Both the position numbers and the translations under genes were made by a program. The notes beneath the pieces were generated by a model that saw nothing but the letters and a program-made list of their open reading frames with translations, had not been told where the DNA came from and did not search any database. Below are positions 1-64,000 of a stretch of DNA of 64,000 bases, piece after piece. How positions within the stretch are numbered: the first letter of the stretch is position 1; the number at the start of each line of letters is the position of its first letter. This DNA is from Persephonella marina EX-H1. Lineage in GTDB: Bacteria; Aquificota; Aquificia; Aquificales; Hydrogenothermaceae. The stretch spans positions 376,672 through 440,671 of the forward strand of contig NC_012440.1 in the NCBI RefSeq assembly GCF_000021565.1, in the 5' to 3' direction.

Positions 1-17
1 CCCTCCCCCAAATTTCT

Positions 18-44
18 GGGGCTTCGCAATGAAGCCCCCTTTTT
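18..44 (+). terminator. intrinsic terminator of an upstream gene
   Basis: A GC-rich hairpin (8-base arms GGGGCTTC and GAAGCCCC around a 5-base loop) is followed directly by CTTTTT. It would end transcription of a plus-strand gene lying left of the window and insulate the rhomboid gene that starts 67 bases later. Confidence 0.85.
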
Positions 45-110
45 ATGTTTTATGTTGTAAATCCTTTTGCATAAGGTTATATTTAAATAATAACTTTTTA
101 AGGACTACAG

Positions 111-766
111 ATGATACCTATAAAAGACAATATTCCAACGAATAAACCGCCTGTTCTTACAGTCTCATTTATTCTGATCAACGTCCTTATATTCTTTTAT
201 GAGGTTTCTCTTCCCGAGCTGGAGCTAATAAGGTTTATCCATCAATTTGGTCTTTTACCTGTGGACATCATATACCTGAACTGGGAGAAAATACTTACAT
301 CAATGTTTCTTCACGGTAGTTTCGCCCATCTTTTTGGGAATATGCTGTTTTTATGGATATTCGGTAACAATGTTGAGGATGCACTTGGAAGATTTAAGTT
401 TGTGATATTTTATATCCTCTCAGGTGTTGGAGCAGCGGTTACACAGTCATTTATAAGCCTTGCATTTGGGAATATATCTACTCCAATGATAGGTGCTTCA
501 GGGGCTATAAGCGGAATAATGGCTGCATATGTAAAACTTTACCCTGAGGCGAGAATTCTGACCATAATACCACCTTTTTTCTTCTTTGGATTTATACTTC
601 CAGCCTGGTTTTTTGTAGGATACTGGTTCTTGATACAGGTACTCTTTGCTGTTGCAACTCCACCAACCGTTGGAGGTGTTGCATGGTACGCCCATATAGG
701 TGGTTTTATTACAGGATGGATACTTATCAATATTATGTATACGCCTAAGAAGGCTAAAATAGTCCA

Positions 767-785
<19 letters not shown>
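111..785 (+). CDS. rhomboid family intramembrane serine protease
   Basis: A polytopic membrane protein of 224 residues with six or so hydrophobic segments. The rhomboid catalytic dyad is visible: serine 130 in the GASGAISG motif and histidine 195 in WYAHIGG, with the conserved HLFGN segment (73-77) in TM2. Rhomboids cleave transmembrane segments of other membrane proteins within the bilayer; the substrate here is unknown. The length suits the simple bacterial six-helix form. Its 3' end overlaps the convergent lipoprotein gene by 19 bases. Family assignment is secure; the physiological role cannot be read from context. Confidence 0.95.
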
Positions 786-2987
<2,202 letters not shown>

Positions 2988-3020
2988 TCCTCAGTTTCCG
3001 TATTGAAAATCATACCTTTA

Positions 3021-3048
3021 TGTGTTAATTTTATGTTGAATTAACACA
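3021..3048. promoter_or_regulatory. perfect 10-bp inverted repeat upstream of the SCO gene
   Basis: TGTGTTAATT and AATTAACACA are exact inverted copies separated by 8 bases, 32 bases before the SCO-family start. There is no T run after it on either strand, which argues against a terminator. A dimeric regulator operator is plausible, but this is inferred from symmetry alone. Confidence 0.4.
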
Positions 3049-3080
3049 AAAATTTACATCTCTTTAAAGAGAGGGGTTTT

Positions 3081-3683
3081 ATGAGAAAAATTCTGCCTGT
3101 TTTTTTTATTATTTTAATGTTCAGTTATGCTTCAGATCTTCATGGATCTTTAAAGGGATTTCCGAAAAAACTTCCTGATTTGAAAGATCTTATCTCGGAT
3201 GATGGAAATTCTTTTGATTTCAGTCATTTTAAAGGAAAGGTTTTACTGATAACCTATGGATATACCTCCTGTCCCCATGTATGTCCGACCATACTTTCGT
3301 ATCTTAAGGAGGTGGAGACAGTTTTAAATAATAGGGGATATAAAGGGATGTTCAGTATAATTTTTGTGTCCGTTGATCCTTTAGAGGATGATACAGAAAG
3401 ACTTAAATCTTATAAGAGATTTTCGGGCCTTGAAGATTTTGTATTTGTTACCGGAGATAGAAAAAGTCTTGAAAGGGTGTGGAGATCTTTAAATGTTTAT
3501 GTAAATGATAAAGGTTATACAGAGATGAAACATGGAGATCAGACTGTAAAGCACAGGATGATAGACCATACAGCAAAACTGACGATCGTTGACAAGAAAG
3601 GTTATATAAGGGAAGAGTTCTTAGGGATGTATATACCTGTTGAAAAGGTTGTTGAAGATGTAATAACTCTTATTGAGGAGTGA
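3081..3683 (+). CDS. SCO1/SenC family copper chaperone
   Basis: A 200-residue exported thioredoxin-fold protein that delivers copper to, or acts as thiol reductase for, the CuA centre of cytochrome oxidase. N-terminal signal or anchor segment (residues 1-16), then the SCO copper site: cysteines 64 and 68 in SCPHVCPT and the distal histidine 163 in MIDHTAKL. The segment FVSVDPLEDD is typical of the fold. It stands alone with an inverted repeat upstream and the exbB gene 25 bases downstream. No oxidase gene lies in the window, so the client is inferred from the family. Confidence 0.93.
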   Translation: MRKILPVFFIILMFSYASDLHGSLKGFPKKLPDLKDLISDDGNSFDFSHFKGKVLLITYGYTSCPHVCPTILSYLKEVETVLNNRGYKGMFSIIFVSVDPLEDDTERLKSYKRFSGLEDFVFVTGDRKSLERVWRSLNVYVNDKGYTEMKHGDQTVKHRMIDHTAKLTIVDKKGYIREEFLGMYIPVEKVVEDVITLIEE

Positions 3684-3708
3684 TATAATTTAAGAAAAAG
3701 AGGTAGAT

Positions 3709-4173
3709 ATGAACATAACGGAGACCATTTTAAAGATAGCACTTATAGGGGGAGACCCTGTTCTATACATTCTTATTCTTATGAGTGTTATAACCATCGC
3801 TGTTGTTATTGAGAGATACCTCAGTATAAAAAAGATTCAGGAAAATATGCTTGATTATGAGCCATTAGAACTGAAGTTAGCCCTTGAAAAAAGGCTTGGT
3901 ATTCTTGCAACATTTGGGAATAACGCCCCGTTTATAGGACTTTTTGGAACTGTTTTAGGTATCATAAAAGCCTTCCACGATCTTGGGACCTCAACTGAGT
4001 TCGGTGTGAGGGTTGTTATGCAGGGTATATCAGAAGCACTTGTTGCGACTGCTATGGGCCTTTTTGTGGCGATCCCTGCTGTTATCGCCTATAACTACTT
4101 TGTGAGAAAGGTAAAAACGATACTTCTCACCTATGAACAGAAAAAAAATCTACCTCTGGAGCTTGAAGAGTAA
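3709..4173 (+). CDS. exbB: ExbB/TolQ-type proton channel subunit
   Basis: Inner-membrane protein of 154 residues with three hydrophobic segments and the ExbB signature in its second half (NNAPFIGLFGTVLGIIKAF, then EALVATAMGLFVAIPAV). With ExbD it forms the proton-driven stator that energises TonB for outer-membrane transport. It is shorter than E. coli ExbB, lacking the N-terminal extension. First gene of an exbB-exbD-tonB set, with its stop overlapping the exbD start by one base. A TATAAT box lies about 20 bases upstream (3684-3689). Confidence 0.92.
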   Translation: MNITETILKIALIGGDPVLYILILMSVITIAVVIERYLSIKKIQENMLDYEPLELKLALEKRLGILATFGNNAPFIGLFGTVLGIIKAFHDLGTSTEFGVRVVMQGISEALVATAMGLFVAIPAVIAYNYFVRKVKTILLTYEQKKNLPLELEE

Positions 4174-4577
4174 TGAGACTTATAGATGAGGATGACAAAG
4201 AGATATCAGAAATAAATATGACGCCTTTTGTTGATATTATTCTAGTTGTCCTGATTATATTCATGGCAACAGCAACATTCATAGTAGAAGGAAAGATACC
4301 TTTAAACCTTCCAAAAGCTGAGACTGGAGAGCCAAAAGAGATAAAGGTAAAAAGAATTGAGATCACCATTCTTAAAACAGGTGAGCTCTTCATAAACGAT
4401 AAAAAGATAAACCCTGATCTTTTAGAGGAAAAACTTAAACAGCTTAAAGGAAAAGATACTGTTGTTGTTCTCAGGGCAGATCAGAGTATTGAATTTCAGA
4501 AAGTAGTGTCTATTATAGATACCTGTCGTAAGGTAGGACTTGAGAAATATATGATTGAAACAAAAAGAATGGATTAA
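4173..4577 (+). CDS. exbD: ExbD/TolR-type proton channel subunit
   Basis: 134 residues with one N-terminal transmembrane helix carrying the essential aspartate in the family motif EINMTPFVDIILVVLIIFM, and a periplasmic domain ending in VVLRADQSIEFQKVVSIID, the normal ExbD/TolR C-terminal fold. Partner of the preceding ExbB. The distinction between ExbD and TolR is not certain from sequence; the TonB-like gene that follows favours ExbD. Confidence 0.92.
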   Translation: MRLIDEDDKEISEINMTPFVDIILVVLIIFMATATFIVEGKIPLNLPKAETGEPKEIKVKRIEITILKTGELFINDKKINPDLLEEKLKQLKGKDTVVVLRADQSIEFQKVVSIIDTCRKVGLEKYMIETKRMD

Positions 4578-5457
4578 GGTGATAAAAACGGAAAAGATTA
4601 ATAAGTATTTTCTCATAGGTTTGGTAGTTTCTGTTCTTCTCCATATGTCCGTTTTTGCGGTTCTCATATCAATTGAGAGAAAAAAGGAAAAAGAAGAGGA
4701 AAAACCTATTTACGTTTATCTGTCAGAATTTAAGGAAGAAAAGAAGAAAGCCCCCCAGTCAGAAAAGAAAATACCAAAAAAATCAGAAAAGCCAAAACCT
4801 AAACCAAAAGTAAAGAAAAAGGTTGTTAAAAAACCTGTAAAAAAACCTGAGAAAAAGGTAGTAAAAAAGAAGATCAGAAAGGAAGTGATAAAACCTGTAA
4901 AAAAGCCTGAAAAGATTGTTGAAAAAGAGCCTGAAAAGATTGAGAAAAAAGCTTTACCTGACATAGTTTACCAGGAAGATGAGCTTTTAGAGGAGATTGA
5001 CCAGATCGTTTTTGAGGAGGATATTCCTGAGTTTTCCCCTAAGGAAGAGGAAGTTCTTGATCTGTCAAAGCTTGAAGGAAAGGAAGAGATATTCCAGCCC
5101 GGAAAAGAGGAAAAGGTTGAGGAAGAAGTATCCGATGAGGATATACTTGCTTACATAAAAGAGCTTGAGATGTATCTTAACAATCTTGCAAGAAAAAGAG
5201 ATCTTTATCCACCGCTTGCTAAAAGGTTGAGGATAGAAGGAAGTCTTATAATAAGGTTTACCATACTATCAGATGGATCTGTTGATAATGATAGCATCAA
5301 AATAATATCCAGTAGCGGGTATAACGTACTTGATAAAGGGGCGAGGAAGCTTATAGAGAAGTATGTACCTGAGTTTGCAAGAAAGTATGGGAAAAAACCG
5401 CCGAAAGGAGATTTAACGATAGAACTACCTGTAACTTTTGAGATAATAGGCTGGTGA
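4555..5457 (+). CDS. tonB: TonB family energy transducer
   Basis: 300 residues: an N-terminal anchor (about 18-38), a long lysine/proline-rich spacer of [10 protein letters not shown]-type repeats (about 60-140), an acidic stretch, and a C-terminal TonB domain (about 210-300: [18 protein letters not shown], then [16 protein letters not shown]). It links the ExbB/ExbD motor to outer-membrane receptors. Start is uncertain: TTG at 4555 overlaps exbD by 23 bases, whereas GTG at 4579 immediately follows the exbD stop. The lysine bias produces a false antisense reading frame, which I ignored. Confidence 0.88.
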
Positions 5458-5458
5458 T

Positions 5459-5896
5459 ATGAAAAAGGTTGAGATATTTACGGACGGCTCATCACTTGGT
5501 AATCCAGGAGCTGGAGGGTGGTGTGCCATCCTCAGATACAACAAACACGAGAAGATGATAAAGGGTGGGAAAGAGAACACAACAAATAATGAGATGGAGA
5601 TAAAAGCTGTTCTTGAAGCATTAAAAATACTTAAAGAGCCTTGTGAGATTGATCTTTACTCAGATTCGGAATATGTTGTTAAAGCTATGAAGGAATGGAT
5701 ACACAACTGGGCGAAGAACAACTGGAAAACATCAAAGAAAAAGGATGTTGCCCATAAGGATATGTGGCAGGAGATATACAGACTCATGCAGATACACAGG
5801 ATAAACCCCATATGGGTTAAAGCCCACGCAGGTCACAGAGAGAATGAGATCTGTGACAGGATAGCAAAGAAAGAGGCAGAAAAATTCAGAAGGTAG
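5459..5896 (+). CDS. rnhA: ribonuclease HI
   Basis: 145 residues, the standard size. It degrades RNA in RNA-DNA hybrids. The catalytic carboxylates fall as expected: D9 in [13 protein letters not shown]47 in NNEMEIKA, D69 in LYSDSEYV and D133 in [12 protein letters not shown], with the active-site loop histidine in KAHAGH. Starts one base after the tonB stop and is likely co-transcribed with it and with radA. Confidence 0.97.
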
Positions 5897-5901
5897 CGAC
5901 A

Positions 5902-7245
5902 TTGGGAAGAAATAAAACCGTTTATGTATGTTCAGAGTGTGGGGCTTCCTTTCCTACATGGTCAGGAAGATGCTCATCCTGCGGAAGCTGGAATACTCTC
6001 ATTGAGGAAAGTGTAAGCAGAAAGAAAATACAGAAATCAGACAGAAAAGCTTTAACCCACAGACCGAAACCCATTAAACAGGCAAGGGAGGAGGTACATT
6101 ACAGAAGGATATCAACAGGAATAAAAACGCTTGATGAAGCCCTTGGTGGTGGTATAGTAACAGGTCAGGTCATACTTGTATCAGGTGAGCCCGGAATAGG
6201 AAAATCAACACTTCTTCTACAGATCTCTTCAAATATATCTAAGGAAAGAAAGGTTCTTTACATAACTGGTGAGGAGTCTGCACACCAGGTTTATCTCAGA
6301 GCGGAGAGAATTGGAGCTTTAAGCGATAATCTCCTTGTACTTGCTGAGACAGATCTTGAGCTTATTATTGATGCTATAAACCAGGAAAAACCAGACTTTA
6401 TCGTTCTTGACTCTGTCCAGACTGTTTACTCATCACAGCTTGAGTCTGCTGCTGGTTCTGTATCACAGGTTAGAGAGGTCAGTGGCAGGATAACAGAGAT
6501 AGCTAAATCTTTTAATATATCAACGATAATTGTTGGGCAGGTAACAAAAGAGGGAAGTATAGCAGGTCCAAAGGTTCTTGAGCATATTGTTGATACTGTA
6601 GCCCAGTTTGAAGGTGAGAGAGGCCACGCATACAGGGTTTTAAAGATCATAAAAAACAGATTCGGTGCTGCCGGAGAGATGGCTGTTTTCTCAATGGGGG
6701 ATAGAGGACTTCAGGAGGTTATGAACCCTTCATCACTGTTTCTTTCAGAGAGACCTGTTGGTGAGTCTGGAAGTGTTATCTTCCCATATACGGAAGGATC
6801 AAAACCTGTTCTTATTGAGATACAGGCTCTTGTATCAAAGACCGTTTATGCTGTTCCCCAGAGAAAAGCCCAGGGTATTGATATAAATAGACTTTCCATA
6901 ATCACAGCCATTCTTGAGAAGGAAGCTAACATCTTCCTTAAGGACAGGGATATATTTGTAAATGTTGTAGGTGGTATGTATATTAAAGAGCCTGCCCTTG
7001 ATCTTCCTCTCGCCCTTGCTGTCGTCTCATCTTACAGGGATATACCTGTTTTTGAAAAGCTTGCAGCATTCGGTGAGGTAGGTCTGACAGGTGAGATAAG
7101 ATCTGTCCATTACACAGAACACAGAATAAAAGAAGCAAAAAGGTTCGGTTTTGAAAGGATACTTGTCCCGGCATCCTCTGATATTGATGAAGAAGGAGTT
7201 ATAAAGGTCAGAAATATAAAAGAAGCGATAAAAATGATAGAATAA
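5902..7245 (+). CDS. radA: DNA repair protein RadA
   Basis: 447 residues with the three RadA parts in order: a C4 zinc finger (cysteines 10, 13, 24, 27), a RecA-like ATPase core with Walker A GEPGIGKS (95-102) and the RadA-specific KNRFG motif (about 251), and a C-terminal Lon-protease-like domain. RadA is a RecA-related helicase that promotes branch migration in recombinational repair. TTG start five bases after rnhA. Next to a uracil-DNA glycosylase, making a small DNA-maintenance group. Confidence 0.97.
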   Translation: MGRNKTVYVCSECGASFPTWSGRCSSCGSWNTLIEESVSRKKIQKSDRKALTHRPKPIKQAREEVHYRRISTGIKTLDEALGGGIVTGQVILVSGEPGIGKSTLLLQISSNISKERKVLYITGEESAHQVYLRAERIGALSDNLLVLAETDLELIIDAINQEKPDFIVLDSVQTVYSSQLESAAGSVSQVREVSGRITEIAKSFNISTIIVGQVTKEGSIAGPKVLEHIVDTVAQFEGERGHAYRVLKIIKNRFGAAGEMAVFSMGDRGLQEVMNPSSLFLSERPVGESGSVIFPYTEGSKPVLIEIQALVSKTVYAVPQRKAQGIDINRLSIITAILEKEANIFLKDRDIFVNVVGGMYIKEPALDLPLALAVVSSYRDIPVFEKLAAFGEVGLTGEIRSVHYTEHRIKEAKRFGFERILVPASSDIDEEGVIKVRNIKEAIKMIE

Positions 7246-7249
7246 CTCT

Positions 7250-7900
7250 ATGGATCAGTTAAAAAAACATATAAAGATCTTAATGGAGCTTGGTTTTGAA
7301 AATATTTTCACAGAAGAAGGATCGGCAGGTATGGATATAAAAGAAAAAGAGAAGCTGATGTCACAGATCAATGAACAGATCCAGAACTGTACAAACTGTG
7401 ATCTTTATAAAAGCAGAACGCAGGCTGTTTTAGGTGAAGGAAATCTTAATGCAAAACTTATGTTTATAGGTGAAGCACCTGGAGGGGAAGAAGATAAGCA
7501 GGGAAGACCTTTTGTTGGAAGAGCAGGAAAACTTCTGACAAAACTTATTGAGGCTGCAGGATACAGAAGGGAGGATTTCTATATAGCAAATATATGTAAA
7601 TGCAGACCACCAGGGAACAGAACGCCAACACCGTGGGAGATGGAGAGATGTTTCCCATATCTAAAAAAACAGATTGAGATAATAGATCCTAAAGTTCTCT
7701 GTCTCCTTGGAGCAACTGCAGGAAGGGCATTTCTGAACAGGAATGTTGCGATAACAAAGGAGAGAGGATCAATAATAAACTGGGAAGGGAGGATCCTTTA
7801 TCTAACCTTCCATCCAGCGTATGTTCTCAGAAATCCTGATGCAGAGATAACACTTTTTGAGGACATAAAGAAGGCCATACAGATAGCATACCAGGAATAA
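7250..7900 (+). CDS. type-4 uracil-DNA glycosylase (Fe-S)
   Basis: 216 residues. Removes uracil from DNA, important where cytosine deamination is fast at high temperature. Shows the family-4 motif GEAPGGEED, the C-terminal HPAYVLRNP segment, and four cysteines suited to a 4Fe-4S cluster: C47 and C50 (CTNC), one in NICKCRPPGNRTP and one in MERCFPYL. An extra N-terminal stretch of about 35 residues precedes the core. Starts 4 bases after radA. Confidence 0.93.
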   Translation: MDQLKKHIKILMELGFENIFTEEGSAGMDIKEKEKLMSQINEQIQNCTNCDLYKSRTQAVLGEGNLNAKLMFIGEAPGGEEDKQGRPFVGRAGKLLTKLIEAAGYRREDFYIANICKCRPPGNRTPTPWEMERCFPYLKKQIEIIDPKVLCLLGATAGRAFLNRNVAITKERGSIINWEGRILYLTFHPAYVLRNPDAEITLFEDIKKAIQIAYQE

Positions 7901-7918
7901 ATTGAAATAATCCTGCCC

Positions 7919-7947
7919 TTGACTTATATTTCTATTAAATCTAATAT
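7919..7947 (+). promoter_or_regulatory. sigma-70-type promoter for pyrF
   Basis: TTGACT (7919-7924), a 17-base spacer and TAATAT (7942-7947), followed 30 bases on by a strong ribosome site (AAGGAGAG) and the TTG start of pyrF. Confidence 0.65.
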
Positions 7948-7981
7948 AAATTGGCATGAAAATTGATATAAAGGAGAGAGT

Positions 7982-8674
7982 TTGACAGAAAAAAGAATAG
8001 CGGTAGCTCTTGATGTAAGAGATATAAAGGAAGCTGAAAGGATTCTGGAAGATATATCAGGTTACGATCTTATAGTAAAAATAGGTTATGCGCTTTTTAT
8101 AAAATACGGAAGAGAGATAACAGACCTTGTAAAATCAATGGGTTTTGATATATTCCTTGATCTAAAACTACATGACATACCTAACACAGTTTATAACGGT
8201 GTATCATCTGCTGTGGATCTTGGTGTGAATTACCTTACCGTTCATACACTTGGTGGAAGACAGATGTTACAGAAAGCTGTTGAGGCCAGGGAAGGTTCAG
8301 ATCTTAAAATTTTAGGTGTTACTGTTCTCACAAGCCATTCAGAGGATTATATGGATTATATAGGCTCACATTATACTATAGACCAGCTTGCCCTGAAACT
8401 TGCTAAGGAAGCTGTTGATACAGGGGTGGATGGTATCGTCTCCTCTGCTCATGAGGTTGAAAGACTAAAAAAAGAAATAAAAAAAGATTTTATATCCGTT
8501 GTTCCTGGAATAAGATTTTCTGAAGACAGCACAGATGACCAGAAAAGATCAGCAACACCTGAAACGGCATTGAGATCAGGTGCTGATATACTTGTTATTG
8601 GAAGACCTATAATAAAAGCTCAGAACAGGAAAGAGGCATTAAATAAGTTTTATGAAGTGTTAAACAGATGCTGA
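7982..8674 (+). CDS. pyrF: orotidine 5'-phosphate decarboxylase
   Basis: 230 residues. Last step of UMP synthesis, decarboxylating OMP. The active-site motif DLKLHDIPNTV with its lysine and aspartates is intact, as is the phosphate-binding end (SGADILVIGRPI). TTG start directly after AAGGAGAG. The stop overlaps the rpoN start by 7 bases, so it is translationally coupled to rpoN. Confidence 0.97.
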   Translation: MTEKRIAVALDVRDIKEAERILEDISGYDLIVKIGYALFIKYGREITDLVKSMGFDIFLDLKLHDIPNTVYNGVSSAVDLGVNYLTVHTLGGRQMLQKAVEAREGSDLKILGVTVLTSHSEDYMDYIGSHYTIDQLALKLAKEAVDTGVDGIVSSAHEVERLKKEIKKDFISVVPGIRFSEDSTDDQKRSATPETALRSGADILVIGRPIIKAQNRKEALNKFYEVLNRC

Positions 8675-9972
8675 AGCAGACATTAAATCTAAAACTTCAG
8701 AATAAGCTTGTACTTACATTAAGCCTGAAGCAGCAGCTTTCTCTTTTACTGCTCCCTACAGTTGAGCTTAAAGAGACAATAAAGCAGGAGCTTGAGGAAA
8801 ACCCTTTCCTTGAAGAGATAATAAATTTAGAGCCTGATTATGAGCCTATAAAGGATCTATCAAAGTACTATGATGAGGAAGAAACGCCTCTTTTAAGCAG
8901 GATAGCATACAGACCTACACTGTACGACACACTTGATTTCCAGATAGACCTTGAGTTTGAAGGTATTGAAAAGGATATAGCCCATGAGATCGCCGGAAAT
9001 CTGGATGAGAAAGGGTTACTCGCAGTTTCTATTGATGAGATAGCATCAAAACTGAATGTAAAACAGGAGATTGTAGAGGAAGTAAGAAAAAGATTCATAA
9101 GACTTGAACCTACAGGGATAGGCGCCCTTACACTTGAGGAGGCCTTAATAATCCAGTACGAGGAGAGGTTTGGAAAGGATCCCCTTGTAGAGAGAATACT
9201 CAGGGAAGATGTCTGGAATCTTAATGATATGGATTATCTATCTGAAAAGTATGGGGTTGACAGGAAGGAGATTGAGGAGAAGGTATTTTACATAAAGATG
9301 CTGAGACCATACCCGACATTTAATTACGATCTTGAGACAACAGAGTATGTTGAGCCTGATGTTTATGTTTACGATAGAGGGGACAGCTTTGAGATAAAGG
9401 TGAATGAGTCAGGTATTCCAAAACTGAAGCTTACATCCCAGTACAGAAGACTTATATCTGATAAATCCCTTTCTCCGGAAGTTAGGAAGTTCCTTGAGGA
9501 TAAACTCCAGAAGGCTATGGGTATAATGAAAGGTATAGAGCTGAGAAGGGAAAACCTTTACAGAATAACAGAGCTTCTTGTGAACTATCAGGCAGACTTT
9601 TTGAGAAAAGGGAAGGAGTACCTTAAACCTTTAACACTTAAAGATATAGCATCAAAACTTGATCTTCATGAATCAACTGTGAGCAGGATTGTATCAAGTA
9701 AATATATGCAGACAGACAAGGGACTTATACCTTTAAAGGCATTTTTCGCATCAAAACTCCAAACTTCAGGTGGAGATATTTCCACAGAAAAAGTAAAATA
9801 TATGATCTGTGAGCTTATAGAAAATGAGGACAAGAAAAAGCCGTTAAGTGATCAGGCTATAGCGAATATATTAAAGGATAGATACGGAATAAAGATAGCA
9901 AGAAGAACTGTAACAAAATATAGAGAAGAATTAAATATACCGGATTCAAGAACAAGGAGGACGAAGCCATGA
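8668..9972 (+). CDS. rpoN: RNA polymerase sigma-54 factor
   Basis: 434 residues. Region I at the N-terminus (KQQLSLLLLPTVELKETI, then NPFLEE) binds activators and RNA polymerase; the central core-binding domain follows; the HTH segment (LDLHESTVSRIVSSKY) and the RpoN box (ARRTVTKYREEL) at the C-terminus read the -24/-12 promoter. It therefore supports enhancer-dependent transcription in this organism. ATGA overlap with the hpf gene, a common arrangement in bacteria. Confidence 0.97.
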   Translation: MLKQTLNLKLQNKLVLTLSLKQQLSLLLLPTVELKETIKQELEENPFLEEIINLEPDYEPIKDLSKYYDEEETPLLSRIAYRPTLYDTLDFQIDLEFEGIEKDIAHEIAGNLDEKGLLAVSIDEIASKLNVKQEIVEEVRKRFIRLEPTGIGALTLEEALIIQYEERFGKDPLVERILREDVWNLNDMDYLSEKYGVDRKEIEEKVFYIKMLRPYPTFNYDLETTEYVEPDVYVYDRGDSFEIKVNESGIPKLKLTSQYRRLISDKSLSPEVRKFLEDKLQKAMGIMKGIELRRENLYRITELLVNYQADFLRKGKEYLKPLTLKDIASKLDLHESTVSRIVSSKYMQTDKGLIPLKAFFASKLQTSGGDISTEKVKYMICELIENEDKKKPLSDQAIANILKDRYGIKIARRTVTKYREELNIPDSRTRRTKP

Positions 9973-10535
9973 AGGTAGAGCATGTTGGAAAGAATATTGA
10001 CGTGACGGAGTTTATCAAGAGCTATACAGAACACAAACTTGAAAGACTTAAACCTTACATCAAAGATATTGATGTTGCTGATGATTCTGTAGAGGTAAGG
10101 GTAACATATGCTTTTGAGAAACACAGACATAGAAACAGGGTTGATATAGACATCTACTTCAAGACACCAGGTGGTGGGGTTATACACGCCTGGGAAGAAA
10201 GTAATGATCTTTACTCTGCTATAGACTTTGTTATAGATGAGGTTGAAAGACAGCTTGTAAGACTTAAGGCAAGAAGAAAAGAAGAGAGAAGAAGACTTGC
10301 AAAACTCAAGGAGATGGAAAAGAGAACCGTCACTGTTGAGGAAAGCATAGAGAGACCTTTAATCGTTCAGGAACCTATGCCTCTTGAAAAACCTCTCACA
10401 GTTGAGGATGCAAGAATGCTTCTTGAGGAGATGGGAGCTTTCTTCCTTCCGTTCAGAAATGCAGAGACAGGAGAGGTTAATGTTATATACAGGAAGAAAG
10501 CCGGGAATTACGGACTGATAATTCCGGGAACATAA
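9969..10535 (+). CDS. hpf: ribosome hibernation promoting factor (long form)
   Basis: 188 residues: an N-terminal HPF/YfiA RNA-binding domain (1-105, with VEVRVTYAFEKHRHR and DLYSAIDFVIDEVERQL) and a C-terminal dimerisation domain (about 130-188, MPLEKPLTVEDARMLLEEM, ending FRNAETGEVNVIYRKKAGNYG). The long form alone can pair ribosomes as inactive 100S particles. Overlaps the end of rpoN by four bases. Confidence 0.95.
   Translation: MKVEHVGKNIDVTEFIKSYTEHKLERLKPYIKDIDVADDSVEVRVTYAFEKHRHRNRVDIDIYFKTPGGGVIHAWEESNDLYSAIDFVIDEVERQLVRLKARRKEERRRLAKLKEMEKRTVTVEESIERPLIVQEPMPLEKPLTVEDARMLLEEMGAFFLPFRNAETGEVNVIYRKKAGNYGLIIPGT
10501..10528 (+). terminator. perfect hairpin at the 3' end of hpf
   Basis: CCGGGAATTA and TAATTCCGGG are exact 10-base inverted copies with an 8-base loop, lying inside the last codons of hpf. 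The following sequence has only a short interrupted T run (ACTTTTCTT), so termination may be partial; the hairpin also separates hpf from the ribosomal-protein promoter. Confidence 0.5.
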
Positions 10536-10541
10536 CTTTTC

Positions 10542-10570
10542 TTGACAGTTAAAAGCCAGTATGTAATAAT
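10542..10570 (+). promoter_or_regulatory. sigma-70-type promoter for rplM-rpsI
   Basis: A consensus TTGACA (10542-10547) is followed, 16-17 bases on, by TAATAAT preceded by TG (extended -10). It lies 40 bases before the rplM start, which has GAGGAGG as ribosome site. Confidence 0.75.
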
Positions 10571-10609
10571 TATTGTCTTGTTGATAGAATTAATTGTGCG
10601 AGGAGGAGT

Positions 10610-11062
10610 ATGAAAACTATAGATGCTCGTAAGCTTGATATTAAAAGAGAATGGTATGTTATTGATGCTACAGGAAAAAATCTTGGAAGACTTGCTACAC
10701 TTATAGCAAACATTCTCAGAGGAAAACATAAACCTTACTTCCAGCCTGATGTTGATGTTGGAGATTTTGTTATCGTTTTAAACGCTGACAAGATAACTGT
10801 TACAGGGAAGAAGCTTACAGATAAAGAGTACAAATGGCACACAAACAGACCTGGTGGTCTTAATGTGAGAACTCTCCAGTGGATGCTTGAACACAAACCT
10901 GAAGAGGTTATAAGATTAGCTGTTGAGAGAATGCTTCCAAAGAACAAGCTCCAGAAAAGATTTATGAAAAGGCTTAAGGTTTACACAGGATCAGAGCATA
11001 AGCATCAGGCTCAAAATCCAAAAAACCTGGAAGAGCTTAAAGCTCTCTGGAAAAATTTTTAG
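10610..11062 (+). CDS. rplM: 50S ribosomal protein L13
   Basis: 150 residues, usual length. The L13 pattern is clear: WYVIDATGKNLGRLATLIA, then HKPYFQPDVDVGDFVIV, HTNRPGG and the C-terminal VYTGSEHKHQAQNP. Binds 23S rRNA early in 50S assembly. Followed 17 bases on by rpsI, the conserved bacterial pair. Confidence 0.98.
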   Translation: MKTIDARKLDIKREWYVIDATGKNLGRLATLIANILRGKHKPYFQPDVDVGDFVIVLNADKITVTGKKLTDKEYKWHTNRPGGLNVRTLQWMLEHKPEEVIRLAVERMLPKNKLQKRFMKRLKVYTGSEHKHQAQNPKNLEELKALWKNF

Positions 11063-11079
11063 TGTGGAGGTATTAAGTC

Positions 11080-11508
11080 TTGGCTGAGATAGTTAAGATA
11101 GATCCTAAGGTTGCAAAATACGGAACAGGAAGAAGAAAAGAGGCTGTAGCAAGGGTGTGGATATTCCCAGGTGAAGGGAAGATATATGTTAGAAGCTCAT
11201 CAGGTAAAGAGTGGGAAGCTCCTGTTTACTTTGAGAGAGAGATACTTATGGAAAGGATAAACAGACCTTTTGCGGTTACAGAGACACTTGGAAAGTTTGA
11301 TGTTTACGCAACTGTAAAAGGTAGTGGAAAGCCTGCACAGGCAGAAGCTGTTATGTATGGAATTGCAAAGGCGCTTCTTCAGTACAACCCTGACTTCAGA
11401 CCTGTTTTAAAATCTGCTGGTCTTCTTACAAGGGACGCAAGGGTCAAAGAGCGTAAGAAGTACGCACAGATGGGTGCGAGAGCAAAATACAGATGGTCCA
11501 AGCGTTAA
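11080..11508 (+). CDS. rpsI: 30S ribosomal protein S9
   Basis: 142 residues. Hallmarks are YGTGRRKEAVARVWIFPG at the front and the basic C-terminal tail ending KYRWSKR, which reaches the P-site tRNA. TTG start after GTGGAGG. Ends the two-gene operon and is followed by an intrinsic terminator. Confidence 0.98.
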   Translation: MAEIVKIDPKVAKYGTGRRKEAVARVWIFPGEGKIYVRSSSGKEWEAPVYFEREILMERINRPFAVTETLGKFDVYATVKGSGKPAQAEAVMYGIAKALLQYNPDFRPVLKSAGLLTRDARVKERKKYAQMGARAKYRWSKR

Positions 11509-11520
11509 TATAAACCTTAC

Positions 11521-11541
11521 GGGAGCTTCTGCTCCCTTTAT
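11521..11541 (+). terminator. intrinsic terminator after rpsI
   Basis: GGGAGC, a TTCT loop and GCTCCC followed by TTTAT, 12 bases after the rpsI stop. Confidence 0.8.
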
Positions 11542-11545
11542 CAGA

Positions 11546-11574
11546 TTGACTTTTTCATCCCACTGTCATAATCT
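11546..11574 (+). promoter_or_regulatory. sigma-70-type promoter for argC
   Basis: TTGACT (11546-11551), 17-base spacer, TAATCT (11569-11574), placed 30 bases before the argC start and just after the rpsI terminator. Confidence 0.55.
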
Positions 11575-11604
11575 AACTTAAAATCATAAACAGGGAAATT
11601 TTTT

Positions 11605-12621
11605 ATGAAAATAGCTATAGCAGGAGCCTCAGGTTATACAGGAATTGAACTTCTGAGAATTCTCTCATCATATGAAGATATAGAGATAAACCAGATCAGC
11701 TCAAGAAGATACTCAGGTAAGAGATTAAAGGATGTGTTTCCATTTTTCTCAGGAAGGTTCTCCGATCTCGTATTTCAGGAAGATATAGATATCCAGTCCT
11801 CTGACTTTTTCTTTCTCTGTCTTCCACATGAGCCTTCAGTTGAGCTTGTTAAAAGGGTTTATGAGAGCGGAAAAAAGGTTGTAGATCTTTCTGCAGCTTA
11901 CAGAATAAAGGACACAAAAGCTTACACAGAATTTTACGGTTTTGAACATAAATACCCAGAACTGCTATTTAAGGCTGTTTACGGTCTCCCAGAACTTTTC
12001 AGGGATGATATCAAAAATGCCTCTGTTGTGGCAAATCCAGGATGTTACCCAACAGCATCCATCTTAGGTTTATACCCTGCTGTTAAGGAAGGTGTTATTA
12101 AGGGAGAGATAGTTATAAATGCACTTTCAGGAATATCAGGGGCTGGAAGGGAACCAAAACAGCAGTTTCATTATCCTGAGGCTTTTGGGGATTCTTACCC
12201 ATATAAACCTTTAATGCACAGACATATACCTGAGATGGAAAATGTTTTAAAAAATGTATCAGGTTCTGACATAAAGGTGAGATTTACACCCCATATAATA
12301 CCAGTATCAAGGGGTATGATAGCGACTATAACATTCAGGACGGATCTTTCAAAGGATCAGATTGTTGAGCTTTACAGACTTGAGTACAGGTATGAGCCAT
12401 TTATAAGATTTTTAACTGAGCCACCACATACAAAGTATGTTTCAGGCTCTAACTTCTGTGACATATTTGTTGATAAAGATGAGAGAACAGGTCTTGCTGT
12501 TGTTATAACAGCCATTGATAATCTTGGAAAAGGGGCTTCATCACAGGCGATCCAGAACTTTAATATAATGACAGGAAGAGAAGAGACCTACAATCTTTTA
12601 ACAGGGATAGTATATCCATGA
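11605..12621 (+). CDS. argC: N-acetyl-gamma-glutamyl-phosphate reductase
   Basis: 338 residues. Reduces N-acetylglutamyl phosphate to the semialdehyde in arginine synthesis. NAD(P)-binding glycine motif GASGYTGIELLRIL at the N-terminus, catalytic cysteine C147 in ANPGCYPT, and GISGAGREPK typical of the family. ATGA overlap with the next gene, so the two are co-translated although they serve different pathways. Confidence 0.96.
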   Translation: MKIAIAGASGYTGIELLRILSSYEDIEINQISSRRYSGKRLKDVFPFFSGRFSDLVFQEDIDIQSSDFFFLCLPHEPSVELVKRVYESGKKVVDLSAAYRIKDTKAYTEFYGFEHKYPELLFKAVYGLPELFRDDIKNASVVANPGCYPTASILGLYPAVKEGVIKGEIVINALSGISGAGREPKQQFHYPEAFGDSYPYKPLMHRHIPEMENVLKNVSGSDIKVRFTPHIIPVSRGMIATITFRTDLSKDQIVELYRLEYRYEPFIRFLTEPPHTKYVSGSNFCDIFVDKDERTGLAVVITAIDNLGKGASSQAIQNFNIMTGREETYNLLTGIVYP

Positions 12622-13571
12622 TAGACAGAGATAGAGCATCTGAGATAGTTAAAAGATTTCCTGAGAAAAAGATACTTGTAGTTGGGGATCTTATACTTGA
12701 TAGATATCTCTGGGGAGAGGTTGAAAGAATTTCACCTGAAGCTCCCGTCCCTGTAGTTGATGTAAAAAGGGAGAGTCTGAATCTTGGAGGGGCCTGTAAT
12801 GTTGCCTGGAATATATCTGAGCTTGAAGGTGAGGTATACATAGCAGGTGTCGTTGGTGATGATATAAATGGTGAGATACTTGTTAATATGCTTTCAGAAA
12901 GCGGGATAAACCCTGTTGTTATCAGGGACAGAAACAGACCTACAACAGAAAAAACAAGGATAATAGCTGTAAGCCAGCAGCTGATGAGAATAGACAGGGA
13001 GAAGAAGGACAGACTTTCACAGACTGTTCAGAAAAGGCTTATATCAGCCATACAGGATATTATTGAAAGGATAGATGCTGTTATTGTTTCAGACTACGGT
13101 AAAGGTGTGATAACAAGAAGACTGATGGACTTTTTAAGGAAGACTGGAAAACCCATCTTTGTTGATCCTAAACCTTCAAACTTCAGTCTTTACAGGAATA
13201 TAACAATAATGACACCTAACAGGAAAGAGGCTTACGAGTGTGTTAAGAAGGACAGATCACTTCCTATTGAAAGGATAGGATCTGAGATAAAAAGAAAGTT
13301 GGGTATAGATCAGCTTCTTATAACGCTTGGTTCTGAGGGTATGGCACTTTTTGAAGGCGAGAGTATCACTAAAATACCTGCAAAGGCAAAAAAGGTTTTT
13401 GATGTAACAGGTGCAGGAGATACTGTGATATCTGTTCTCACACTGTCAAAGGTATCGGGAGCAAGCTGGCTTGAGGCATCATCTCTTGCGAACTACGCAG
13501 CCGGTTATGTTGTTGGTGAGATAGGGACGGCAGCTATAGACAGGGATACACTTTTATCAATCCTGCCCTGA
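12618..13571 (+). CDS. hldE: D-glycero-beta-D-manno-heptose-7-phosphate kinase
   Basis: 317 residues, PfkB/ribokinase fold. Corresponds to the kinase half (RfaE domain I) of HldE and lacks the nucleotidyltransferase half, which must be a separate gene elsewhere. Seen: VVGDLILDRYLWGEVERISP at the front and the PfkB signature DVTGAGDTVISVL near the C-terminus with its catalytic aspartate. It phosphorylates heptose 7-phosphate for LPS core heptose, consistent with kdsA and the MsbA-like gene elsewhere in the window. Confidence 0.88.
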   Translation: MIDRDRASEIVKRFPEKKILVVGDLILDRYLWGEVERISPEAPVPVVDVKRESLNLGGACNVAWNISELEGEVYIAGVVGDDINGEILVNMLSESGINPVVIRDRNRPTTEKTRIIAVSQQLMRIDREKKDRLSQTVQKRLISAIQDIIERIDAVIVSDYGKGVITRRLMDFLRKTGKPIFVDPKPSNFSLYRNITIMTPNRKEAYECVKKDRSLPIERIGSEIKRKLGIDQLLITLGSEGMALFEGESITKIPAKAKKVFDVTGAGDTVISVLTLSKVSGASWLEASSLANYAAGYVVGEIGTAAIDRDTLLSILP

Positions 13572-13582
13572 GATGTTATAAT
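13554..13582 (+). promoter_or_regulatory. possible promoter for purS-purQ
   Basis: TATAAT (13577-13582) lies 17 bases after TTATCA (13554-13559) and 25 bases before the purS start. The -35 match is only four of six. Confidence 0.4.
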
Positions 13583-13607
13583 AATTTCAAAAAGTGAGGA
13601 GTGATTT

Positions 13608-13850
13608 ATGCTTGTAAAGTTTTATATAAAACCGAGAAAAGGTGTTCTTGATCCTCAGGGAAGAGCTGTAGCTGAAAATCTCAGATCGCTTGGATTTTCA
13701 GATGTAAAGGATGTGAAAGTTGGAAAGTATATTGAGGTTTACATAGAAGAGAATGACAGGGAAAAGGCTATTGAAAAGGCGAAGGAGATGGCGAGAAAAG
13801 CCCTTGTAAATGAGATAATAGAAGATTACGAGTTTGAAGTTGTAGAATAG
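13608..13850 (+). CDS. purS: phosphoribosylformylglycinamidine synthase subunit PurS
   Basis: 80 residues. Small dimeric subunit of the three-part FGAM synthase (PurS-PurQ-PurL) used by bacteria without the large PurL. Typical sequence KPRKGVLDPQGRAVAENLRS, then GFSDVKDVKVGKYIE. Ten bases before purQ. Confidence 0.96.
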   Translation: MLVKFYIKPRKGVLDPQGRAVAENLRSLGFSDVKDVKVGKYIEVYIEENDREKAIEKAKEMARKALVNEIIEDYEFEVVE

Positions 13851-13860
13851 GAGGCTTAGA

Positions 13861-14547
13861 TTGAGATTTGGCGTTGCTGTATATCCAGGATCAAACTGCG
13901 ATTACGATACATACACCGTAATAAGGGATATCCTTAAGAAGGATGTTGAGTTCATAGATTACAGAAGAACAGATATAGATGGTTTTGACTGTATAGTACT
14001 TCCAGGTGGATTTTCATTCGGAGATTACTTAAGGCCTGGAACGTTAGCATCTCACACACCATTAACTTACGCTCTTAAAGAGTTTGCAGATAGGGGAAGG
14101 TATGTTATAGGGATCTGTAACGGATTCCAGATACTCACTGAGTCACACCTTCTCCCTGGAGCTTTGATGCCAAATGCACACGGGAAGTTTGTGTGTAAAC
14201 CACAGTATCTGAGGGTTGAAAACAGCAACACACCTTTTACAAACCAGTGTGAGGAAGGACAGATACTCAAGATACCTATAGCACACCACGACGGTAACTA
14301 CTTCGTTGATCAGGACACACTTAAAGAGATGGAAGATAACGACCAGATAATACTCAGATACTGTGATGAGTTTGGAAATATAACTGATGAGGCGAACCCT
14401 AACGGCTCTTTAAAAAATATAGCAGGTATATGCAATAAGAATAAAAATGTTTTCGGTCTTATGCCTCATCCTGAGAGAGCATCAGAGAGCATACTTGGAT
14501 CTGAGGACGGCCTTTATATACTTAAATCTATAATAAACTCTTTATAA
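13861..14547 (+). CDS. purQ: phosphoribosylformylglycinamidine synthase glutaminase subunit PurQ
   Basis: 228 residues, class-I glutamine amidotransferase. It supplies ammonia to PurL for purine synthesis. Nucleophile C86 in IGICNGFQIL and the His/Glu pair in MPHPERAS complete the triad. TTG start after GGAGGC. Its 3' end overlaps the convergent thioredoxin gene by 20 bases. Confidence 0.96.
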   Translation: MRFGVAVYPGSNCDYDTYTVIRDILKKDVEFIDYRRTDIDGFDCIVLPGGFSFGDYLRPGTLASHTPLTYALKEFADRGRYVIGICNGFQILTESHLLPGALMPNAHGKFVCKPQYLRVENSNTPFTNQCEEGQILKIPIAHHDGNYFVDQDTLKEMEDNDQIILRYCDEFGNITDEANPNGSLKNIAGICNKNKNVFGLMPHPERASESILGSEDGLYILKSIINSL

Positions 14548-14992
14548 TCCCTTCTATCTTTTCCTCAGACTGTGGGCCTATAAGCCTTCTGAATATTTCT
14601 GTATTCCTGTCAAGAACTATGATCATAGGCGTTCCTATAATCTTGTATTTATACATCATATCACCGTTTCCTATAAGGACAGGAATCTCAAAGTTCCACT
14701 CTTTTTTAACCTTTTTTATTTTTTGTAAATCCTTTGTCCCGAGAACAACGGCGTAAAAGTTTATATCTCTTCCATACTTTTTATAAAGTCTATCCAGAAC
14801 AGGCATCTCTTCTCTGCAGCTGTGGCAGAGAACTCCCCAGAATATAAGCAGAGTTGGTTTACCCTTCAGATCATCCCTGTTTACGATTTTTCCGTTCTCA
14901 TCTTTTACTGAAAAATCAGGTGCTGTTTTTCCAAATGATAGGGTTAATACAACAGAAAATATGATAAGAATACTTACAGCTTTCCCTTTCAA
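14528..14992 (-). CDS. TlpA/ResA-like thiol-disulfide oxidoreductase
   Basis: 154 residues, exported by an N-terminal signal (residues 1-21). The thioredoxin fold carries a CHSC active site (C56, C59) in FWGVLCHSCREEMPVL and the cis-proline region IIGTPMIIVLD. Such proteins reduce or shuffle disulfides in the periplasm, often in cytochrome c maturation, but no such genes are adjacent. The tryptophan normally before the first cysteine is replaced (GVLC). Confidence 0.85.
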   Translation of the reverse strand: MKGKAVSILIIFSVVLTLSFGKTAPDFSVKDENGKIVNRDDLKGKPTLLIFWGVLCHSCREEMPVLDRLYKKYGRDINFYAVVLGTKDLQKIKKVKKEWNFEIPVLIGNGDMMYKYKIIGTPMIIVLDRNTEIFRRLIGPQSEEKIEGIIKSLL

Positions 14993-15048
14993 TCTGAACC
15001 TCCGAAAAATAGATATACATTATAAATATAAACCTGACAGGAAGTAAA

Positions 15049-16080
15049 ATGAATGTTAGAGAGCAGTTAGAGAGTTTTGAGTATAAGTTTTTACATGAGA
15101 GAGCCTCAAAAAGCAGAGATGCAAAGAGGAAGAGGGAGGAGAGAGAGTGTGATCTGAGAACTAAGTTCCAGAGAGACAGGGACAGGATACTCCACTCTAA
15201 GGCTTTCAGAAGGCTTAAACATAAAACACAGGTATTCCTATCCCCTGAAGGTGATCACTACAGAACAAGAATGACTCATACACTTGAGGTTGCACAGATA
15301 GGTAGAACTATAGCAAAGGCTTTAAGACTGAATGAGGATCTTGTTGAGGCTGTATCACTTGGTCACGATCTTGGGCATACGCCTTTTGGTCATGCTGGGG
15401 AGTTTATACTGAAGGAAGGAGCTTCTTATCACCACGCAAGGCAGAGCCTCAGGGTTGTTGATCTTCTTGAGAATGAAGGTATGGGTCTTAATCTTACAGA
15501 TCAGGTAAGGGATGGAATACTTAAACACAGCAAAGGAAAGTCACCTTTAATATCTGAAGGTAATATGCCCTCAACACTTGAAGGAGAGATAGTAAGAATT
15601 GCAGATAAGATAGCTTACATAAACCACGATATAGAAGACGCGATAAGGGCAGGACTTATACAGGAAAGAGATATCCCCTCTGAGATAAGGTCTGTTCTCG
15701 GAGAGACAAAATCTGAAAGGATAACAACAATAATAAAAAGCATAATAAACTCAACTATTGATAATGATTACAGGCATATAGTTATGGAAGATAAAGTTTA
15801 TAAGGCTATGTACACATTAAGGGAGTGGCTTTTTGAGAATGTTTACCATGCAAAACCTGTTGTTGAGGAGCTTGAGAAGGGAAAAGGGATAGTAAAGGCT
15901 CTTTACGAGTACTATCTTGAGCATTACTACGAGATACCCTACTATGAAAAGTATCTCCAGCTCTGGGGTGAGTACGATCCAAAGCAGGCATCTGTGGATT
16001 ATGTTGCAGGAATGACAGACAGATTCGCACTTAAAACCTACGAGAAGATATTTATACCAAAAGGCTGGCATATACTCTAA
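15049..16080 (+). CDS. dgt: deoxyguanosinetriphosphate triphosphohydrolase-like protein (HD domain)
   Basis: 343 residues. HD-superfamily dNTPase that releases triphosphate from dNTPs. Metal ligands are visible: H77 in RTRMTHTLEV and H106-D107 in SLGHDLGHTPFGHAGE; the conserved lead-in RDRDRILHSKAFRRLKHKTQ is intact. Nucleotide specificity (dGTP or several) cannot be told from sequence. Its end overlaps the convergent pilus gene by four bases. Confidence 0.93.
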   Translation: MNVREQLESFEYKFLHERASKSRDAKRKREERECDLRTKFQRDRDRILHSKAFRRLKHKTQVFLSPEGDHYRTRMTHTLEVAQIGRTIAKALRLNEDLVEAVSLGHDLGHTPFGHAGEFILKEGASYHHARQSLRVVDLLENEGMGLNLTDQVRDGILKHSKGKSPLISEGNMPSTLEGEIVRIADKIAYINHDIEDAIRAGLIQERDIPSEIRSVLGETKSERITTIIKSIINSTIDNDYRHIVMEDKVYKAMYTLREWLFENVYHAKPVVEELEKGKGIVKALYEYYLEHYYEIPYYEKYLQLWGEYDPKQASVDYVAGMTDRFALKTYEKIFIPKGWHIL

Positions 16081-16559
16081 TATTCTATCTGAATGATAAG
16101 AGCATCCCTGTAATCATTTGCAGCTTTTACATTCTGCATCGGTGGGATAACACCAATAACTGTATGTTTAACCTCCTGAACGCCCCCATGGTGTTTAGGC
16201 TGAACAGTTCCGGATATTACGCATGTTCCTCCTGTACCGTCTCCGAAGACACATCCCCCGTTAATAAATATGTTGTAATATAGTTTTTCATCTGTTGATG
16301 GAGAGTATAGATATCTCTTTGTTGGGTCTGGACTGTTACCACCTAAGAGTTTTACTGTGTAGGTTACAGGCCTGTGACCTGAGCATCTGACAGTCAGAAG
16401 AGCTGGAACTCTCTTTACACTTACCTCAAATGGATCATAATTGCCAAAAGGCAGATCCTCTATATCTGCTGTGCAAGTTGAGTGACCGCCCTTTACAACA
16501 GCAAAAGATATATTGAAAGAAAAGATTATGAATAGCACTGTGATTACGTATCTCATCAT
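16077..16559 (-). CDS. spore coat U-like pilus subunit (probable tip or terminal subunit)
   Basis: 160 residues with a signal peptide (about 1-20) and the spore coat protein U fold: SFGNYDPF-type motif (here LPFGNYDPFEVSVKRVPA), paired cysteines, C-terminal alternating strand. Last gene of the pilus operon, where Csu-like systems place the tip subunit. It diverges from the two pilins at 20032-21017. Overlaps the usher end by four bases. Role as tip is inferred from position. Confidence 0.75.
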   Translation of the reverse strand: MMRYVITVLFIIFSFNISFAVVKGGHSTCTADIEDLPFGNYDPFEVSVKRVPALLTVRCSGHRPVTYTVKLLGGNSPDPTKRYLYSPSTDEKLYYNIFINGGCVFGDGTGGTCVISGTVQPKHHGGVQEVKHTVIGVIPPMQNVKAANDYRDALIIQIEY

Positions 16560-19251
16560 TCCCTCACCACCCTTATTTTCCCGTTTAGTTTAAATATGTT
16601 TTTGAACTTTTCCGCATCCTCTCTGGTTTTGAACTTTCCTATATAGACTCTGTATATCTCTCCATCTTTAACGATCTCAGTCTGGAACTCTTCATACTCT
16701 TCAACAGCTTTTTTGATCTCTTTTTCACTGAACTTTCCAACCTCAATGGTATACGTTCTGTTTTTATTATTTTTGTTTTCTGCTTTTTCTGATTTTTTGT
16801 CAGGTTTATTGATTTTGTTTTCTGGGGATTTTTTGAATGATACTTTTCTGAATTTCTTGAGTTTTTCTTTCTCTTTTATGTCTTTCTTGAGTTTCGCAGG
16901 TTTTACCTTTATCTTTTTCTTTTCTTTTACTATTATCGTTCCTGTCTGTGGAACGCATGTGTATTCTCCGATATATGGAACAACCTTCTCAAGCCATTTC
17001 TCTTTTATATTAAGTTCAAAAGAACATATACCATAGCCGTAATCAACGGTTACTATATGTTTTCCTGCTGTTATATTCTCTATGAATGCCTTTCCGTTGT
17101 ACCCGATAATACCTGCGTTTGTTCTGTCGTCAATATCAAACCTCAGACCTGCCTCAGGAAAACTTCCATCGGGAAACTGTATCTTAAGCCTTACCGAGTT
17201 TACCTTTTTAGATCTGAACCTAAGTAGATAACCATGTTTTCTCAGAGGGACAAAAGTGTAAACAGTTTTATCAATATGTGTTTTCATATCAAGTGAGGAA
17301 GGATCTATCCTTATTTCGTTTCTGTAGTAGGGAGCAATATTATCTATAAACACTATACCGTTTTTGTCTGTCGTCCCAACATTTCTGTTGTTTGCTAAAA
17401 CTTTAGCACCTTCAACAGGAGGCTCTATTTTTACAAGGGCAAAACCGTTGTTAGCATATTGTTTGAAAAATACATTTCCATCCATATATATAACGCTACC
17501 CTTAAGTCCTAATCTGTACCCTAGAGAGTCTGATCCTTCCGAATTAATATATGAGAGTTCAGAAAATAGGATAGTGTATGGAGATTTGAAATATAGATTT
17601 CCTAAAAAGTTAGTATCACCATTTGCCTTTGTTCCTCTGACTGAGTATGTAACACCTGTTGAAGAAGTCATATTTTTGGCTAAGTATAGAGTATAAGACT
17701 GATCTTTCTTATTGTCCTGCATTGAAAGAGAGGTTGAGTAGTTAGACCCTAATGGCATATTTAATGACACCCTGTAAACTTCATTATCATTATTCCCGGA
17801 AATATTTTTGTTATATGCAGCAGATAGAGAAAGTCTATTAAAGATTATCTTGCTATATGAAATATTAATGTTTGTCATATTATCTCTGTCTATGAATTTC
17901 CTGTCCATATATGTTAAAGATAAAGAACCAATATACGGAAACCTAAAAGTTGTAAATGCAGATAACTCTTCCTTAGGCAGTCCTAAAACTGTTCCAGGTT
18001 GAACAAAGTCTTTGCTGTTTTTCTTGTATCTAAAGGAAAAGGTTAAATATTTGAATGTTTTGTCGTAGTTTATTCCGTACAGAAATGCGGACTTACCTTC
18101 TGAATAGGATGCAGCAAATAAGGGGGTTACTGTTCCAAACTTTGGTATTAGTATAAGAGGTGCTAGTCCTACATTTCCTTCTTTATATCCATTTAAAAAG
18201 CCCTCGAATTCTAGTGTTAATCTGTTTGTAAACCCATATCTATATATCCCCATAGTTATTAAATTGTGATATTTAAAGCTTTCATTTATATAGTTTTTTC
18301 TTACAAATCCTGTAGAGAAAGAGAATTCACTAAGGCCGGGTTTTAATAGGTTTTTGTGGGTATAATAAGGAATTTCAATAATCCTTGTTCTTCCTAAAAT
18401 GTCTTTTACAATAACTCTTAGGTTCCCTTCCGGAGAAATAACAGGTATATCTCTTATCTCAAACTCACCTGGTTTTATATCTTTAGAAAAAACTTTTGCG
18501 TTCTCGGAAAATATATCTATTGAAGAAGGAAGAACAGTTTCACCAGAAAATTCAGGAAGAGGATATGTAATAATATCAGGTCTGAGAGAAAAATCTGTTG
18601 CTATAGATATACCACCTATTCTGACGGCACTGTTCCACTGATTGCTCTGAGTAAAAATATCTCCGATCTTTATTTTCCTTATATTATCAATATCCTGAAT
18701 AAGAAGGTAACTTTCTAACCTAACTATTTTTGAACTAAGGTCAGAGTAGTTCATCAAGAAAGAGGATGTAAAAACATTTTTTCCAAAAAATAGATTGAAA
18801 TCTGTTGCTCCTCTGAAATAGTTAAAGTTCGAGCTGTCTGAGTACATAAAATCGTAATCAATATAAAGCCCAAGACTTTCAGCTGGAACTTCTTGCTGTC
18901 TTTTGATTACAATTTCTTCCTTTCTGAAAAATTCAGGAGGGAAATTTATATCCGCTGTTAAAAGGGAGTAATTTAAGTTGTAATCTACACCTTCTAAACA
19001 AGAAACACAGACATATTCCTGATGTTTTATAGTTTGCACATATCTCTCAGGGAAATTTTCTATTCCTATTTTTTGTAGTAGACTTTTTCTTATAAATAAC
19101 TTTTTTTTTCCGTGTAAACTATATCTTCACCAGCTTTTATTTTGTTAATATTCAAATCAAGTATTAAAAGACTATACTTCTTCTCTTTACTTATTGAGAA
19201 AGTTGTTAGCATCAAGATTATACTAAAGCTCAATAGTAATTTCTTTATCAT
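16556..19251 (-). CDS. fimbrial outer-membrane usher with C-terminal SPOR domain, frameshifted
   Basis: Outer-membrane pore that assembles chaperone-bound pilins. As read, the gene is split: an ATG at 19251 starts a 53-residue frame with a signal peptide (IKKLLLSFSIILMLTTF) and usher N-terminal sequence, ending at 19090; the main frame (827 residues) begins at a GTG at 19039. One extra base at the A9 run (19101-19109, T on the plus strand) would join them without a gap (VYTEKKKLFIRKSLLQKIGI). The main part has usher beta-barrel strands and plug-like segments. The last 75 residues (TYTIEVGKFSE to NGKIRVVRE) resemble a SPOR peptidoglycan-binding domain after a lysine-rich linker, which is unusual. 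Could be slippage-expressed, phase-variable, or a sequencing error. Confidence 0.8.
19101..19109 (-). other. A9 homopolymer frameshift site in the usher gene
   Basis: Nine consecutive A on the coding strand, reading GAA AAA AAA A in the signal-peptide frame. Ten A (or seven) would restore a single open usher frame. Runs of nine A are a known transcriptional slippage substrate (dnaX of Thermus thermophilus). Confidence 0.75.
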
Positions 19252-19978
19252 CTTCAAGCACTATCACCATTTTATCAGGAATATCTTCAAAAGGTTCTGT
19301 AGTAATCTTTCCGTTAACACCTACTTTTGTTTTTTTCAGTTCAAATAAGATTTCTTTCTTAGGAAGAACATACTTAACCATATTCTTTGAAAATATCTCC
19401 TTCTCACCTTTAAAAAGGCTTACATGAACTATCTTGGCGAAAGCATTTCCATCGTTTTTTATGGTTAAAGATACTTTTTCTTTTGATTTTTCTTTAGGTT
19501 CAAAGTTTAGGCTGTAATTTATGTCTGATTTTGAATTAACAAAAACCGGAATGCTTAAATTCAGTAATATCTGAATGTATGGTTTTACTTTTTTGGGATT
19601 TTTTTCAGGTTTTATTTTCCGTGGAACCTGTCTTAGCAGTAATCTATAAAACTCCTGAGGCCTACTGAAATTTCCAAGATATGCCAATCTAACCAACTGT
19701 TTTTGCCTGCCTTCAAGTTCTATATATGGTGGAACTACCACCACGTCTTCTGTAGGAACTAATATATCGTTACCTTCAGGATCCTGATCCCACTTCCTTA
19801 CCTCTGCTTCTACAGCTATTTTTTTATCGGTTAAACTCTGTATTTCAAAAACCGCTGTAGTTTTTTGAGGGAAAACATAAATTCTGATAGGTTTCACAAC
19901 AAAATCTAAGGCATACGTTATAGAATAAGTTAGTAATATTACCGATAGGATGACAAATACTGTTGCTCTGAAAATCAA
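19223..19978 (-). CDS. periplasmic pilus chaperone (PapD-like, archaic type)
   Basis: About 251 residues. Signal or anchor segment at the front, then the PapD immunoglobulin fold: VKPIRIYVFPQKTTAVFEI (first strand) and the G1-strand-like YIELEGRQKQLVRLAYLG and FYRLLLRQVP segments typical of Csu-type chaperones. It caps pilins in the periplasm. TTG at 19978 is chosen because AAGGAGGG lies just before it; the frame opens further upstream only through a terminator hairpin. Its 3' end overlaps the restored usher start by 29 bases. Confidence 0.88.
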   Translation of the reverse strand: MIFRATVFVILSVILLTYSITYALDFVVKPIRIYVFPQKTTAVFEIQSLTDKKIAVEAEVRKWDQDPEGNDILVPTEDVVVVPPYIELEGRQKQLVRLAYLGNFSRPQEFYRLLLRQVPRKIKPEKNPKKVKPYIQILLNLSIPVFVNSKSDINYSLNFEPKEKSKEKVSLTIKNDGNAFAKIVHVSLFKGEKEIFSKNMVKYVLPKKEILFELKKTKVGVNGKITTEPFEDIPDKMVIVLEDDKEITIEL

Positions 19979-20004
19979 TGTTTTCCCTCCTTCAGATGTA
20001 ATTA

Positions 20005-20034
20005 AAAAAGGGGAGATAAAACTCTCCCCTTTTA
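20005..20034 (-). terminator. intrinsic terminator or attenuator inside the pilus operon
   Basis: On the minus strand GGGGAGA, a short loop and TCTCCCC are followed by a run of six T, right at the end of the second pilin gene and 27 bases before the chaperone start. It would keep most transcripts to the pilin genes. Confidence 0.75.
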
Positions 20035-20496
20035 CCATGTAAGAGTTAGGTTTACTGTGTCTTCATAAGTTCCTACAGATACATTCTGCCCTGTTCCTAT
20101 TCTTACTGTGAGAGTTAGAATTTCTACAAAATCTGATCCGTCTACATCCGTTCCATTGCTGATTTGGGGAATTACCTGTGCGTTAAGATATTCTGTAGGA
20201 TCACCTACTTTTTCAAGTTTTCCGTCAAAGGATACTGTCCATGTGTATTCAGTTCCTTTTGAACAGTTGAACTCAATTTCTGTTTTTGCTTTTGTTATAC
20301 CGTCAACATAGCCTGTCTCAAATGGATCGTAATTTAGTGTAACGTCATGAGCACCAGTTACAATATTACATACTTTTATAACATTTGCTTGGATTTTAAA
20401 GTCATCATTGGAAATGGGCAAAGGAACTGAATCTGCAAAGACTATGCCAGAAATCCCCAATATCGTAAATCCTGTTATTATTTTTTTCTTTAACAT
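20032..20496 (-). CDS. spore coat U/Csu-type pilin subunit 2
   Basis: 154 residues, signal peptide (about 1-21, ending VFA-DS). Shares with the next pilin the pattern DDFKI-A-V-C, NYDPFETGYVDG, FNCSKGT and a C-terminal NVSVGTYEDTVNLTLTW strand that would be donated to the neighbouring subunit. Paralogous to the 20556-21017 product. Structural pilin of the archaic chaperone-usher class. Confidence 0.85.
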   Translation of the reverse strand: MLKKKIITGFTILGISGIVFADSVPLPISNDDFKIQANVIKVCNIVTGAHDVTLNYDPFETGYVDGITKAKTEIEFNCSKGTEYTWTVSFDGKLEKVGDPTEYLNAQVIPQISNGTDVDGSDFVEILTLTVRIGTGQNVSVGTYEDTVNLTLTW

Positions 20497-20521
20497 AGCT
20501 ATTACCTCTGAGATTTAATAT

Positions 20522-20549
20522 AGCAGGGGTGAGGGGATACACCCCCGCT
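20522..20549 (-). other. hairpin between the two pilin genes
   Basis: A 10-base stem (AGCGGGGGTG with CACCCCTGCT, one G-U pair in RNA) and 8-base loop 7 bases after the first pilin stop, without a following T run. Likely a transcript-processing or stabilising hairpin rather than a strong terminator. Confidence 0.5.
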
Positions 20550-20555
20550 TTATCT

Positions 20556-21017
20556 TTAGTATACGATGTTTACTGTAACTGTATCTTCATATGTCCCCAC
20601 ATTTACGTTTTGCTGAGCAGGTATTGTAATATCAAAGGATAAAATTTCCTCATTTCCTGAACCTATACCGTTAGAGTCTGTGAAAGCATCACCGCTATTT
20701 ATTGAAGAGCCATTAAGTGTTGCACTTAAGCTATAGCTGAGAGTATCACTAATAGCGGGATCTGTACTGGAAAGTACACCGGAAGCTGTCCATGAGATAG
20801 TTCCGCTTGTTCCTTTAACACAGTTGAAAACTATGTTTGTAGAGTCTGTGTAATCACTTGTGATGAAAGGATCATAGTTAACTGAGATGTCTGCTGCATT
20901 CGTGTTGATAACACATTTTTCTGCAACAGTTGCTGTGATTTTAAAGTCATCACTTAAAGCGAAAGCTGCCGTTGATGTAACTGCTCCTGCGAGAGCAAGT
21001 GCTACTAACTTCTTCAT
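20556..21017 (-). CDS. spore coat U/Csu-type pilin subunit 1 (probable major pilin)
   Basis: 153 residues, clear signal peptide (MKKLVALALAGAVTSTAAFA). Mature sequence is rich in Ser, Thr, Asp and Asn with VNYDPFITSDYTD, FNCVKGTSG and a C-terminal NVNVGTYEDTVTVNIVY donor strand. First gene of the operon with an excellent ribosome site (AAAGGAGGTCAGTAAG then ATG), and followed by a hairpin, both consistent with the most abundant subunit. Confidence 0.87.
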   Translation of the reverse strand: MKKLVALALAGAVTSTAAFALSDDFKITATVAEKCVINTNAADISVNYDPFITSDYTDSTNIVFNCVKGTSGTISWTASGVLSSTDPAISDTLSYSLSATLNGSSINSGDAFTDSNGIGSGNEEILSFDITIPAQQNVNVGTYEDTVTVNIVY

Positions 21018-21144
21018 CTTACTGACCTCCTTTAAAGTAGTGTTATTAATTTATTTTTTTATATTATTAATTTGTCTAATAATTTGATATTTAATCTAAT
21101 ATTCAGTTTTGTATAATTCAATATTTTTTCAAAATTTGATGAAC

Positions 21145-21429
21145 TTAAATCTTTTTTATTCCCTTCAAATCCTTGTATTTCTTAACCCAGTGGTGTATAG
21201 TCTGAACTTTTATATTTAACTTTTTTGATATCTCTGTAAGTGTATAGCCTTCCTTATAGAGGTTTACAGCTTCTCTTCTGATCTTGAAAGGATACTTCCT
21301 CTTTGATGCATTAATAGTAAATCTGTAATAGCATTCCTTACAGAGATATGTCTGCTTACCGTTTGCCTTGCCGTTCTTAACACACCTCTCTGATTCACAG
21401 TGAGGGCAACTTATCTTTTTTCCTCCCAT
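21145..21429 (-). CDS. zinc-ribbon/HTH protein related to IS1-type transposase N-termini
   Basis: 94 residues: a C4 zinc ribbon (CPHCESERCVKNGKANG, then YLCKECYYRF) followed by a helix-turn-helix (EAVNLYKEGYTLTEISKKL, then IKVQTIHHWVKKYK). The pair is typical of InsA-like DNA-binding modules of IS1-family transposases. No catalytic partner, inverted repeats or second transposase frame is seen nearby, so it is either a relic or a domesticated DNA-binding protein. It lies 127 bases upstream of, and in line with, the pilus operon, so a regulatory link is possible but unproven. Confidence 0.7.
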   Translation of the reverse strand: MGGKKISCPHCESERCVKNGKANGKQTYLCKECYYRFTINASKRKYPFKIRREAVNLYKEGYTLTEISKKLNIKVQTIHHWVKKYKDLKGIKKI

Positions 21430-21569
21430 GGCTCCCCCTATTCAGAGCATTTATTAATTATTATTAATTTTTTATTATCTTTTTAGTAATGATTGTAAAC
21501 AGATTTTACATTAGGATATCAGTAATGGCAACTATTTTTAAGAAATGATGATAGTTATCCTTTACAGTT

Positions 21570-21599
21570 TGAAGTTTATATATCTGAAGGTTTATAATA
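21570..21599 (+). promoter_or_regulatory. probable promoter for hemC
   Basis: TTGAAG (21570-21575), 18-base spacer, TATAAT (21594-21599), about 30 bases before the TTG start of hemC. Confidence 0.5.
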
Positions 21600-21629
21600 G
21601 CTTTAAAAATAATTTTCCGGGGTTTTATA

Positions 21630-22556
21630 TTGAGGATAAGAATAGGAACAAGAAAAAGTAAACTTGCCCTCTGGCAGGCAAATTATATTGCAGATCAGCT
21701 GAAGAAACATTTTCCTGATCTGGAAGTTGAACTTGTAAAGATAGTTACTAAAGGTGACAAGATCCTTGATGTCCCACTTGCTAAGGTGGGAGGGAAAGGT
21801 CTTTTTGTTAAAGAGATAGAGGAAGCTATGCTCAGAAATGAGATAGATATAGCTGTTCATTCTTTAAAGGATGTTCCAACATACTTTCCTGAAGGTCTTG
21901 GGCTTGTTGCTATCACCGAGAGGGAAGATCCAAGGGATGCTTTCCTGTCTGTTAAATACAACTCCATTGAGGATATGCCTGAAGGGGCTGTTCTTGGTAC
22001 GAGCTCTCTTAGAAGAAAAGCCCAGATAATGATGAAAAGAAAAGATATCCGTATAGAAGACCTTAGAGGGAATGTTGATACGAGAATAAGAAAGCTTGAA
22101 GAAGGCCAGTATGACGGGATTATCCTCGCCTATGCAGGTCTTAAAAGACTTGGACTTGAGGGTAAGGTCAGACAGATACTCCAGCCTGATTATATGATAC
22201 CTGCTGTTGCACAGGGATTTCTTGGAATTGAGGCAAGGCTTGATGATGAAAAAACAAGGGAGATAGTATCGGTTCTTAATCATAGAGAAAGTGAGATAAG
22301 GGCAAAAGCTGAGAGGGCATTCTTAAAAACACTTGAAGGTGGCTGTCAGGTTCCACTTGCAGGATACTCTGAGATAGTAAATGGAAAGCTGAAGATAACT
22401 GGGTTTGTTTCTGATCTTACAGGAGATAGAGTTTTCAGGGATAGTATGGAAGGAAGTCTTGAAGATGCTGAGAGTTTAGGTGTTAAGCTTGCAGAAAAAC
22501 TGCTTTCAGATGGAGCAAAGGAAGTTCTTGAAGAAATATACTCCGGATCAGAATAA
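21630..22556 (+). CDS. hemC: hydroxymethylbilane synthase (porphobilinogen deaminase)
   Basis: 308 residues. Polymerises four porphobilinogens into hydroxymethylbilane for haem and sirohaem. RIGTRKSKLALWQA start, KEIEEAMLRNEIDIAVHSLKD active-site region, LRGNVDTR, and cofactor cysteine C239 in EGGCQVPLAG. TTG start. Its substrate-forming enzyme, HemB, is at 34900-35877. Confidence 0.97.
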   Translation: MRIRIGTRKSKLALWQANYIADQLKKHFPDLEVELVKIVTKGDKILDVPLAKVGGKGLFVKEIEEAMLRNEIDIAVHSLKDVPTYFPEGLGLVAITEREDPRDAFLSVKYNSIEDMPEGAVLGTSSLRRKAQIMMKRKDIRIEDLRGNVDTRIRKLEEGQYDGIILAYAGLKRLGLEGKVRQILQPDYMIPAVAQGFLGIEARLDDEKTREIVSVLNHRESEIRAKAERAFLKTLEGGCQVPLAGYSEIVNGKLKITGFVSDLTGDRVFRDSMEGSLEDAESLGVKLAEKLLSDGAKEVLEEIYSGSE

Positions 22557-22562
22557 AAACAG

Positions 22563-23936
22563 ATGTTTAAAATTAATCTATTAAGTGATAAGTACATTTT
22601 ATCGCTTATTATACTGGGTGTCCTTTCTTTATTCCCTAATATAAATGTTTATGAGTTTAGAGGAGAGGAATCTCTTAGGGTGATCGTTTCCTATGAGATG
22701 GTTAAATCTGGAAATTTTCTTCAGCCAACATTCCTTGGTGATCTTTACTTTAATAAGCCACCTTTGTTTAACTGGTTCATAGCTATTTCATCCTTTCTTA
22801 TACCATGGTCAGAACTGACAGCAAGGATTGTTACAATTATTTTCTTATCTTTGACTCTCCTGCTTATTTACAGATTTTCTTACAAAATATTCAGTGATAA
22901 AATTACAGCCCTTTTTTCTTCCCTTATATATCTGACCTTTACTGATATTCTGTTCTGGTATGGATATTTAGCCGAGATTGATGTAACACTCGCCTTTTTT
23001 ATCTTCCTGATGATCTATTTCCAGTATTTTGGATTTATTGAGAACAGAAAGGATTATATATTACTGTCAGGAGTTGTTGCTGGGCTTTCCTTTCTGTTAA
23101 AAGGTTTTCCTGCACTGGTGTTTTTCGGTATCACTTATTTCGCACTCATTATTTTTACAAGGAGATTTAAAGAGTTTTTAAATCCTTTTTTATATATATC
23201 TGCGGGAATTTCAATCCTTATACCTGCCTTGTGGATACTGAACACTGCTGACCCAGAAAGGTATATTCAAAAACTGTTTCTTGAGAGTATAGTGAGAACA
23301 AGGGGTGGGTCGGATATACTGAAATTCTTAACACATCTTGTTGAGTATCCTCTTCTGAATATAAAACAGCTTATTCCAGGTGTTATTTTTGCTTTTATTG
23401 TTATATTTCTACATTTCAGGAAGAAGCTTTCCATCGTTCTGCCGGAAAATATAAAACTTCTTCTTTTTATTGTTGCTCTGAACTATATTCCTTATATACT
23501 TGCTGTAGAGAGTAGAGGAAGGTATGTTATTCCTCTCTTTCCTGTTCTCGCTGTTGTCTTTGGATACATTTTGGTTAAAGCTCAAAAGGAAAAACTTCTC
23601 AGGGCATTTGTTTATACAGCTTTATTTTTTATAACTGTCAGATTCCTTCTGGGGTTTATTGGTTTCCCAATTTTAATGGAAAAGAAAGCATCAAGGAAAA
23701 AAGTAGCCTACGATATTATCCAAGAAGTTGATATCTCTAAAAATATTGCCTGTGACTGCTCTCCTGAAAAGTCTGTATGTCTTTATATAGATTTTGAGAA
23801 GGGAGAGCCTTTAAAAAAATCTAAATATATGAAGAACTGGGATTATCTGATAGACTGTTCTGGTAATAAAAAGGGAAACCTGCTTAAAGTTTATGATCTG
23901 AAAGGTAAAAAGATATATCTGTATGAAAAAAGATGA
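22563..23936 (+). CDS. GT39/ArnT-like glycosyltransferase
   Basis: 457 residues, about ten hydrophobic helices. N-terminal luminal-loop features of the PMT/ArnT family are visible: FRGEESLRVIVSYEMVKSG with the acidic catalytic region, then FNKPPLFNW and ELTARIV. Such enzymes transfer sugars from polyprenyl-phosphate donors to lipid A or proteins on the periplasmic face. Its stop overlaps the MsbA-like gene start by four bases and a PAP2 phosphatase follows, pointing to envelope lipid modification. The exact sugar and acceptor are unknown. Confidence 0.8.
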   Translation: MFKINLLSDKYILSLIILGVLSLFPNINVYEFRGEESLRVIVSYEMVKSGNFLQPTFLGDLYFNKPPLFNWFIAISSFLIPWSELTARIVTIIFLSLTLLLIYRFSYKIFSDKITALFSSLIYLTFTDILFWYGYLAEIDVTLAFFIFLMIYFQYFGFIENRKDYILLSGVVAGLSFLLKGFPALVFFGITYFALIIFTRRFKEFLNPFLYISAGISILIPALWILNTADPERYIQKLFLESIVRTRGGSDILKFLTHLVEYPLLNIKQLIPGVIFAFIVIFLHFRKKLSIVLPENIKLLLFIVALNYIPYILAVESRGRYVIPLFPVLAVVFGYILVKAQKEKLLRAFVYTALFFITVRFLLGFIGFPILMEKKASRKKVAYDIIQEVDISKNIACDCSPEKSVCLYIDFEKGEPLKKSKYMKNWDYLIDCSGNKKGNLLKVYDLKGKKIYLYEKR

Positions 23937-25648
23937 AGAAAGACATTAGTTTTTTACTTTCACTTTTTAAAAAGTACTGGGTTCTGCTTTTCCTGGCAAT
24001 CGCTGGAAGTCTCCTTGAGTCAGGAGCTTTAGCCGGACTTGCATATATAGTTAAGAATATTGTTGATGATGTTTTTGTATCAAAAAGCTATGAAAGTCTC
24101 GTTTTTGTTACAGCTGTTCTTATTATACTTGCGTCAGCAAAACAGATAGGATTTTTCCTCAAAAACTATGTTTACCCTCTGATAGTTTACAAAGGGATTA
24201 AAAATATAAGGGAAAATATATACGGTAAACTTCTTAATACACAGCCTTCATTTCTATTTAAACACTCATACGGTGATATACTGAGCAGACTCACAAATGA
24301 TCTTGAGAGATTTTCCCAGATTGTTACATCATTTGGAACAAATGTGATAACTGAAACATTTACGGTTATGGCCATAATCGTTCTTCTTATATACAGAGAC
24401 TGGAAGATGTTTTTAATATTCCTTGTAGCTGTTCCTTTTCTCACAGTTGCTCTCGGATTCTTTGGAGAGAAAAGAAAGAAATACTCAAAAAAACTTCAGG
24501 AGAGTTACGGGGATTACACTCAGCATCTAAACCAGCTTTTAACGGGTTTTGAGGTTGTTAAGCTTTTCAGCCAGAAGGTATTTTTCAAGATATTCAGGAT
24601 TATAAATGAAAATCTTTACCACAGGGAGAAGAAAAACAAGTTTTATGAGACTGTATATCTTTCTTCGGTTGAGATAATAGCCTACACAGCAACAGCAGGA
24701 ATAATATTTTACGGCGGATACAGAATAATAAATGAAGAGATAACAGCAGGGGATTTTTTCTCATTTTTAGGTGGTGTTCTGATACTTGTAAACTCAATGC
24801 AGGTTCTTCAAAGGGGTCTTGTTCAGCTTAAAGCCCTATCTCCCGTTATTGAAAGAATAAAATTCCTTTTAGATATGCCTGAGGAAAAAGATGAAGGAAT
24901 AGAGTTTGAGGGTTTGAAGGACAGGATCGTTTATAAAAATGTATCCCTTAAGATTGATAACAACCAGATACTTAAAGATGTAAACCTTAAGATAAATAAA
25001 GGAGAAAAACTTGGTATTGTCGGACTTACAGGATCTGGAAAATCAACCGTTGTAAAGATACTTCCAGGATTAATAAAAGATTATGAGGGAAATGTTTTTA
25101 TTGATGATCATGAGCTCAGAGAGTATTCAGTCTCCTCTTTGAGAAAACATATAGGCGTGATATCTCAGGATGTTTTTATCTTTAATGATACTTTGAGAAA
25201 CAATCTGCTTATAGCAAAACCAGATGCAACAGATGAGGAGTTATATCAGGCCTTAAAAAAGGCAAAGGCGGATTTTGTTTTCAGTATGGAGAATGGCCTT
25301 GATACTGTTCTTGGTGAGAAAGGATCAAGACTCTCGGGAGGGGAGAGACAGAGAATATCTATAGCGAGGATATTCCTTAAAGATCCGGACATACTTATTA
25401 TTGATGAGGGAACATCTGCCCTTGATGTTGAGACTGAAGAGTATGTGATGGAGGAGATTAAGGAACATTTCTCAGACAGAACAGTAATAATGATAACCCA
25501 CAGACTTAAGATACTTGATATATGCGATAGGATAGCCGTTATGGATAAAGGGACTGTTGTTGAGGAAGGGACAAAAAAAGAGCTTCTTGAGAAAAAAGGT
25601 ATCTTTTACAGATTTTTCTCACTATCACAAACTGATGATAAAATATAA
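23933..25648 (+). CDS. msbA: MsbA-like lipid exporter, ABC type
   Basis: 571 residues, a half-transporter: six-helix membrane domain (1-310) then ATPase with Walker A GLTGSGKST (364-372), signature LSGGERQR and Walker B ILIIDEGTSALD, then the H-loop ITHR. MsbA flips lipid A-core across the inner membrane; LPS genes kdsA and hldE in the window make that the best guess. Other lipid or drug exporters of this family remain possible. Confidence 0.85.
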   Translation: MKKDISFLLSLFKKYWVLLFLAIAGSLLESGALAGLAYIVKNIVDDVFVSKSYESLVFVTAVLIILASAKQIGFFLKNYVYPLIVYKGIKNIRENIYGKLLNTQPSFLFKHSYGDILSRLTNDLERFSQIVTSFGTNVITETFTVMAIIVLLIYRDWKMFLIFLVAVPFLTVALGFFGEKRKKYSKKLQESYGDYTQHLNQLLTGFEVVKLFSQKVFFKIFRIINENLYHREKKNKFYETVYLSSVEIIAYTATAGIIFYGGYRIINEEITAGDFFSFLGGVLILVNSMQVLQRGLVQLKALSPVIERIKFLLDMPEEKDEGIEFEGLKDRIVYKNVSLKIDNNQILKDVNLKINKGEKLGIVGLTGSGKSTVVKILPGLIKDYEGNVFIDDHELREYSVSSLRKHIGVISQDVFIFNDTLRNNLLIAKPDATDEELYQALKKAKADFVFSMENGLDTVLGEKGSRLSGGERQRISIARIFLKDPDILIIDEGTSALDVETEEYVMEEIKEHFSDRTVIMITHRLKILDICDRIAVMDKGTVVEEGTKKELLEKKGIFYRFFSLSQTDDKI

Positions 25649-25671
25649 TCTAAAACTGTCCTGAGGGTAAG

Positions 25672-26763
25672 TTGGTATACTTGGTACTTTTTTTTATAAT
25701 CATCTTATTTCTGACTTTTTTATTTTATGTAGAGTTCAGACCGATTAAGAAGATAAAAATAGACGAGAAAAGTATATCTTCACTGTCAGAAAGTTTTCCT
25801 GAAGAGATATACAGATATAATGTTATATCCCATATACATACTCAGTTTTCATTTGATTCCCTTGGTAAACCTTCAGATATAAGAAGGGCTATGGAAGTTA
25901 ATGAGATTGATTTTGTCTTTGTTACGGATCATGATAACGATAACTACAGATTTTTTGAGGATGGTAAGGTTTTCGCAGGTATAGAAAAGAACACACCAGA
26001 TGGAAGACTGCTTCTTCTGGGAAATGAGGTTCCTGTCATATCACATCCTAATAACTTTGAGTTTGAACATTATAGATGGAAGGGAGAGTTCAAGGAAGAT
26101 CATCTTTATGAGATCATAGACATAAAGGACGGTATTGTATGGAACAAGCTTATTACAGGACTTACACTTATCAAAAATATTCTCCTCTACCCTTTTACCA
26201 GGAATATTCTCCATAAATGGAATGCACTTATACCCCTTGATAAATGGGTTGATCTTTATTTTGAGAGAGCAAAGGGGCTAAAACTTATAGGTGGTCTTGA
26301 TCTTCATATTAAGCTTGTTTATCAGGAACATACACACGGTATTCTGATACCTTCATACCAGGAAGGGTTTAAATGGCTTGTGAACAAAGTTTTTTCAAAA
26401 AGTGAGATAAAAGATAAGAAGGATATACTTGAGGCTTTAAGGAAAGGACTGCTTTATATATCTCTTAAAAGGAAGGAAGGTTACTTCTGGGGAAGTAACG
26501 GTTTTAATATCTACCTTTTCTGGGAGAAGATGCCCGTTGGGTCATCAATTAACTGTGATTTCAGAGAGTTAAAAACAGTAAAGATACTGAAATGTAATAA
26601 CAGTCCTGTTCTTGTAACTGAGGAAAACAGATTTTCCTACGTTGCCTACAGGGCAGGCTATTACCATTTTGAGGTTTATGAGTACGATTTTAAGATAGGG
26701 AATCTTTATTTTGGCGTGAGACCTGTTGCTGTTACAAATATATTTGAGGTTGTAAATGTCTGA
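25672..26763 (+). CDS. membrane-anchored PHP-domain protein
   Basis: 363 residues. An N-terminal transmembrane helix (1-22) precedes a PHP-like metallo-phosphoesterase region: SHIHTQFSFDS (first His pair), FVFVTDHDND and GNEVPVISHP. The normal PHP motif order is thus present through residue 125 or so. Start TTG after GAGGGTAAG. Operon position between the MsbA-like exporter and a PAP2 phosphatase hints at a phospholipid or undecaprenyl-phosphate role, which is inference. Confidence 0.7.
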   Translation: MVYLVLFFIIILFLTFLFYVEFRPIKKIKIDEKSISSLSESFPEEIYRYNVISHIHTQFSFDSLGKPSDIRRAMEVNEIDFVFVTDHDNDNYRFFEDGKVFAGIEKNTPDGRLLLLGNEVPVISHPNNFEFEHYRWKGEFKEDHLYEIIDIKDGIVWNKLITGLTLIKNILLYPFTRNILHKWNALIPLDKWVDLYFERAKGLKLIGGLDLHIKLVYQEHTHGILIPSYQEGFKWLVNKVFSKSEIKDKKDILEALRKGLLYISLKRKEGYFWGSNGFNIYLFWEKMPVGSSINCDFRELKTVKILKCNNSPVLVTEENRFSYVAYRAGYYHFEVYEYDFKIGNLYFGVRPVAVTNIFEVVNV

Positions 26764-27301
26764 AAAAAGAAGAATACCAAATGACTGGCAGTTAAAGATA
26801 AAATGGAATGTGAAACTTTTCTATCTTATAAACTCAAGAAGATCCAGGTTTTTAGATAGATTTTACAGGTACTACTTCAGACTTGGAAAGAGCTACACAC
26901 TTCCTGTCTTTCTTCCTTTCTTTTACTACTCTGGAGGCCTGGAAAGCCTTATACATCTTGCTATAGCCCTTTTAATAACCGGTATACTGATGCCTTCTAT
27001 AAAATACACATTCAGACATAAAAGACCCTACGTTCTTCTTGAGAATGTAAACCTCCTTGAGCCTGTAACATTAAAGAGCTTCCCTTCAGCCGATACAGCT
27101 TACGCCTTTACCATTTTTGGTGTTATGCTCTTTTATGGTAGTCTCCCCATTATTCTGCTCTTCTTTGTTTATGCGGTTTTAATAGCCTACGGGAGAGTAT
27201 ATATGGGTGCTCATTTTCCCATCGATGTGTTGACAGGCGGAGTTATTGGTTTTCTTTCAGCAGTTTTTGGTTATGCTATACTCGGATATCTTTCCTTCTG
27301 A
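26756..27301 (+). CDS. PAP2-type membrane phosphatase
   Basis: 181 residues with several hydrophobic segments and the three acid-phosphatase motifs: [17 protein letters not shown] and [13 protein letters not shown]. The middle motif usually reads PSGH; here the histidine is aspartate (PSAD), a change also met in lipid A phosphatase relatives. Overlaps the previous gene by eight bases and overlaps convergent pdxJ by 26. Likely dephosphorylates a lipid on the periplasmic side. Confidence 0.8.
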
Positions 27302-28016
27302 CCTCATTTATCAGCTTTTTCATCTTTCTTACAGCCTCATCAAGCCCGAGGAATATAGCATTTGCTATTATTGAGTGCCCTATATTCAGCTCCTCAATCT
27401 CTTCTATCTCAGCAACAGGCTGGACATTTGTGTATGTCAGTCCGTGTCCTGCAAAAACTTTCAGGCCGAGACTTCTTCCGTAAACGGCAGCTTTTTTAAT
27501 TCTGAAGATCTCATTATCCCTTTCTTTATCTGACCTTGCGTTTGCATACTCTCCTGTATGAATCTCAACAGCGTCTGCTCCCACTTCCATAGATGCCTTT
27601 ATCTGCTCTTCCACAGGATCAACAAATGTTGCAACATTTATCCCGTTATCCTTTAACTCTTTTATAAATTCTCTCAGGTAGTCAGTCATTGATACAACGT
27701 CAAGGCCTCCCTCTGTTGTTATCTCTTCCCTTTTTTCAGGAACAATTGTGACCCTGTCGGGTTTTATTCTTATAGCTATCTGTTTCATCTCCTCTGTGGC
27801 TGCCATCTCCATATTTAGAGGTATTTCTGTTATAACAGCCCTGAGTTTTTCAACATCAGAGTCCTGTATATGCCTTCTGTCTTCCCTCAGATGGAATGTT
27901 ATCTGGTCTGCTCCTGCGTCTCTTGCTATGATAGCACCTTTAACAGGATCAGGCTCATATGTTTTCCTTGCCTCTCTTACTGTTGCTATATGATCTATAT
28001 TTACACCTAATCTCAT
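27276..28016 (-). CDS. pdxJ: pyridoxine 5'-phosphate synthase
   Basis: 246 residues. Joins 3-amino-2-oxopropyl phosphate and deoxyxylulose 5-phosphate to make pyridoxine phosphate. [17 protein letters not shown] start, [23 protein letters not shown] and GHGLTYTNV are all diagnostic. Ribosome site AAAGGAGAG just upstream. Divergent from the amidase gene. Confidence 0.97.
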
Positions 28017-28102
28017 CGTTCTCTCCTTTAAGAATATTATTTTTAAGCCGATAATAATAAAACATTATAGCATCAGGTTTTTTACGGGGGTTATGCTTTA
28101 TA

Positions 28103-29287
28103 ATGGTAAGAATTTTTATAGTATTCTTTATGCTATTTAATCTTGCCTACGCTTTTCAGGTAAGGACAGGGGAGCATAAACAGTTTTACAGATTTGTATT
28201 TGAAACAGGCAAAAAGGTTCATTTTGAGGAGATACCTTTTCTTGACCAGAAGGTTGTTGTTCTTAGTATAGAGGGTAAACCCGAAAATCTGATCATGCTT
28301 AAAGATAAAGATCTAAAAAAGTATATTAAAGCTGTAGATATCATAAAAAGCGGGGATACTACAAAGTTTGTTTTTGAGCTTTCAGATGATGTCTCCGAGT
28401 ATAAGATATTCACACTAAAAAAGCCATTCAGGATTGTTATAGATTTTATAAAGGGAGCTAAAGTAAAAGGAATACAAAGAATAGAAAAGAGATATGATAT
28501 AGATATAGTTAAATCTGACAGGATAAAAACAAAAAAAGTAAAACTTATAGATGATCCTATCTTTAGTATTCTGACAAAAAGAGATCTGGAGATTGAAATA
28601 CCTGAAAGTTTTGTAGGTGATAAAAAGATAGTTGTTATAGATCCGGGACATGGAGGAAGAGATCCGGGAGCTATTCATAACGGTCTTGTTGAGAAAGATG
28701 TAAACCTTAAGATAGCAAAGAGATTAAAAAAAATTATTGAAAAGGATCCAAGATTTAAGGTGTATCTCACACGTGAAGATGACAGGTTTGTTTCCCTTTA
28801 CAAAAGAACAGTCTTTGCTGTTAAAAAAAGAGCAGATATATTCATAAGTATTCACTGCAACTCCTCTCCTACACTTAAAGAGTCCGGAACATACATATAC
28901 ACGCTGAATTTGAGAGGAGCAAGGTCAAAACTGGCAAAGCTTGTTGAGATGAGGGAGAACAAGGCTGTTGTTGATTATGTAAGGGTAAGCACAAATCCTG
29001 TAGTTAACAGGATAGTTGCTGATCTTGCGATAAGCAGTACAATGACAGAGGGTCTGAATTTTGCAAAATACCTGAAAAGGTATCTGAAGGATGTTACAGA
29101 TTTCAGAGATATTGATTCGGCAAACTTTGCTGTTCTGAAAACACCCGGGATACCATCTGTTCTCATAGAGACACTTTATCTTACAGATCCTTTAGATGCA
29201 TACCTTTTAAAAAATGATCTTTTTATAGAAAACTTCAGCCTGTCCGTTTATAATGCTATTGTTGATTACTTTTTTGAGAAGAAGTAA
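28103..29287 (+). CDS. amiC: N-acetylmuramoyl-L-alanine amidase with AMIN domain
   Basis: 394 residues. Signal peptide (1-17), an AMIN domain (about 18-125; FRFVFETGKKV, KPFRIVIDFI) that targets the septum or peptidoglycan, then an Amidase_3 zinc domain (about 175-390) with VIDPGHGGRDPGA, the Glu in GLVEKDVNLKIA, and SIHCNSSP. It cleaves the peptide from MurNAc during cell separation. A TATAAT sequence overlaps the ATG and so is unlikely to be its promoter. One-base overlap with coaX. Confidence 0.93.
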   Translation: MVRIFIVFFMLFNLAYAFQVRTGEHKQFYRFVFETGKKVHFEEIPFLDQKVVVLSIEGKPENLIMLKDKDLKKYIKAVDIIKSGDTTKFVFELSDDVSEYKIFTLKKPFRIVIDFIKGAKVKGIQRIEKRYDIDIVKSDRIKTKKVKLIDDPIFSILTKRDLEIEIPESFVGDKKIVVIDPGHGGRDPGAIHNGLVEKDVNLKIAKRLKKIIEKDPRFKVYLTREDDRFVSLYKRTVFAVKKRADIFISIHCNSSPTLKESGTYIYTLNLRGARSKLAKLVEMRENKAVVDYVRVSTNPVVNRIVADLAISSTMTEGLNFAKYLKRYLKDVTDFRDIDSANFAVLKTPGIPSVLIETLYLTDPLDAYLLKNDLFIENFSLSVYNAIVDYFFEKK

Positions 29288-30054
29288 TGATACTCGGGAT
29301 AGATATAGGAAACACAACATCTGAGTTCGGTTTTATCTACAACGGAAAAAGGATAAACAGTTACAAACTAAGGTCTGATCACACAAAGACTGTTGACGAC
29401 TGGCTTATTGATATATCTGCCATTTTCAGTATTGAAGGAATGAAAAAGGAATCTGTCAAAGATTGTGTTATCTCATCAGTTGTTCCACCACTTGAAGACA
29501 GGATATATTCAGCATGTAAGAAATTTTTAGGGAAGAAGCCTCTCAGAATAGGGAAAGAGCTTAAGGTTCCTATAAAAATTAACTATAAAAATCCTGAAGA
29601 GGTGGGAATCGACAGGGTTGTTAATGCTTTTGCAGGTGTGAAAAGATACGGAAAACCTTTAATTCTTGTTGATCTTGGAACTGCCATAACATTTGATGTT
29701 GTTAATCAGAAAGGGGAGTATGAAGGCGGGGCTATATTTCCAGGAATAGACAGCAGTATAGAAGCCCTGTTTTCAAAAACAGCAAAACTTCCAAAGGTAA
29801 GTATAGAAAATGTTAAAAAGGTTGTCGGTAAAACAACAGTAGAGAGTATCCAGTCAGGTATATTTTTCGGTTATATATCACTTATAGAGGGGATGATAAA
29901 AAGGATTATAAGGGAAAAGGGTTTCAGTCCAAAAGTTATTCTTACAGGTGGGAGCGGTGAGATAATAACAAAAGGTCTTGAGATTGACCATATTTTTGAT
30001 ATGTATCTATCACTTGAGGGGATATACGATATATACAGCTATCACGGAAATTAG
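29287..30054 (+). CDS. coaX: type III pantothenate kinase
   Basis: 255 residues. First step of coenzyme A synthesis. ASKHA-fold motifs: ILGIDIGNTTSEFG, EEVGIDRVVNAFAG, LVDLGTAITFDVV and EGGAIFPGI. Begins on the last base of the amidase stop codon. Confidence 0.96.
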   Translation: MILGIDIGNTTSEFGFIYNGKRINSYKLRSDHTKTVDDWLIDISAIFSIEGMKKESVKDCVISSVVPPLEDRIYSACKKFLGKKPLRIGKELKVPIKINYKNPEEVGIDRVVNAFAGVKRYGKPLILVDLGTAITFDVVNQKGEYEGGAIFPGIDSSIEALFSKTAKLPKVSIENVKKVVGKTTVESIQSGIFFGYISLIEGMIKRIIREKGFSPKVILTGGSGEIITKGLEIDHIFDMYLSLEGIYDIYSYHGN

Positions 30055-30126
30055 TTGCTTTTTGAACTATTTGCGTTTAGTATAAATATATCAGAACATA
30101 ATTATTAAATTAAGGAGGTTAGCGCC

Positions 30127-30246
30127 ATGGAGATGACCTACGGAGGAGTACCAACAGCAGAGGTAATCCTTTTTGTACTTATGCTTGCTATGCTTTTAGT
30201 GTTATGGGGAAGAATTATGTACCAGATGGGAACTAAAGACAAATAG
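30127..30246 (+). CDS. 39-residue single-helix membrane protein
   Basis: A short frame with a strong ribosome site (TAAGGAGG, then ATG nine bases on): MEMTYGGVPTAEVI, a hydrophobic helix rich in Leu and Met (about 13-27), and a short charged tail ending GTKDK. It is followed nine bases later by an unknown 85-residue gene. The topology suggests a small subunit or regulator of a membrane complex; no family is recognised. Confidence 0.6.
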   Translation: MEMTYGGVPTAEVILFVLMLAMLLVLWGRIMYQMGTKDK

Positions 30247-30255
30247 GAGTAATTA

Positions 30256-30513
30256 ATGGCAAATGAAGAGACTAAGGCCTACCCGTTTGCGCTGGTAGGT
30301 TTTTTTGTTACAGATAAGGATGTAAATGAGGCTTTCAGGCAGAATGTAACACCTGAGGAGCTTGAGAAGCTTCAGGAGCTTCTCAAAAAAACAATATTTG
30401 CTGAGGATGTTGATATTGCTATAGCACCTTTTGTTGTTCCACCGGATCAGGTTAATGATGCTTTACAACAGCTTGCAGAAGCTATCTTTTCTCAGGAGGA
30501 AGAGCAGGGATAA
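30256..30513 (+). CDS. hypothetical 85-residue protein
   Basis: Soluble, acidic protein with a mostly helical composition and a central PFVVPPDQVNDALQQL segment. The repeated pattern of VTDKDVNEAFRQNV and VPPDQVNDALQQL suggests two related halves. The ribosome site (TAGGAGTAATTA) is good, and the stop overlaps dapB by one base, so expression with dapB and the 39-residue protein is likely. No family recognised. Confidence 0.75.
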   Translation: MANEETKAYPFALVGFFVTDKDVNEAFRQNVTPEELEKLQELLKKTIFAEDVDIAIAPFVVPPDQVNDALQQLAEAIFSQEEEQG

Positions 30514-31322
30514 TGGTAAAGGTTGTTATATCTGGTATTATGGGAAGGATGGGAAGAACTATTGCCAGACTTGCCTATGAAGATCCTGAAGTCCAGATAG
30601 CAGGTGGTGTTGAAAGTCCTGACTGTGTCCATTTTCATGAGAATGTAAAGGACATACTGAATAAAGAGGATGTTGATGCACCTATAACTGCTGATCTTTC
30701 AAAGATAATAGAAAGGGCAGATGTTATTATTGATTTTGCAGGCAGTACAGAGGCTGTTCTGGGACATGTACGTCTTGCTGCCGCAGACCAGAACAGGAAA
30801 TGTATGGTCATAGGAACAACTGGGTTTTCTGATGAGGAGCTTGAAGAGATAAGACAGCTCTCAAAGGATATCCCAATAGTTCTTGCACCTAATATGAGTA
30901 TAGGTGTGAATCTTCTTTTCAAGCTTGTGGAGGATGCTGCAAAGGCTTTGAAGGACAAGGGTTTTGATATAGAAGTTGTTGAGATGCACCACAGGTATAA
31001 AAAAGACTCACCTTCAGGTACAGCTGTCAAGATCGTTGATATTCTAAAAGAGGCTACAGGGATTCAGAAGGTTATTTACGGCAGAGAAGGTATCTATGAA
31101 AACGGAAGACCTTCAGATGAGATAGCCGTTTTTGCTTTACGTGGTGGTGATGTTGTTGGAGAACACACTGTTATATTTGCAGGACTTGGAGAGAGAATAG
31201 AGCTCACCCACAGGGCTGGTTCAAGGGATATATTTGCGAAAGGTGCTGTTGAGGCTGCTAAATGGATAAAGGATAAGCCTCCTGGACTTTACGATATGAT
31301 GGATGTCCTTGGACTTAAATAA
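30513..31322 (+). CDS. dapB: 4-hydroxy-tetrahydrodipicolinate reductase
   Basis: 269 residues. NAD(P)H-dependent step of lysine and diaminopimelate synthesis. GIMGRMGRTIARLA nucleotide site, GTTGFSDEEL, NMSIGVNL and the catalytic EMHHRYKKDSPSGTA are all intact. Followed four bases on by a small membrane protein. Confidence 0.96.
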   Translation: MVKVVISGIMGRMGRTIARLAYEDPEVQIAGGVESPDCVHFHENVKDILNKEDVDAPITADLSKIIERADVIIDFAGSTEAVLGHVRLAAADQNRKCMVIGTTGFSDEELEEIRQLSKDIPIVLAPNMSIGVNLLFKLVEDAAKALKDKGFDIEVVEMHHRYKKDSPSGTAVKIVDILKEATGIQKVIYGREGIYENGRPSDEIAVFALRGGDVVGEHTVIFAGLGERIELTHRAGSRDIFAKGAVEAAKWIKDKPPGLYDMMDVLGLK

Positions 31323-31325
31323 TTT

Positions 31326-31568
31326 ATGAAAGAAAAGAGAAAAGGTTTTACAGAGTATCTTTCTATAGGTGCTATAGGATTACATCTTGTTTCTGGAATA
31401 ATAGTAGGTGTCCTTATAGGATACCTACTTGATCAATATTTTGATACATCTCCCTATCTAACGATAATATTCTTTTTCTTTGGCATAGCGGCAGGCTTCT
31501 GGAATATGTACAAGGATGTTCAGAGATACATAATCTCTGAAGAAGAAAAAGAGAAGGAGAAAGATTAG
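31326..31568 (+). CDS. AtpZ/AtpI-like membrane protein
   Basis: 80 residues with two hydrophobic helices (LHLVSGIIVGVLIGYLLD and TIIFFFFGIAAGFWNMY) and charged ends, matching the small AtpZ/AtpI family usually linked to F-type ATP synthase assembly or magnesium supply. No atp genes follow here. Its end overlaps the convergent NrnA-like gene by four bases. Confidence 0.75.
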   Translation: MKEKRKGFTEYLSIGAIGLHLVSGIIVGVLIGYLLDQYFDTSPYLTIIFFFFGIAAGFWNMYKDVQRYIISEEEKEKEKD

Positions 31569-32548
31569 GCAACCTTAACAGGTTTTAGAGATTTCTGTAT
31601 CTCTGTCTTTATAGCATCTACAAGCATTTTTCTGACATTTTCTTCTGAGCCTATAATCCTGCATCCAGCAGCATCCTTATGTCCTCCACCACCAAACATT
31701 CTGGCTATATTCTGGACATTCACCTTTCCTTTTCCCCTTAATGATACCCTCCATGTTTTAAGGTCAGGTTTCTGTATCATAATAAATGCAACATCCACAT
31801 CCTCTATACTTTTTGCAAAGTTCACAAAACCTTCCGTTTCCTCCTCTAAAGCTCCAACCTCATCTATAAATGATCTTCTTACTACGAGTGATGCTATATG
31901 TCCTTCGTAATCCATCTTCAGTGTTGATAAAACCCTGTGAAGCAGGTGTATAACATTAGGTCTGTTTCTCTCATAAACCATAGTTGATATGTATGACGGA
32001 TCTGCTCCTTTCTCAACAAGGAATTCGGCCATCTCAAAAGCTCTTTCATCAACGTTGTTGTACCTGAATGAGCCTGTGTCTGTCATAAGTCCTGTGTAAA
32101 GACATTCAGCTATCTCTTTATCTATCTGTTTCTCATCCCATCTTTTGAGTATCAGTCCTACCATATATGTTGTTGATGGTGCTGAAGGATCAACATAGTC
32201 GTAATCACTTTCCTTTATTCCGCCAACGTGATGGTCTATCCTTATAACCTCTCTTCCTTTAATATCAACACCTGTTCTGTATAGTCCGGCTGCATCAACA
32301 AGGATGATAAGATTGTATGTATTCTCAGGGAGAAGTTTCTCTATCTTGTCAGAATCCGGCAGGAAGTTGTATATGTAGGGTAGATCATCTTTCATTGCCA
32401 TCCTTACATTTTTGCCCTCTTTTATTAAAAATCTGTAGAGGGCTATCATACTTCCTATACCGTCACCATCAGGGTTTTCATGGGTTACTATAAGTATCTC
32501 ACCTTCTTCCCTTTTAATTCTCTCAATAACAGCTACTTCCCCTTCCAT
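31565..32548 (-). CDS. DHH/DHHA1 phosphoesterase, NrnA-like
   Basis: About 327 residues. DHH domain motifs HENPDGDGIGS, VDAAGL and the DHH in RIDHHVGG, then a C-terminal DHHA1 domain with MFGGGGHKDAAG. The family hydrolyses oligoribonucleotides and pAp. Start at 32548 is chosen because GAGGAAGG lies just before that ATG; a longer frame would overlap the nth stop and has no ribosome site. Confidence 0.9.
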   Translation of the reverse strand: MEGEVAVIERIKREEGEILIVTHENPDGDGIGSMIALYRFLIKEGKNVRMAMKDDLPYIYNFLPDSDKIEKLLPENTYNLIILVDAAGLYRTGVDIKGREVIRIDHHVGGIKESDYDYVDPSAPSTTYMVGLILKRWDEKQIDKEIAECLYTGLMTDTGSFRYNNVDERAFEMAEFLVEKGADPSYISTMVYERNRPNVIHLLHRVLSTLKMDYEGHIASLVVRRSFIDEVGALEEETEGFVNFAKSIEDVDVAFIMIQKPDLKTWRVSLRGKGKVNVQNIARMFGGGGHKDAAGCRIIGSEENVRKMLVDAIKTEIQKSLKPVKVA

Positions 32549-32561
32549 TTTTCCTTCCTCT

Positions 32562-33209
32562 TTAAAGATTTTTTTTGTCATAGGGACATATATCTAAAAG
32601 GGCACACTCTTTACATTTAGGATTTTTAGCTTTACATATATATCTTCCAAAAAGAACCATCGCTTTTGAAATAAAAATCCAGTTTTCCTTTGAAAAGAAC
32701 TCTGCAAGATCCTTCTCTATTCTATCAGGGTTGTTGGATTCTGTAATGCCAAGTCTCTGGCTCACCCTTTTTACATGTGTATCAACGACAATAGCAGGTT
32801 TATTAAAAGCGTTTACAAGTATGACAGATGCTGTTTTCCTTCCAACACCTGGAAGTTTTGTCAGGTCGTCTATATTATCAGGTATCTTCCCGTTAAACTC
32901 TTTTACTATTGCTTCACAGCACTCCTTGAGAAGTTTTGCCTTTCTTCTGTAGAAGTTTATCTGTTTTATATCATTCTCTATCTGTTCCAGTGGAGCTTTT
33001 GCTATAGATTCTGGATCAGGATACTTTTTGAAAAAGACAGCTGTAACCTCGTTGACCTTTTTATCTGTAGCCTGAGCGGCGAGGATTGTTGCAACGAGAA
33101 GCTGGAATGGATTACTGAATTTAAGATCAATCCAGGGTTCTGGGAAATGTTTTTTCAGCCCCTCTATAACAGCCTGTTCTGTAAGATTTCCTTTTTTATC
33201 TTTTTTCAT
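32562..33209 (-). CDS. nth: endonuclease III
   Basis: 215 residues. DNA glycosylase/AP lyase for oxidised pyrimidines. Helix-hairpin-helix LTKLPGVGRKTASVIL with catalytic lysine K125, aspartate D143 in VVDTHVKR, and the C-x6-C-x2-C-x5-C iron-sulfur site (C192, C199, C202, C208). One base after the 5'-nuclease gene. Confidence 0.96.
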   Translation of the reverse strand: MKKDKKGNLTEQAVIEGLKKHFPEPWIDLKFSNPFQLLVATILAAQATDKKVNEVTAVFFKKYPDPESIAKAPLEQIENDIKQINFYRRKAKLLKECCEAIVKEFNGKIPDNIDDLTKLPGVGRKTASVILVNAFNKPAIVVDTHVKRVSQRLGITESNNPDRIEKDLAEFFSKENWIFISKAMVLFGRYICKAKNPKCKECALLDICPYDKKNL

Positions 33210-33210
33210 C

Positions 33211-34101
33211 TCAGAATAAGGTTCTCTGCTCCACCTTTTTTTCTATAACCTTTTTCTTCTCAATATCCTTCAGCAGTGATTTGAAACCAAGCTCCTTAAA
33301 TATATCTCTAAGCTTTAATAGATCTGCTTTCTCTTTTTTCAGATCCTCAGGCTGTATATCAATATCTATATTTTTCTCAAGTGAAACAAGGAATATATTC
33401 TCTTTTAATCTTTCTTCAGCTTCCTCAAAAGCCTCTTTAAGTTTTGGCTTTAACTGATCTTTATGTTCAAGAATATTTTTTAAATTTCCGTACTGATTTA
33501 AAAGCTTCTCAGCTGTTTTAGGTCCCACTCCTCTCACACCGATAATGTTGTCAACTGTATCTCCTATCATTGATAGATAGTCCACAAACTGCTCAGGGTA
33601 TATACCGTATTTCTCTTTTACCTTTTCCCTGTTAAATATCTCTCCTGTTACAGGATTAAGTATAAATACTTTTTCATCAATGAGCTGCATCATATCCTTG
33701 TCCGGCGTTACTATAATAACCTCAAACCCTTTATCTACAGCCTTTTTAGCTATGGTTGCTATTATATCATCAGCCTCGTAACCAGGTATCTCAAGTATCT
33801 TTATTCCCCATAGTTTTATGATCTCTTTTATTTTTGGTATCTGGACCTTAAGCTCATCAGGTGTTTCCTTTCTTGTTGCCTTGTATTCTTTGTATTTCTC
33901 ATGTCTGAATGTCTTTCCGGGAAGATCAAAAACAACAGCCATATACTCGGGGTTCAGCTCTTTTATGAGGGTTGATATCATTCTTATGAATCCGTATATA
34001 GCTCCTGTAGGTTCACCTTTTGGACTTGTAAGTGGAGGGAGTGCGTAAAAGGCTCTGTACAGGTAAGAAGACCCGTCAACAAGTACCAGCTTTTTATCCA
34101 T
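33211..34101 (-). CDS. stand-alone 5'-3' exonuclease (polymerase I N-terminal domain)
   Basis: 296 residues matching only the 5'-nuclease part of DNA polymerase I: LVDGSSYLYRAFYALPPLTS, FDLPGKTFRHEKYKEYKATR, YEADDIIATIA and VTPDKDMMQLI, then the H3TH MIGDTVDNIIGVRGVGPKTA. The acidic metal ligands are retained. It would remove RNA primers and flaps. Separate encoding from the polymerase is known in Aquificales. Grouped with nth. Confidence 0.9.
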   Translation of the reverse strand: MDKKLVLVDGSSYLYRAFYALPPLTSPKGEPTGAIYGFIRMISTLIKELNPEYMAVVFDLPGKTFRHEKYKEYKATRKETPDELKVQIPKIKEIIKLWGIKILEIPGYEADDIIATIAKKAVDKGFEVIIVTPDKDMMQLIDEKVFILNPVTGEIFNREKVKEKYGIYPEQFVDYLSMIGDTVDNIIGVRGVGPKTAEKLLNQYGNLKNILEHKDQLKPKLKEAFEEAEERLKENIFLVSLEKNIDIDIQPEDLKKEKADLLKLRDIFKELGFKSLLKDIEKKKVIEKKVEQRTLF

Positions 34102-34109
34102 TTATTACC

Positions 34110-34895
34110 TCAGAAAGCATTATACCTGTTTAAATATAAATACTTAAGTGGATTAAGCAACCTTCCGTATCTTCTTATCTCATAATGTAGATGAACACCT
34201 GTTGATCTGCCTGTACTCCCTGCATATCCTATAACCGTTCCTGCCTTTACCCTCTGACCTTTTTTAACTCTGATCTTGAAAAGATGTCCGTAGTATGTCT
34301 CATACCCATACTTGTGCTTTATTATGACAAGTTTTCCGTAACCGCCTGACCAGCCTGCAAACTTTACAATACCGTTTGCTGTTGCAAAAACAGGCTGTCT
34401 CGGCTGAGCTCTCAGGTCTATACCAGCATGGAAGGCAAGTTTCCCATTAAATGGGTCCTTTCTGTATCCAAAACGGGATGTGAGTCTTCCATAAAGCGGG
34501 ACACCAACAGGTATCTCAGCCATAACCTTTAAAAGTTTTTCCATACTGTTCTCAAGTGTTGATGCGTAAAACTCGAGATTTTCCTTTCTGTCTGCAGGTA
34601 TAAAAAGACCACCCTGTGGTAGTTTTATCTTTATGCCCTTTCTACGTAATGTTTTGTTTGCCTTTTTTATCTTTTCTTCTATGCTTTTCAGCTTTCTTGC
34701 GAGCTTTTCTTTCTCTTCAACAGCTTTTTTAAGCTGTTCCTCTTTTTTAGTTAACTCTTCCCTTAAGAGATTTACCTCTTTTCTCAGTTTTTCAATCTCT
34801 TCTCTATTTCCTGATGATTTTAATGCTATAAAAAGCGAGATCACAGATATTAAACCCAGAACTGTCAGATATACCTTTGTGTAATTTTTTCCCAT
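34110..34895 (-). CDS. M23 peptidase with coiled coil
   Basis: 261 residues: N-terminal transmembrane anchor (about 7-24), charged coiled coil (30-85), then a LytM/M23 domain (about 135-255) with zinc ligands in FHAGIDL and GVHLHYEI, plus RFGYRKDPF. Periplasmic peptidoglycan endopeptidase, or an EnvC-like amidase activator; because the zinc motifs are intact I favour the enzyme. Confidence 0.9.
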   Translation of the reverse strand: MGKNYTKVYLTVLGLISVISLFIALKSSGNREEIEKLRKEVNLLREELTKKEEQLKKAVEEKEKLARKLKSIEEKIKKANKTLRRKGIKIKLPQGGLFIPADRKENLEFYASTLENSMEKLLKVMAEIPVGVPLYGRLTSRFGYRKDPFNGKLAFHAGIDLRAQPRQPVFATANGIVKFAGWSGGYGKLVIIKHKYGYETYYGHLFKIRVKKGQRVKAGTVIGYAGSTGRSTGVHLHYEIRRYGRLLNPLKYLYLNRYNAF

Positions 34896-34899
34896 CTTT

Positions 34900-35877
34900 T
34901 TATCCGGTTTTCAGTATTTTGGCTGCTTCTTTTGCGTGGTATGTGATTATTATATCTGCTCCAGCCCTTTTTATTGAAGTGAGAGTTTCCATCATAACCT
35001 TTTCCTCATCTATCCATCCAAGCTTTCCTGCTGCCTTAACCATTGAGTACTCACCGCTAACATTGTAAGCAGCAACAGGAAGGTTAAAGTTCTCCCTCAG
35101 ATCACTGATTATATCAAGATATGCTAATGCAGGCTTTACCATAATAATGTCTGCACCTTCCTCAACATCAAGCTGGACTTCCTTCAGAGCTTCCCTTCTG
35201 TTTGCAGGATCCATCTGGTAGCTTCTCCTGTCTCCAAAAGCTGGTGATGACTCAGCAGCATCTCTGAAAGGACCATAATATGCTGAGGCATATTTTGCTG
35301 AGTAGGACATTATAGGAATATCTGTGTATCCTGCCTGGTCAAGAGCTTCTCTAATAGCTTTAACAACACCATCCATCATTCCTGAAGGGGCAACCATATC
35401 TGCTCCAGCTCTGGCGTGTGAGACAACCTGTTTTTTTGTGTTCTCAAGTGTTGGATCGTTTGCAACCTCATGATCATGTAAAACCCCACAGTGACCGTGC
35501 TCTGTGTACTCACAGAAGCAGACATCTGTGATAACGTAAAGATCAGGGCATCTTTCTTTTATATACCTTATGGTTCTCTGTATTATCCCTTCATCATTCC
35601 ATGTTTCTGAACCAACAGCATCTTTATGCTTTGGTATTCCAAAAAGTAAGACAGCGGGTATTCCCAGATCAACAACCTGTTCAAGCTCCTCATCAATTCT
35701 GTCAAGAGAGTATCTGTAGATCCCCGGCATTGAAGGTATCTCTATCTTTATATTCTCCCCTTCCTCTATAAATAAAGGGTATATGAAATCATTAACTGAG
35801 AGCTCAGTCTCCCTTACAAGCCTTCTTATGTTCTCATTCTTTCTTAATCTTCTCGGTCTTACAGAAGGAAACCCCAT
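34900..35877 (-). CDS. hemB: delta-aminolevulinic acid dehydratase (porphobilinogen synthase)
   Basis: 325 residues. Condenses two aminolevulinates into porphobilinogen. Zinc-type cysteine cluster [14 protein letters not shown], active lysines in [18 protein letters not shown] and [10 protein letters not shown]. Pairs with hemC at 21630. Four bases before the M23 gene. Confidence 0.97.
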
Positions 35878-35922
35878 CTAATTCCTCCATTAATTTTAAA
35901 TTTTTATTATGTTATCAGAAAT

Positions 35923-36627
35923 TTAATCAAATAAAAATCTTATCTGACATATTCCTGTTATAACAGCTGTTTCCATCCTCAGTATATTCTTTCCCATTGT
36001 TAAAGGTATAAACCCTTTATCCTGTAGTATCTTTATCTCACCTTCTGTAAAACCACCTTCAGGACCTATAACAACGGAAACGTTTTTTAATTTTTTATCC
36101 AGAAACTCCTTTACTGTCCTCTTCTCTTCCTTTTCGTAAAAAACGAACTTACCTTCATCGTCCGATTTTATATCCTCAAGTTTAACAGGATTTTCAATAA
36201 TAACAGGATAGAGCCTTTTACACTGTTTAATTGAGTTTAAAGCTTTTTTTTCCCATTTTTTTATCTTTTTCAGAACATCTTTTGTCTTTACGGCGGAACG
36301 TTCTGATATTACAGGGACAAATCTGTAAACACCTAACTGGGATACACCTTCTATAATATCGTCTATCTTTGACAGCTGGTTCGGCATACACTGGTAAAGT
36401 GTTATTCTGAAATCCTCCTCTTCCACTTTTATTTTCTCTATTATTCTGCATTTTATATACCTTTTTGTTATCTCCAAAACCTCTGTAAGGTATACATTAC
36501 CTTTCAGATCGTTTATCTCAATCCTGTCTCCGGTCTTCACCCTTTTTACTTTTGCGTGTTTAAGCTCATCCTCAGTAAGATATGCATAACCATCTTCAAC
36601 CTGACCTATAAATCTTTCGTAACCCAT
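35923..36627 (-). CDS. rsmE: 16S rRNA m3U1498 methyltransferase
   Basis: About 234 residues, SPOUT fold: N-terminal PUA-like part and the C-terminal knot with VVIGPEGGFTEGEI and LRMETAVITGI, the SAM-binding signature. Starts within the stop codon of the znuB-like gene (TGATG overlap). Confidence 0.94.
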   Translation of the reverse strand: MGYERFIGQVEDGYAYLTEDELKHAKVKRVKTGDRIEINDLKGNVYLTEVLEITKRYIKCRIIEKIKVEEEDFRITLYQCMPNQLSKIDDIIEGVSQLGVYRFVPVISERSAVKTKDVLKKIKKWEKKALNSIKQCKRLYPVIIENPVKLEDIKSDDEGKFVFYEKEEKRTVKEFLDKKLKNVSVVIGPEGGFTEGEIKILQDKGFIPLTMGKNILRMETAVITGICQIRFLFD

Positions 36628-37445
36628 CACACACTTTTCAGCCCTGTTATCTTCTTAATGAGTATAACAAAGGCGAATGTCATTGAGTATATGAAAACTA
36701 TAGTGGCTCCAGCAGGTAGATTGTAATAAAAGGAGATAAATATACCTGTTAAAACCATAAATATACTGATAATAACCGATGATATAAGTATCTTTTTGTA
36801 ATGCCAGAAAACCTGTCTTGATAAGGCTGCTGGAAGTATCATCATAGCAGATGAGAGTATAACACCAACAAGCTTAACAGCCAGTATGGTTGCTATTGAT
36901 ATTATCAGTATTATCCCGTAGTAAAGAAAACCTGTATTTATCCCACTGACGTATGCAACATCCTCATTGTAACAGCAGAACATTATCTTCTGAAAGAAGA
37001 AAGCTATAAATGCGAGTGATAAAAAACTGAAAAGTAACAGCATGTATATCTCTTCACCTGTTATGGTCAGTATATTACCAAAAAGGAAGGTGAACATATC
37101 TGAGCTGTAGTTTGGTGTAAATGTGAGAACTATCACACCAAGAGCCATTGAAAGTGAGAAGAGGATACCTATTGATATATCCTCATGTATATCTCCTTTT
37201 CTGCTTATATAACCTATAAATAATCCAATTAAAGCTGCGAACACCATACCTGTTAGAGGTGGTGAGATACCGAGGAAAAGGCCTATAGCGAGACCACCAA
37301 ATGCTGCATGTGATATACCTACAGTTATAAAGGACCAGTTTTTCAGATTTATAAATAAAGAGAGAACAGATAGTAAAACAGCAAGAATTATTCCACCTAT
37401 CAAAGCCTTCTGCATAAATGGTATCTGTAAGATCTCAAGCATCAT
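36627..37445 (-). CDS. znuB: metal ABC transporter permease, ZnuB-like
   Basis: 272 residues with eight or nine hydrophobic helices; GISHAAFGGLAIG and KLVGVILSSAMMILPAALS match the family-9 (zinc, manganese or iron) permeases. Next to its ATPase. No periplasmic binding protein gene is adjacent. Metal specificity is not certain. Confidence 0.87.
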   Translation of the reverse strand: MMLEILQIPFMQKALIGGIILAVLLSVLSLFINLKNWSFITVGISHAAFGGLAIGLFLGISPPLTGMVFAALIGLFIGYISRKGDIHEDISIGILFSLSMALGVIVLTFTPNYSSDMFTFLFGNILTITGEEIYMLLLFSFLSLAFIAFFFQKIMFCCYNEDVAYVSGINTGFLYYGIILIISIATILAVKLVGVILSSAMMILPAALSRQVFWHYKKILISSVIISIFMVLTGIFISFYYNLPAGATIVFIYSMTFAFVILIKKITGLKSV

Positions 37446-37452
37446 CCTGAAC

Positions 37453-38220
37453 CTACTTAAAGTCTATATGAAAATGTTCACATGCTACACACTCAGGTGA
37501 ATGAATTATAAGCTCAACCTCTGCACCGTATATATTCTCAAGAACCTCTTTTTTGAAGAACTCCTTTGGATGACCGTAAAAATGTAAAAATCTGTTAAGA
37601 CCTGCAACCTTATCAACAAATCTTCCTACAACGCCGATATCATGTGATACCATAACTATTGTCATATTTTTCTCTTTTTTAAGTCTCTGGAGGAAATCGT
37701 AAAAGCTTTCCTGTGCAACAACATCTATTCCTGTTGAAGGTTCATCAAGAAATATTATCTCAGGATCTGAAACGAGAACCCTTGCTATAGAGACCCTCTG
37801 TTGCTGACCTCCAGATAGACTGCTGTATGGTTTGTTTTCAAACCTTTCCATCCCTACATACTTAAGATACTCCCTCGCTTTTTTAAGCTTTTTTTCCTTA
37901 GGTATCTTTTTGTTTATAAGCCCGAGCATAACTACATCAAGAACTGAAAATGGGAAATCCTTTGGAACGCTTGATTTTTGGGGGAGATATCCTATCTTCC
38001 CTGTTTTTACAGCCTCTCCTGGCGGTTTTCCTAAAAGCTTTATATACCCTTTATAAGGTTGAATAAAGCCGAGGATGGATTTTATAAGTGTTGTTTTTCC
38101 ACCACCGTTTGGTCCAACAATGGCTATTATCTCTCCCTTCTCAACGGAGAATGTTATATTCTCAATTATCGTTCTCTCGTTTATCCTTACAGAAAGATCA
38201 TTTACCTCAAGAATCTTCAT
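37453..38220 (-). CDS. znuC: metal ABC transporter ATP-binding protein, ZnuC-like
   Basis: 255 residues. Walker A GPNGGGKTTL, Q-loop GYLPQKS, signature SLSGGQQQRVSIAR and Walker B IIFLDEPSTGID. The C-terminus ends in a Cys/His-rich tail (HSPECVACEHFHIDFK) that could sense or bind metal. Eight bases before the permease gene, and overlapping the alcohol dehydrogenase stop by four bases. Confidence 0.9.
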   Translation of the reverse strand: MKILEVNDLSVRINERTIIENITFSVEKGEIIAIVGPNGGGKTTLIKSILGFIQPYKGYIKLLGKPPGEAVKTGKIGYLPQKSSVPKDFPFSVLDVVMLGLINKKIPKEKKLKKAREYLKYVGMERFENKPYSSLSGGQQQRVSIARVLVSDPEIIFLDEPSTGIDVVAQESFYDFLQRLKKEKNMTIVMVSHDIGVVGRFVDKVAGLNRFLHFYGHPKEFFKKEVLENIYGAEVELIIHSPECVACEHFHIDFK

Positions 38221-39242
38221 AATCTTACCACTATCTTCCCGAAGAACTGTCTGCTCAGAAGTTTTTCATAGGCTTTCTTTACGTCCTCAAAAGAGAAAAC
38301 AGAGTCTATAACAGGTCTTAGCTTTTCTGGAAAGAATTTTAGATAGTGTGAAACCTCTCCTTTTGTCCCCATATAAACACCATGTATATCTATATTTTTA
38401 CCGAAAACAGCCCTCAGGTTTATCTTTGGCTCACCACCTGTTGTTGCCCCAAATGTAACTACTGAACCACCTTTTTTACAGCAGGCTATTGATCCTGAAA
38501 ATGTAGCCTCTCCAATATGATCCACAACTATATCACACATCTCCCCATCTGTTATCTGTTTTACCCTTTCTACAAAGTCCTCATCTTTATAATTTATAAC
38601 ATGGTCAGCTCCCAGTCCAAGAGCTTTCTCAATCTTCCAGTTATCTCCAACTGTTGTTATAACCTTCGCACCAAGCATCTTTGCTATCTGTATTCCTGCA
38701 GTTCCTACACCGCTGCCCCCACCGTGTATAAGAACGGTATCTCCAGCCTTTATTCCGCTTCTTGTGACAAGAGAATGCCACATTGTTGTGTATGTTATTC
38801 CTATAGCTGAGGCCTCCTCAAAGGAAAGACCTTCTGGGATTTTAAAAAGATTTAAAGCCGGAACCTTCACATACTCTGCTGATACGCCGTCTGTTAGAAC
38901 ACCTAATATAGAGTAGCTTTTACACTCGTTATCCCTGCCTGATAGGCATCTTTCACATATCCCACATGAGAGACCCGGATATACTATTACACTGTCCCCT
39001 TCTTTCACATTTTTTACAGCTGATCCTTTTTTTACCACAACACCTGAAGCATCTGATCCAAATATGTGGGGCATAGGTATTTTAGCTGGATACTTACCTT
39101 CCATGATCCATATATCAAGATGGTTAAGGGAGAAAGCCTTTACCTTAACAAGAACCTCATCTTCTTTTATTTCAGGCTGGGGAAGTTCACCTATCTTTAT
39201 ATTTTCATAACTTCCGTGTTCCTCATAGTATGCAGCTCTCAT
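38217..39242 (-). CDS. zinc-type alcohol dehydrogenase family protein
   Basis: 341 residues, MDR superfamily. Structural-zinc cysteines in CGICERCLSGRDNEC, catalytic-side GSDASGVV, and the nucleotide motif HGGGSGVGTAGIQIAK. Likely oxidoreductase on alcohols or quinone-like enones; substrate unknown. Its operon neighbours are metal transport genes. Confidence 0.87.
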   Translation of the reverse strand: MRAAYYEEHGSYENIKIGELPQPEIKEDEVLVKVKAFSLNHLDIWIMEGKYPAKIPMPHIFGSDASGVVVKKGSAVKNVKEGDSVIVYPGLSCGICERCLSGRDNECKSYSILGVLTDGVSAEYVKVPALNLFKIPEGLSFEEASAIGITYTTMWHSLVTRSGIKAGDTVLIHGGGSGVGTAGIQIAKMLGAKVITTVGDNWKIEKALGLGADHVINYKDEDFVERVKQITDGEMCDIVVDHIGEATFSGSIACCKKGGSVVTFGATTGGEPKINLRAVFGKNIDIHGVYMGTKGEVSHYLKFFPEKLRPVIDSVFSFEDVKKAYEKLLSRQFFGKIVVRL

Positions 39243-39243
39243 C

Positions 39244-41409
39244 CTAACCTCCAGCTATGATTTTTCCAGCATTATAAACGATAAATGCCATAATCCACGC
39301 AGATGTAAAACTTATAAGGATTGAAACACCTGTCCATCTCCAGCTGTTAAGTTCCTGTTTTATAGCAAAAACTGTTGCCATACATGGTGTGTATAGCAAG
39401 AGAAAAACAAGGAAAGATATCGCTGTCAGAGGTGTAAAGGAGTCCCTTACAGCTTTTATGAGAGAGCTGTCCTCTTCCTCCTCTTCAGCTTCCATCTTGT
39501 AAAGTCCAAAGATTGAGAGGAAGTTTTTACCCATATCTATGTTTGCGTTTATAAAACCTTTCCCTATCTCTAAAAGACCTTCTGATAGTTTAACCTCTTC
39601 AGGTTTTTCCTCAACGATCTCACCTGAGTATATATTTCCCATTGTGGAAAGGACGACCTCTTTTGCCACAAAACCTGATATTAAAGAGCCTGCCGCTTCC
39701 CAGTTCCCAAATCCAAGAGGGTAAAATACAGGCGCTATTGTATGACTTATCTTTCCAAACAGGCTGTCTTCTGGCTTTTTTACTCCTATTGGGAAATGTA
39801 GTAAAAACCATATGACGATAGATGTTGCAAGTATGAAAGTTCCGGCTTCATAAAGGAATGCTTTTGTTTTTATCCATGCATTTCTGATTATAAATCTGAC
39901 TGTTGAGAATCTGTAAGGTGGGAGTTCAAGAATGAATGGAATAGCCTCAGCTTTAAAAACAAATCTCTGTAAAAGGATAGCAACTACTGCCGCAACGATT
40001 ATACCAAGTATATAAAGGAAAAGAATAACAGCTGTCTGGTACTCTGTAAAAAATATCGTAACAAAAAATGCGTACACTGTAAGTCTTGCACCACAGGACA
40101 TAAACGGGATCATAAGTGTGGTCAGTATCTTTTCTTTAGGATTTTCAAGAGTTCTAGTAGCATAGACCGCAGGGACGTTACAGCCAAATCCTATAAGCAT
40201 AGGTATAAATGATTTTCCGCTGAGACCAAAAACGGCCATAACCCTGTCCATAAGGAAAGCAGCCCTCGCCATATAGCCGCTTCCCTCTAAAATAGCCATA
40301 AAGATGTATAGGAAGAACAGAACAGGAACAAAAACAAGAACGAAACCAACTCCTCCTATAATACCTTCGGTTATAAGTGATCTCAGCCATGGGGATGTTC
40401 CTATATCTGTAAGAAAGTGATAGACGATAGGAGCGATAACATCACTCAGTGAGCTGTCAAGCCAGTCAACATACGGAGCTGAAAGCTCAAATGTGAATTT
40501 AAATAAAAGCCACATAAAAAAGAAGAATATAGGAAATCCAAGTACTTTGTGGAGAAATATCTTGTCTAAAAATAATGTGAGATCAAACTTCTCTTCAGAT
40601 GTTTTTCTTACACACTGTTCATATATACTGATTATTATTGAGTATCTCTCCTCAACTAGAAGTGTCGATATATCCCTGTGGTAAAGCTTTTCCAGTTTTT
40701 CCCTTATAAGCTTTGCCTGATTGAGTATTCTGCTGTCAACAGCAAGATCTATAAAAAATGTGTTTCCCTCAACAAGTGAGAGGAGTAAAAATCTCTCAGG
40801 GTATATATCAAGTAAAAGGGGCTGTATATTTTTTATGCACTCCTTAAGTTTTCTGAGTTCATCCTCAAGCTGATCCTCAAGATGAAGTGAGCAGTGGAAT
40901 CTCTCCTTATTTTTGTATATCTGGATAACAGCGTCAAGTATCTCAGATACACCTTCACCCTTTATTGCTGTCGTCGGTATAACCTTACAGCAGAGAAGTT
41001 TTTCGAGTTTATTAACATCTATGCGGATACCCTTTTCCTGAGCCTCATCCCACATATTCAGGGCTATAACAAGTGGAAGATCTATCTCAAGAAGCTGGAT
41101 AGTCAGGTATAGATTTCTTTCAAGGTTTGTTGCATCTACAACGTCTATAACAAGATCCGGTTTTTCCTTCACAAGGAAATCTATCGCTATCTTTTCCTCA
41201 GCAACATCATTGCTCAGGCTGTATGTTCCTGGAAGGTCAACAAGATGAATCTTGTATCCTTTATACTCTATGATGGCCTCTTTTTTCTCAACTGTAACAC
41301 CTGGCCAGTTTCCAACGTGAAGGTTTGTTCCTGCGAGAGCGTTTATGAGTGTTGTTTTTCCTGTGTTTGGATTACCTGCGACAGCTACCTTTATAACCTT
41401 ATCTGCCAT
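39244..41409 (-). CDS. feoB: ferrous iron transport protein B
   Basis: About 721 residues. N-terminal G domain (G1 GNPNTGKTT, G3 DLPGTYSL, G4 NMWD), then the membrane region with paired gate motifs (ILEGSGYMARAAFLMDRVM and LISGFVAKEVVLS) and the FGCNVPAVYATRTLE segment. Moves Fe2+ into the cell. ATG at 41409 has GAGGA before it and overlaps the feoA end by 11 bases. Confidence 0.96.
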   Translation of the reverse strand: MADKVIKVAVAGNPNTGKTTLINALAGTNLHVGNWPGVTVEKKEAIIEYKGYKIHLVDLPGTYSLSNDVAEEKIAIDFLVKEKPDLVIDVVDATNLERNLYLTIQLLEIDLPLVIALNMWDEAQEKGIRIDVNKLEKLLCCKVIPTTAIKGEGVSEILDAVIQIYKNKERFHCSLHLEDQLEDELRKLKECIKNIQPLLLDIYPERFLLLSLVEGNTFFIDLAVDSRILNQAKLIREKLEKLYHRDISTLLVEERYSIIISIYEQCVRKTSEEKFDLTLFLDKIFLHKVLGFPIFFFFMWLLFKFTFELSAPYVDWLDSSLSDVIAPIVYHFLTDIGTSPWLRSLITEGIIGGVGFVLVFVPVLFFLYIFMAILEGSGYMARAAFLMDRVMAVFGLSGKSFIPMLIGFGCNVPAVYATRTLENPKEKILTTLMIPFMSCGARLTVYAFFVTIFFTEYQTAVILFLYILGIIVAAVVAILLQRFVFKAEAIPFILELPPYRFSTVRFIIRNAWIKTKAFLYEAGTFILATSIVIWFLLHFPIGVKKPEDSLFGKISHTIAPVFYPLGFGNWEAAGSLISGFVAKEVVLSTMGNIYSGEIVEEKPEEVKLSEGLLEIGKGFINANIDMGKNFLSIFGLYKMEAEEEEEDSSLIKAVRDSFTPLTAISFLVFLLLYTPCMATVFAIKQELNSWRWTGVSILISFTSAWIMAFIVYNAGKIIAGG

Positions 41410-41632
41410 TACATTCCTCAACTATAATCTTGTCAGCATCAGCCTTTCTTACAGCAAGGCAGTAATCCTTTATCTTTATTTTAACAGGTCCTCCGAAAGG
41501 TGAGACCTGTATAACCTCAACTGTCTGTCCCGGAATAAGACCCATCTCAAGAAGTTTTCTCTTAAGTGCAGGATCAAATCTCAGCTCCTTTATTTTACAA
41601 AAGCTGCCAGCAGGTAATTCAGATAGCCTCAT
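41399..41632 (-). CDS. feoA: ferrous iron transport protein A
   Basis: 77 residues, SH3-like: MRLSELPAGSFCKI, RKLLEMGLIPGQTVEVIQVS and KIKDYCLAVRKADA. Cytoplasmic partner of FeoB. Good ribosome site GAGGAAAG. First gene of the feoAB-led operon. Confidence 0.95.
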   Translation of the reverse strand: MRLSELPAGSFCKIKELRFDPALKRKLLEMGLIPGQTVEVIQVSPFGGPVKIKIKDYCLAVRKADADKIIVEECNGR

Positions 41633-41717
41633 AATCTTTCCTCTTGATTTATATTCAATCTCAATTATATACTTTTTTCAAAACAATTCCATGACTTTAA
41701 TCAATTTAAATCACCTT

Positions 41718-42398
41718 TTAAAACCCCAGTAAAATTCTGGTCAGATACATATAAGGGGGTATTATGATAATATTCAATACCCCAATAAATAATAATATTA
41801 TAACTATTATAAATCCATACTGTTCAACAGGTTCAAGTTTGTGTTCAAGTTCAGGTGGGAGAATGCTCATAAGAACCCTTCCACCGTCTAAAGGTGGTAT
41901 CGGAAGAAGGTTAAATATGGCGAGGATAACATTTATACTCACAGAATACTGGAAAAATATCAGGAGAGGTGTGACGACTGATTTTATAATCCCTGGACCA
42001 AAAACCGAGACGAGGGTTCCTAAAACAGCATCTGATGATAGTATCTGGTAAGAGATACCAAAGAATACAGCAGCTATAAAATTAACTGATGGTCCTGCAG
42101 CAGCTGTTACAGCCATACCCTTTCTGTAACCTAACTTCCTGAAGTTTGCAGGATTTATAGGAACAGGTTTTGCCCATCCAAAGAGTATAGGAGATTTAGC
42201 AAGTATGAGAATGATCGGAACTAAAAGTGTTCCGACAGGATCAACATGTGGTAAAGGATTGAATGTGAGTCTTCCTGATATTTTTGCCGTTGGATCTCCA
42301 AGCCTGTAGGCTATCACTCCATGTCCAAGTTCGTGTATAATAACTGCAAACATCAGAGCAGGAATCATAAAAATGAGCTTAGTTATATCAAATTCCAT
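41718..42398 (-). CDS. site-2 protease family (M50) zinc metalloprotease
   Basis: 226 residues, about six hydrophobic helices. Zinc motif HELGHG (22-27) and the second motif NLLPIPPLDGGRVL. This is the compact form without a PDZ domain. Cleaves transmembrane segments within the bilayer; substrate unknown. Confidence 0.93.
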   Translation of the reverse strand: MEFDITKLIFMIPALMFAVIIHELGHGVIAYRLGDPTAKISGRLTFNPLPHVDPVGTLLVPIILILAKSPILFGWAKPVPINPANFRKLGYRKGMAVTAAAGPSVNFIAAVFFGISYQILSSDAVLGTLVSVFGPGIIKSVVTPLLIFFQYSVSINVILAIFNLLPIPPLDGGRVLMSILPPELEHKLEPVEQYGFIIVIILLFIGVLNIIIIPPYMYLTRILLGF

Positions 42399-42477
42399 CT
42401 TGCCCTCTTTGTTTATTTTTTTATCAGCCTATTTTATATTATTTAACCTATCGTTTTAAGTGGTGCAATGATTAAAG

Positions 42478-43800
42478 ATGAAGATTAAAGAGATATTAGA
42501 GATTGTAAAGGGCAGACCTTTAAAACTGAGGGATGCTGATAAAGAGATAAAAAGGTTCATCATTGACAGCAGGAAGGCTCAGAAAGATAGCTTTTTTGTT
42601 CCGCTTAAAGGATCAAAAGCTGATGGTCATGATTTTATAGATGATGCTCTAAAGAAAGGTTCATCCGGTTATCTCACATCTATTGAGACAGATTACAAAA
42701 ACGGTATCCTCGTTGATGACACCCTTAAAGCCCTTACTGAGATAGGGATATTTAAAAGGAAAAAACTGAAGAAAGCTGTTGGTATTACAGGAACTTCAGG
42801 AAAAACAACAACAAAGGAGATTCTGAGATTTCTCCTCTCAGATATATTCAGGGTTTACGCAACAGAAGGAAATTACAACAATGAGATAGGTCTTCCTCTA
42901 ACCCTTTCAAATATTCCGGAGAATACTGAGGTGGGGGTGTTTGAGCTTGGGGCAAGTAAGAGAGGTGATATAAGTAAGCTTGTTAGTATTTCAAAACCTG
43001 AGGTTAGGGTTCTCACATCTGTAGGACACGGTCATATTGAGGGTTTTGGATCTTTTGAAGGTGTTGTTCAGGGTAAAGGTGAGATATTTGATGGTGGTGA
43101 GATATCTGTTCTTCCAGAGGATCTGAAGATCTATTATATGGACAGATTAAAAAAATACGTAACTTTTGGAATCTCTGATTACGCTGATATAAAGATATCT
43201 GAGATAAACATAACTCCAGAAGGAACTGCAGGTACTGTAAGCTATAAGAATGATAAGATCCGTATAACCGTTCCAGTTTACAGCAGGGCTTTGTTTAACA
43301 ATATAGCCGCTGCCCTCTCTGTTCTTTATGCACTTGATATAAACCCTGTAAGATCAGCTGAGAAACTGAGAGATTTCAGTCTGCCTGAAGGGAGGGGTAA
43401 AGTTTTAAGAAAAGGATCATTAACAGTGATAGATGACAGCTACAACGCAAACCCTCTATCTGTTAAAAATGCTATTGAAACCCTGAGCGGTATCCCTTCT
43501 TTCAGGGTTCTTATCCTTGGAGATATGCTTGAGCTTGGTGACCTGTCAGAGCAGATGCATATAAAAGTGGGTAAAGAAATACTCAGCTCAGATATAGATC
43601 TTATACTTCTTTACGGCAGGGAAACATACCATACATACACTGTAATAAAGGACAAAAAGAATTCGTACCATTTTGATGATAAAGAAAAACTTTACAGAAA
43701 ACTTATGGACAGCATAAAGGATAAAGAGTGTGTTCTTCTTGTTAAAGGCTCAAGGGGTATGAGAATGGAGGATATTATTGAGAAAGTTCTTCAATCTTAG
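42478..43800 (+). CDS. murF: UDP-MurNAc-tripeptide:D-Ala-D-Ala ligase
   Basis: 440 residues. Adds D-Ala-D-Ala to the peptidoglycan precursor. ATP loop GTSGKTTTKE (105-114), NYNNEIGLPLTLSNIP, FELGASKRGDI and VIDDSYNANPLSVK all fit MurF. The end overlaps the convergent unknown gene by 26 bases. Confidence 0.95.
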   Translation: MKIKEILEIVKGRPLKLRDADKEIKRFIIDSRKAQKDSFFVPLKGSKADGHDFIDDALKKGSSGYLTSIETDYKNGILVDDTLKALTEIGIFKRKKLKKAVGITGTSGKTTTKEILRFLLSDIFRVYATEGNYNNEIGLPLTLSNIPENTEVGVFELGASKRGDISKLVSISKPEVRVLTSVGHGHIEGFGSFEGVVQGKGEIFDGGEISVLPEDLKIYYMDRLKKYVTFGISDYADIKISEINITPEGTAGTVSYKNDKIRITVPVYSRALFNNIAAALSVLYALDINPVRSAEKLRDFSLPEGRGKVLRKGSLTVIDDSYNANPLSVKNAIETLSGIPSFRVLILGDMLELGDLSEQMHIKVGKEILSSDIDLILLYGRETYHTYTVIKDKKNSYHFDDKEKLYRKLMDSIKDKECVLLVKGSRGMRMEDIIEKVLQS

Positions 43801-44443
43801 CTTTTATCCATCTCTTCATAACATTTGAGCTTATATTAACACTGTGTTCCCTTAATGTTCTGTCTATACTGAATCTGTCTTTCTCCATAACCTCTAATAG
43901 CTTTTTTAAGCTTTCAACAACTGAATCACTTTTTATTCCTGTGTTTTTACTGAATATCTCAATAAAGTCTATCAGGTGGTACTCATCATCTATATAGGCG
44001 ATATCAACTGCATAAAGTATGTTTTCAGGACAGTTAATAAGATCAAGAAGAATCCTGTGGTATATCCCTTCAAGATCTTCCAGGTATAGCCCTATCTCAA
44101 GCTTTGTTTTTTCAAACATATCTTGAAATATATCTTTTATCAGGTTGATTTTTAGATTTATCCCATCTTTAACAGTACTTACAGATACCTGTGGTACCTT
44201 TTCAGGTATCTGCCATCTTTCAGATATGGATACCTCCCTGATATCTATAACATCTTTTAACTTCTCCGATACGTTTTCAGGGTTTTCTGTATATATCTGA
44301 ATTGTGTCTGTTATTCTGTGCTGGGAGTAAGCTCTTACAAAACCGAAAGATCCGGATATTATAAGTTCTTCATCAAGATTTCCAAGTTCAGTAAGTATCT
44401 TATCCTGTGCATCTAAAAGTTTTCCTACATCTGTTATAAACAT
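43775..44443 (-). CDS. uncharacterised protein, possible degenerate nucleotidyltransferase
   Basis: 222 residues from the ATG at 44443 (AAGGAATGG upstream; a longer frame runs over the gap promoter and is rejected). The segment ELIISGSFGFVRAYSQHRI, then TIQIYT and LKINLIKDIF, faintly recalls the AbiEii-type nucleotidyltransferase pattern, but the catalytic aspartates are not evident. The C-terminal third is helical. Divergent from gap. Function unknown. Confidence 0.6.
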   Translation of the reverse strand: MFITDVGKLLDAQDKILTELGNLDEELIISGSFGFVRAYSQHRITDTIQIYTENPENVSEKLKDVIDIREVSISERWQIPEKVPQVSVSTVKDGINLKINLIKDIFQDMFEKTKLEIGLYLEDLEGIYHRILLDLINCPENILYAVDIAYIDDEYHLIDFIEIFSKNTGIKSDSVVESLKKLLEVMEKDRFSIDRTLREHSVNISSNVMKRWIKAKIEELSQ

Positions 44444-44475
44444 TTTCCATTCCTTAATCTGTTGTAATGTTAAAA

Positions 44476-44481
44476 TATAAT
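44476..44481 (+). promoter_or_regulatory. probable -10 element for gap
   Basis: TATAAT lies 27 bases before the gap start, in a 64-base divergent intergenic region. No good -35 was found at the expected distance. Confidence 0.4.
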
Positions 44482-44507
44482 GGTAAAGAAATAAATGGAG
44501 GATGTAA

Positions 44508-45515
<1,008 letters not shown>

Positions 45516-45520
45516 AATAA

Positions 45521-45538
45521 GGGGCTTTCGCCCCATTT
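45521..45538 (+). terminator. terminator hairpin after gap
   Basis: GGGGC, loop TTTC, GCCCC, followed by a weak ATTT, five bases after the gap stop. Confidence 0.65.
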
Positions 45539-45733
45539 ACAAATTGTAGTATTATCTCTTTGATAACTCAGTTGAAGGATAACTGGTTTCCGCTAAGGGT
45601 TAGAATTTCTTAAAAGGGTAAAACTTGAAAAAGAAAGCGAAGCAGTCAAAAAATATAACGGTGAATTTTGCGATACAATACACAAAGAAGAACTAAGGTC
45701 AAAAGGTTTCCTCAGCTGTTACTGGCTCTCATG

Positions 45734-46140
45734 TCATGAATTTTTATTTTTTGATATATTCCTTGAAAATTCAGACAACAAATTTTCCTCTGGATAATGT
45801 TTTACGTTATGTGTGATTATCTTTAACCCATACTTTTTTGCAGTTGCCATAATAAGGCAATCAACAGTGGATAAGGTTATACCTTTTTTTCTATATTCTC
45901 TATAAAACTTTGCTCCTATGTTTACTATATCGCTATCTATATTTATTATCTCAAAGCCTCTCACCAGATCTTTAACTGCCTTTTCCTGTTTTTGAATAAG
46001 CACCCCTTAAAAGCTCGTAATCAGGTAAGCATAACCGTTAATTAGTAAATCTTTTACAATTGATACTGCAAACTCCTGCCCTTTCAAAAAATCTATACAG
46101 ATATCGGTATCAACGATGAACTTATCTGTTAATTCTTTCC
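45734..46140 (-). pseudogene. vapC: broken PIN-domain toxin (VapC-like)
   Basis: The C-terminal part (45734-46003) is an intact PIN segment with STVDCLIMATAKKYGLKIIT and its acidic residue. Upstream on the same strand another frame encodes a normal PIN start, KFIVDTDICIDFLKG, and a third frame the piece YELLRGAYSK. The three pieces line up as one VapC cut by at least two frame changes, and no start codon precedes the first piece. VapC proteins are RNases; this copy is probably dead. Confidence 0.65.
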
Positions 46141-46363
46141 TCCTCTATGGATAAATCTTCTTGCCTCATTTTATCTACATATTCCACACCTGTTTCCTTC
46201 AAGTCCTTAAAAGCACCTGCAGTTGATATCGTCTTTTCTATTTTTTTTCTCTTTATATACTCTGATAAAGCTTCTTTAACTATTTCACTGAAGTTATGAG
46301 AAATACCTTCTGCTTCTCTATACAACTCTTCAGGTAAAGATATTGTTTTTTTATTGTTGCCAT
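46122..46363 (-). pseudogene. vapB: VapB-like antitoxin, frameshifted near its start
   Basis: The sequence KKTISLPEELYREAEGIS is a ribbon-helix-helix style start, and the tail (YVDKMRQEDLSIEEERINR) is a typical toxin-binding end. An ATG at 46363 with AGAGGT before it would give MATIKK, but the A7 run at 46346-46352 puts it out of frame; one more A would restore MATIKKTISLPEEL. Partner of the broken VapC just downstream. Unless corrected by slippage or a sequencing error, the pair is inactive. Confidence 0.6.
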
Positions 46364-46545
46364 AGTTATACCTCTCGGTATGAATTTTATTCCATACTAT
46401 AATATCTTTGATATGCCTGTCATAAACTTTCAAGAAAGAAGATCTCAACAACCTAAAAGGCAAAGGGTAAGATAACAAAAAATTCAAAGAGATAAAAATA
46501 GATTATTTACCCATATGACCGTATAAATTTTACCGTAGTTGTATT

Positions 46546-47799
46546 TCAGAACTCCCACAGCTTCATAGCCTTTCTCACCTCAACCATTGTTTCAGAGGCT
46601 ACAGCCCTTGCTTTTTCAGTTCCTTCCTGTAAAACCTTCTCATACTTTGGGATATCTTTTTCTATCTCTTTTCTTCTCTCCCTGATAGGATCAAGAAAGC
46701 TGTTCAGGTTTTCTGCAAGTATCTTTTTACAGTCAACACAGCCTATCTCTGCTTTTCTACATTTTTTATCAATATCAGAAACTGTCTCGCTATCTGTGAA
46801 TATGTTGTGATACTCAAAAACTATGCATACATCAGGATTTCCAGGGTCTGTTCTTCTTACTCTCTGGGGATCAGTTTTCATCTCAAGAACTTTTCTGTTT
46901 ACAGTTTCTCTGTCGTCTGAGAGGTATATGGCGTTGTTGTAAGATTTTGACATCTTTCTGCCGTCAATACCGGGAAGTTTTGATTCTTCTGTCAGTAAAG
47001 CTTCAGGTTCAGGGAATATCTGATCGTAAAGATTGTTAAACCTTCTTGCTATCTCCCTTGTAAGTTCTATATGTGGTAGCTGATCCTCACCTACAGGAAC
47101 GGCATCAGCCTTATAAATCAGAATGTCTGCAGCCTGAAGAACAGGATATGCGAGAAATCCAAGTGTGTCTATATCTTTTCCAACATCTCCTTCCTCAAGA
47201 TTTCTGACTACCTCTTCAACGATCTTTTTCTGAATTCCGAATCTCATTAATGTCTCTTTAAGCCATTTAAAATCAATCCCTTTCTGGTTATAAAATGCCC
47301 TGTGGAAAGCTTCCCTTAAATACTCTTCAAATATCTTGTTTTTCTGCTTTCCTGTAGCCTTTTCTAAGGCCTGATCAAAACTCTCAGGAGGTGGTGTGAG
47401 AATTATCTTTATCTGTTTTCCTGCTAAGAAATCCCTCATATACTGGTAGTAAAGGTTGAATTTCAGATCCTTGTAAGAAGGGTTTAACTCAAGCCAGCTT
47501 TTTGGTGTTATCATTGAGAATAAAAGTGCAAGTTCCGCATGCTCCTTTACACCTGACTGGACAAAAAGTGTTGCTTTTTCTGGATCTATCCCACATGACA
47601 GCCAGTCAATTATCATCTGTCTCACATTCTCTTTTAACTGGTCTGTCTCTTTGTACTTGTTTGTCAGGGCGTGCCAGTCTGCTATAAAAAACTTACATTC
47701 GTATTTTTCCTGAAGCTGTAGCCAGTTTTTTATAACACCAAGGTAATGTCCAAGATGAAGTCTTCCAGTTGGTCTCATTCCACTGAGAACTTTTTTCAT
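46546..47799 (-). CDS. trpS: tryptophanyl-tRNA synthetase
   Basis: 417 residues. Class I synthetase with HLGH in GMRPTGRLHLGHYLG and KMSKS in GIDGRKMSKSYNNA. It is longer than the usual 330 residues because of an insertion of about 80 residues (roughly 130-215, including FDQALEKATGKQKNKI) between the two signatures. Also carries a cysteine set (CRKAEIGCVDCKKI). ATG at 47799 follows GGAGGAAGTTG. Confidence 0.95.
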   Translation of the reverse strand: MKKVLSGMRPTGRLHLGHYLGVIKNWLQLQEKYECKFFIADWHALTNKYKETDQLKENVRQMIIDWLSCGIDPEKATLFVQSGVKEHAELALLFSMITPKSWLELNPSYKDLKFNLYYQYMRDFLAGKQIKIILTPPPESFDQALEKATGKQKNKIFEEYLREAFHRAFYNQKGIDFKWLKETLMRFGIQKKIVEEVVRNLEEGDVGKDIDTLGFLAYPVLQAADILIYKADAVPVGEDQLPHIELTREIARRFNNLYDQIFPEPEALLTEESKLPGIDGRKMSKSYNNAIYLSDDRETVNRKVLEMKTDPQRVRRTDPGNPDVCIVFEYHNIFTDSETVSDIDKKCRKAEIGCVDCKKILAENLNSFLDPIRERRKEIEKDIPKYEKVLQEGTEKARAVASETMVEVRKAMKLWEF

Positions 47800-47859
47800 C
47801 AACTTCCTCCTGTTTGGTACTAATTTCAATTATATAACAGATAGAAATTTCAGGTTTAT

Positions 47860-50328
47860 GTGATATATTCTTATCTTATGGAAACTTTAAGATACTACAG
47901 GAACAGAATAGCTTACTCAAGGATAATCCCACCTGTTTTTCCTGAATACGGTCAGTTTGATTTTAAGAACGAGAAGCTAAAAAGTTTTTTAGAGAGAAAA
48001 GATATAAAGCTCTACTCACATCAGGTAGAAGGACTTAACGCCGTAAAAGAAGGGAAAAATATTGTTGTAACAACACCTACAGCATCAGGTAAATCTTTTA
48101 TATACATACTTTCAATACTTGAAAGGCTGAAAGAGAATCCTGAGACAAAGGGAATTATAATCTTTCCCCTCAAAGCTTTAGCCCGGGATCAGTATGGAAA
48201 GATAATGGATCTTATACTTGAGACCGGTATAGATGCAAGAGTTGATGTTTATGATGGGGATACAGACAGAGAAAAAAGACAGGAGATAAAAAAAGATCCA
48301 CCAACATTTCTTATAACAACACCTGATATGCTGAATGCAGGGATACTTCCTTATCATACAGGCTGGTCTTCATTTTTTGAGAATCTTGATTTTATAGTAC
48401 TTGATGAGATTCATGCTTATAGAGGAATACTTGGATCCCATATAGCAAATATAGTGAGAAGGCTGAAGAGAATAACAGGATACTACAGAACAAAAAAGCC
48501 TGTTTTTATAATGAATTCTGCAACAGTTCACAATCCATCTTCTTTTGCATCTAAGCTTATTGGAGAGGAGGTTGTTGAGATATCAAGATCAGGTGCACCA
48601 TCACCTGAGAGGGAGATACAGATCTTCAGGAATTTAAGATCCTCTGAGACAGCAGAGCTTATAGCAAATACAGTTATTGAGGATATATCAAGTATCGTTT
48701 TTGTTGACAGTAGAAAGGAGGCCGAGATACTGTCACTCAGGGTTAAGGATATTCTTGTAAAGAAAGGGAGAGATGATCTGGTAGATAAGGTAAGTCCTTA
48801 CAGATCTGGTTACACACCTGCAGAAAGAAGAGAGATAGAGTTTAAACTTCTTACAAAAAATATACTTGCTGTGATCTCAACAAGTGCCCTTGAGATGGGT
48901 ATTGATATTGGAGACCTTGATAACTGTATTCTTGTTGGATATCCTGGAACCCTAGCACAGCTCTGGCAAAGATTTGGAAGAGCTGGAAGAAGGGATAGGA
49001 AGGCATACAACATTCTAATACCAAAAAGGAATGCGTTAGACCAGTACTTTGTTAAAAATCCCGAGGAGCTTTTTTACAGAAAGATGGAAGAACCTGTTAT
49101 AAATCCGGAAAACAGATACATACTTAAAAAGCACCTTCCTGTGATGGCAAGTGAGATACCTATAAAGCTTGATGAACTTTCTGAAAATGAGAAAGAGGTT
49201 GCAAGGGAGCTGTATAAGGAAGGCATTATCAGATTTTCAAATAACAAGCTTTACGCTTCAAGACAGAAGCCTTTCAGCATTAGATCAGCGGGAGAGAGTT
49301 TCAGGATTGTTGAGACAGTTTCAGGAAGAGTTATAGGAGATATATCTGAGGATATCGTCCTTTACGAGGCACATCCTGGAGCTGTTTATTTACATAACGG
49401 AGAGAAGTATATAGTTGAGCATCTTGATATGGAAGGTAAGGTTGTTTATGTGGTTCATTCTAATATCTCCTATATAACAGAGCCTTTGAAAGAGTCTTTC
49501 ATAGAGATAATAAAGGTTGAGGATTTCAGGAAAGCGGGAAGTATAGAGATTTTCAGAGGGAAGGTAAAGGTAAAAACGACTGTTGTAGGATACTCAATGA
49601 GGGACATTGAGTTTGACGAGAAGATGAACGAGGAGTTGTTTGATCCTGATAAGTATCTATCAAGGGAGTTTGAGACTGTTGCTTTCTGGTGGACAATGCC
49701 TCAGGAATGGGAAGAGGAGATCATACACAGAAATTTAAAACATAACGCAAGAATGCTTTACAGCTTTATCATCCAGAAGGGAAAACTTTACACAGGGAAG
49801 TTTGTATACTCTGATCTTGTTTTTGAGAATCTACTGAAGTTCAGAAAAAGTGGGGATATTACAGCTTTTGAGTTTGCATTAAAGGCAACAGAGAGTTTTG
49901 TAAGCAGACTCAGCCAGAAGGAGAAAGAGCAGTTTAATGAGTATAAAAGAAGGATAAAAGAGAGAAAAAACGGATTTTTAGGTGGGTTACACGGTGTTGA
50001 ACACGGTCTTATAGGTATTTATCCACTTTTTGCTATGAACGACAGATGGGATATAGGAGGTTTATCAACACCTTTCTTCCCTGAAACAGGAAGACCTACA
50101 GTTTTTATTTACGACGGTTATGAGGGTGGTGTTGGGTATTCAGAGGTTGGGTTTAACAGACTTAAGGAGATGATGGAAAGTACATATAAAACGATCTCAA
50201 AATGTGGCTGTATATCAGGCTGTCCATCCTGTATTTACTCGCCAAAATGTGGAAACTCAAATGATTATCTTGATAAAACAGCTTCTATAATTCTTTCCCA
50301 CAGAATACTGAAAGAGCTTTCTAAATGA
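47860..50328 (+). CDS. DEAD/H-box helicase of the MrfA/YprA type
   Basis: 822 residues. Helicase domains: TPTASGKSF Walker A, VLDEIHAYRG (DEIH box), SATVHN motif III, and QRFGRAGRR motif VI. The C-terminal zinc region has four cysteines in CGCISGCPSCIYSPKCGN, as in MrfA, a mitomycin-repair helicase. Start uncertain: GTG at 47860 (AGG five bases before) or ATG at 47878. Confidence 0.9.
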   Translation: MIYSYLMETLRYYRNRIAYSRIIPPVFPEYGQFDFKNEKLKSFLERKDIKLYSHQVEGLNAVKEGKNIVVTTPTASGKSFIYILSILERLKENPETKGIIIFPLKALARDQYGKIMDLILETGIDARVDVYDGDTDREKRQEIKKDPPTFLITTPDMLNAGILPYHTGWSSFFENLDFIVLDEIHAYRGILGSHIANIVRRLKRITGYYRTKKPVFIMNSATVHNPSSFASKLIGEEVVEISRSGAPSPEREIQIFRNLRSSETAELIANTVIEDISSIVFVDSRKEAEILSLRVKDILVKKGRDDLVDKVSPYRSGYTPAERREIEFKLLTKNILAVISTSALEMGIDIGDLDNCILVGYPGTLAQLWQRFGRAGRRDRKAYNILIPKRNALDQYFVKNPEELFYRKMEEPVINPENRYILKKHLPVMASEIPIKLDELSENEKEVARELYKEGIIRFSNNKLYASRQKPFSIRSAGESFRIVETVSGRVIGDISEDIVLYEAHPGAVYLHNGEKYIVEHLDMEGKVVYVVHSNISYITEPLKESFIEIIKVEDFRKAGSIEIFRGKVKVKTTVVGYSMRDIEFDEKMNEELFDPDKYLSREFETVAFWWTMPQEWEEEIIHRNLKHNARMLYSFIIQKGKLYTGKFVYSDLVFENLLKFRKSGDITAFEFALKATESFVSRLSQKEKEQFNEYKRRIKERKNGFLGGLHGVEHGLIGIYPLFAMNDRWDIGGLSTPFFPETGRPTVFIYDGYEGGVGYSEVGFNRLKEMMESTYKTISKCGCISGCPSCIYSPKCGNSNDYLDKTASIILSHRILKELSK

Positions 50329-51169
50329 TCCCTTCTGTTATAGCTTTTATACCTTCAAGTCCACCAAGTGGTATTGATATATCTCTTCCTGAAGGAATAT
50401 CATAATCTCTCGGGTTTATTCTTATTAATGTTCCAAATATCCTTTCTTTTACCCTTTCAGAGAACATTCTAACGGTAGGAACAGCCTTTCCGGCACCTAT
50501 CTCTATTATGGCTACCTCATAGCCTTTATCATCTACATCAAAAAGCCATCTATCAAGTCTGAACTCCTGTCCTGACGTTCTGTGGGGTATCCATTCCCAG
50601 TCTCCAAACATAAGAATATTAGGTCTTGCAAGTCCACCGCAGTATGGACAGGATGGGAGAGGATCCTTTGCCTCAAAACTTTCCATATCAATATCAATCT
50701 CAACACCGTCAGCAGACCAGATCTGATCACAGCAGGGCTGAACACACTGGAGGTGGTGTATTGATCCGTGAATCTCTACGATCTTTTTTTCGTCAAAACC
50801 TGCCTTCTGAAACTGACCGTCAACATTTGATGTGAAAACGAAATAGCCACCTTTTTTTGACTCACCTAATCTTCTGAGTATGTTAAATCCTTCGTGTGGC
50901 TGGGTGTTCCTGTAAAGGTGGAGTCTGTGTCCATAAAAAGCCCACGCAAGCCTTGGATTTTCTCTAAACCATCTTGGATTGGCAAGCTCTTCAAATCTAA
51001 GACCAAGTTTTTTTGCTATAGGATACGCCCTCCAGAAACCCTCTGTTCCCCGAAAGTCAGGCAGTCCGCTGTCAACACCCATTCCAGCACCGGCTGTTAT
51101 AAGGATCGCATCCGCCTTTTTTATAACTTCCTTTGCCCTATTTATTTCCTCTGATGTTTTGTCTAACAT
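50321..51169 (-). CDS. sirtuin-type NAD-dependent protein deacylase
   Basis: 282 residues. NAD-binding AGAGMGVDSGLPDFRG (26-41), FTSNVDGQF, catalytic histidine in EIHGSIHHLQC, and zinc cysteines (QPCC and CPYCGG). The region after the zinc module, GDWEWIPHRTSGQEFRLDRW, is longer than in CobB. Overlaps the convergent helicase by eight bases. Confidence 0.9.
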   Translation of the reverse strand: MLDKTSEEINRAKEVIKKADAILITAGAGMGVDSGLPDFRGTEGFWRAYPIAKKLGLRFEELANPRWFRENPRLAWAFYGHRLHLYRNTQPHEGFNILRRLGESKKGGYFVFTSNVDGQFQKAGFDEKKIVEIHGSIHHLQCVQPCCDQIWSADGVEIDIDMESFEAKDPLPSCPYCGGLARPNILMFGDWEWIPHRTSGQEFRLDRWLFDVDDKGYEVAIIEIGAGKAVPTVRMFSERVKERIFGTLIRINPRDYDIPSGRDISIPLGGLEGIKAITEGII

Positions 51170-51239
51170 CGGTTTTTACCAAACTATTCTAAATTTTTTG
51201 TAAAGTATATCCTCTTTGTTCACTTGAATTCAACAAATT

Positions 51240-51277
51240 ATGTCAAAAATCCCTTTTCAAATTTCTTGATAAATAAA
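51240..51277 (+). promoter_or_regulatory. repeated upstream element, copy 1
   Basis: TGTCAAA, exactly 14 bases, then TTTCTTGATAAATAAAA, ending about 20 bases before the first gene of the accessory cluster. Matching copies occur at 57822-57859 and, on the other strand, near 62450-62483. Likely a shared promoter or operator. Confidence 0.6.
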
Positions 51278-51299
51278 AGACTATAAAGGAGTTTGAAGG

Positions 51300-51551
51300 A
51301 TGGAAACTGAAAAGCAAGATAGAGAGCTTTTGAAGATACTTATAAACACTTTAGACCAATTAGATTTTCTTGTCAAGATAAACTCCAAATATTTATCTGA
51401 GAATAAAGATTTACAGTTAATATATCTGCAAAAATTGAAAAATATTAAAAGACTTATTGTTTCTCAGAAAACATTAATTTGTCAAAAAAACTTAGAATTA
51501 CTTCTTATAGACATAGAAAGAATTAAATCTACCCTGGAGGTTCCAAGATGA
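51300..51551 (+). CDS. hypothetical 83-residue helical protein
   Basis: First gene of the accessory cluster. Small, charged, leucine-rich helical protein (LLKILINTLDQLDFLVKI) with no signal peptide or membrane segment. Ribosome site AAAGGAG and a conserved upstream element before it. Its stop overlaps the next start by four bases. No family recognised; a cytoplasmic regulator or assembly partner is possible. Confidence 0.7.
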   Translation: METEKQDRELLKILINTLDQLDFLVKINSKYLSENKDLQLIYLQKLKNIKRLIVSQKTLICQKNLELLLIDIERIKSTLEVPR

Positions 51552-51946
51552 AAATAAAAAAACTTTTATTATTGCCAATTATTTTTATTCTTCTTGCAAA
51601 AAATGTTTTTGCCGAGCAATTATATCACCTCGCCAATCAGGATATTCATAATAACTTTATAAAAATCGCTCTTAATTTTGAGAAGGGCAATTTCGCTATC
51701 ATACCAAAACTTATTTCCCGAGAATCTATGGCATGTATTGATAGATTTAAAATTAGCATAGCTGCCTCCAGAAATGACCCTTGTAATTGTATTAGAGAAA
51801 TTAATGAAAACTTAAAAGGAGATAAACTTATTTTCAGTTTGGCGTTTTGCAATTACATCTTATACCTTAGAAAAAATAAGGATATAGACCTTCTCAATAT
51901 AAATACCTTCTTATTTACAAAATATAAAACGGAGGAACTAAAATGA
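51548..51946 (+). CDS. hypothetical exported protein with cysteines
   Basis: 132 residues with a strong signal peptide (MKIKKLLLLPIIFILLAKN, cleavage near VFA). The mature part has four cysteines, including CNC within DPCNCIREI, able to form disulfides. Overlaps both neighbours by four bases. Presumed periplasmic. No recognised family. Confidence 0.75.
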   Translation: MKIKKLLLLPIIFILLAKNVFAEQLYHLANQDIHNNFIKIALNFEKGNFAIIPKLISRESMACIDRFKISIAASRNDPCNCIREINENLKGDKLIFSLAFCNYILYLRKNKDIDLLNINTFLFTKYKTEELK

Positions 51947-52782
51947 GAACAATAAAAAATGTATCTAGCGTAGTTTTTTTACTCTTAGCTATTGTTTTTC
52001 AGATTTTATGTATATCCGCTTACGCGAATGATGCATATTCCAGTGAAGAGGTTTTAATAAGAAAAAAATTACGTGAGAATGGGAAAAAACTACAGGAGAA
52101 TAGCAAAGAAATTAAGTCTTTGTTGAATGAATTGCAGGAAAATCTGAAGAAAATTGAAAAGGAGTGCGGTACACCCGTCAAGAATAAAGCAAAAGAGGAA
52201 TATTGCCGTAAATCAAAAGTATACGAAACTTGGAACTATTACATTAAGCTTTTTGATGCTTTAAAAAAACAAGAAAAAACACTGATGCAAAGATATAACT
52301 TACTAAAAGATTATAGAAGCTCTGGAGTTACAGATCATCAACAAGAGTTTAAAGCTTTTCTCAGAGAATCTAAAGATACAGGAAGGAAAATTGTTGCTGT
52401 ATATACATCAATGAAGGATTTTCTTCCAGAAAGAGAAGCAAAATTATTGGAGAAAAAAATCAGAAACTTAAAGAAATACTTAAAGAGGCAAAAAAAGATA
52501 GAAGAATTTAGTAATCAGTTAGGTGATTCTGTGGATATTGAAATAATACGTTCACATACAAGGGATGCTATATATGAAATAAACCAACAACGAGAGGCAA
52601 TCAGAATAGTACTTTTAGGTTTTTACAATACATACTCTGGTTTGAAAAATAACTTAAGTAATATTTCTCTTGAGGAAATATTTGAAGTTGCAAAACCACT
52701 GTTAAAAAAGCAAAAAGAAGAAATAGAAATTGGAGGAGAAGAAAATGAAGAGATCACAGAGTATTTCTTTGAAGACCTTTAA
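51943..52782 (+). CDS. exported coiled-coil protein
   Basis: 279 residues, signal peptide (about 1-28), then a long run of charged heptads (LRENGKKLQENSKEIKSLLN and onwards to about 230) predicted as coiled coil, and a very acidic end (GGEENEEITEYFFEDL). Periplasmic, possibly spanning or scaffolding between membranes. Overlaps the ExbB-like gene start by 38 bases. Confidence 0.75.
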   Translation: MRTIKNVSSVVFLLLAIVFQILCISAYANDAYSSEEVLIRKKLRENGKKLQENSKEIKSLLNELQENLKKIEKECGTPVKNKAKEEYCRKSKVYETWNYYIKLFDALKKQEKTLMQRYNLLKDYRSSGVTDHQQEFKAFLRESKDTGRKIVAVYTSMKDFLPEREAKLLEKKIRNLKKYLKRQKKIEEFSNQLGDSVDIEIIRSHTRDAIYEINQQREAIRIVLLGFYNTYSGLKNNLSNISLEEIFEVAKPLLKKQKEEIEIGGEENEEITEYFFEDL

Positions 52783-53203
52783 GTATTCGTACTTATTCTC
52801 TTTGTTAATACTGATTGTTGGGTTTATGATGTTTAGAGAAAATATAATACTAACAACAAAGTGGTTATTAAATAAAGGTGGGATTATAACTATATTCATT
52901 ATTATAATTTCCGTATTATCCTTAGGTTCTTTAATATGGGACATAATAGACAAGGGAAAACCAAGTGAAAAAGTTCTATTTGTCCTCTCTTTTTTAGAAG
53001 TTCACGCAACTACATTGGGTTTGCTTGGTAGCATTATAGCTTTAGCCTTTAAGAGCCCCAGCATATTCGAAAATGACCGTATAAATAATGCTGCTCTAAT
53101 GAACGTTCTGTCAGAAGCATGGCTTTCAACTATCGCGGGATTAGTAGTTACACTGATCGTAAGCCTGATTCTAAGCTATGAAAAATCTAAAGGAGGTGAT
53201 TAG
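52745..53203 (+). CDS. ExbB/TolQ/MotA-like membrane protein
   Basis: About 152 residues, four hydrophobic segments (near 11-28, 40-60, 85-108 and 120-145). The last two carry the stator pattern: HATTLGLLGSIIALAF and ALMNVLSEAWLSTIAGLVVT, comparable to the housekeeping ExbB at 3709 (GLFGTVLGIIKAF and EALVATAMGLFVAI). With the next gene it should form a proton- or sodium-driven channel. ATG at 52745 preferred because GGAGGAGAAG precedes it. Directly followed, after a stop, by the ExbD-like gene. Confidence 0.75.
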   Translation: MKRSQSISLKTFKYSYLFSLLILIVGFMMFRENIILTTKWLLNKGGIITIFIIIISVLSLGSLIWDIIDKGKPSEKVLFVLSFLEVHATTLGLLGSIIALAFKSPSIFENDRINNAALMNVLSEAWLSTIAGLVVTLIVSLILSYEKSKGGD

Positions 53204-53602
53204 ATGAAATTCCGTCAGGGTGGGGGAAAGGTATCTGTAGCTTTTATAGATGTTTTCTTTAACCTGATGTTTTTGTTCTTGATACTTGCAATTATCCATA
53301 ATTCATCAAACGAAGCAACAGAACTTGATGCAAAAGATAGAGAAAAAAACACAGGAAATATGCAAATACTTGATGATTCTTATTATATAGGATTGAAAAA
53401 TAATAAATGGGTTGTATCTAAAGATAACCGCGAAGTTTTGATTTCTGACTTTGAAGAAATAATCAAATGGATAAAACAAAATAAGCCAACTTCAGTTGTC
53501 ATATTAGCAGACTCTAAGAAAAGAATTAGAATGAACCAGGTTTTTAAGATTATAGAAGCAATACAGAATTCTGGAGGAAACATTTACTATGCATTCCAAT
53601 AG
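53204..53602 (+). CDS. ExbD/TolR-like membrane protein
   Basis: 132 residues. One transmembrane helix with an aspartate at its N-terminal side (D16 in VSVAFIDVFFNLMFLFLIL), the place of the channel aspartate in ExbD. The C-terminal half keeps the ExbD/TolR fold rhythm (ISDFEEIIKWIKQN, SVVILADSKKRIRMNQVFK). The start abuts the ExbB-like stop. Partner of that gene. No OmpA-type peptidoglycan domain, unlike MotB or ZorB. Confidence 0.75.
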   Translation: MKFRQGGGKVSVAFIDVFFNLMFLFLILAIIHNSSNEATELDAKDREKNTGNMQILDDSYYIGLKNNKWVVSKDNREVLISDFEEIIKWIKQNKPTSVVILADSKKRIRMNQVFKIIEAIQNSGGNIYYAFQ

Positions 53603-54257
53603 AAAAAAAATAATATTTTTTAGCATGGTTGTAATGATATTATTAATGTTTAAACATATTAATCAGAAACATCCTATTTCTCTGAACAAAAGCGATATTC
53701 AAAAAAAACAACATCCTTCATATAGAAATCTAATTAAAGTAGACTCTCACCAAATACATAGCTATAAAAAAACCAAAGAAGCAAGGAATAACTACAAACA
53801 TAATACGCTACCCGTAAAAATAAAGCTCCACTTGTCAAAAGATGTAATTTTTCTTTTATTAAACAAAAATTCTAAGGTTTTCGTCTTTACTGGTAGAGGT
53901 AAAAATTCTTCCATTTTAGGCTACCTCGACTCAGATCTAAGAATTAAAGAACTGAGTAACATACCTGATACTATAATTGGCTATCAAATAAAGCTATTAT
54001 CTGCTGAAAGAAGGTTGATTTATGAGAAAAACTATATATGTAACAAGTTAAATTGTAAGTTGTTTTTACAACTTGATCCAAGATTAAAAATAATTATACA
54101 AAACTTAGTAAAAAAAGAAATCAAAAATAGGAATATATCTAAAATAGTATCTGTAAATGTTTCCCTCTTTGCACAAAAAGGGTATCTTTATCTAACAATT
54201 GATAGCATTCAATTAGAAGGAAAGAAAATACCCATAAAGAAAGTCTATCCAATATAG
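53589..54257 (+). CDS. single-pass membrane protein in the TonB/TolA position
   Basis: 222 residues: N-terminal anchor (about 7-22), a polar, basic linker (to about 75), and a C-terminal domain (about 80-222) with alternating strands (DVIFLLLNKNSKVFVFTGRG). Its place after an ExbB/ExbD pair is that of TonB or TolA, but no TonB motif is seen. Overlaps the ExbD-like end by 14 bases. Periplasmic domain function unknown. Confidence 0.7.
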   Translation: MHSNRKKIIFFSMVVMILLMFKHINQKHPISLNKSDIQKKQHPSYRNLIKVDSHQIHSYKKTKEARNNYKHNTLPVKIKLHLSKDVIFLLLNKNSKVFVFTGRGKNSSILGYLDSDLRIKELSNIPDTIIGYQIKLLSAERRLIYEKNYICNKLNCKLFLQLDPRLKIIIQNLVKKEIKNRNISKIVSVNVSLFAQKGYLYLTIDSIQLEGKKIPIKKVYPI

Positions 54258-54266
54258 GAGGGAGCA

Positions 54267-54794
54267 ATGATATTGAGGATTTTTCTTATGGTACTATTAA
54301 ACCTATCAATGGTACCAAATCTTTTCGCAGAAACTATTGATAAGAATGAGTGTATATTCAAATACTCAAGGACTTATTCCTTAGAAGAACTTTTTAAAGA
54401 AATGTATAAACTTTCAAAAAAATTTGATTTAGACCCGGATTTGATTTATTCCATCATTTATGTAGAAAGTAAATGGGACCCATGTGCAGTTTCCCATAAA
54501 GGTGCTATTGGACTTATGCAAATAATGCCTACAACGGCTTTGATATTCGATAAAAACCTTAAAACTGAGGAATTATTTGACCCAATAATAAATATGGAAA
54601 TAGGAATTCTTTATTTTAAAGCACTTTTATCATATTACGAACAGTTTCATCCAAAAGCAATTGCTATTAAAAAGGCCTTAATTGCCTATAATGCAGGTCC
54701 TTACGCAAAGAGTATTCCTTCAGAGAGTAAAAATTACGTCAAAAAAGTCTTTAAAATTTTCTATAAATTAAAAAGTAAGGAGGCAAAAAGATGA
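54267..54794 (+). CDS. lytic transglycosylase (SLT domain)
   Basis: 175 residues with a signal peptide (about 1-18). Catalytic glutamate E67 in IIYVESKWDP, then SHKGAIGLMQIMPTTA and ALIAYNAGP, the three SLT motifs. Cleaves peptidoglycan glycan strands. Compact enzymes of this kind commonly open the wall for transenvelope machines. It lies immediately downstream of the ExbB/ExbD-like set. Confidence 0.9.
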   Translation: MILRIFLMVLLNLSMVPNLFAETIDKNECIFKYSRTYSLEELFKEMYKLSKKFDLDPDLIYSIIYVESKWDPCAVSHKGAIGLMQIMPTTALIFDKNLKTEELFDPIINMEIGILYFKALLSYYEQFHPKAIAIKKALIAYNAGPYAKSIPSESKNYVKKVFKIFYKLKSKEAKR

Positions 54795-55204
54795 AAAAGT
54801 CAGGATTTATCATAATGACATTTATAGCCTTGTTTTTATTCTCCTGCACCCCAAAAGGAGTAAATACTACATTACAGAAAACCAACTATAAAAAAACACC
54901 CTTATTAAGAATTTCCAGTAAAAAAGCCCAAATATTAGAGGCAATTGAATTAAATCTCAAACAGGGCAAGTTTGATGAAGCAGTTAAACAATGTGAGGAC
55001 ATTGTTTATGGCGATTATGAAAACATGGGAGTGAAGTGTATAGCCTCAACCTATTACTCCTTAGCTTATTTACTACAGGGAGATATAGAAACCTTTCTTT
55101 CTGTTGGAAATTATATGGAAGAGTTTTGTAGTGGCTTCAAAACCATACCAAAACAAACAGAGGTACTCATCAACTTATATAACAATTGGAATAGAAAATC
55201 TTAA
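54791..55204 (+). CDS. lipoprotein with TPR-like helices
   Basis: 137 residues. Lipobox LFLFSC (cysteine near 19). The rest is helical, with TPR-like rhythm (AIELNLKQGKFDEAVKQCED, then ASTYYSLAYLLQGDIETFL). Start overlaps the transglycosylase stop by four bases. Likely an outer-membrane component or pilotin of the apparatus; that role is inferred. Confidence 0.75.
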   Translation: MKKSGFIIMTFIALFLFSCTPKGVNTTLQKTNYKKTPLLRISSKKAQILEAIELNLKQGKFDEAVKQCEDIVYGDYENMGVKCIASTYYSLAYLLQGDIETFLSVGNYMEEFCSGFKTIPKQTEVLINLYNNWNRKS

Positions 55205-55215
55205 GGAGGATAGCT

Positions 55216-55584
55216 ATGCAGATATTAACAGGAATTTTAATACTTGTCATTCTGCTTATAGCTGGTTCGTTCTTTTTGCAGGGAAAAAAAGAAAATTTAC
55301 TCAATCTACCGACTCAAACAGACGTAAAAACAAGCAAACAACACACAAAAGATGTTAAAACCCAACAAAATAGTTATTCTCAGAAAGAAGAGTTAAAAGA
55401 TGAGTTGGAAGATAACCAGGAATACACTTCTAAAGATAACTCTGAAAAACACGAAACTATTGATGAAAAGATTGAACATTACTCTTCTTTTTATGATAAT
55501 GAAATTTACAAAGATAAAGTTGAAGAGTTAGATAAAAATTTAGAGGACTTGGCTGATAAAACTGCTGAAAGAATATTTAATTGA
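55216..55584 (+). CDS. membrane-anchored acidic protein
   Basis: 122 residues: an N-terminal hydrophobic helix (3-22) then a hydrophilic, glutamate- and lysine-rich segment likely to be disordered or coiled coil, ending KVEELDKNLEDLADKTAERI. Ribosome site AAGGAGG. No family recognised. Last of the tightly packed short genes before the 732-residue gene. Confidence 0.65.
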   Translation: MQILTGILILVILLIAGSFFLQGKKENLLNLPTQTDVKTSKQHTKDVKTQQNSYSQKEELKDELEDNQEYTSKDNSEKHETIDEKIEHYSSFYDNEIYKDKVEELDKNLEDLADKTAERIFN

Positions 55585-55620
55585 TATATTGATATACTAT
55601 GGTCAGGGAGGTTTATAAAT

Positions 55621-57819
55621 ATGGGGAACATATATACAACACATACAGATGAACTTAACAAAATAAATCCTTCCTTGAATGCGAAACCCCTAAATGAATT
55701 TAATATAGATGAACTTACTAGTGAGGATATTGTAATATTCTTTGATAGTATTTACAGTGACTTTATTTCAAACAGGATTATTAACAAGGAAGTTCAAAAA
55801 ATAGAAGAGCCCGAAGATATAGTAACCGTAGAACTACCATTTATGATTAACTTTGGAGATGAAAATAATCCGATGTTTTTCTTCAGCACAGAAAATTTAG
55901 AGGATTTAAAGGAAGAAAGACTTTTTTTACTAAATGATGTTTTTCATATAATTTTAGACTTTGTATTATACGATTTATTAGAAGAAATAGAAAGAATAAA
56001 AATGTCCCAGGAACTCAGTGAACTTGCTGAAGCCGAGCTTACATTAAGGTCTGCAATTCAAAAAAAAGACATTATCCGTATTATAGATAGACATCATTTC
56101 GGAACAATATTTTTAGCAACTTTCAATATAGATATGGGTAATAAAATTTACATGTTCCTTTTCAGGGGAAAAATTTCATGGAACAGAAAGGACAACAATG
56201 GTTTCAAACCCTTCATAATACGATACGAGGAAACAATAATTGAAAAAATAAAAGAAGCTATAAATACAGGAAAATTAAACTTAAAAGAGCAAAATATTAA
56301 TGATGCAAAACCTGATGGAACAACCATTGATTTCAATGTGGAAGATACAAAGCTAAGTATTTATGAAGTGAAAGACCTTTCCAAAAAAACTGCAATTATA
56401 CTGCTTGATATTAACAATAATGTAAAGAAAATTATTTTTCCTAAAGAACTGAAAATTAATAACGAGGTTTTATATGGTTTTGAGTTAGATGTTGAGGATT
56501 TTAATAACGAAAATAAATTTTTCGTTGAATTGAATAAAAAAGACAAAAACATCTTATTAGATATATATAAAAACCTAAAAAACAAGTACATTGAAATAAA
56601 AAATGATGACGGAAATACAATTAAAGAAATAAACTTAGGTAGTATGTTTTTAGAAAACTTACAGAAATCTTTGCTTTATGAGTTTAATAAAGAGCATAGG
56701 CTTTTTAATAAGCTAATCAAGCTGAATGGAAAAATAAATTACTCCTTTTATGAAAAAATTATGGAAATTATAAAAAACTCTTTAACAAAAAATTATATTA
56801 ATCAAAATCCTGAGCTTTTAAGCAAATTGTTTGATATTTTATTACAAAGAGGAAATAAACTTCCACATATCGAAATTATATTTACAACACGAGATATTCT
56901 GAAGAAGTACAATAGAAATGAAGAGAATATACCAGGCTTTTTGAAAAGATTAGGTAATTACTATGTAATAAAAATAATACAGAAGTTATTTGAAGAAAAA
57001 AAGAAAACAAATAAAGGAACGAATAAAAAAAGTCAACCATATGACGCAAATCGTCATTATAATATTTCTGAAAATACTGATGAAGAATATGAAGATATTG
57101 ACGAAGACAAGAAATATCTCTCGCGAGAGGCCATTAACACATTAATAAAGCAGCCAACTCTTATTGATAATAAGAGAGGGCGTAAAGAAAACAAATTAAA
57201 CAAACTTTTATTGCTTACATTTTATCTCGCCGATGGATTAATATATTATCGTAATAAACATGCACCCAAATGTAAACTTAGTGCAGTTTACGGATATATA
57301 ATGGAACATAACTCCGAAGGAAAAAAATATAGATATAATTCGGCAAAAGAGATTAAGGGAACTTATAACTGGGACGCAGGTATTTTCTCCATCATTGAGT
57401 TTGTGGGTAAAAATGACAATGAATACTGTGTATATAGGGAACTCATTGATTTTCTAAACAAATCTTATTCGAATGAAGAAAAAGAAATTTCGGGTATTAT
57501 TTTCAAAGCAGCTGAAACTTTAGATAAGTTAACAAAAGAAGTGGTTGCTGAACTGGTTAGTAAAAAGAAAAGAGAGGATTGTACAGATGAATTAAAAAAC
57601 AGAATCCTAAAAGAACTCTATCCACAAATCTTAATCTTCCTCAATGATAATCTAAATCTCTATATACTAAGTAAAGAATGCCATAATCATGAAATAAAAG
57701 AATACTTTGAAAATCCATTTGTACCAGCAACAAAAATAAATGGACTATATAACCGATATAAACAAGGAATAAAAAGATTGTTTGAAGAAGCTCGAAATGT
57801 AGCCATATCAAACAAGTAA
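55621..57819 (+). CDS. large cytoplasmic protein of unknown family
   Basis: 732 residues, no signal or membrane helix. Very rich in Lys, Glu, Asn and Ile. Visible parts: an acidic N-terminal region, a middle domain (about 250-350), a low-complexity linker near 460-500 (TNKGTNKKSQ and EEYEDIDEDKK), and a C-terminal region starting YLSREAINTLIKQPTL. I see no nuclease, ATPase or protease motif. It may be the cytoplasmic scaffold or sensor of the cluster. Ribosome site GGGAGG; 36 bases after the preceding gene. Confidence 0.7.
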   Translation: MGNIYTTHTDELNKINPSLNAKPLNEFNIDELTSEDIVIFFDSIYSDFISNRIINKEVQKIEEPEDIVTVELPFMINFGDENNPMFFFSTENLEDLKEERLFLLNDVFHIILDFVLYDLLEEIERIKMSQELSELAEAELTLRSAIQKKDIIRIIDRHHFGTIFLATFNIDMGNKIYMFLFRGKISWNRKDNNGFKPFIIRYEETIIEKIKEAINTGKLNLKEQNINDAKPDGTTIDFNVEDTKLSIYEVKDLSKKTAIILLDINNNVKKIIFPKELKINNEVLYGFELDVEDFNNENKFFVELNKKDKNILLDIYKNLKNKYIEIKNDDGNTIKEINLGSMFLENLQKSLLYEFNKEHRLFNKLIKLNGKINYSFYEKIMEIIKNSLTKNYINQNPELLSKLFDILLQRGNKLPHIEIIFTTRDILKKYNRNEENIPGFLKRLGNYYVIKIIQKLFEEKKKTNKGTNKKSQPYDANRHYNISENTDEEYEDIDEDKKYLSREAINTLIKQPTLIDNKRGRKENKLNKLLLLTFYLADGLIYYRNKHAPKCKLSAVYGYIMEHNSEGKKYRYNSAKEIKGTYNWDAGIFSIIEFVGKNDNEYCVYRELIDFLNKSYSNEEKEISGIIFKAAETLDKLTKEVVAELVSKKKREDCTDELKNRILKELYPQILIFLNDNLNLYILSKECHNHEIKEYFENPFVPATKINGLYNRYKQGIKRLFEEARNVAISNK

Positions 57820-57821
57820 TT

Positions 57822-57859
57822 TGTCAAATTTTACCTCCAGAATTTCTTAATAAGTAAAA
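57822..57859 (+). promoter_or_regulatory. repeated upstream element, copy 2
   Basis: TGTCAAA, 14 bases, TTTCTTAATAAGTAAAA, 20 bases before the ATG of the 143-residue gene. Same spacing and core as at 51240-51277. Confidence 0.6.
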
Positions 57860-57878
57860 CAATCTGGAGGTAATTAAG

Positions 57879-58310
57879 ATGAATACTAATCCCGAATTTG
57901 AAAGAAATATGAATAATTTATTCAATGAAATTGAAAAAGATTTTAAACTCAGGGAAATTGCAAAAAAAATAGCTCATATTAAACCGCAAAAAGAGTTTGA
58001 TGAAATTTCCAATGGTCATGTCTATATGATTTCCCAAGAGGAATTTGAAAAACTTGATAATCTCATTTATGAAATAATGGCAATGAGTACTTCTTTACCT
58101 GACCATTTAAACAATATCATTAAACTCTGGGAACTTAACAATGTAGATGTAAAAGCCTTGATTTATCTATCTTTTTTTAGTGGGAAATATATGGGAATAA
58201 CTATAGGAAAGGATATAGGGAAATTAGAATCTATGAATCTATTAAAGACGGAATTTCCTAATTTCTTAAAAGAAGTTTTATATAAAAACTCAAAGGATTA
58301 TAGGAAGTAA
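57879..58310 (+). CDS. hypothetical 143-residue protein
   Basis: Soluble, helical, acidic-basic mixed protein without signal peptide. Segment ELNNVDVKALIYLSFFSGKYMGITIG is moderately hydrophobic. Strong ribosome site (CTGGAGG) and a copy of the cluster's upstream element. No family recognised. Same AT-rich codon use as the genes before it. Confidence 0.7.
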   Translation: MNTNPEFERNMNNLFNEIEKDFKLREIAKKIAHIKPQKEFDEISNGHVYMISQEEFEKLDNLIYEIMAMSTSLPDHLNNIIKLWELNNVDVKALIYLSFFSGKYMGITIGKDIGKLESMNLLKTEFPNFLKEVLYKNSKDYRK

Positions 58311-58609
58311 TAAACTTTTGCTTGATACAGGTAAAAGCTTTAAAAGGGAATAATATCCTAATAAGGTTTAGTTGGACTACAGAAGCAATATAAACGGCGG
58401 TAGGGTAGAGGTTTCATGATATGTTAACTGTTAGTAAAGCACTGAATTTGAGATTTATAGAATAAATAATTAGGTAAAATTGAGGTTTTAGGCATAGCTC
58501 CGATAATTATTTAATTATAAGGAGATATTATTCAAGTTATAAATTGAATAAGTTAAAGTTTTCCAGATGGTTGTAAAAGGTTTAAGATTTTAGGACGAGG
58601 TGATTTAAA
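58311..58609. other. 299-base non-coding gap with inverted repeat
   Basis: No supported gene. A 9-base exact inverted repeat (AAATAATTA at 58464-58472 and TAATTATTT at 58504-58512) with a GG/CC continuation surrounds a 31-base interior. It lies about 100 bases before the CHAT gene and could be a leader structure or regulator site. No tRNA or known riboswitch recognised. Confidence 0.35.
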
Positions 58610-61423
58610 ATGAACCCAAAAATTGAAGCCTTAATCAACCAGCTTGAAGAATTAAAAAACAAATCAGATTCAGAAGCATGTAAAAATCTATTTGGTACTG
58701 TAATTGAGGTATTAAAAAATGAACCCACTAATGATGAAATATTAGAGGAATTGTTATCTTATTTTTGGAAAGAAGGAGATAAAATCAATCAAATTTGTCC
58801 AGATTATTATACCTCTTTCCTAAAAATTTTAGGAAATCTCTCTGAATTATTTTCAGACGATAAATTAAAATATTTTCACCTTGGCGTTTCATGGTATAGA
58901 TCAGGAAAAATCCACAAAGAAAAAGGAAATCTTGATGATGCTATGAACTGTTTTAAAAATGCTATCAGATACTATGAAAATACTGTCAATATTGACTCTA
59001 ACCTTGCAAATGCATGGTACAACCTTGGCCTTTCATGGGCTAAATCAGGAAAAATTCATAAAGAAAAAGGAAATCTTGATGATGCTATGAACTGTTTTAA
59101 AAATGCTATCAGATACTATGAAAATACTGTCAAAATTAACCCTAACTTTGCAGATGCATGGTACAACCTTGGCCTTTCATGGGCTAGATCAGGAGAAATT
59201 CATAAAGAAAAAGGAAATCTTGATGATGCTATGAACTGTTTTAAAAATGCTATCAGATACTGTAAAAATGCTGTCAAAATTAACCCTAACCTTGCAAATG
59301 CATGGAGTAACCTTGGCTTTTCATGGGCTAAATCAGGAGAGATTCGCAAAGAAAAAGGAAATCTTGATGATGCTATGAACTGTTTTAAAAATGCTATCAG
59401 ATACTGTGAAAATGCTGTCAAAATTAACCCTAACCTTGCAAATGCATGGTACAACCTTGGCGTTTCATGGCAAAAATTAGGAGAAATTCACAAAGAAAAA
59501 GGAAATATATTTGATAACTCTATCAGATGTCTTGAAAATGCTGTCAAAATTAACCCTAACTTTGCAGATGCATGGTACAACCTTGGCGTTTCATGGGCTA
59601 GATCAGGAGAAATTCATAAAGAAAAAGGAAATCTTGATGATGCTATGAACTGTTTTAAAAATGCTATCAGATACTGTGAAAATGCTGTCAATATTGACCC
59701 TAACCTCGCAAATGCATGGAGCGACCTTGGTATTTTATGGAGAATGTTGATAAAAATTATTCCAATAAAGCCATTATTAAATACAGCAATTTCTTATGAG
59801 CTAACTATTTTATTTAATTTAAAAAGGATTATTGATGGTCTTAATTCTAAACTTTTAATTGAAAGTTATATTAACAAATTTGTTTTTTCTTCGTTGGATA
59901 GATTACTTTTTTATTCTTCACTTCACAAAAATAGTCTGACAGAAAAAAAGGAAATATTAGAAGCTGTGGAACAGTTTAAAGGTTATTTCTTCTTCAAGGA
60001 GTTCGTGGGAAAACAGCAGATTACGGACAATACTAATTTAAACAAATTACTAAAACTGCATGAAAAATTTAATGTTAACAAAACAATAGAAAATGCGCTA
60101 CATAGCCTTAAAAACGCAATGCAAAAAGATAATTCCATTGATACTAACCTTTTAAGATATATAATTCTTGAGTCAGAAGCTGAAAATTCCACAAATAATA
60201 AAGAAAAAACCAGAGAGATTGAACAAATATTTTATGACACTCTTAAAAATATATCTGTTAACTTTAATTTTGATAATCTCAATTTAAAAACTAATGAAAC
60301 TATTGTGTACCTATTGTTTAGAGAAATTGCTATTTATAGAGATATCAAAAGAGTACTTACCATAATATTAGTTTATAAAAATGGTGGCGAAATAAAAGTA
60401 AATACAAAAAATTATGATATAGGAGGAACTAATATTGACGATTATGCAGAGATATCCTATTTACTAAACGCAAAACTTATCCTTCCATTAGCATCAAATA
60501 AAAACTTAGATGATAATCTATTAAAAGATATAAAAAATAAAATAGAAAGAAGTCTAATAAGAGATGAAACAAAAAATTATATTTTAGATTTTATTGAAAG
60601 TAATTCATTAAAAGAATTTTTACTGATTCGTAGAAAGTTATTTGCTGATGTTATAGATATACTCAAGAGACATGTACTCCCTTTAATTCCAAAAGACAAA
60701 ACCAGAGTTTATATATCCCCTATAGGTGAACTAAATAGACTTCCTGTACATATTGCCCTGATTGACGAAAAAGAAGTTTCTTATCTGCCAACTGCAAAAC
60801 TGTTAGAAAAAAGAATACAGCTAACATTTTCTAAGAAAGCTTTAATTGTATTTACAGAAGAAAAACAGCTAAAAGATGAAGCTGTAGAAGTGGAAAAAAT
60901 CTTGAAAGAAGATGGATATTTTGTAGAAATGCTTAATCTGAGCCAATATTCCAACAGGAAAGAAATTCTCAAAAAGAAATTAGAAGAAAAAGATTGGAAT
61001 ATCGTCCATTTTGTTCTGCATGGAAAGTACGATGAAGACACAAATATGTCTTATCTTATACTTTCTCCTACAGAAAATTTAACCCGTGAAGATATCTACC
61101 TTATGAATTTAAATATAAATTTAGTTTCCCTTAGCTCCTGCGAAACATATACAAACAAGAAAGTTGAAGGATTTGATGAAATAAACGCTATTGAGAAGGC
61201 ATTTCTGGTCAATAATGTACAGAGAGTTATATCTACATATTATGCTGTATTTTCTAAAGGGGCTAAAGAGTTCAGCACTTCATATTTTAAACAGTTAATA
61301 AAAGAAAATCACAACTTTGAAAAAGCGTTCAGGAATACAGTCCTTGAGCTTAAACAAAAAGGAGAAGATGAATATATGTTCTTCAGATATACGTCTAAAG
61401 GACAAGATACTATAGTTATCTAA
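58610..61423 (+). CDS. TPR-CHAT protein (caspase-like protease)
   Basis: 937 residues. N-terminal helical part, then six TPR-like units of 48 or 42 residues (about 100-375; GKIHKEKGNLDDAMNCFKNA, with NAWYNLGLSW), a helical middle region, and a C-terminal CHAT domain (about 690-937). The CHAT dyad is intact: H804 in VHFVLHGKY and C844 in LVSLSSCET. CHAT proteases are known effectors in bacterial conflict systems (type III-E CRISPR, gasdermin loci). The repeats probably bind a partner. Ribosome site GAGGTGA. Trigger and substrate unknown. Confidence 0.9.
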   Translation: MNPKIEALINQLEELKNKSDSEACKNLFGTVIEVLKNEPTNDEILEELLSYFWKEGDKINQICPDYYTSFLKILGNLSELFSDDKLKYFHLGVSWYRSGKIHKEKGNLDDAMNCFKNAIRYYENTVNIDSNLANAWYNLGLSWAKSGKIHKEKGNLDDAMNCFKNAIRYYENTVKINPNFADAWYNLGLSWARSGEIHKEKGNLDDAMNCFKNAIRYCKNAVKINPNLANAWSNLGFSWAKSGEIRKEKGNLDDAMNCFKNAIRYCENAVKINPNLANAWYNLGVSWQKLGEIHKEKGNIFDNSIRCLENAVKINPNFADAWYNLGVSWARSGEIHKEKGNLDDAMNCFKNAIRYCENAVNIDPNLANAWSDLGILWRMLIKIIPIKPLLNTAISYELTILFNLKRIIDGLNSKLLIESYINKFVFSSLDRLLFYSSLHKNSLTEKKEILEAVEQFKGYFFFKEFVGKQQITDNTNLNKLLKLHEKFNVNKTIENALHSLKNAMQKDNSIDTNLLRYIILESEAENSTNNKEKTREIEQIFYDTLKNISVNFNFDNLNLKTNETIVYLLFREIAIYRDIKRVLTIILVYKNGGEIKVNTKNYDIGGTNIDDYAEISYLLNAKLILPLASNKNLDDNLLKDIKNKIERSLIRDETKNYILDFIESNSLKEFLLIRRKLFADVIDILKRHVLPLIPKDKTRVYISPIGELNRLPVHIALIDEKEVSYLPTAKLLEKRIQLTFSKKALIVFTEEKQLKDEAVEVEKILKEDGYFVEMLNLSQYSNRKEILKKKLEEKDWNIVHFVLHGKYDEDTNMSYLILSPTENLTREDIYLMNLNINLVSLSSCETYTNKKVEGFDEINAIEKAFLVNNVQRVISTYYAVFSKGAKEFSTSYFKQLIKENHNFEKAFRNTVLELKQKGEDEYMFFRYTSKGQDTIVI
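58880..59735 (+). repeat. six near-identical tandem repeats within the CHAT gene
   Basis: Units recur with GGAAAT at 58925, 59069, 59213, 59357, 59501 and 59627: four steps of 144 bases and one of 126. A core of about 45 bases (starting AATCTTGATGATGCTATG) is identical in five of the six. The near-identity at DNA level points to recent expansion or homogenisation. Confidence 0.9.
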
Positions 61424-61442
61424 GAACAAGAGAAATTTGGAA

Positions 61443-61465
61443 GGGGGAAATTTTAAGTTTCCCCC
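61443..61465. terminator. terminator hairpin between convergent genes
   Basis: GGGGGAAA and TTTCCCCC with a 7-base loop, lying between the CHAT stop and the convergent zinc-knuckle gene. The T run is weak (ATTATAATT). It may serve either direction. Confidence 0.65.
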
Positions 61466-61492
61466 ATTATAATTGGAGTTAAACTCTTAGAA

Positions 61493-61777
61493 TCAACCTG
61501 TTCTAACAGCTCTACGAATTTTGTATTTCCCAAAGGCAGGAACTGCCCCGACACCACCACAAACCGAACATTTTCCCCAACCTGCTGAACCACCTCCTCC
61601 ACAGTAACCACATTTAACTATTGGAGTTTCTGGTTCTTCACATACCAAAGTAATCACCCCGACTCCTCCGCAAACCGAACATTTTCCCCAACCTGCTGAA
61701 CCACCTCCTCTACAGTAACCACATTTAACTATTGTAACTTTTCCTTGTTTTTCAATAACAACAACTTTTAGATTCAT
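61493..61777 (-). CDS. small protein with two zinc-knuckle repeats
   Basis: About 94 residues from the ATG at 61777 (AGGAGG seven bases before). Two copies of KCGYCGGGGSAGWGKCSVCG-like sequence, each with two CxxC pairs and Gly-rich spacing like the DnaJ cysteine-rich module, probably binding one zinc per copy or per pair. No J-domain. Overlaps, in its ribosome site, the end of the preceding small gene. A chaperone-like or nucleic-acid-binding role is possible. Confidence 0.7.
   Translation of the reverse strand: MNLKVVVIEKQGKVTIVKCGYCRGGGSAGWGKCSVCGGVGVITLVCEEPETPIVKCGYCGGGGSAGWGKCSVCGGVGAVPAFGKYKIRRAVRTG
61550..61734 (-). repeat. direct repeat encoding the two zinc knuckles
   Basis: Two segments of about 74 bases (61550-61623 and 61661-61734), offset by 111 bases, differ at only a few positions. 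It shows duplication within the gene. Confidence 0.85.
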
Positions 61778-61782
61778 TTTTC

Positions 61783-61983
61783 TCACCTCCTAATCATAAA
61801 ATGCCATGATAAAATATCTTCAATTGCTATACTTTCACCAACGTAACTTTTTGTACTTTCTTTACACCGGTTTTTTCGCAAATTATCTTTCATCCTCAAA
61901 CTGAGTTGAGATTTCCATTCCAGTATTCCTTCCAGTAAAGCTAAACCTGTTTGCTTCTTTGCAGGTTTACTTTCCTTCATCAT
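61783..61983 (-). CDS. hypothetical small basic protein
   Basis: About 66 residues from the ATG at 61983 (GGAGG seven bases before). Basic (KPAKKQ, RMKDNLRKNRCKES). The ribosome site of the next gene is inside its last codons (TAGGAGGTGA), so the two are coupled. No family recognised. Confidence 0.6.
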   Translation of the reverse strand: MMKESKPAKKQTGLALLEGILEWKSQLSLRMKDNLRKNRCKESTKSYVGESIAIEDILSWHFMIRR

Positions 61984-62000
61984 CTTTAGCACCTCCAAAG

Positions 62001-62423
62001 TTATTTAGTTAAAAACAAGTCTCTGTTTCTTACTACATGGAAAACAAACGGAAGAATTTCTTCTGTATAAGGGGTGAGTTTTAGGTTTGATAAATCTTCA
62101 ATAGAGAACCATTGAGCATTCTTGTTTTTTATCTGTATTTTATCCTTCTGAATCTCACATATAAAAAGATTTAATATATAGTGCCTATTTAATTTAGTGT
62201 CCTTAAAACAGAAACTACAGAATTGATTTACTTTGTTAATATTGTTTATTCCTGTTTCCTCATTTATCTCCCTAATTAAACATTCTTCGAGAGATTCATA
62301 TTCTCTTTTTTTTCCTCCGGGTAACTCTAAATATCCGTTGTATCTGTTCGAATCTTCCCTCCTAACTAGTACAATATCGCTATTGTTTAAAATTATTCCT
62401 TTACATATATTTACTAATTCCAT
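62001..62423 (-). CDS. Nudix hydrolase (MutT-like)
   Basis: 140 residues. Full Nudix box: GGKKREYESLEECLIREI followed by NEETGI, matching G-x5-E-x7-REU-x-EE-x-G-U. Cleaves nucleoside diphosphate-linked substrates; specificity is not readable, with mutagenic dNTP cleanup a possibility. Ribosome site CAGGAGG. An upstream motif copy like those in the accessory cluster precedes it. Confidence 0.9.
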   Translation of the reverse strand: MELVNICKGIILNNSDIVLVRREDSNRYNGYLELPGGKKREYESLEECLIREINEETGINNINKVNQFCSFCFKDTKLNRHYILNLFICEIQKDKIQIKNKNAQWFSIEDLSNLKLTPYTEEILPFVFHVVRNRDLFLTK

Positions 62424-62445
62424 TATCGTATCCTCCTGAATTATC

Positions 62446-62483
62446 TTTCAATAAATAAGAAAAATCTCTCGGAAAATTTGACT
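62446..62483 (-). promoter_or_regulatory. repeated upstream element, copy 3
   Basis: On the minus strand AGTCAAA (62477-62483), 14 bases, TTTCTT (62457-62462) and ATTTATTGAAAG, before the Nudix start. The core and spacing match copies 1 and 2 although the tail differs. Confidence 0.5.
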
Positions 62484-62901
62484 TAATTACCTTGTTTATA
62501 ATGATTTTTTGAGATAATATGACGAAAATTACATAACATAGCTTCAAAGTTTTTCCTAAATATGAATATAAAATTCTGACCAAAAAGGATTTTGAGAATA
62601 GAACTGAAAATTTGTAGAATAAAAAAAATTAAAAATAAGATACTTGTTTAAAACTCTCAAAGAAACAAATTACAATACCGGCTAATTGCAAGAAAAAAAG
62701 TTAGGGACAGATGTTATAGAAATGCATGACGAACACGGAAAAATTACGATAGAATCTTTGAGAAGTTTTTATGGAGTATGCATAAATACGCAATAAAGAT
62801 CAAATGAATAGAAGAAATTAACTGGACAGAAAAGGAATGTGTTGAAAAAAATAATATAATTATTCATCCCCCTGGTCAGATCAATCAGGTACAGGTTAAA
62901 C
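62484..62901. other. 418-base stretch without a recognised gene
   Basis: AT-rich. Short open pieces on the plus strand, for instance one reading KLGTDVIEMHDEHGKITIES (around 62695-62760), could be relics of a lost gene, but each is broken by stops and none has a ribosome site. No tRNA or repeat seen. Confidence 0.4.
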
Positions 62902-63522
62902 TCAGAATGTTAGACCAAACTCAACGTTTACTACTGTTCCACCAAAATCGAAAGTTTCTTCGTACTTAGTAACATTACCGTATGAATCAATTTCATAAAA
63001 CTGAAAATCCTGATTGTTAGTAAAAAACTTGATAAATGTACCTATAAAAGCTTTTGGTGATATAGAGTATCTCATTCCTGCTTTTAAAACACCACCTGTT
63101 CCTCTACCGGCATCTTCATAGGTGTATTCATAGTATCCATCTGTAGCTGTTAAAGAGAGTTTATTCATATAAATGCCCAGTCCAATCCCAGCATAAAGCT
63201 CCAGTTTGTTGTTCTGATGGGAGAATATTCCGATAACTTCTATTCCTCTGGTCTGTATTTCACCTGATCCTGTTAGTCCAGTATCGTAAAGTTCAGCCTG
63301 TGTAGAATGCCCTGATAGGTCAAAGTGGAGATAAAAAGACTGTGAGACCCTTTTTGAAAGAGATACTGTAATGTCTGTTCCTTCATCCCAGCCGTCAAGA
63401 TCTTCAGAATTTGGATAAAAAATGCCTGCACTTAGAGAAACTCGGCTCTCGTAGGCATAGGGTTGAGAAAAGATTAGAAAAAACATAACAGGAACAAGAA
63501 AAAAGTTTTTGAATTTAAACAT
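62902..63522 (-). CDS. outer-membrane beta-barrel protein
   Basis: 206 residues: signal peptide (about 1-23, ending PYAYES), then alternating amphipathic strands (GIEVIGIFSHQN, LELYAGIGLGIYMNKL, GGVLKAGMRYSIS) ending in the C-terminal phenylalanine (VVNVEFGLTF) that targets barrels to the Bam machine. An eight-strand, OmpA/OmpW-like barrel is likely. Function unknown. Confidence 0.8.
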   Translation of the reverse strand: MFKFKNFFLVPVMFFLIFSQPYAYESRVSLSAGIFYPNSEDLDGWDEGTDITVSLSKRVSQSFYLHFDLSGHSTQAELYDTGLTGSGEIQTRGIEVIGIFSHQNNKLELYAGIGLGIYMNKLSLTATDGYYEYTYEDAGRGTGGVLKAGMRYSISPKAFIGTFIKFFTNNQDFQFYEIDSYGNVTKYEETFDFGGTVVNVEFGLTF

Positions 63523-63610
63523 TAAAAGAACCTCCAGCGTTTTAATAATTAAGAACGCTGAAGATAGAAGATACCTGACAGATCCTGATATTTTTTAAAG
63601 ATTTGATGAA

Positions 63611-63635
63611 GAAAAGCTGGCTTTAAAAGCCAGCT
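63611..63635 (-). terminator. terminator of the second barrel gene
   Basis: AGCTGGC and GCCAGCT with a 7-base loop; on the minus strand TTTTC follows. It lies 12 bases after the stop of the gene at the window edge. Confidence 0.6.
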
Positions 63636-63646
63636 AGATAAATTTT

Positions 63647-64000
63647 TTAAAAATGTATTCCAAGCTCTAATCCGTATGAAGTTCCTCCAAAGTTTGCTTT
63701 ATAGTATCTCCCATTTATATAATCATAAACTTCCTGATCGTTTGTGTTGTATTTTACAAATAAACCAAAAAACCCTCCCTTACTGTCTGATCTTACGCCA
63801 AACTTGGCAACATATCCTAAGGCTGAACCCGTGCTTGAGTTAGATATTGATAAAAATTTAACTTCTTCATCTAAGCTGTTCACATAATATCCAACTCCCC
63901 CAGCTGCGTAGACATATACACTACTTCCAAAAGTAACTGTAAAAAGAGCTTCAAGAGCTGTAGTATCAATTTTTCCATAATAGGAGGAAGAGTCATATTC
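63647..64000 (-). CDS. outer-membrane beta-barrel protein, partial at window edge
   Basis: The frame stays open from the stop at 63647 to base 64000, so the gene's start lies outside the window. Visible strands are ALEALFTVTFGSSVYVYAAGG, LGYVAKFGVRSD, GGFFGLFVKYNTNDQE and the end YGLELGIHF, a C-terminal phenylalanine. Similar in layout to the neighbouring barrel (NDQEVY and NNQDFQFY in equivalent places), so a diverged duplicate is likely. Confidence 0.75.
   Translation of the reverse strand, partial: EYDSSSYYGKIDTTALEALFTVTFGSSVYVYAAGGVGYYVNSLDEEVKFLSISNSSTGSALGYVAKFGVRSDSKGGFFGLFVKYNTNDQEVYDYINGRYYKANFGGTSYGLELGIHF

What the first reader, a model, noticed from the sequence alone, without database searches (positions are those of the whole stretch)
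51300..58310. Candidate new transenvelope system: second ExbB/ExbD-like motor with lytic transglycosylase, lipoprotein and unknown proteins
Seen: eleven same-strand genes, many overlapping by a few bases, encode an ExbB-like and an ExbD-like channel pair, a single-pass protein in the TonB/TolA slot, an SLT transglycosylase, a lipoprotein, two exported proteins (one coiled coil), a membrane-anchored acidic protein and two cytoplasmic unknowns. Known: ExbB/ExbD, TolQ/TolR and MotA/MotB pairs use ion flow to do work across the envelope, and the Zorya defence systems use such a motor. Inference: an ion-driven machine crossing the wall, different from the housekeeping exbB-exbD-tonB set at 3709-5457 and from Zorya, as it has no OmpA domain and no long ZorA tail.
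Basis: partly seen in the sequence, partly recalled or inferred. Interest (0 to 1): 0.85.

Follow-up and report, generated by a model that had tools for sequence, protein, structure and literature searches.

The report
Mobile ion-motor operon with caspase-like protease
A heat-loving bacterium carries, on a 13-kb block of inserted DNA, a set of genes for an ion-driven cell-envelope motor with its own wall-cutting enzyme and a neighbouring caspase-like protease; a distant relative carries the same core beside a Tn7-type jumping element, which suggests a new motor-based, possibly anti-phage, system.

Summary
A 12-gene same-strand run (51300-61423) encodes an ExbB/ExbD-type channel pair, an SLT transglycosylase, a lipoprotein, two exported proteins, a membrane-anchored periplasmic protein and cytoplasmic unknowns.

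The genes travel together. One other Aquificota genome of 136 searched, in a different family (Aquificaceae MAG JALWVU010000030.1), has the same six-gene order at about 16-43% identity, plus a TPR-CHAT gene 106 bp upstream. It lies beside tnsA-tnsB-tnsC-tniQ and one Tn7-like end. In the window, the set sits in a 13-kb low-GC insertion between two genes that are 10 bp apart in a relative.

Known systems fail membership tests: Zorya (no OmpA domain, no ZorA tail), Ton/Tol (no TonB C-domain, no transmembrane His motif, no TolB/Pal).

Best reading: a mobile trans-envelope motor system, probably a defence or envelope-stress device that signals to the CHAT protease. Assembly and mobility are well supported; the defence role is inference (about 0.4). 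Only two members were found.

The parts
51170..64000 (.). Inserted island (continues to about 64246, beyond the window): lies between a sirtuin gene (50321-51169) and a creatininase-family gene (64247-64984)
   Evidence: The two flanking genes are 10 bp apart in G080 and near-adjacent in G092 and G082; GC 0.27-0.33 in the operon against 0.37-0.39 in the flanks
51300..51551 (+). w1: 83-aa cytoplasmic unknown
   Evidence: ORF, SD-like site; no Pfam match; no counterpart seen in G023
51548..51946 (+). w2: exported 132-aa protein with four Cys
   Evidence: N-terminal hydrophobic signal; positional counterpart in G023 with the same four-Cys pattern, not significant by score alone
51943..52782 (+). 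w3: exported helical/coiled-coil 279-aa protein
   Evidence: Ortholog in G023, 9e-13, z 15.9, two Cys conserved; found in only these two genomes at significant level
52745..53203 (+). w4: ExbB/MotA-family channel subunit
   Evidence: Pfam PF01618 3.7e-5; ortholog in G023, 4e-15; LGLxGS and STxAGL motifs shared
53204..53602 (+). w5: ExbD/TolR-family subunit with pore Asp16
   Evidence: Pfam PF02472 1.4e-7; ortholog in G023, 1e-19; Asp16 aligns with the Asp of the housekeeping ExbD
53589..54257 (+). w6: single-pass protein with periplasmic alpha/beta C-terminal part
   Evidence: One TM segment; positional ortholog in G023, z 3.7, profile unique to these two genomes; model pLDDT 66
54267..54794 (+). 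w7: exported SLT lytic transglycosylase
   Evidence: Pfam PF01464 8.7e-25; ortholog in G023, 6e-34, with ES, GLMQ, AYNAG motifs and two Cys conserved
54791..55204 (+). w8: lipoprotein (lipobox LFSC)
   Evidence: Sequence; no counterpart found in the G023 locus
55216..55584 (+). w9: membrane-anchored acidic 122-aa protein
   Evidence: N-terminal TM segment, 26 acidic residues
55621..57819 (+). w10: 732-aa cytoplasmic unknown
   Evidence: No family, PDB, plasmid or phage match; weak similarity to a 578-aa G023 protein
57879..58310 (+). w11: 143-aa cytoplasmic unknown
   Evidence: ORF; weak similarity to a 95-aa G023 protein
58610..61423 (+). w12: TPR-CHAT protease, His804 and Cys844
   Evidence: Pfam TPR and CHAT 1.6e-17; catalytic pair; TPR-CHAT homolog next to the G023 motor operon; TPR units of 144 nt at 92% identity
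61443..61465 (+). Terminator-like hairpin GGGGGAAATTTTAAGTTTCCCCC
   Evidence: Best + strand site in the region

Best explanation
A horizontally acquired operon for an envelope-spanning device powered by ion flow through an ExbB-ExbD-type channel (5:2 by homology). Shown: the channel pair with the conserved pore Asp and TM motifs; exported partners with conserved cysteines; a dedicated SLT transglycosylase with intact motifs; an adjacent TPR-CHAT protease with intact catalytic pair; inheritance of the core as a unit; an island or Tn7-like setting. Inferred: w2, w3 and w6 form a periplasmic arm on the motor, the transglycosylase opens or engages the wall so that the arm can cross or test it, and the lipoprotein contacts the outer membrane. 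Envelope breach, most simply phage entry, engages the motor; w9-w11 pass the change of state to the TPR repeats; the CHAT domain then cleaves cellular targets to stop the infection or the cell. It would work like Zorya in logic, with different parts and a protease effector.
For: Same gene order and TPR-CHAT in two families. w3, ExbD and w6 profiles match strongly only in these two genomes of 136. CHAT is rare in the phylum and elsewhere not beside motors where readable. Island with empty site in relatives, low GC. Tn7-like genes and end in G023; Tn7-like cargo is enriched in defence genes and includes Zorya (PMC8649781). Catalytic residues kept. Recently expanded TPR array.
Against: No experiment and no known defence gene beside the operon. 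CHAT is downstream in one locus and upstream in the other, with a 299-bp gap in the window, so it may be separate island cargo. w8 and w9 have no counterpart in G023, and w10/w11 counterparts are weak. Only two members.
Confidence: 0.4

Rival explanations
1. A trans-envelope transport or assembly machine (export, uptake, or building of a surface structure) energised by the ExbBD-type motor, with the transglycosylase making the passage through the wall. The CHAT gene is separate island cargo.
For: Dedicated transglycosylases accompany secretion and pilus systems; w7 also resembles VirB1 and IagB models weakly. Exported proteins, a lipoprotein and a motor fit a conduit.
Against: No outer-membrane channel, secretion ATPase, pilin or receptor in the operon. 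CHAT is at both loci.
Confidence: 0.3
2. A divergent Ton or Tol system: w6 is the force transducer that acts on an outer-membrane partner.
For: ExbD matches ExbD/TolR profiles best; the order ExbB-ExbD-single-pass protein resembles exbB-exbD-tonB.
Against: w6 has no TonB/TolA domain by Pfam and no significant fold match, and lacks the TM His motif. No TolB, Pal or receptor in the operon. The host already has exbB-exbD-tonB at 3709-5457.
Confidence: 0.1
3. A surface motility or adhesion motor acquired as niche cargo.
For: Related motors drive gliding (AglRS and others, PMC12505986); G081 carries a chemotaxis operon at the same site.
Against: No adhesin, gliding or motility protein in the operon.
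Confidence: 0.08

Closest known systems
Zorya anti-phage systems (ZorAB plus effectors)
   Same: MotA/ExbB-family motor in a mobile setting with cytoplasmic partner proteins; ZorA2 is the best, very weak PADLOC match of w4
   Different: No ZorA tail, no OmpA-type peptidoglycan-binding domain on w5, no ZorC/D/E match; a separate transglycosylase and a TPR-CHAT protease instead
Ton and Tol-Pal systems
   Same: Same motor superfamily; ExbD/TolR-type periplasmic domain; single-pass gene next to exbD
   Different: No TonB/TolA C-domain found, no TM His motif, no TolB or Pal
TolQR-like motors with vWA transducers and a TPR gene (PMC12204202)
   Same: Uncharacterised 5:2 motor set next to a TPR gene
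   Different: No vWA domain match here; SLT and CHAT instead
TPR-CHAT proteases of type III-E CRISPR (Craspase)
   Same: TPR repeats followed by a CHAT caspase-like domain with His/Cys pair
   Different: No CRISPR effector match in the operon; associated with a membrane motor
Tn7-like transposon cargo
   Same: G023 locus lies beside tnsA, tnsB, tnsC and tniQ and one end
   Different: No tns genes or ends found in the window island; only one end seen in G023

Membership tests
MotA/TolQ/ExbB - ExbD/TolR motor superfamily | ExbB-type and ExbD-type subunits encoded as a pair | tested here: met
   PF01618 and PF02472 above cut-off in the window; orthologous pair in G023, though there neither reaches its cut-off
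MotA/TolQ/ExbB - ExbD/TolR motor superfamily | Pore Asp in the ExbD TM helix and Thr/Ser-bearing motifs in ExbB TM helices | tested here: met
   Asp16 and the LGLxGS / STxAGL motifs align with the housekeeping pair
MotA/TolQ/ExbB - ExbD/TolR motor superfamily | 5:2 complex that conducts ions | not testable with these tools
   No complex prediction was available; the single-chain ExbB model was poor
Zorya | ZorB periplasmic OmpA-type peptidoglycan-binding domain | tested here: not met
   w5 is 132 aa with an ExbD match only
Zorya | Long cytoplasmic ZorA tail | tested here: not met
   w4 is about 152 aa and ends about 10 residues after its last TM helix; tail needed for defence (PMC11890865)
Zorya | ZorC/D or ZorE partners | tested here: not met
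   No PADLOC match in w2-w11 other than the weak ZorA2 and unrelated chance hits
Ton / Tol-Pal | TonB/TolA C-terminal domain on the single-pass protein | tested here: not met
   No Pfam match, no significant fold match; the model is only of moderate confidence, so a weak negative
Ton / Tol-Pal | SHLS-type TM motif with His | tested here: not met
   No His inside the predicted TM segment core of w6 or its G023 counterpart with Ser four before it; the housekeeping TonB has SxxxH (motif from PMC12204202)
Ton / Tol-Pal | TolB and Pal, or a TonB-dependent receptor, in the operon | tested here: not met
   No match in any operon protein tested
SLT lytic transglycosylase family | SLT domain with catalytic Glu and GLMQ / AYNAG motifs | tested here: met
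TPR-CHAT proteases | CHAT domain with His and Cys after TPR repeats | tested here: met
Tn7-like transposon cargo | Locus between two transposon ends with tns genes | tested here: inconclusive
   In G023 tnsA, tnsB, tnsC and tniQ and one end were found; no second end in the sequence scanned, which starts at the contig end. Not seen in the window
Anti-phage defence system | Protection from phage | not testable with these tools
   Needs a phage challenge experiment

The most novel reading that the evidence does not exclude
A new class of motor-based phage immunity: an ExbBD-type ion motor with its own wall-cutting enzyme senses envelope breach from the periplasm and triggers a TPR-CHAT caspase-like protease in the cytoplasm.
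Probability: 0.3. Interest if true: 0.87.

Novelty: new variant of a known kind. Interest (0 to 1): 0.62.

Why it matters
Few kinds of PMF-driven ExbB/MotA-family motor systems are characterised and, to my knowledge, only Zorya is known to serve defence. A mobile motor operon with its own transglycosylase and a caspase-like protease would be a second, independent way to couple the ion gradient to an intracellular response, and would link trans-envelope sensing to bacterial caspase-like proteases. The gene set also escapes standard annotation: in the second member neither motor subunit reaches its Pfam cut-off.

Tried and rejected
Relatives outside Aquificota: a pattern-plus-tblastn scan of GTDB genomes with the ExbD alignment found only G023. 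IMG/VR scans with ExbB, ExbD and w3 found nothing, nor did tblastn of w10, ExbB or ExbD against plasmids or of w10 against phages. These scans are insensitive to distant relatives, so rarity is not proven. Weak PDC-M18B and ZorA2 matches: shared superfamily only. Other CHAT genes in the phylum: none beside a motor where neighbours could be read; some contigs were too short to tell. CHAT relatives on plasmids are cyanobacterial and covered at most 56% of the query; neighbourhoods not examined. Fold search with w6: no significant match. ExbB model too poor to use. Duplicated flank genes as island borders: none in the window. No Rfam match in 51000-63000. No literature found on this gene set.

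Full report
WHAT IS THERE. The window is G000:C2:376672-440671 of a 1.98-Mb genome in two contigs; the contig sizes fit Persephonella marina EX-H1, from memory. From 51300 to 61423 lie twelve + strand genes. The twelfth, 299 bp on, is a 937-aa TPR-CHAT protein. The strongest + strand terminator-like hairpin follows it at 61443-61465; within the genes there is one weak site at 57041. A single transcript is plausible but not shown.

THE PROTEINS. w4 is an ExbB/MotA-family protein with four hydrophobic helices and no tail; w5 is an ExbD/TolR-family protein whose Asp16 aligns with the Asp of the housekeeping ExbD. w7 is an exported SLT transglycosylase with its motifs intact. w2 and w3 carry signal peptides, w6 is single-pass, w8 has a lipobox, w9 has an N-terminal anchor and an acidic tail (read from sequence and hydropathy, no dedicated predictor). 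w10 and w11 match nothing in the libraries searched (w11 was not run against Pfam or PDB). w12 keeps the CHAT His804 and Cys844, and its TPR array is built of 144-nt units at 92% identity, a recent expansion.

THE GENES TRAVEL TOGETHER. Of 136 Aquificota genomes, one other, G023, has a clear ExbB match. It is Aquificaceae MAG contig JALWVU010000030.1, from another family of the same order. Its locus reads CHAT - 128-aa exported - 255-aa coiled coil - ExbB - ExbD - 213-aa single-pass - SLT. Pairwise support: w3 9e-13, ExbB 4e-15, ExbD 1e-19, SLT 6e-34, CHAT 8e-17, in searches against only the 13 proteins of that locus. w6 is weaker (z 3.7, 1 of 300 shuffles) but full length and in place. w2 is supported only by position and a shared four-Cys pattern. 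w10 and w11 have weak possible counterparts. Profile searches with w3, ExbD and w6 match strongly in the same two genomes only; other matches are marginal, though each profile was built from these two sequences. CHAT is rare in the phylum, six matches outside these two loci, and none lay beside a motor where neighbours could be read, so its presence at both motor loci is unlikely to be chance, with the caveat that islands gather such genes. The two CHAT proteins are each other's best match among those compared.

MOBILITY. The operon has 27-33% GC against 37-39% around it. The genes on either side, a sirtuin and a creatininase-family gene, are 10 bp apart in G080 and near-adjacent in G092 and G082; G081 carries a chemotaxis operon in the same place. 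So a 13-kb block differs here, and insertion is the simple reading. In G023 the operon is followed by tniQ, tnsC, tnsB and tnsA and by a likely transposon end with a TGT terminus and three TnsB-like repeats. The second end was not found. Tn7-like cargo is enriched in defence genes and includes Zorya (PMC8649781).

WHAT IT IS NOT. Zorya needs the ZorA tail and the ZorB peptidoglycan-binding domain (PMC11890865); both are absent here. Ton and Tol have a TonB/TolA C-domain and the SHLS transmembrane motif (PMC12204202); neither was found. The w6 model is of moderate confidence (mean pLDDT 66.5) and rests on two sequences, so the fold result is a weak negative.

HOW IT PROBABLY WORKS. Shown: parts, order, conservation, intact active-site motifs, island setting. 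Inferred: a motor with a periplasmic arm and a wall-modifying enzyme senses envelope breach and signals through the cytoplasmic proteins to the CHAT protease. TPR-CHAT is a protease of type III-E CRISPR (PMC9729208, abstract). The main rival is a transport or assembly machine with CHAT as unrelated cargo.

LIMITS. Only two members; searches outside Aquificota were insensitive; no complex prediction; no experiment.

Noticed in passing
L005:3692-5290 (G023): A class II aminoacyl-tRNA synthetase gene (D/K/N type, LysRS-like) lies between the w10-like gene and the CHAT gene, apparently inside the Tn7-like element.
   Followed up: partly
L006:10462-15348 (G023): A 1628-aa GyrA-like ORF seems to hold two inteins (two Cys-start, HN-end insertions), read from the sequence only.
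   Followed up: no
L059 (G081), reverse complement 2058-2894 and 4415-4639: An intact sirtuin gene is followed by a second, partial copy of its N-terminal end beside a chemotaxis operon; G068 and G069 also hold sirtuin fragments. The sirtuin 5' end may be an integration hot spot.
   Followed up: partly
window 58878-59730: TPR array of the CHAT gene made of 144-nt units at 92% identity, so copy number probably varies.
   Followed up: partly
window 61493-61786 (- strand): Small Cys-rich protein with a duplicated KCGYCxGGGSAGWGKCSVCGGVG motif, no Pfam match.
   Followed up: no
window 16077-21017 (- strand): Genes that look like a chaperone-usher pilus set (usher of 827 aa, chaperone, small secreted subunits).
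   Followed up: no
L063 (Nitrosophilus labii plasmid pHRV44): The best-ranked plasmid relative of the G023 TnsB (40% identity) sits in a Tn7-like module near an N-6 DNA methylase gene.
   Followed up: partly

Follow-up and report, generated by a model that had tools for sequence, protein, structure and literature searches.

Within the window, by which we mean the whole 64-kb stretch of Persephonella marina EX-H1 DNA analyzed, positions 51300 to 61423 are occupied by a row of 12 listed genes, all on the plus strand. Neighboring genes overlap or are <60 bases apart, except upstream of the gene for a predicted CHAT protease, where the gap is 299 bases; apart from that gap, the 36 and 59 bases that flank the gene for a 732-aa protein are the largest in the row. 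The genes and features are as follows:

51300-51551, plus strand: first gene of the row, encoding an 83-aa soluble protein (ORF; no Pfam match at E ≤ 0.01)
51548-51946, plus strand: 132-aa protein, probably secreted (N-terminal hydrophobic stretch)
51943-52782, plus strand: 279-aa charged protein, hydrophobic at its N terminus and probably coiled coil
52748-53203, plus strand: ExbB/TolQ/MotA-like membrane protein, 151 aa in this short form (alternative start TTG at 52730)
53204-53602, plus strand: ExbD/TolR-like protein, 132 aa (Pfam ExbD, 32.0 bits; cut-off 25.4)
53589-54257, plus strand: 222-aa bitopic protein at the TonB/TolA gene position (one N-terminal membrane segment; no Pfam match)
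54267-54794, plus strand: secreted lytic transglycosylase, SLT (Pfam SLT, E 8.7e-25)
54791-55204, plus strand: 137-aa putative lipoprotein (ORF; lipobox LFSC read by eye)
55216-55584, plus strand: 122-aa protein with one N-terminal membrane segment followed by a charged region
55621-57819, plus strand: the 732-aa protein
57831-57873, plus strand: RNA hairpin of 11 pairs enclosing GGAGG upstream of the 143-aa gene
57879-58310, plus strand: 143-aa soluble protein (possible homologue at L024:541-828, see below)
58610-61423, plus strand: 937-aa TPR-CHAT caspase-like protease (Pfam CHAT, E 1.6e-17, and TPR)
61443-61465, plus strand: terminator-like stem of 10 pairs, soon after the CHAT stop codon

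The row was probably acquired horizontally, which fits its GC content of 0.291, compared with 0.357 for the 64-kb window. The 86-base stretch around the hairpin folds with a z score of -3.89, and none of 200 shuffles was as stable; translational control through the enclosed ribosome-binding site of the 143-aa gene is possible. The stem at 61443-61465 is weak evidence, because six terminator-like stems were seen in the region and 4.1 are expected. A promoter scan was uninformative (59 sites versus 53.9 expected), and the one snoRNA match in Rfam, below threshold, was disregarded.

The 732-aa gene is a real protein-coding ORF. It runs without internal stop from an ATG at 55621 to a stop codon at 57819, with the ribosome-binding site AGGGAGG 8 bases upstream of the ATG and a GC content of 27.7%. 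The chance that a random frame would stay open for 732 codons at the local base composition is ~1e-31. The protein has no membrane segment and its highest 19-residue hydrophobicity value is 1.58 (residue 102), so the cytoplasmic location given in a preliminary description of this DNA is reasonable and the protein is probably cytosolic. The same description had presented it as a large unknown protein of 732 residues in a gene cluster and without a recognizable domain, and on these points it holds. The gene is a member of the same-strand row; no family was found for its product in Pfam or PADLOC (E ≤ 1) or in PHROGs or NCBIfam (E ≤ 0.1), and the PDB yielded a single match at E up to 5, to a designed helical repeat protein (E 0.55).

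Structure prediction, which had been proposed as a check, gave no usable fold. The AlphaFold2 model of the 732-aa protein alone has a mean pLDDT of 32.8, with 726 of 732 residues <50; a run on L026:854-1684, from the related cluster described below, to which a piece of the N-terminal part of the 732-aa protein was added as a second row, gave 40.1. Secondary structure in the low-confidence model suggests a mixed alpha/beta part up to residue ~338 and a mostly helical part from ~339. Residues 456-500 are highly charged and have no predicted structure in that model.

At E ≤ 0.001 the only match to the 732-aa protein among 101 genomes is its own genome, and there is no relative among the 135 other Aquificota genomes. 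At E ≤ 1, three of the 136 genomes of the phylum matched, those beyond its own with short matches of E 0.055 and 0.096. No relatives were detected in plasmids or phages (tblastn, E ≤ 0.1) or in pattern scans of genome_contigs and viral_contigs, scans that detect only close relatives when built from one protein. At the sensitivity used, the sequence is that of an orphan, and the iterative profile search that had also been proposed thus had no relatives to build on. Given the lack of detectable relatives, its function is therefore better approached via the neighboring genes than via its own sequence. The preliminary description had rated this protein as the best handle on relatives. None was found with it, whereas its ExbD-like neighbor found the sole related cluster. 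The handles for more such rows are the ExbD-like, SLT, and 53589-type genes, and the gene row is more interesting than the 732-aa protein itself.

The ExbD-like protein found the related cluster among the Aquificota genomes, and a pattern scan of genome_contigs (one genome per species; 84,980 species) led to it again. Of 371 stretches that matched the pattern, one encodes a relative, and it is this second cluster, in an Aquificaceae MAG (contig JALWVU010000030.1; stretches labeled L024 and L026). Five genes are homologous and keep their order in both clusters, namely those for the 51943 protein, the ExbB-like and ExbD-like proteins, the 53589 protein, and SLT. The CHAT gene is also shared and precedes the five-gene block in the related cluster, i.e., it is on the opposite side compared with the window.

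The 51943 protein is homologous to L024:8570-9337 (blastp E 1.6e-11 among 12 related-cluster proteins; E 9.9e-10 in the genome search), and the ExbB-like protein to L024:9264-9776 (blastp E 3.3e-13), with ATTLGL and STIAGLV common to both. The form of the ExbB-like protein that starts at 52730 is marginally above the cut-off for Pfam MotA_ExbB (23.9 bits; cut-off 22.9). Its related-cluster homologue has no MotA_ExbB match in Pfam at E ≤ 1, and the ExbB profile matched no PDB chain at E ≤ 1. The ExbD-like protein is homologous to L024:9757-10167 (blastp E 6e-19, 30% identity), and Asp16 in its membrane segment is kept in both clusters in the alignment. We predict that the ExbB-like and ExbD-like proteins are an ExbBD/TolQR-type motor pair. 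For the 53589 protein and L024:10173-10814, the one pair of the block whose homology is based on shuffling, Z is 8.0 and none of 200 shuffles was as good. SLT is 41% identical to L026:10817-11356, and Glu67, which we take to be the catalytic position, is kept. The CHAT protein aligns to L026:5589-8081 with 27% identity; His804 (in HG) and Cys844 (in SSC), presumably catalytic, are kept in both. With this domain, His, and Cys, the 58610 product is predicted to be a protease of the CHAT type.

The remaining small proteins of the row have weaker connections to the related cluster. No counterpart was seen there for the 83-aa protein or the 137-aa putative lipoprotein. The 51548 protein has a counterpart by position only, at L024:8187-8573; with a Z of 1.9 and 13 of 200 shuffles scoring equally well, the similarity lacks significance, and the two are not each other's best match in either direction. 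The 122-aa protein has weak matches only, e.g., to spanins (E 0.0016).

Adjoining the related cluster, on the other strand, are genes for TnsA, TnsB, TniB, and TniQ, all four recognized by Pfam. Between tnsA and hisF on this contig are two exact 13-base repeats, first noticed by eye. Allowing one mismatch or fewer, they occur nowhere else in that genome, and up to three mismatches give seven sites in 20 kb versus 3.96 expected; the repeats are only suggestive, because a reversed control pattern gave one and two matches. The related cluster is likely to be cargo of a Tn7-like element, although the other end of such an element is absent from the contig. No Tns genes were found beside the window cluster, and the only TnsC relative of its own genome is ~0.8 Mb away (for the genome, TnsC was the component sought). 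This TnsC-type ATPase, at C2:1235173-1236003, is 46% identical to the one beside the related cluster. In the related cluster, GC is 0.43-0.50 in the kilobase bins of the five shared genes, as it is elsewhere on that contig; low GC is therefore no trait of the module.

Between the CHAT gene of the related cluster and a gene for a 578-aa protein is a second, diverged lysyl-tRNA synthetase (L024 3692-5290), which shares 47% identity with the genome's other copy.

The motor genes are rare in the phylum. At E ≤ 0.001 the ExbD-like protein is found in two of 136 Aquificota genomes, as expected of an accessory system. At E ≤ 0.01 the ExbB profile matched three of 136, one of which (E 0.008) has internal stops and was not counted. 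Plasmids gave no match to the ExbD-like proteins of both clusters or to the 51943 protein, and viral_contigs gave none to the ExbD or ExbB alignments. A helicase encoded upstream of the cluster is matched at E <1e-250 in 15 of 26 genomes, its own included, and at E ≤ 0.001 in 22 of 26. We compared the flanks with six relative loci, using as queries the ORFs in window positions 45001-64000 and those of L043, a 20-kb stretch that starts within the window and extends past it. Only the helicase and one ORF beyond the window (26-28% identity, in two loci) matched, and no empty insertion site could be demonstrated at the six loci.

CHAT is matched in at least six of 136 Aquificota genomes and above the cut-off in at least five; these counts are lower bounds because the CHAT gene of the window was itself missed by the search. 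Neighborhoods were compared on six contigs: five, from four genomes, have CHAT above the cut-off, and the match on the sixth is below it. In a blastp comparison with the two clusters (E ≤ 0.01), two of these contigs matched, in each case by the CHAT protein only. On five further Aquificota contigs with CHAT no cluster protein adjoins it; four have CHAT at or near the contig end, and neighbors may be missing because two contigs are <4 kb and CHAT is mostly at a contig end.

Does the related cluster encode a counterpart of the 732-aa protein? The candidates are two adjacent proteins, of 276 aa (L024:854-1684) and 578 aa (L024:1688-3424), and the 732-aa protein might be a fused, strongly diverged version of both. 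Their genes adjoin a possible counterpart of the 143-aa neighbor, and the order helix, beta, helix, beta is common to the N-terminal half and the 276-aa protein (by eye, in low-confidence models). In a search of 12 related-cluster proteins, the 732-aa protein gave a 94-residue match of 28% identity (E 0.58) and, against the 578-aa protein, a 391-residue match of 20% identity (E 0.05). The similarities are not significant, however: 48 of 500 shuffles were as good for the N-terminal part and the 276-aa protein, and 15 of 500 for the C-terminal part and the 578-aa protein. Ranking fails as well. Over 38 ORFs of the related contig, the 276-aa protein is outside the top five for the N-terminal half and the 578-aa protein is second for the C-terminal half; over 73 window ORFs, the 732-aa protein is outside the top five for both. 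We consider such a fusion improbable, and no counterpart of the 732-aa protein could be demonstrated in the related cluster by shuffling or by ranking over the 38 and 73 ORFs. The homology of the five-gene block is independent of this ranking.

The 143-aa protein and L024:541-828 are each other's best match over the same ORFs (Z 3.8 and 3.5), and two of 200 shuffles were as good. They are only possible, weakly supported homologues, because unrelated pairs in the same ranking reach Z 4.0 and 6.1.

The preliminary description had taken the 732-aa protein for a central component. This is unproven, as the related cluster keeps the motor, the transglycosylase, and CHAT with no demonstrable counterpart of it, and the module may therefore do without it. 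The protein could even be a passenger, i.e., an orphan that evolves fast, arrived together with the island, and is functionally unlinked to the motor and CHAT. Its lack of relatives in everything searched, the absence of a demonstrated counterpart, and the comparatively large flanking gaps all point this way. The position of the gene among co-directional genes of the row, with its own ribosome-binding site, and the possible counterpart of the next gene, for the 143-aa protein, in the related cluster argue against it. On balance we find the passenger reading doubtful.

Three kinds of known systems resemble parts of the row. The first are the Ton and Tol-Pal machines (ExbBD-TonB and TolQRA), in which, as here, genes for an ExbB-like and an ExbD-like protein are followed by one for a bitopic periplasmic protein. 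Among named proteins, TolR is closest to the ExbD-like protein: TolR chains are the top natural PDB match of the ExbD-like pair (E 0.015, ranked behind a designed protein at E 0.0083), and the NCBIfam matches also carry the name TolR, at scores far under the cut-off (E 4e-4 and 0.004). The row may thus be a Ton/Tol-like envelope machine that energizes an outer-membrane or surface process such as assembly, secretion, or uptake. The 732-aa protein would then be a scaffold or regulator in the cytosol, and CHAT would be a processing protease. The putative lipoprotein and SLT would also suit this function. However, Pfam gives no TonB or TolA match for the third protein (53589), no outer-membrane receptor was seen in the row, and the SLT enzyme, CHAT protease, and large cytosolic orphan in the same row set it apart from Ton and Tol-Pal. 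An apparently complete ExbB-ExbD-TonB-like set (by eye) is located elsewhere in the window, at 3709-5457, and the genome therefore has another besides the row. The Tn7-like neighbors in the relative and the occurrence in two of 136 genomes also fit an accessory function better. An envelope machine is thus possible, although we have some doubt about it.

The second comparison is with Zorya. In these systems ZorB has a C-terminal peptidoglycan-binding domain, and the effectors are ZorC and ZorD or ZorE. The published account describes a MotAB-like motor coupled to cytosolic effectors and a MotA-like ZorA with a long cytoplasmic extension that is required for defense (PMC11890865). Zorya and the row both encode a MotA/ExbB-class inner-membrane motor with cytosolic parts, and in both envelope sensing is proposed to drive a cytosolic effector. 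They differ in that the 151-aa ExbB-like protein ends ~9 residues after its last membrane segment, without a long tail. Its 132-aa partner is of the ExbD/TolR type, with only ExbD above the Pfam cut-off and no OmpA-type peptidoglycan-binding domain. Among 10 of the 12 row proteins (all except the 83-aa and the 51548 132-aa proteins), PADLOC gave no match to ZorC, ZorD, or ZorE at E ≤ 1; a CHAT protease and an SLT enzyme are encoded instead. Judged by the ZorA tail, the ZorB peptidoglycan-binding domain, and the effectors, the row does not appear to be a Zorya system.

The third is the Csx29/Csx30 pair of type III-E CRISPR. In the published account, the TPR-CHAT protease Csx29 cuts Csx30 at a flexible loop, and Csx30 is the largest of three neighboring proteins tested with Csx29 (PMC10028731). 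The row likewise encodes a TPR-CHAT protease and, close by, a large cytosolic orphan whose charged segment looks flexible, and the CHAT protein of the related cluster matches the Csx29 model weakly (E 8e-6; 25 bits versus a cut-off of 300). The CHAT protein of the window, in contrast, has no Csx29 match, and no Cas gene was seen in the row. The 732-aa protein has no match to any model in PADLOC or NCBIfam, libraries that may lack one for Csx30. By analogy, residues 456-500 are only suggestive of a hypothetical CHAT cleavage site.

Bringing these comparisons together, we tentatively view the 732-aa protein as a lineage-specific cytosolic component of a probably acquired, probably anti-phage conflict system that combines a motor with CHAT. 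We infer that the row's products would act as one system. The ExbB/ExbD-type inner-membrane motor with its bitopic periplasmic arm would sense or act on the envelope, and the lytic transglycosylase may open the cell wall to let the arm through. The motor signal would then pass to the TPR-CHAT protease, a caspase-like enzyme of the cytosol whose gene follows downstream in the same orientation. Encoded between motor and CHAT, the 732-aa protein might serve as a fast-evolving adaptor, sensor, or CHAT substrate, in the last case possibly cut in the charged segment 456-500, as Csx29 cuts Csx30.

Speaking for this reading are the single strand and close spacing of the row, the Pfam matches to ExbD, SLT, CHAT, and, marginally, MotA_ExbB, the gene order and key residues shared with a cluster beside Tn7-like genes, the low GC of the row, the scarcity of the ExbD-like protein in the phylum, and the ZorA2 match of the ExbB-like protein. 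Several observations weigh against it. The row makes up no PADLOC system, and the best PADLOC match of the ExbB-like protein, to ZorA2, is weak (E 0.0013, positions 40-144). The related ExbB-like protein lacks a Pfam MotA_ExbB match, CHAT is on the opposite side of the module in the relative, and here the 299-base gap precedes it. The lysyl-tRNA synthetase within the related cluster is needed by no simple defense model. Finally, the five other CHAT contigs have no adjoining cluster proteins, and there is no fold for the 732-aa protein.

A bolder version of the motor-CHAT conflict system seems to us a long shot. It would be a motor-gated bacterial caspase, in which the ExbBD-type proton motor reads envelope damage and activates TPR-CHAT, which cuts the charged segment of the 732-aa protein and releases an effector domain, and would constitute a new kind of defense. 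If the parts cooperate, a membrane proton motor is joined to a caspase-like protease, a pairing without description in the literature that we found; among the matches listed, no open-access title or abstract opening has an ExbBD motor together with a CHAT protease. If true, the row would provide a testable case of envelope sensing driving proteolysis, in thermophiles with proteins suited to structural work, and specificity or killing would be encoded in the 732-aa protein.

Some further features of the two clusters and their surroundings were recorded. The PADLOC model PDC-M18B, matched by the related ExbB-like protein at E 0.0012, was left unused, as no paper by that name was found. The TPR part of the CHAT gene (58734-59867) consists of 144-base units, with two-unit copies up to 92-93% identical, suggesting recent repeat expansion or contraction. 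Three further loci of the window are on the minus strand. At 45734-46487 there is a probable toxin-antitoxin pair, PIN-like and ribbon-helix-helix-like by eye. A 97-aa protein at 61493-61786 has two copies of the zinc-finger-like motif CGYCxGGGSAGWGKCSVCGG and no Pfam match at E ≤ 0.01. A protein encoded at 62001-62423, NUDIX-like by eye, is matched by PDC-S07, a candidate model of PADLOC (E 1.4e-20).
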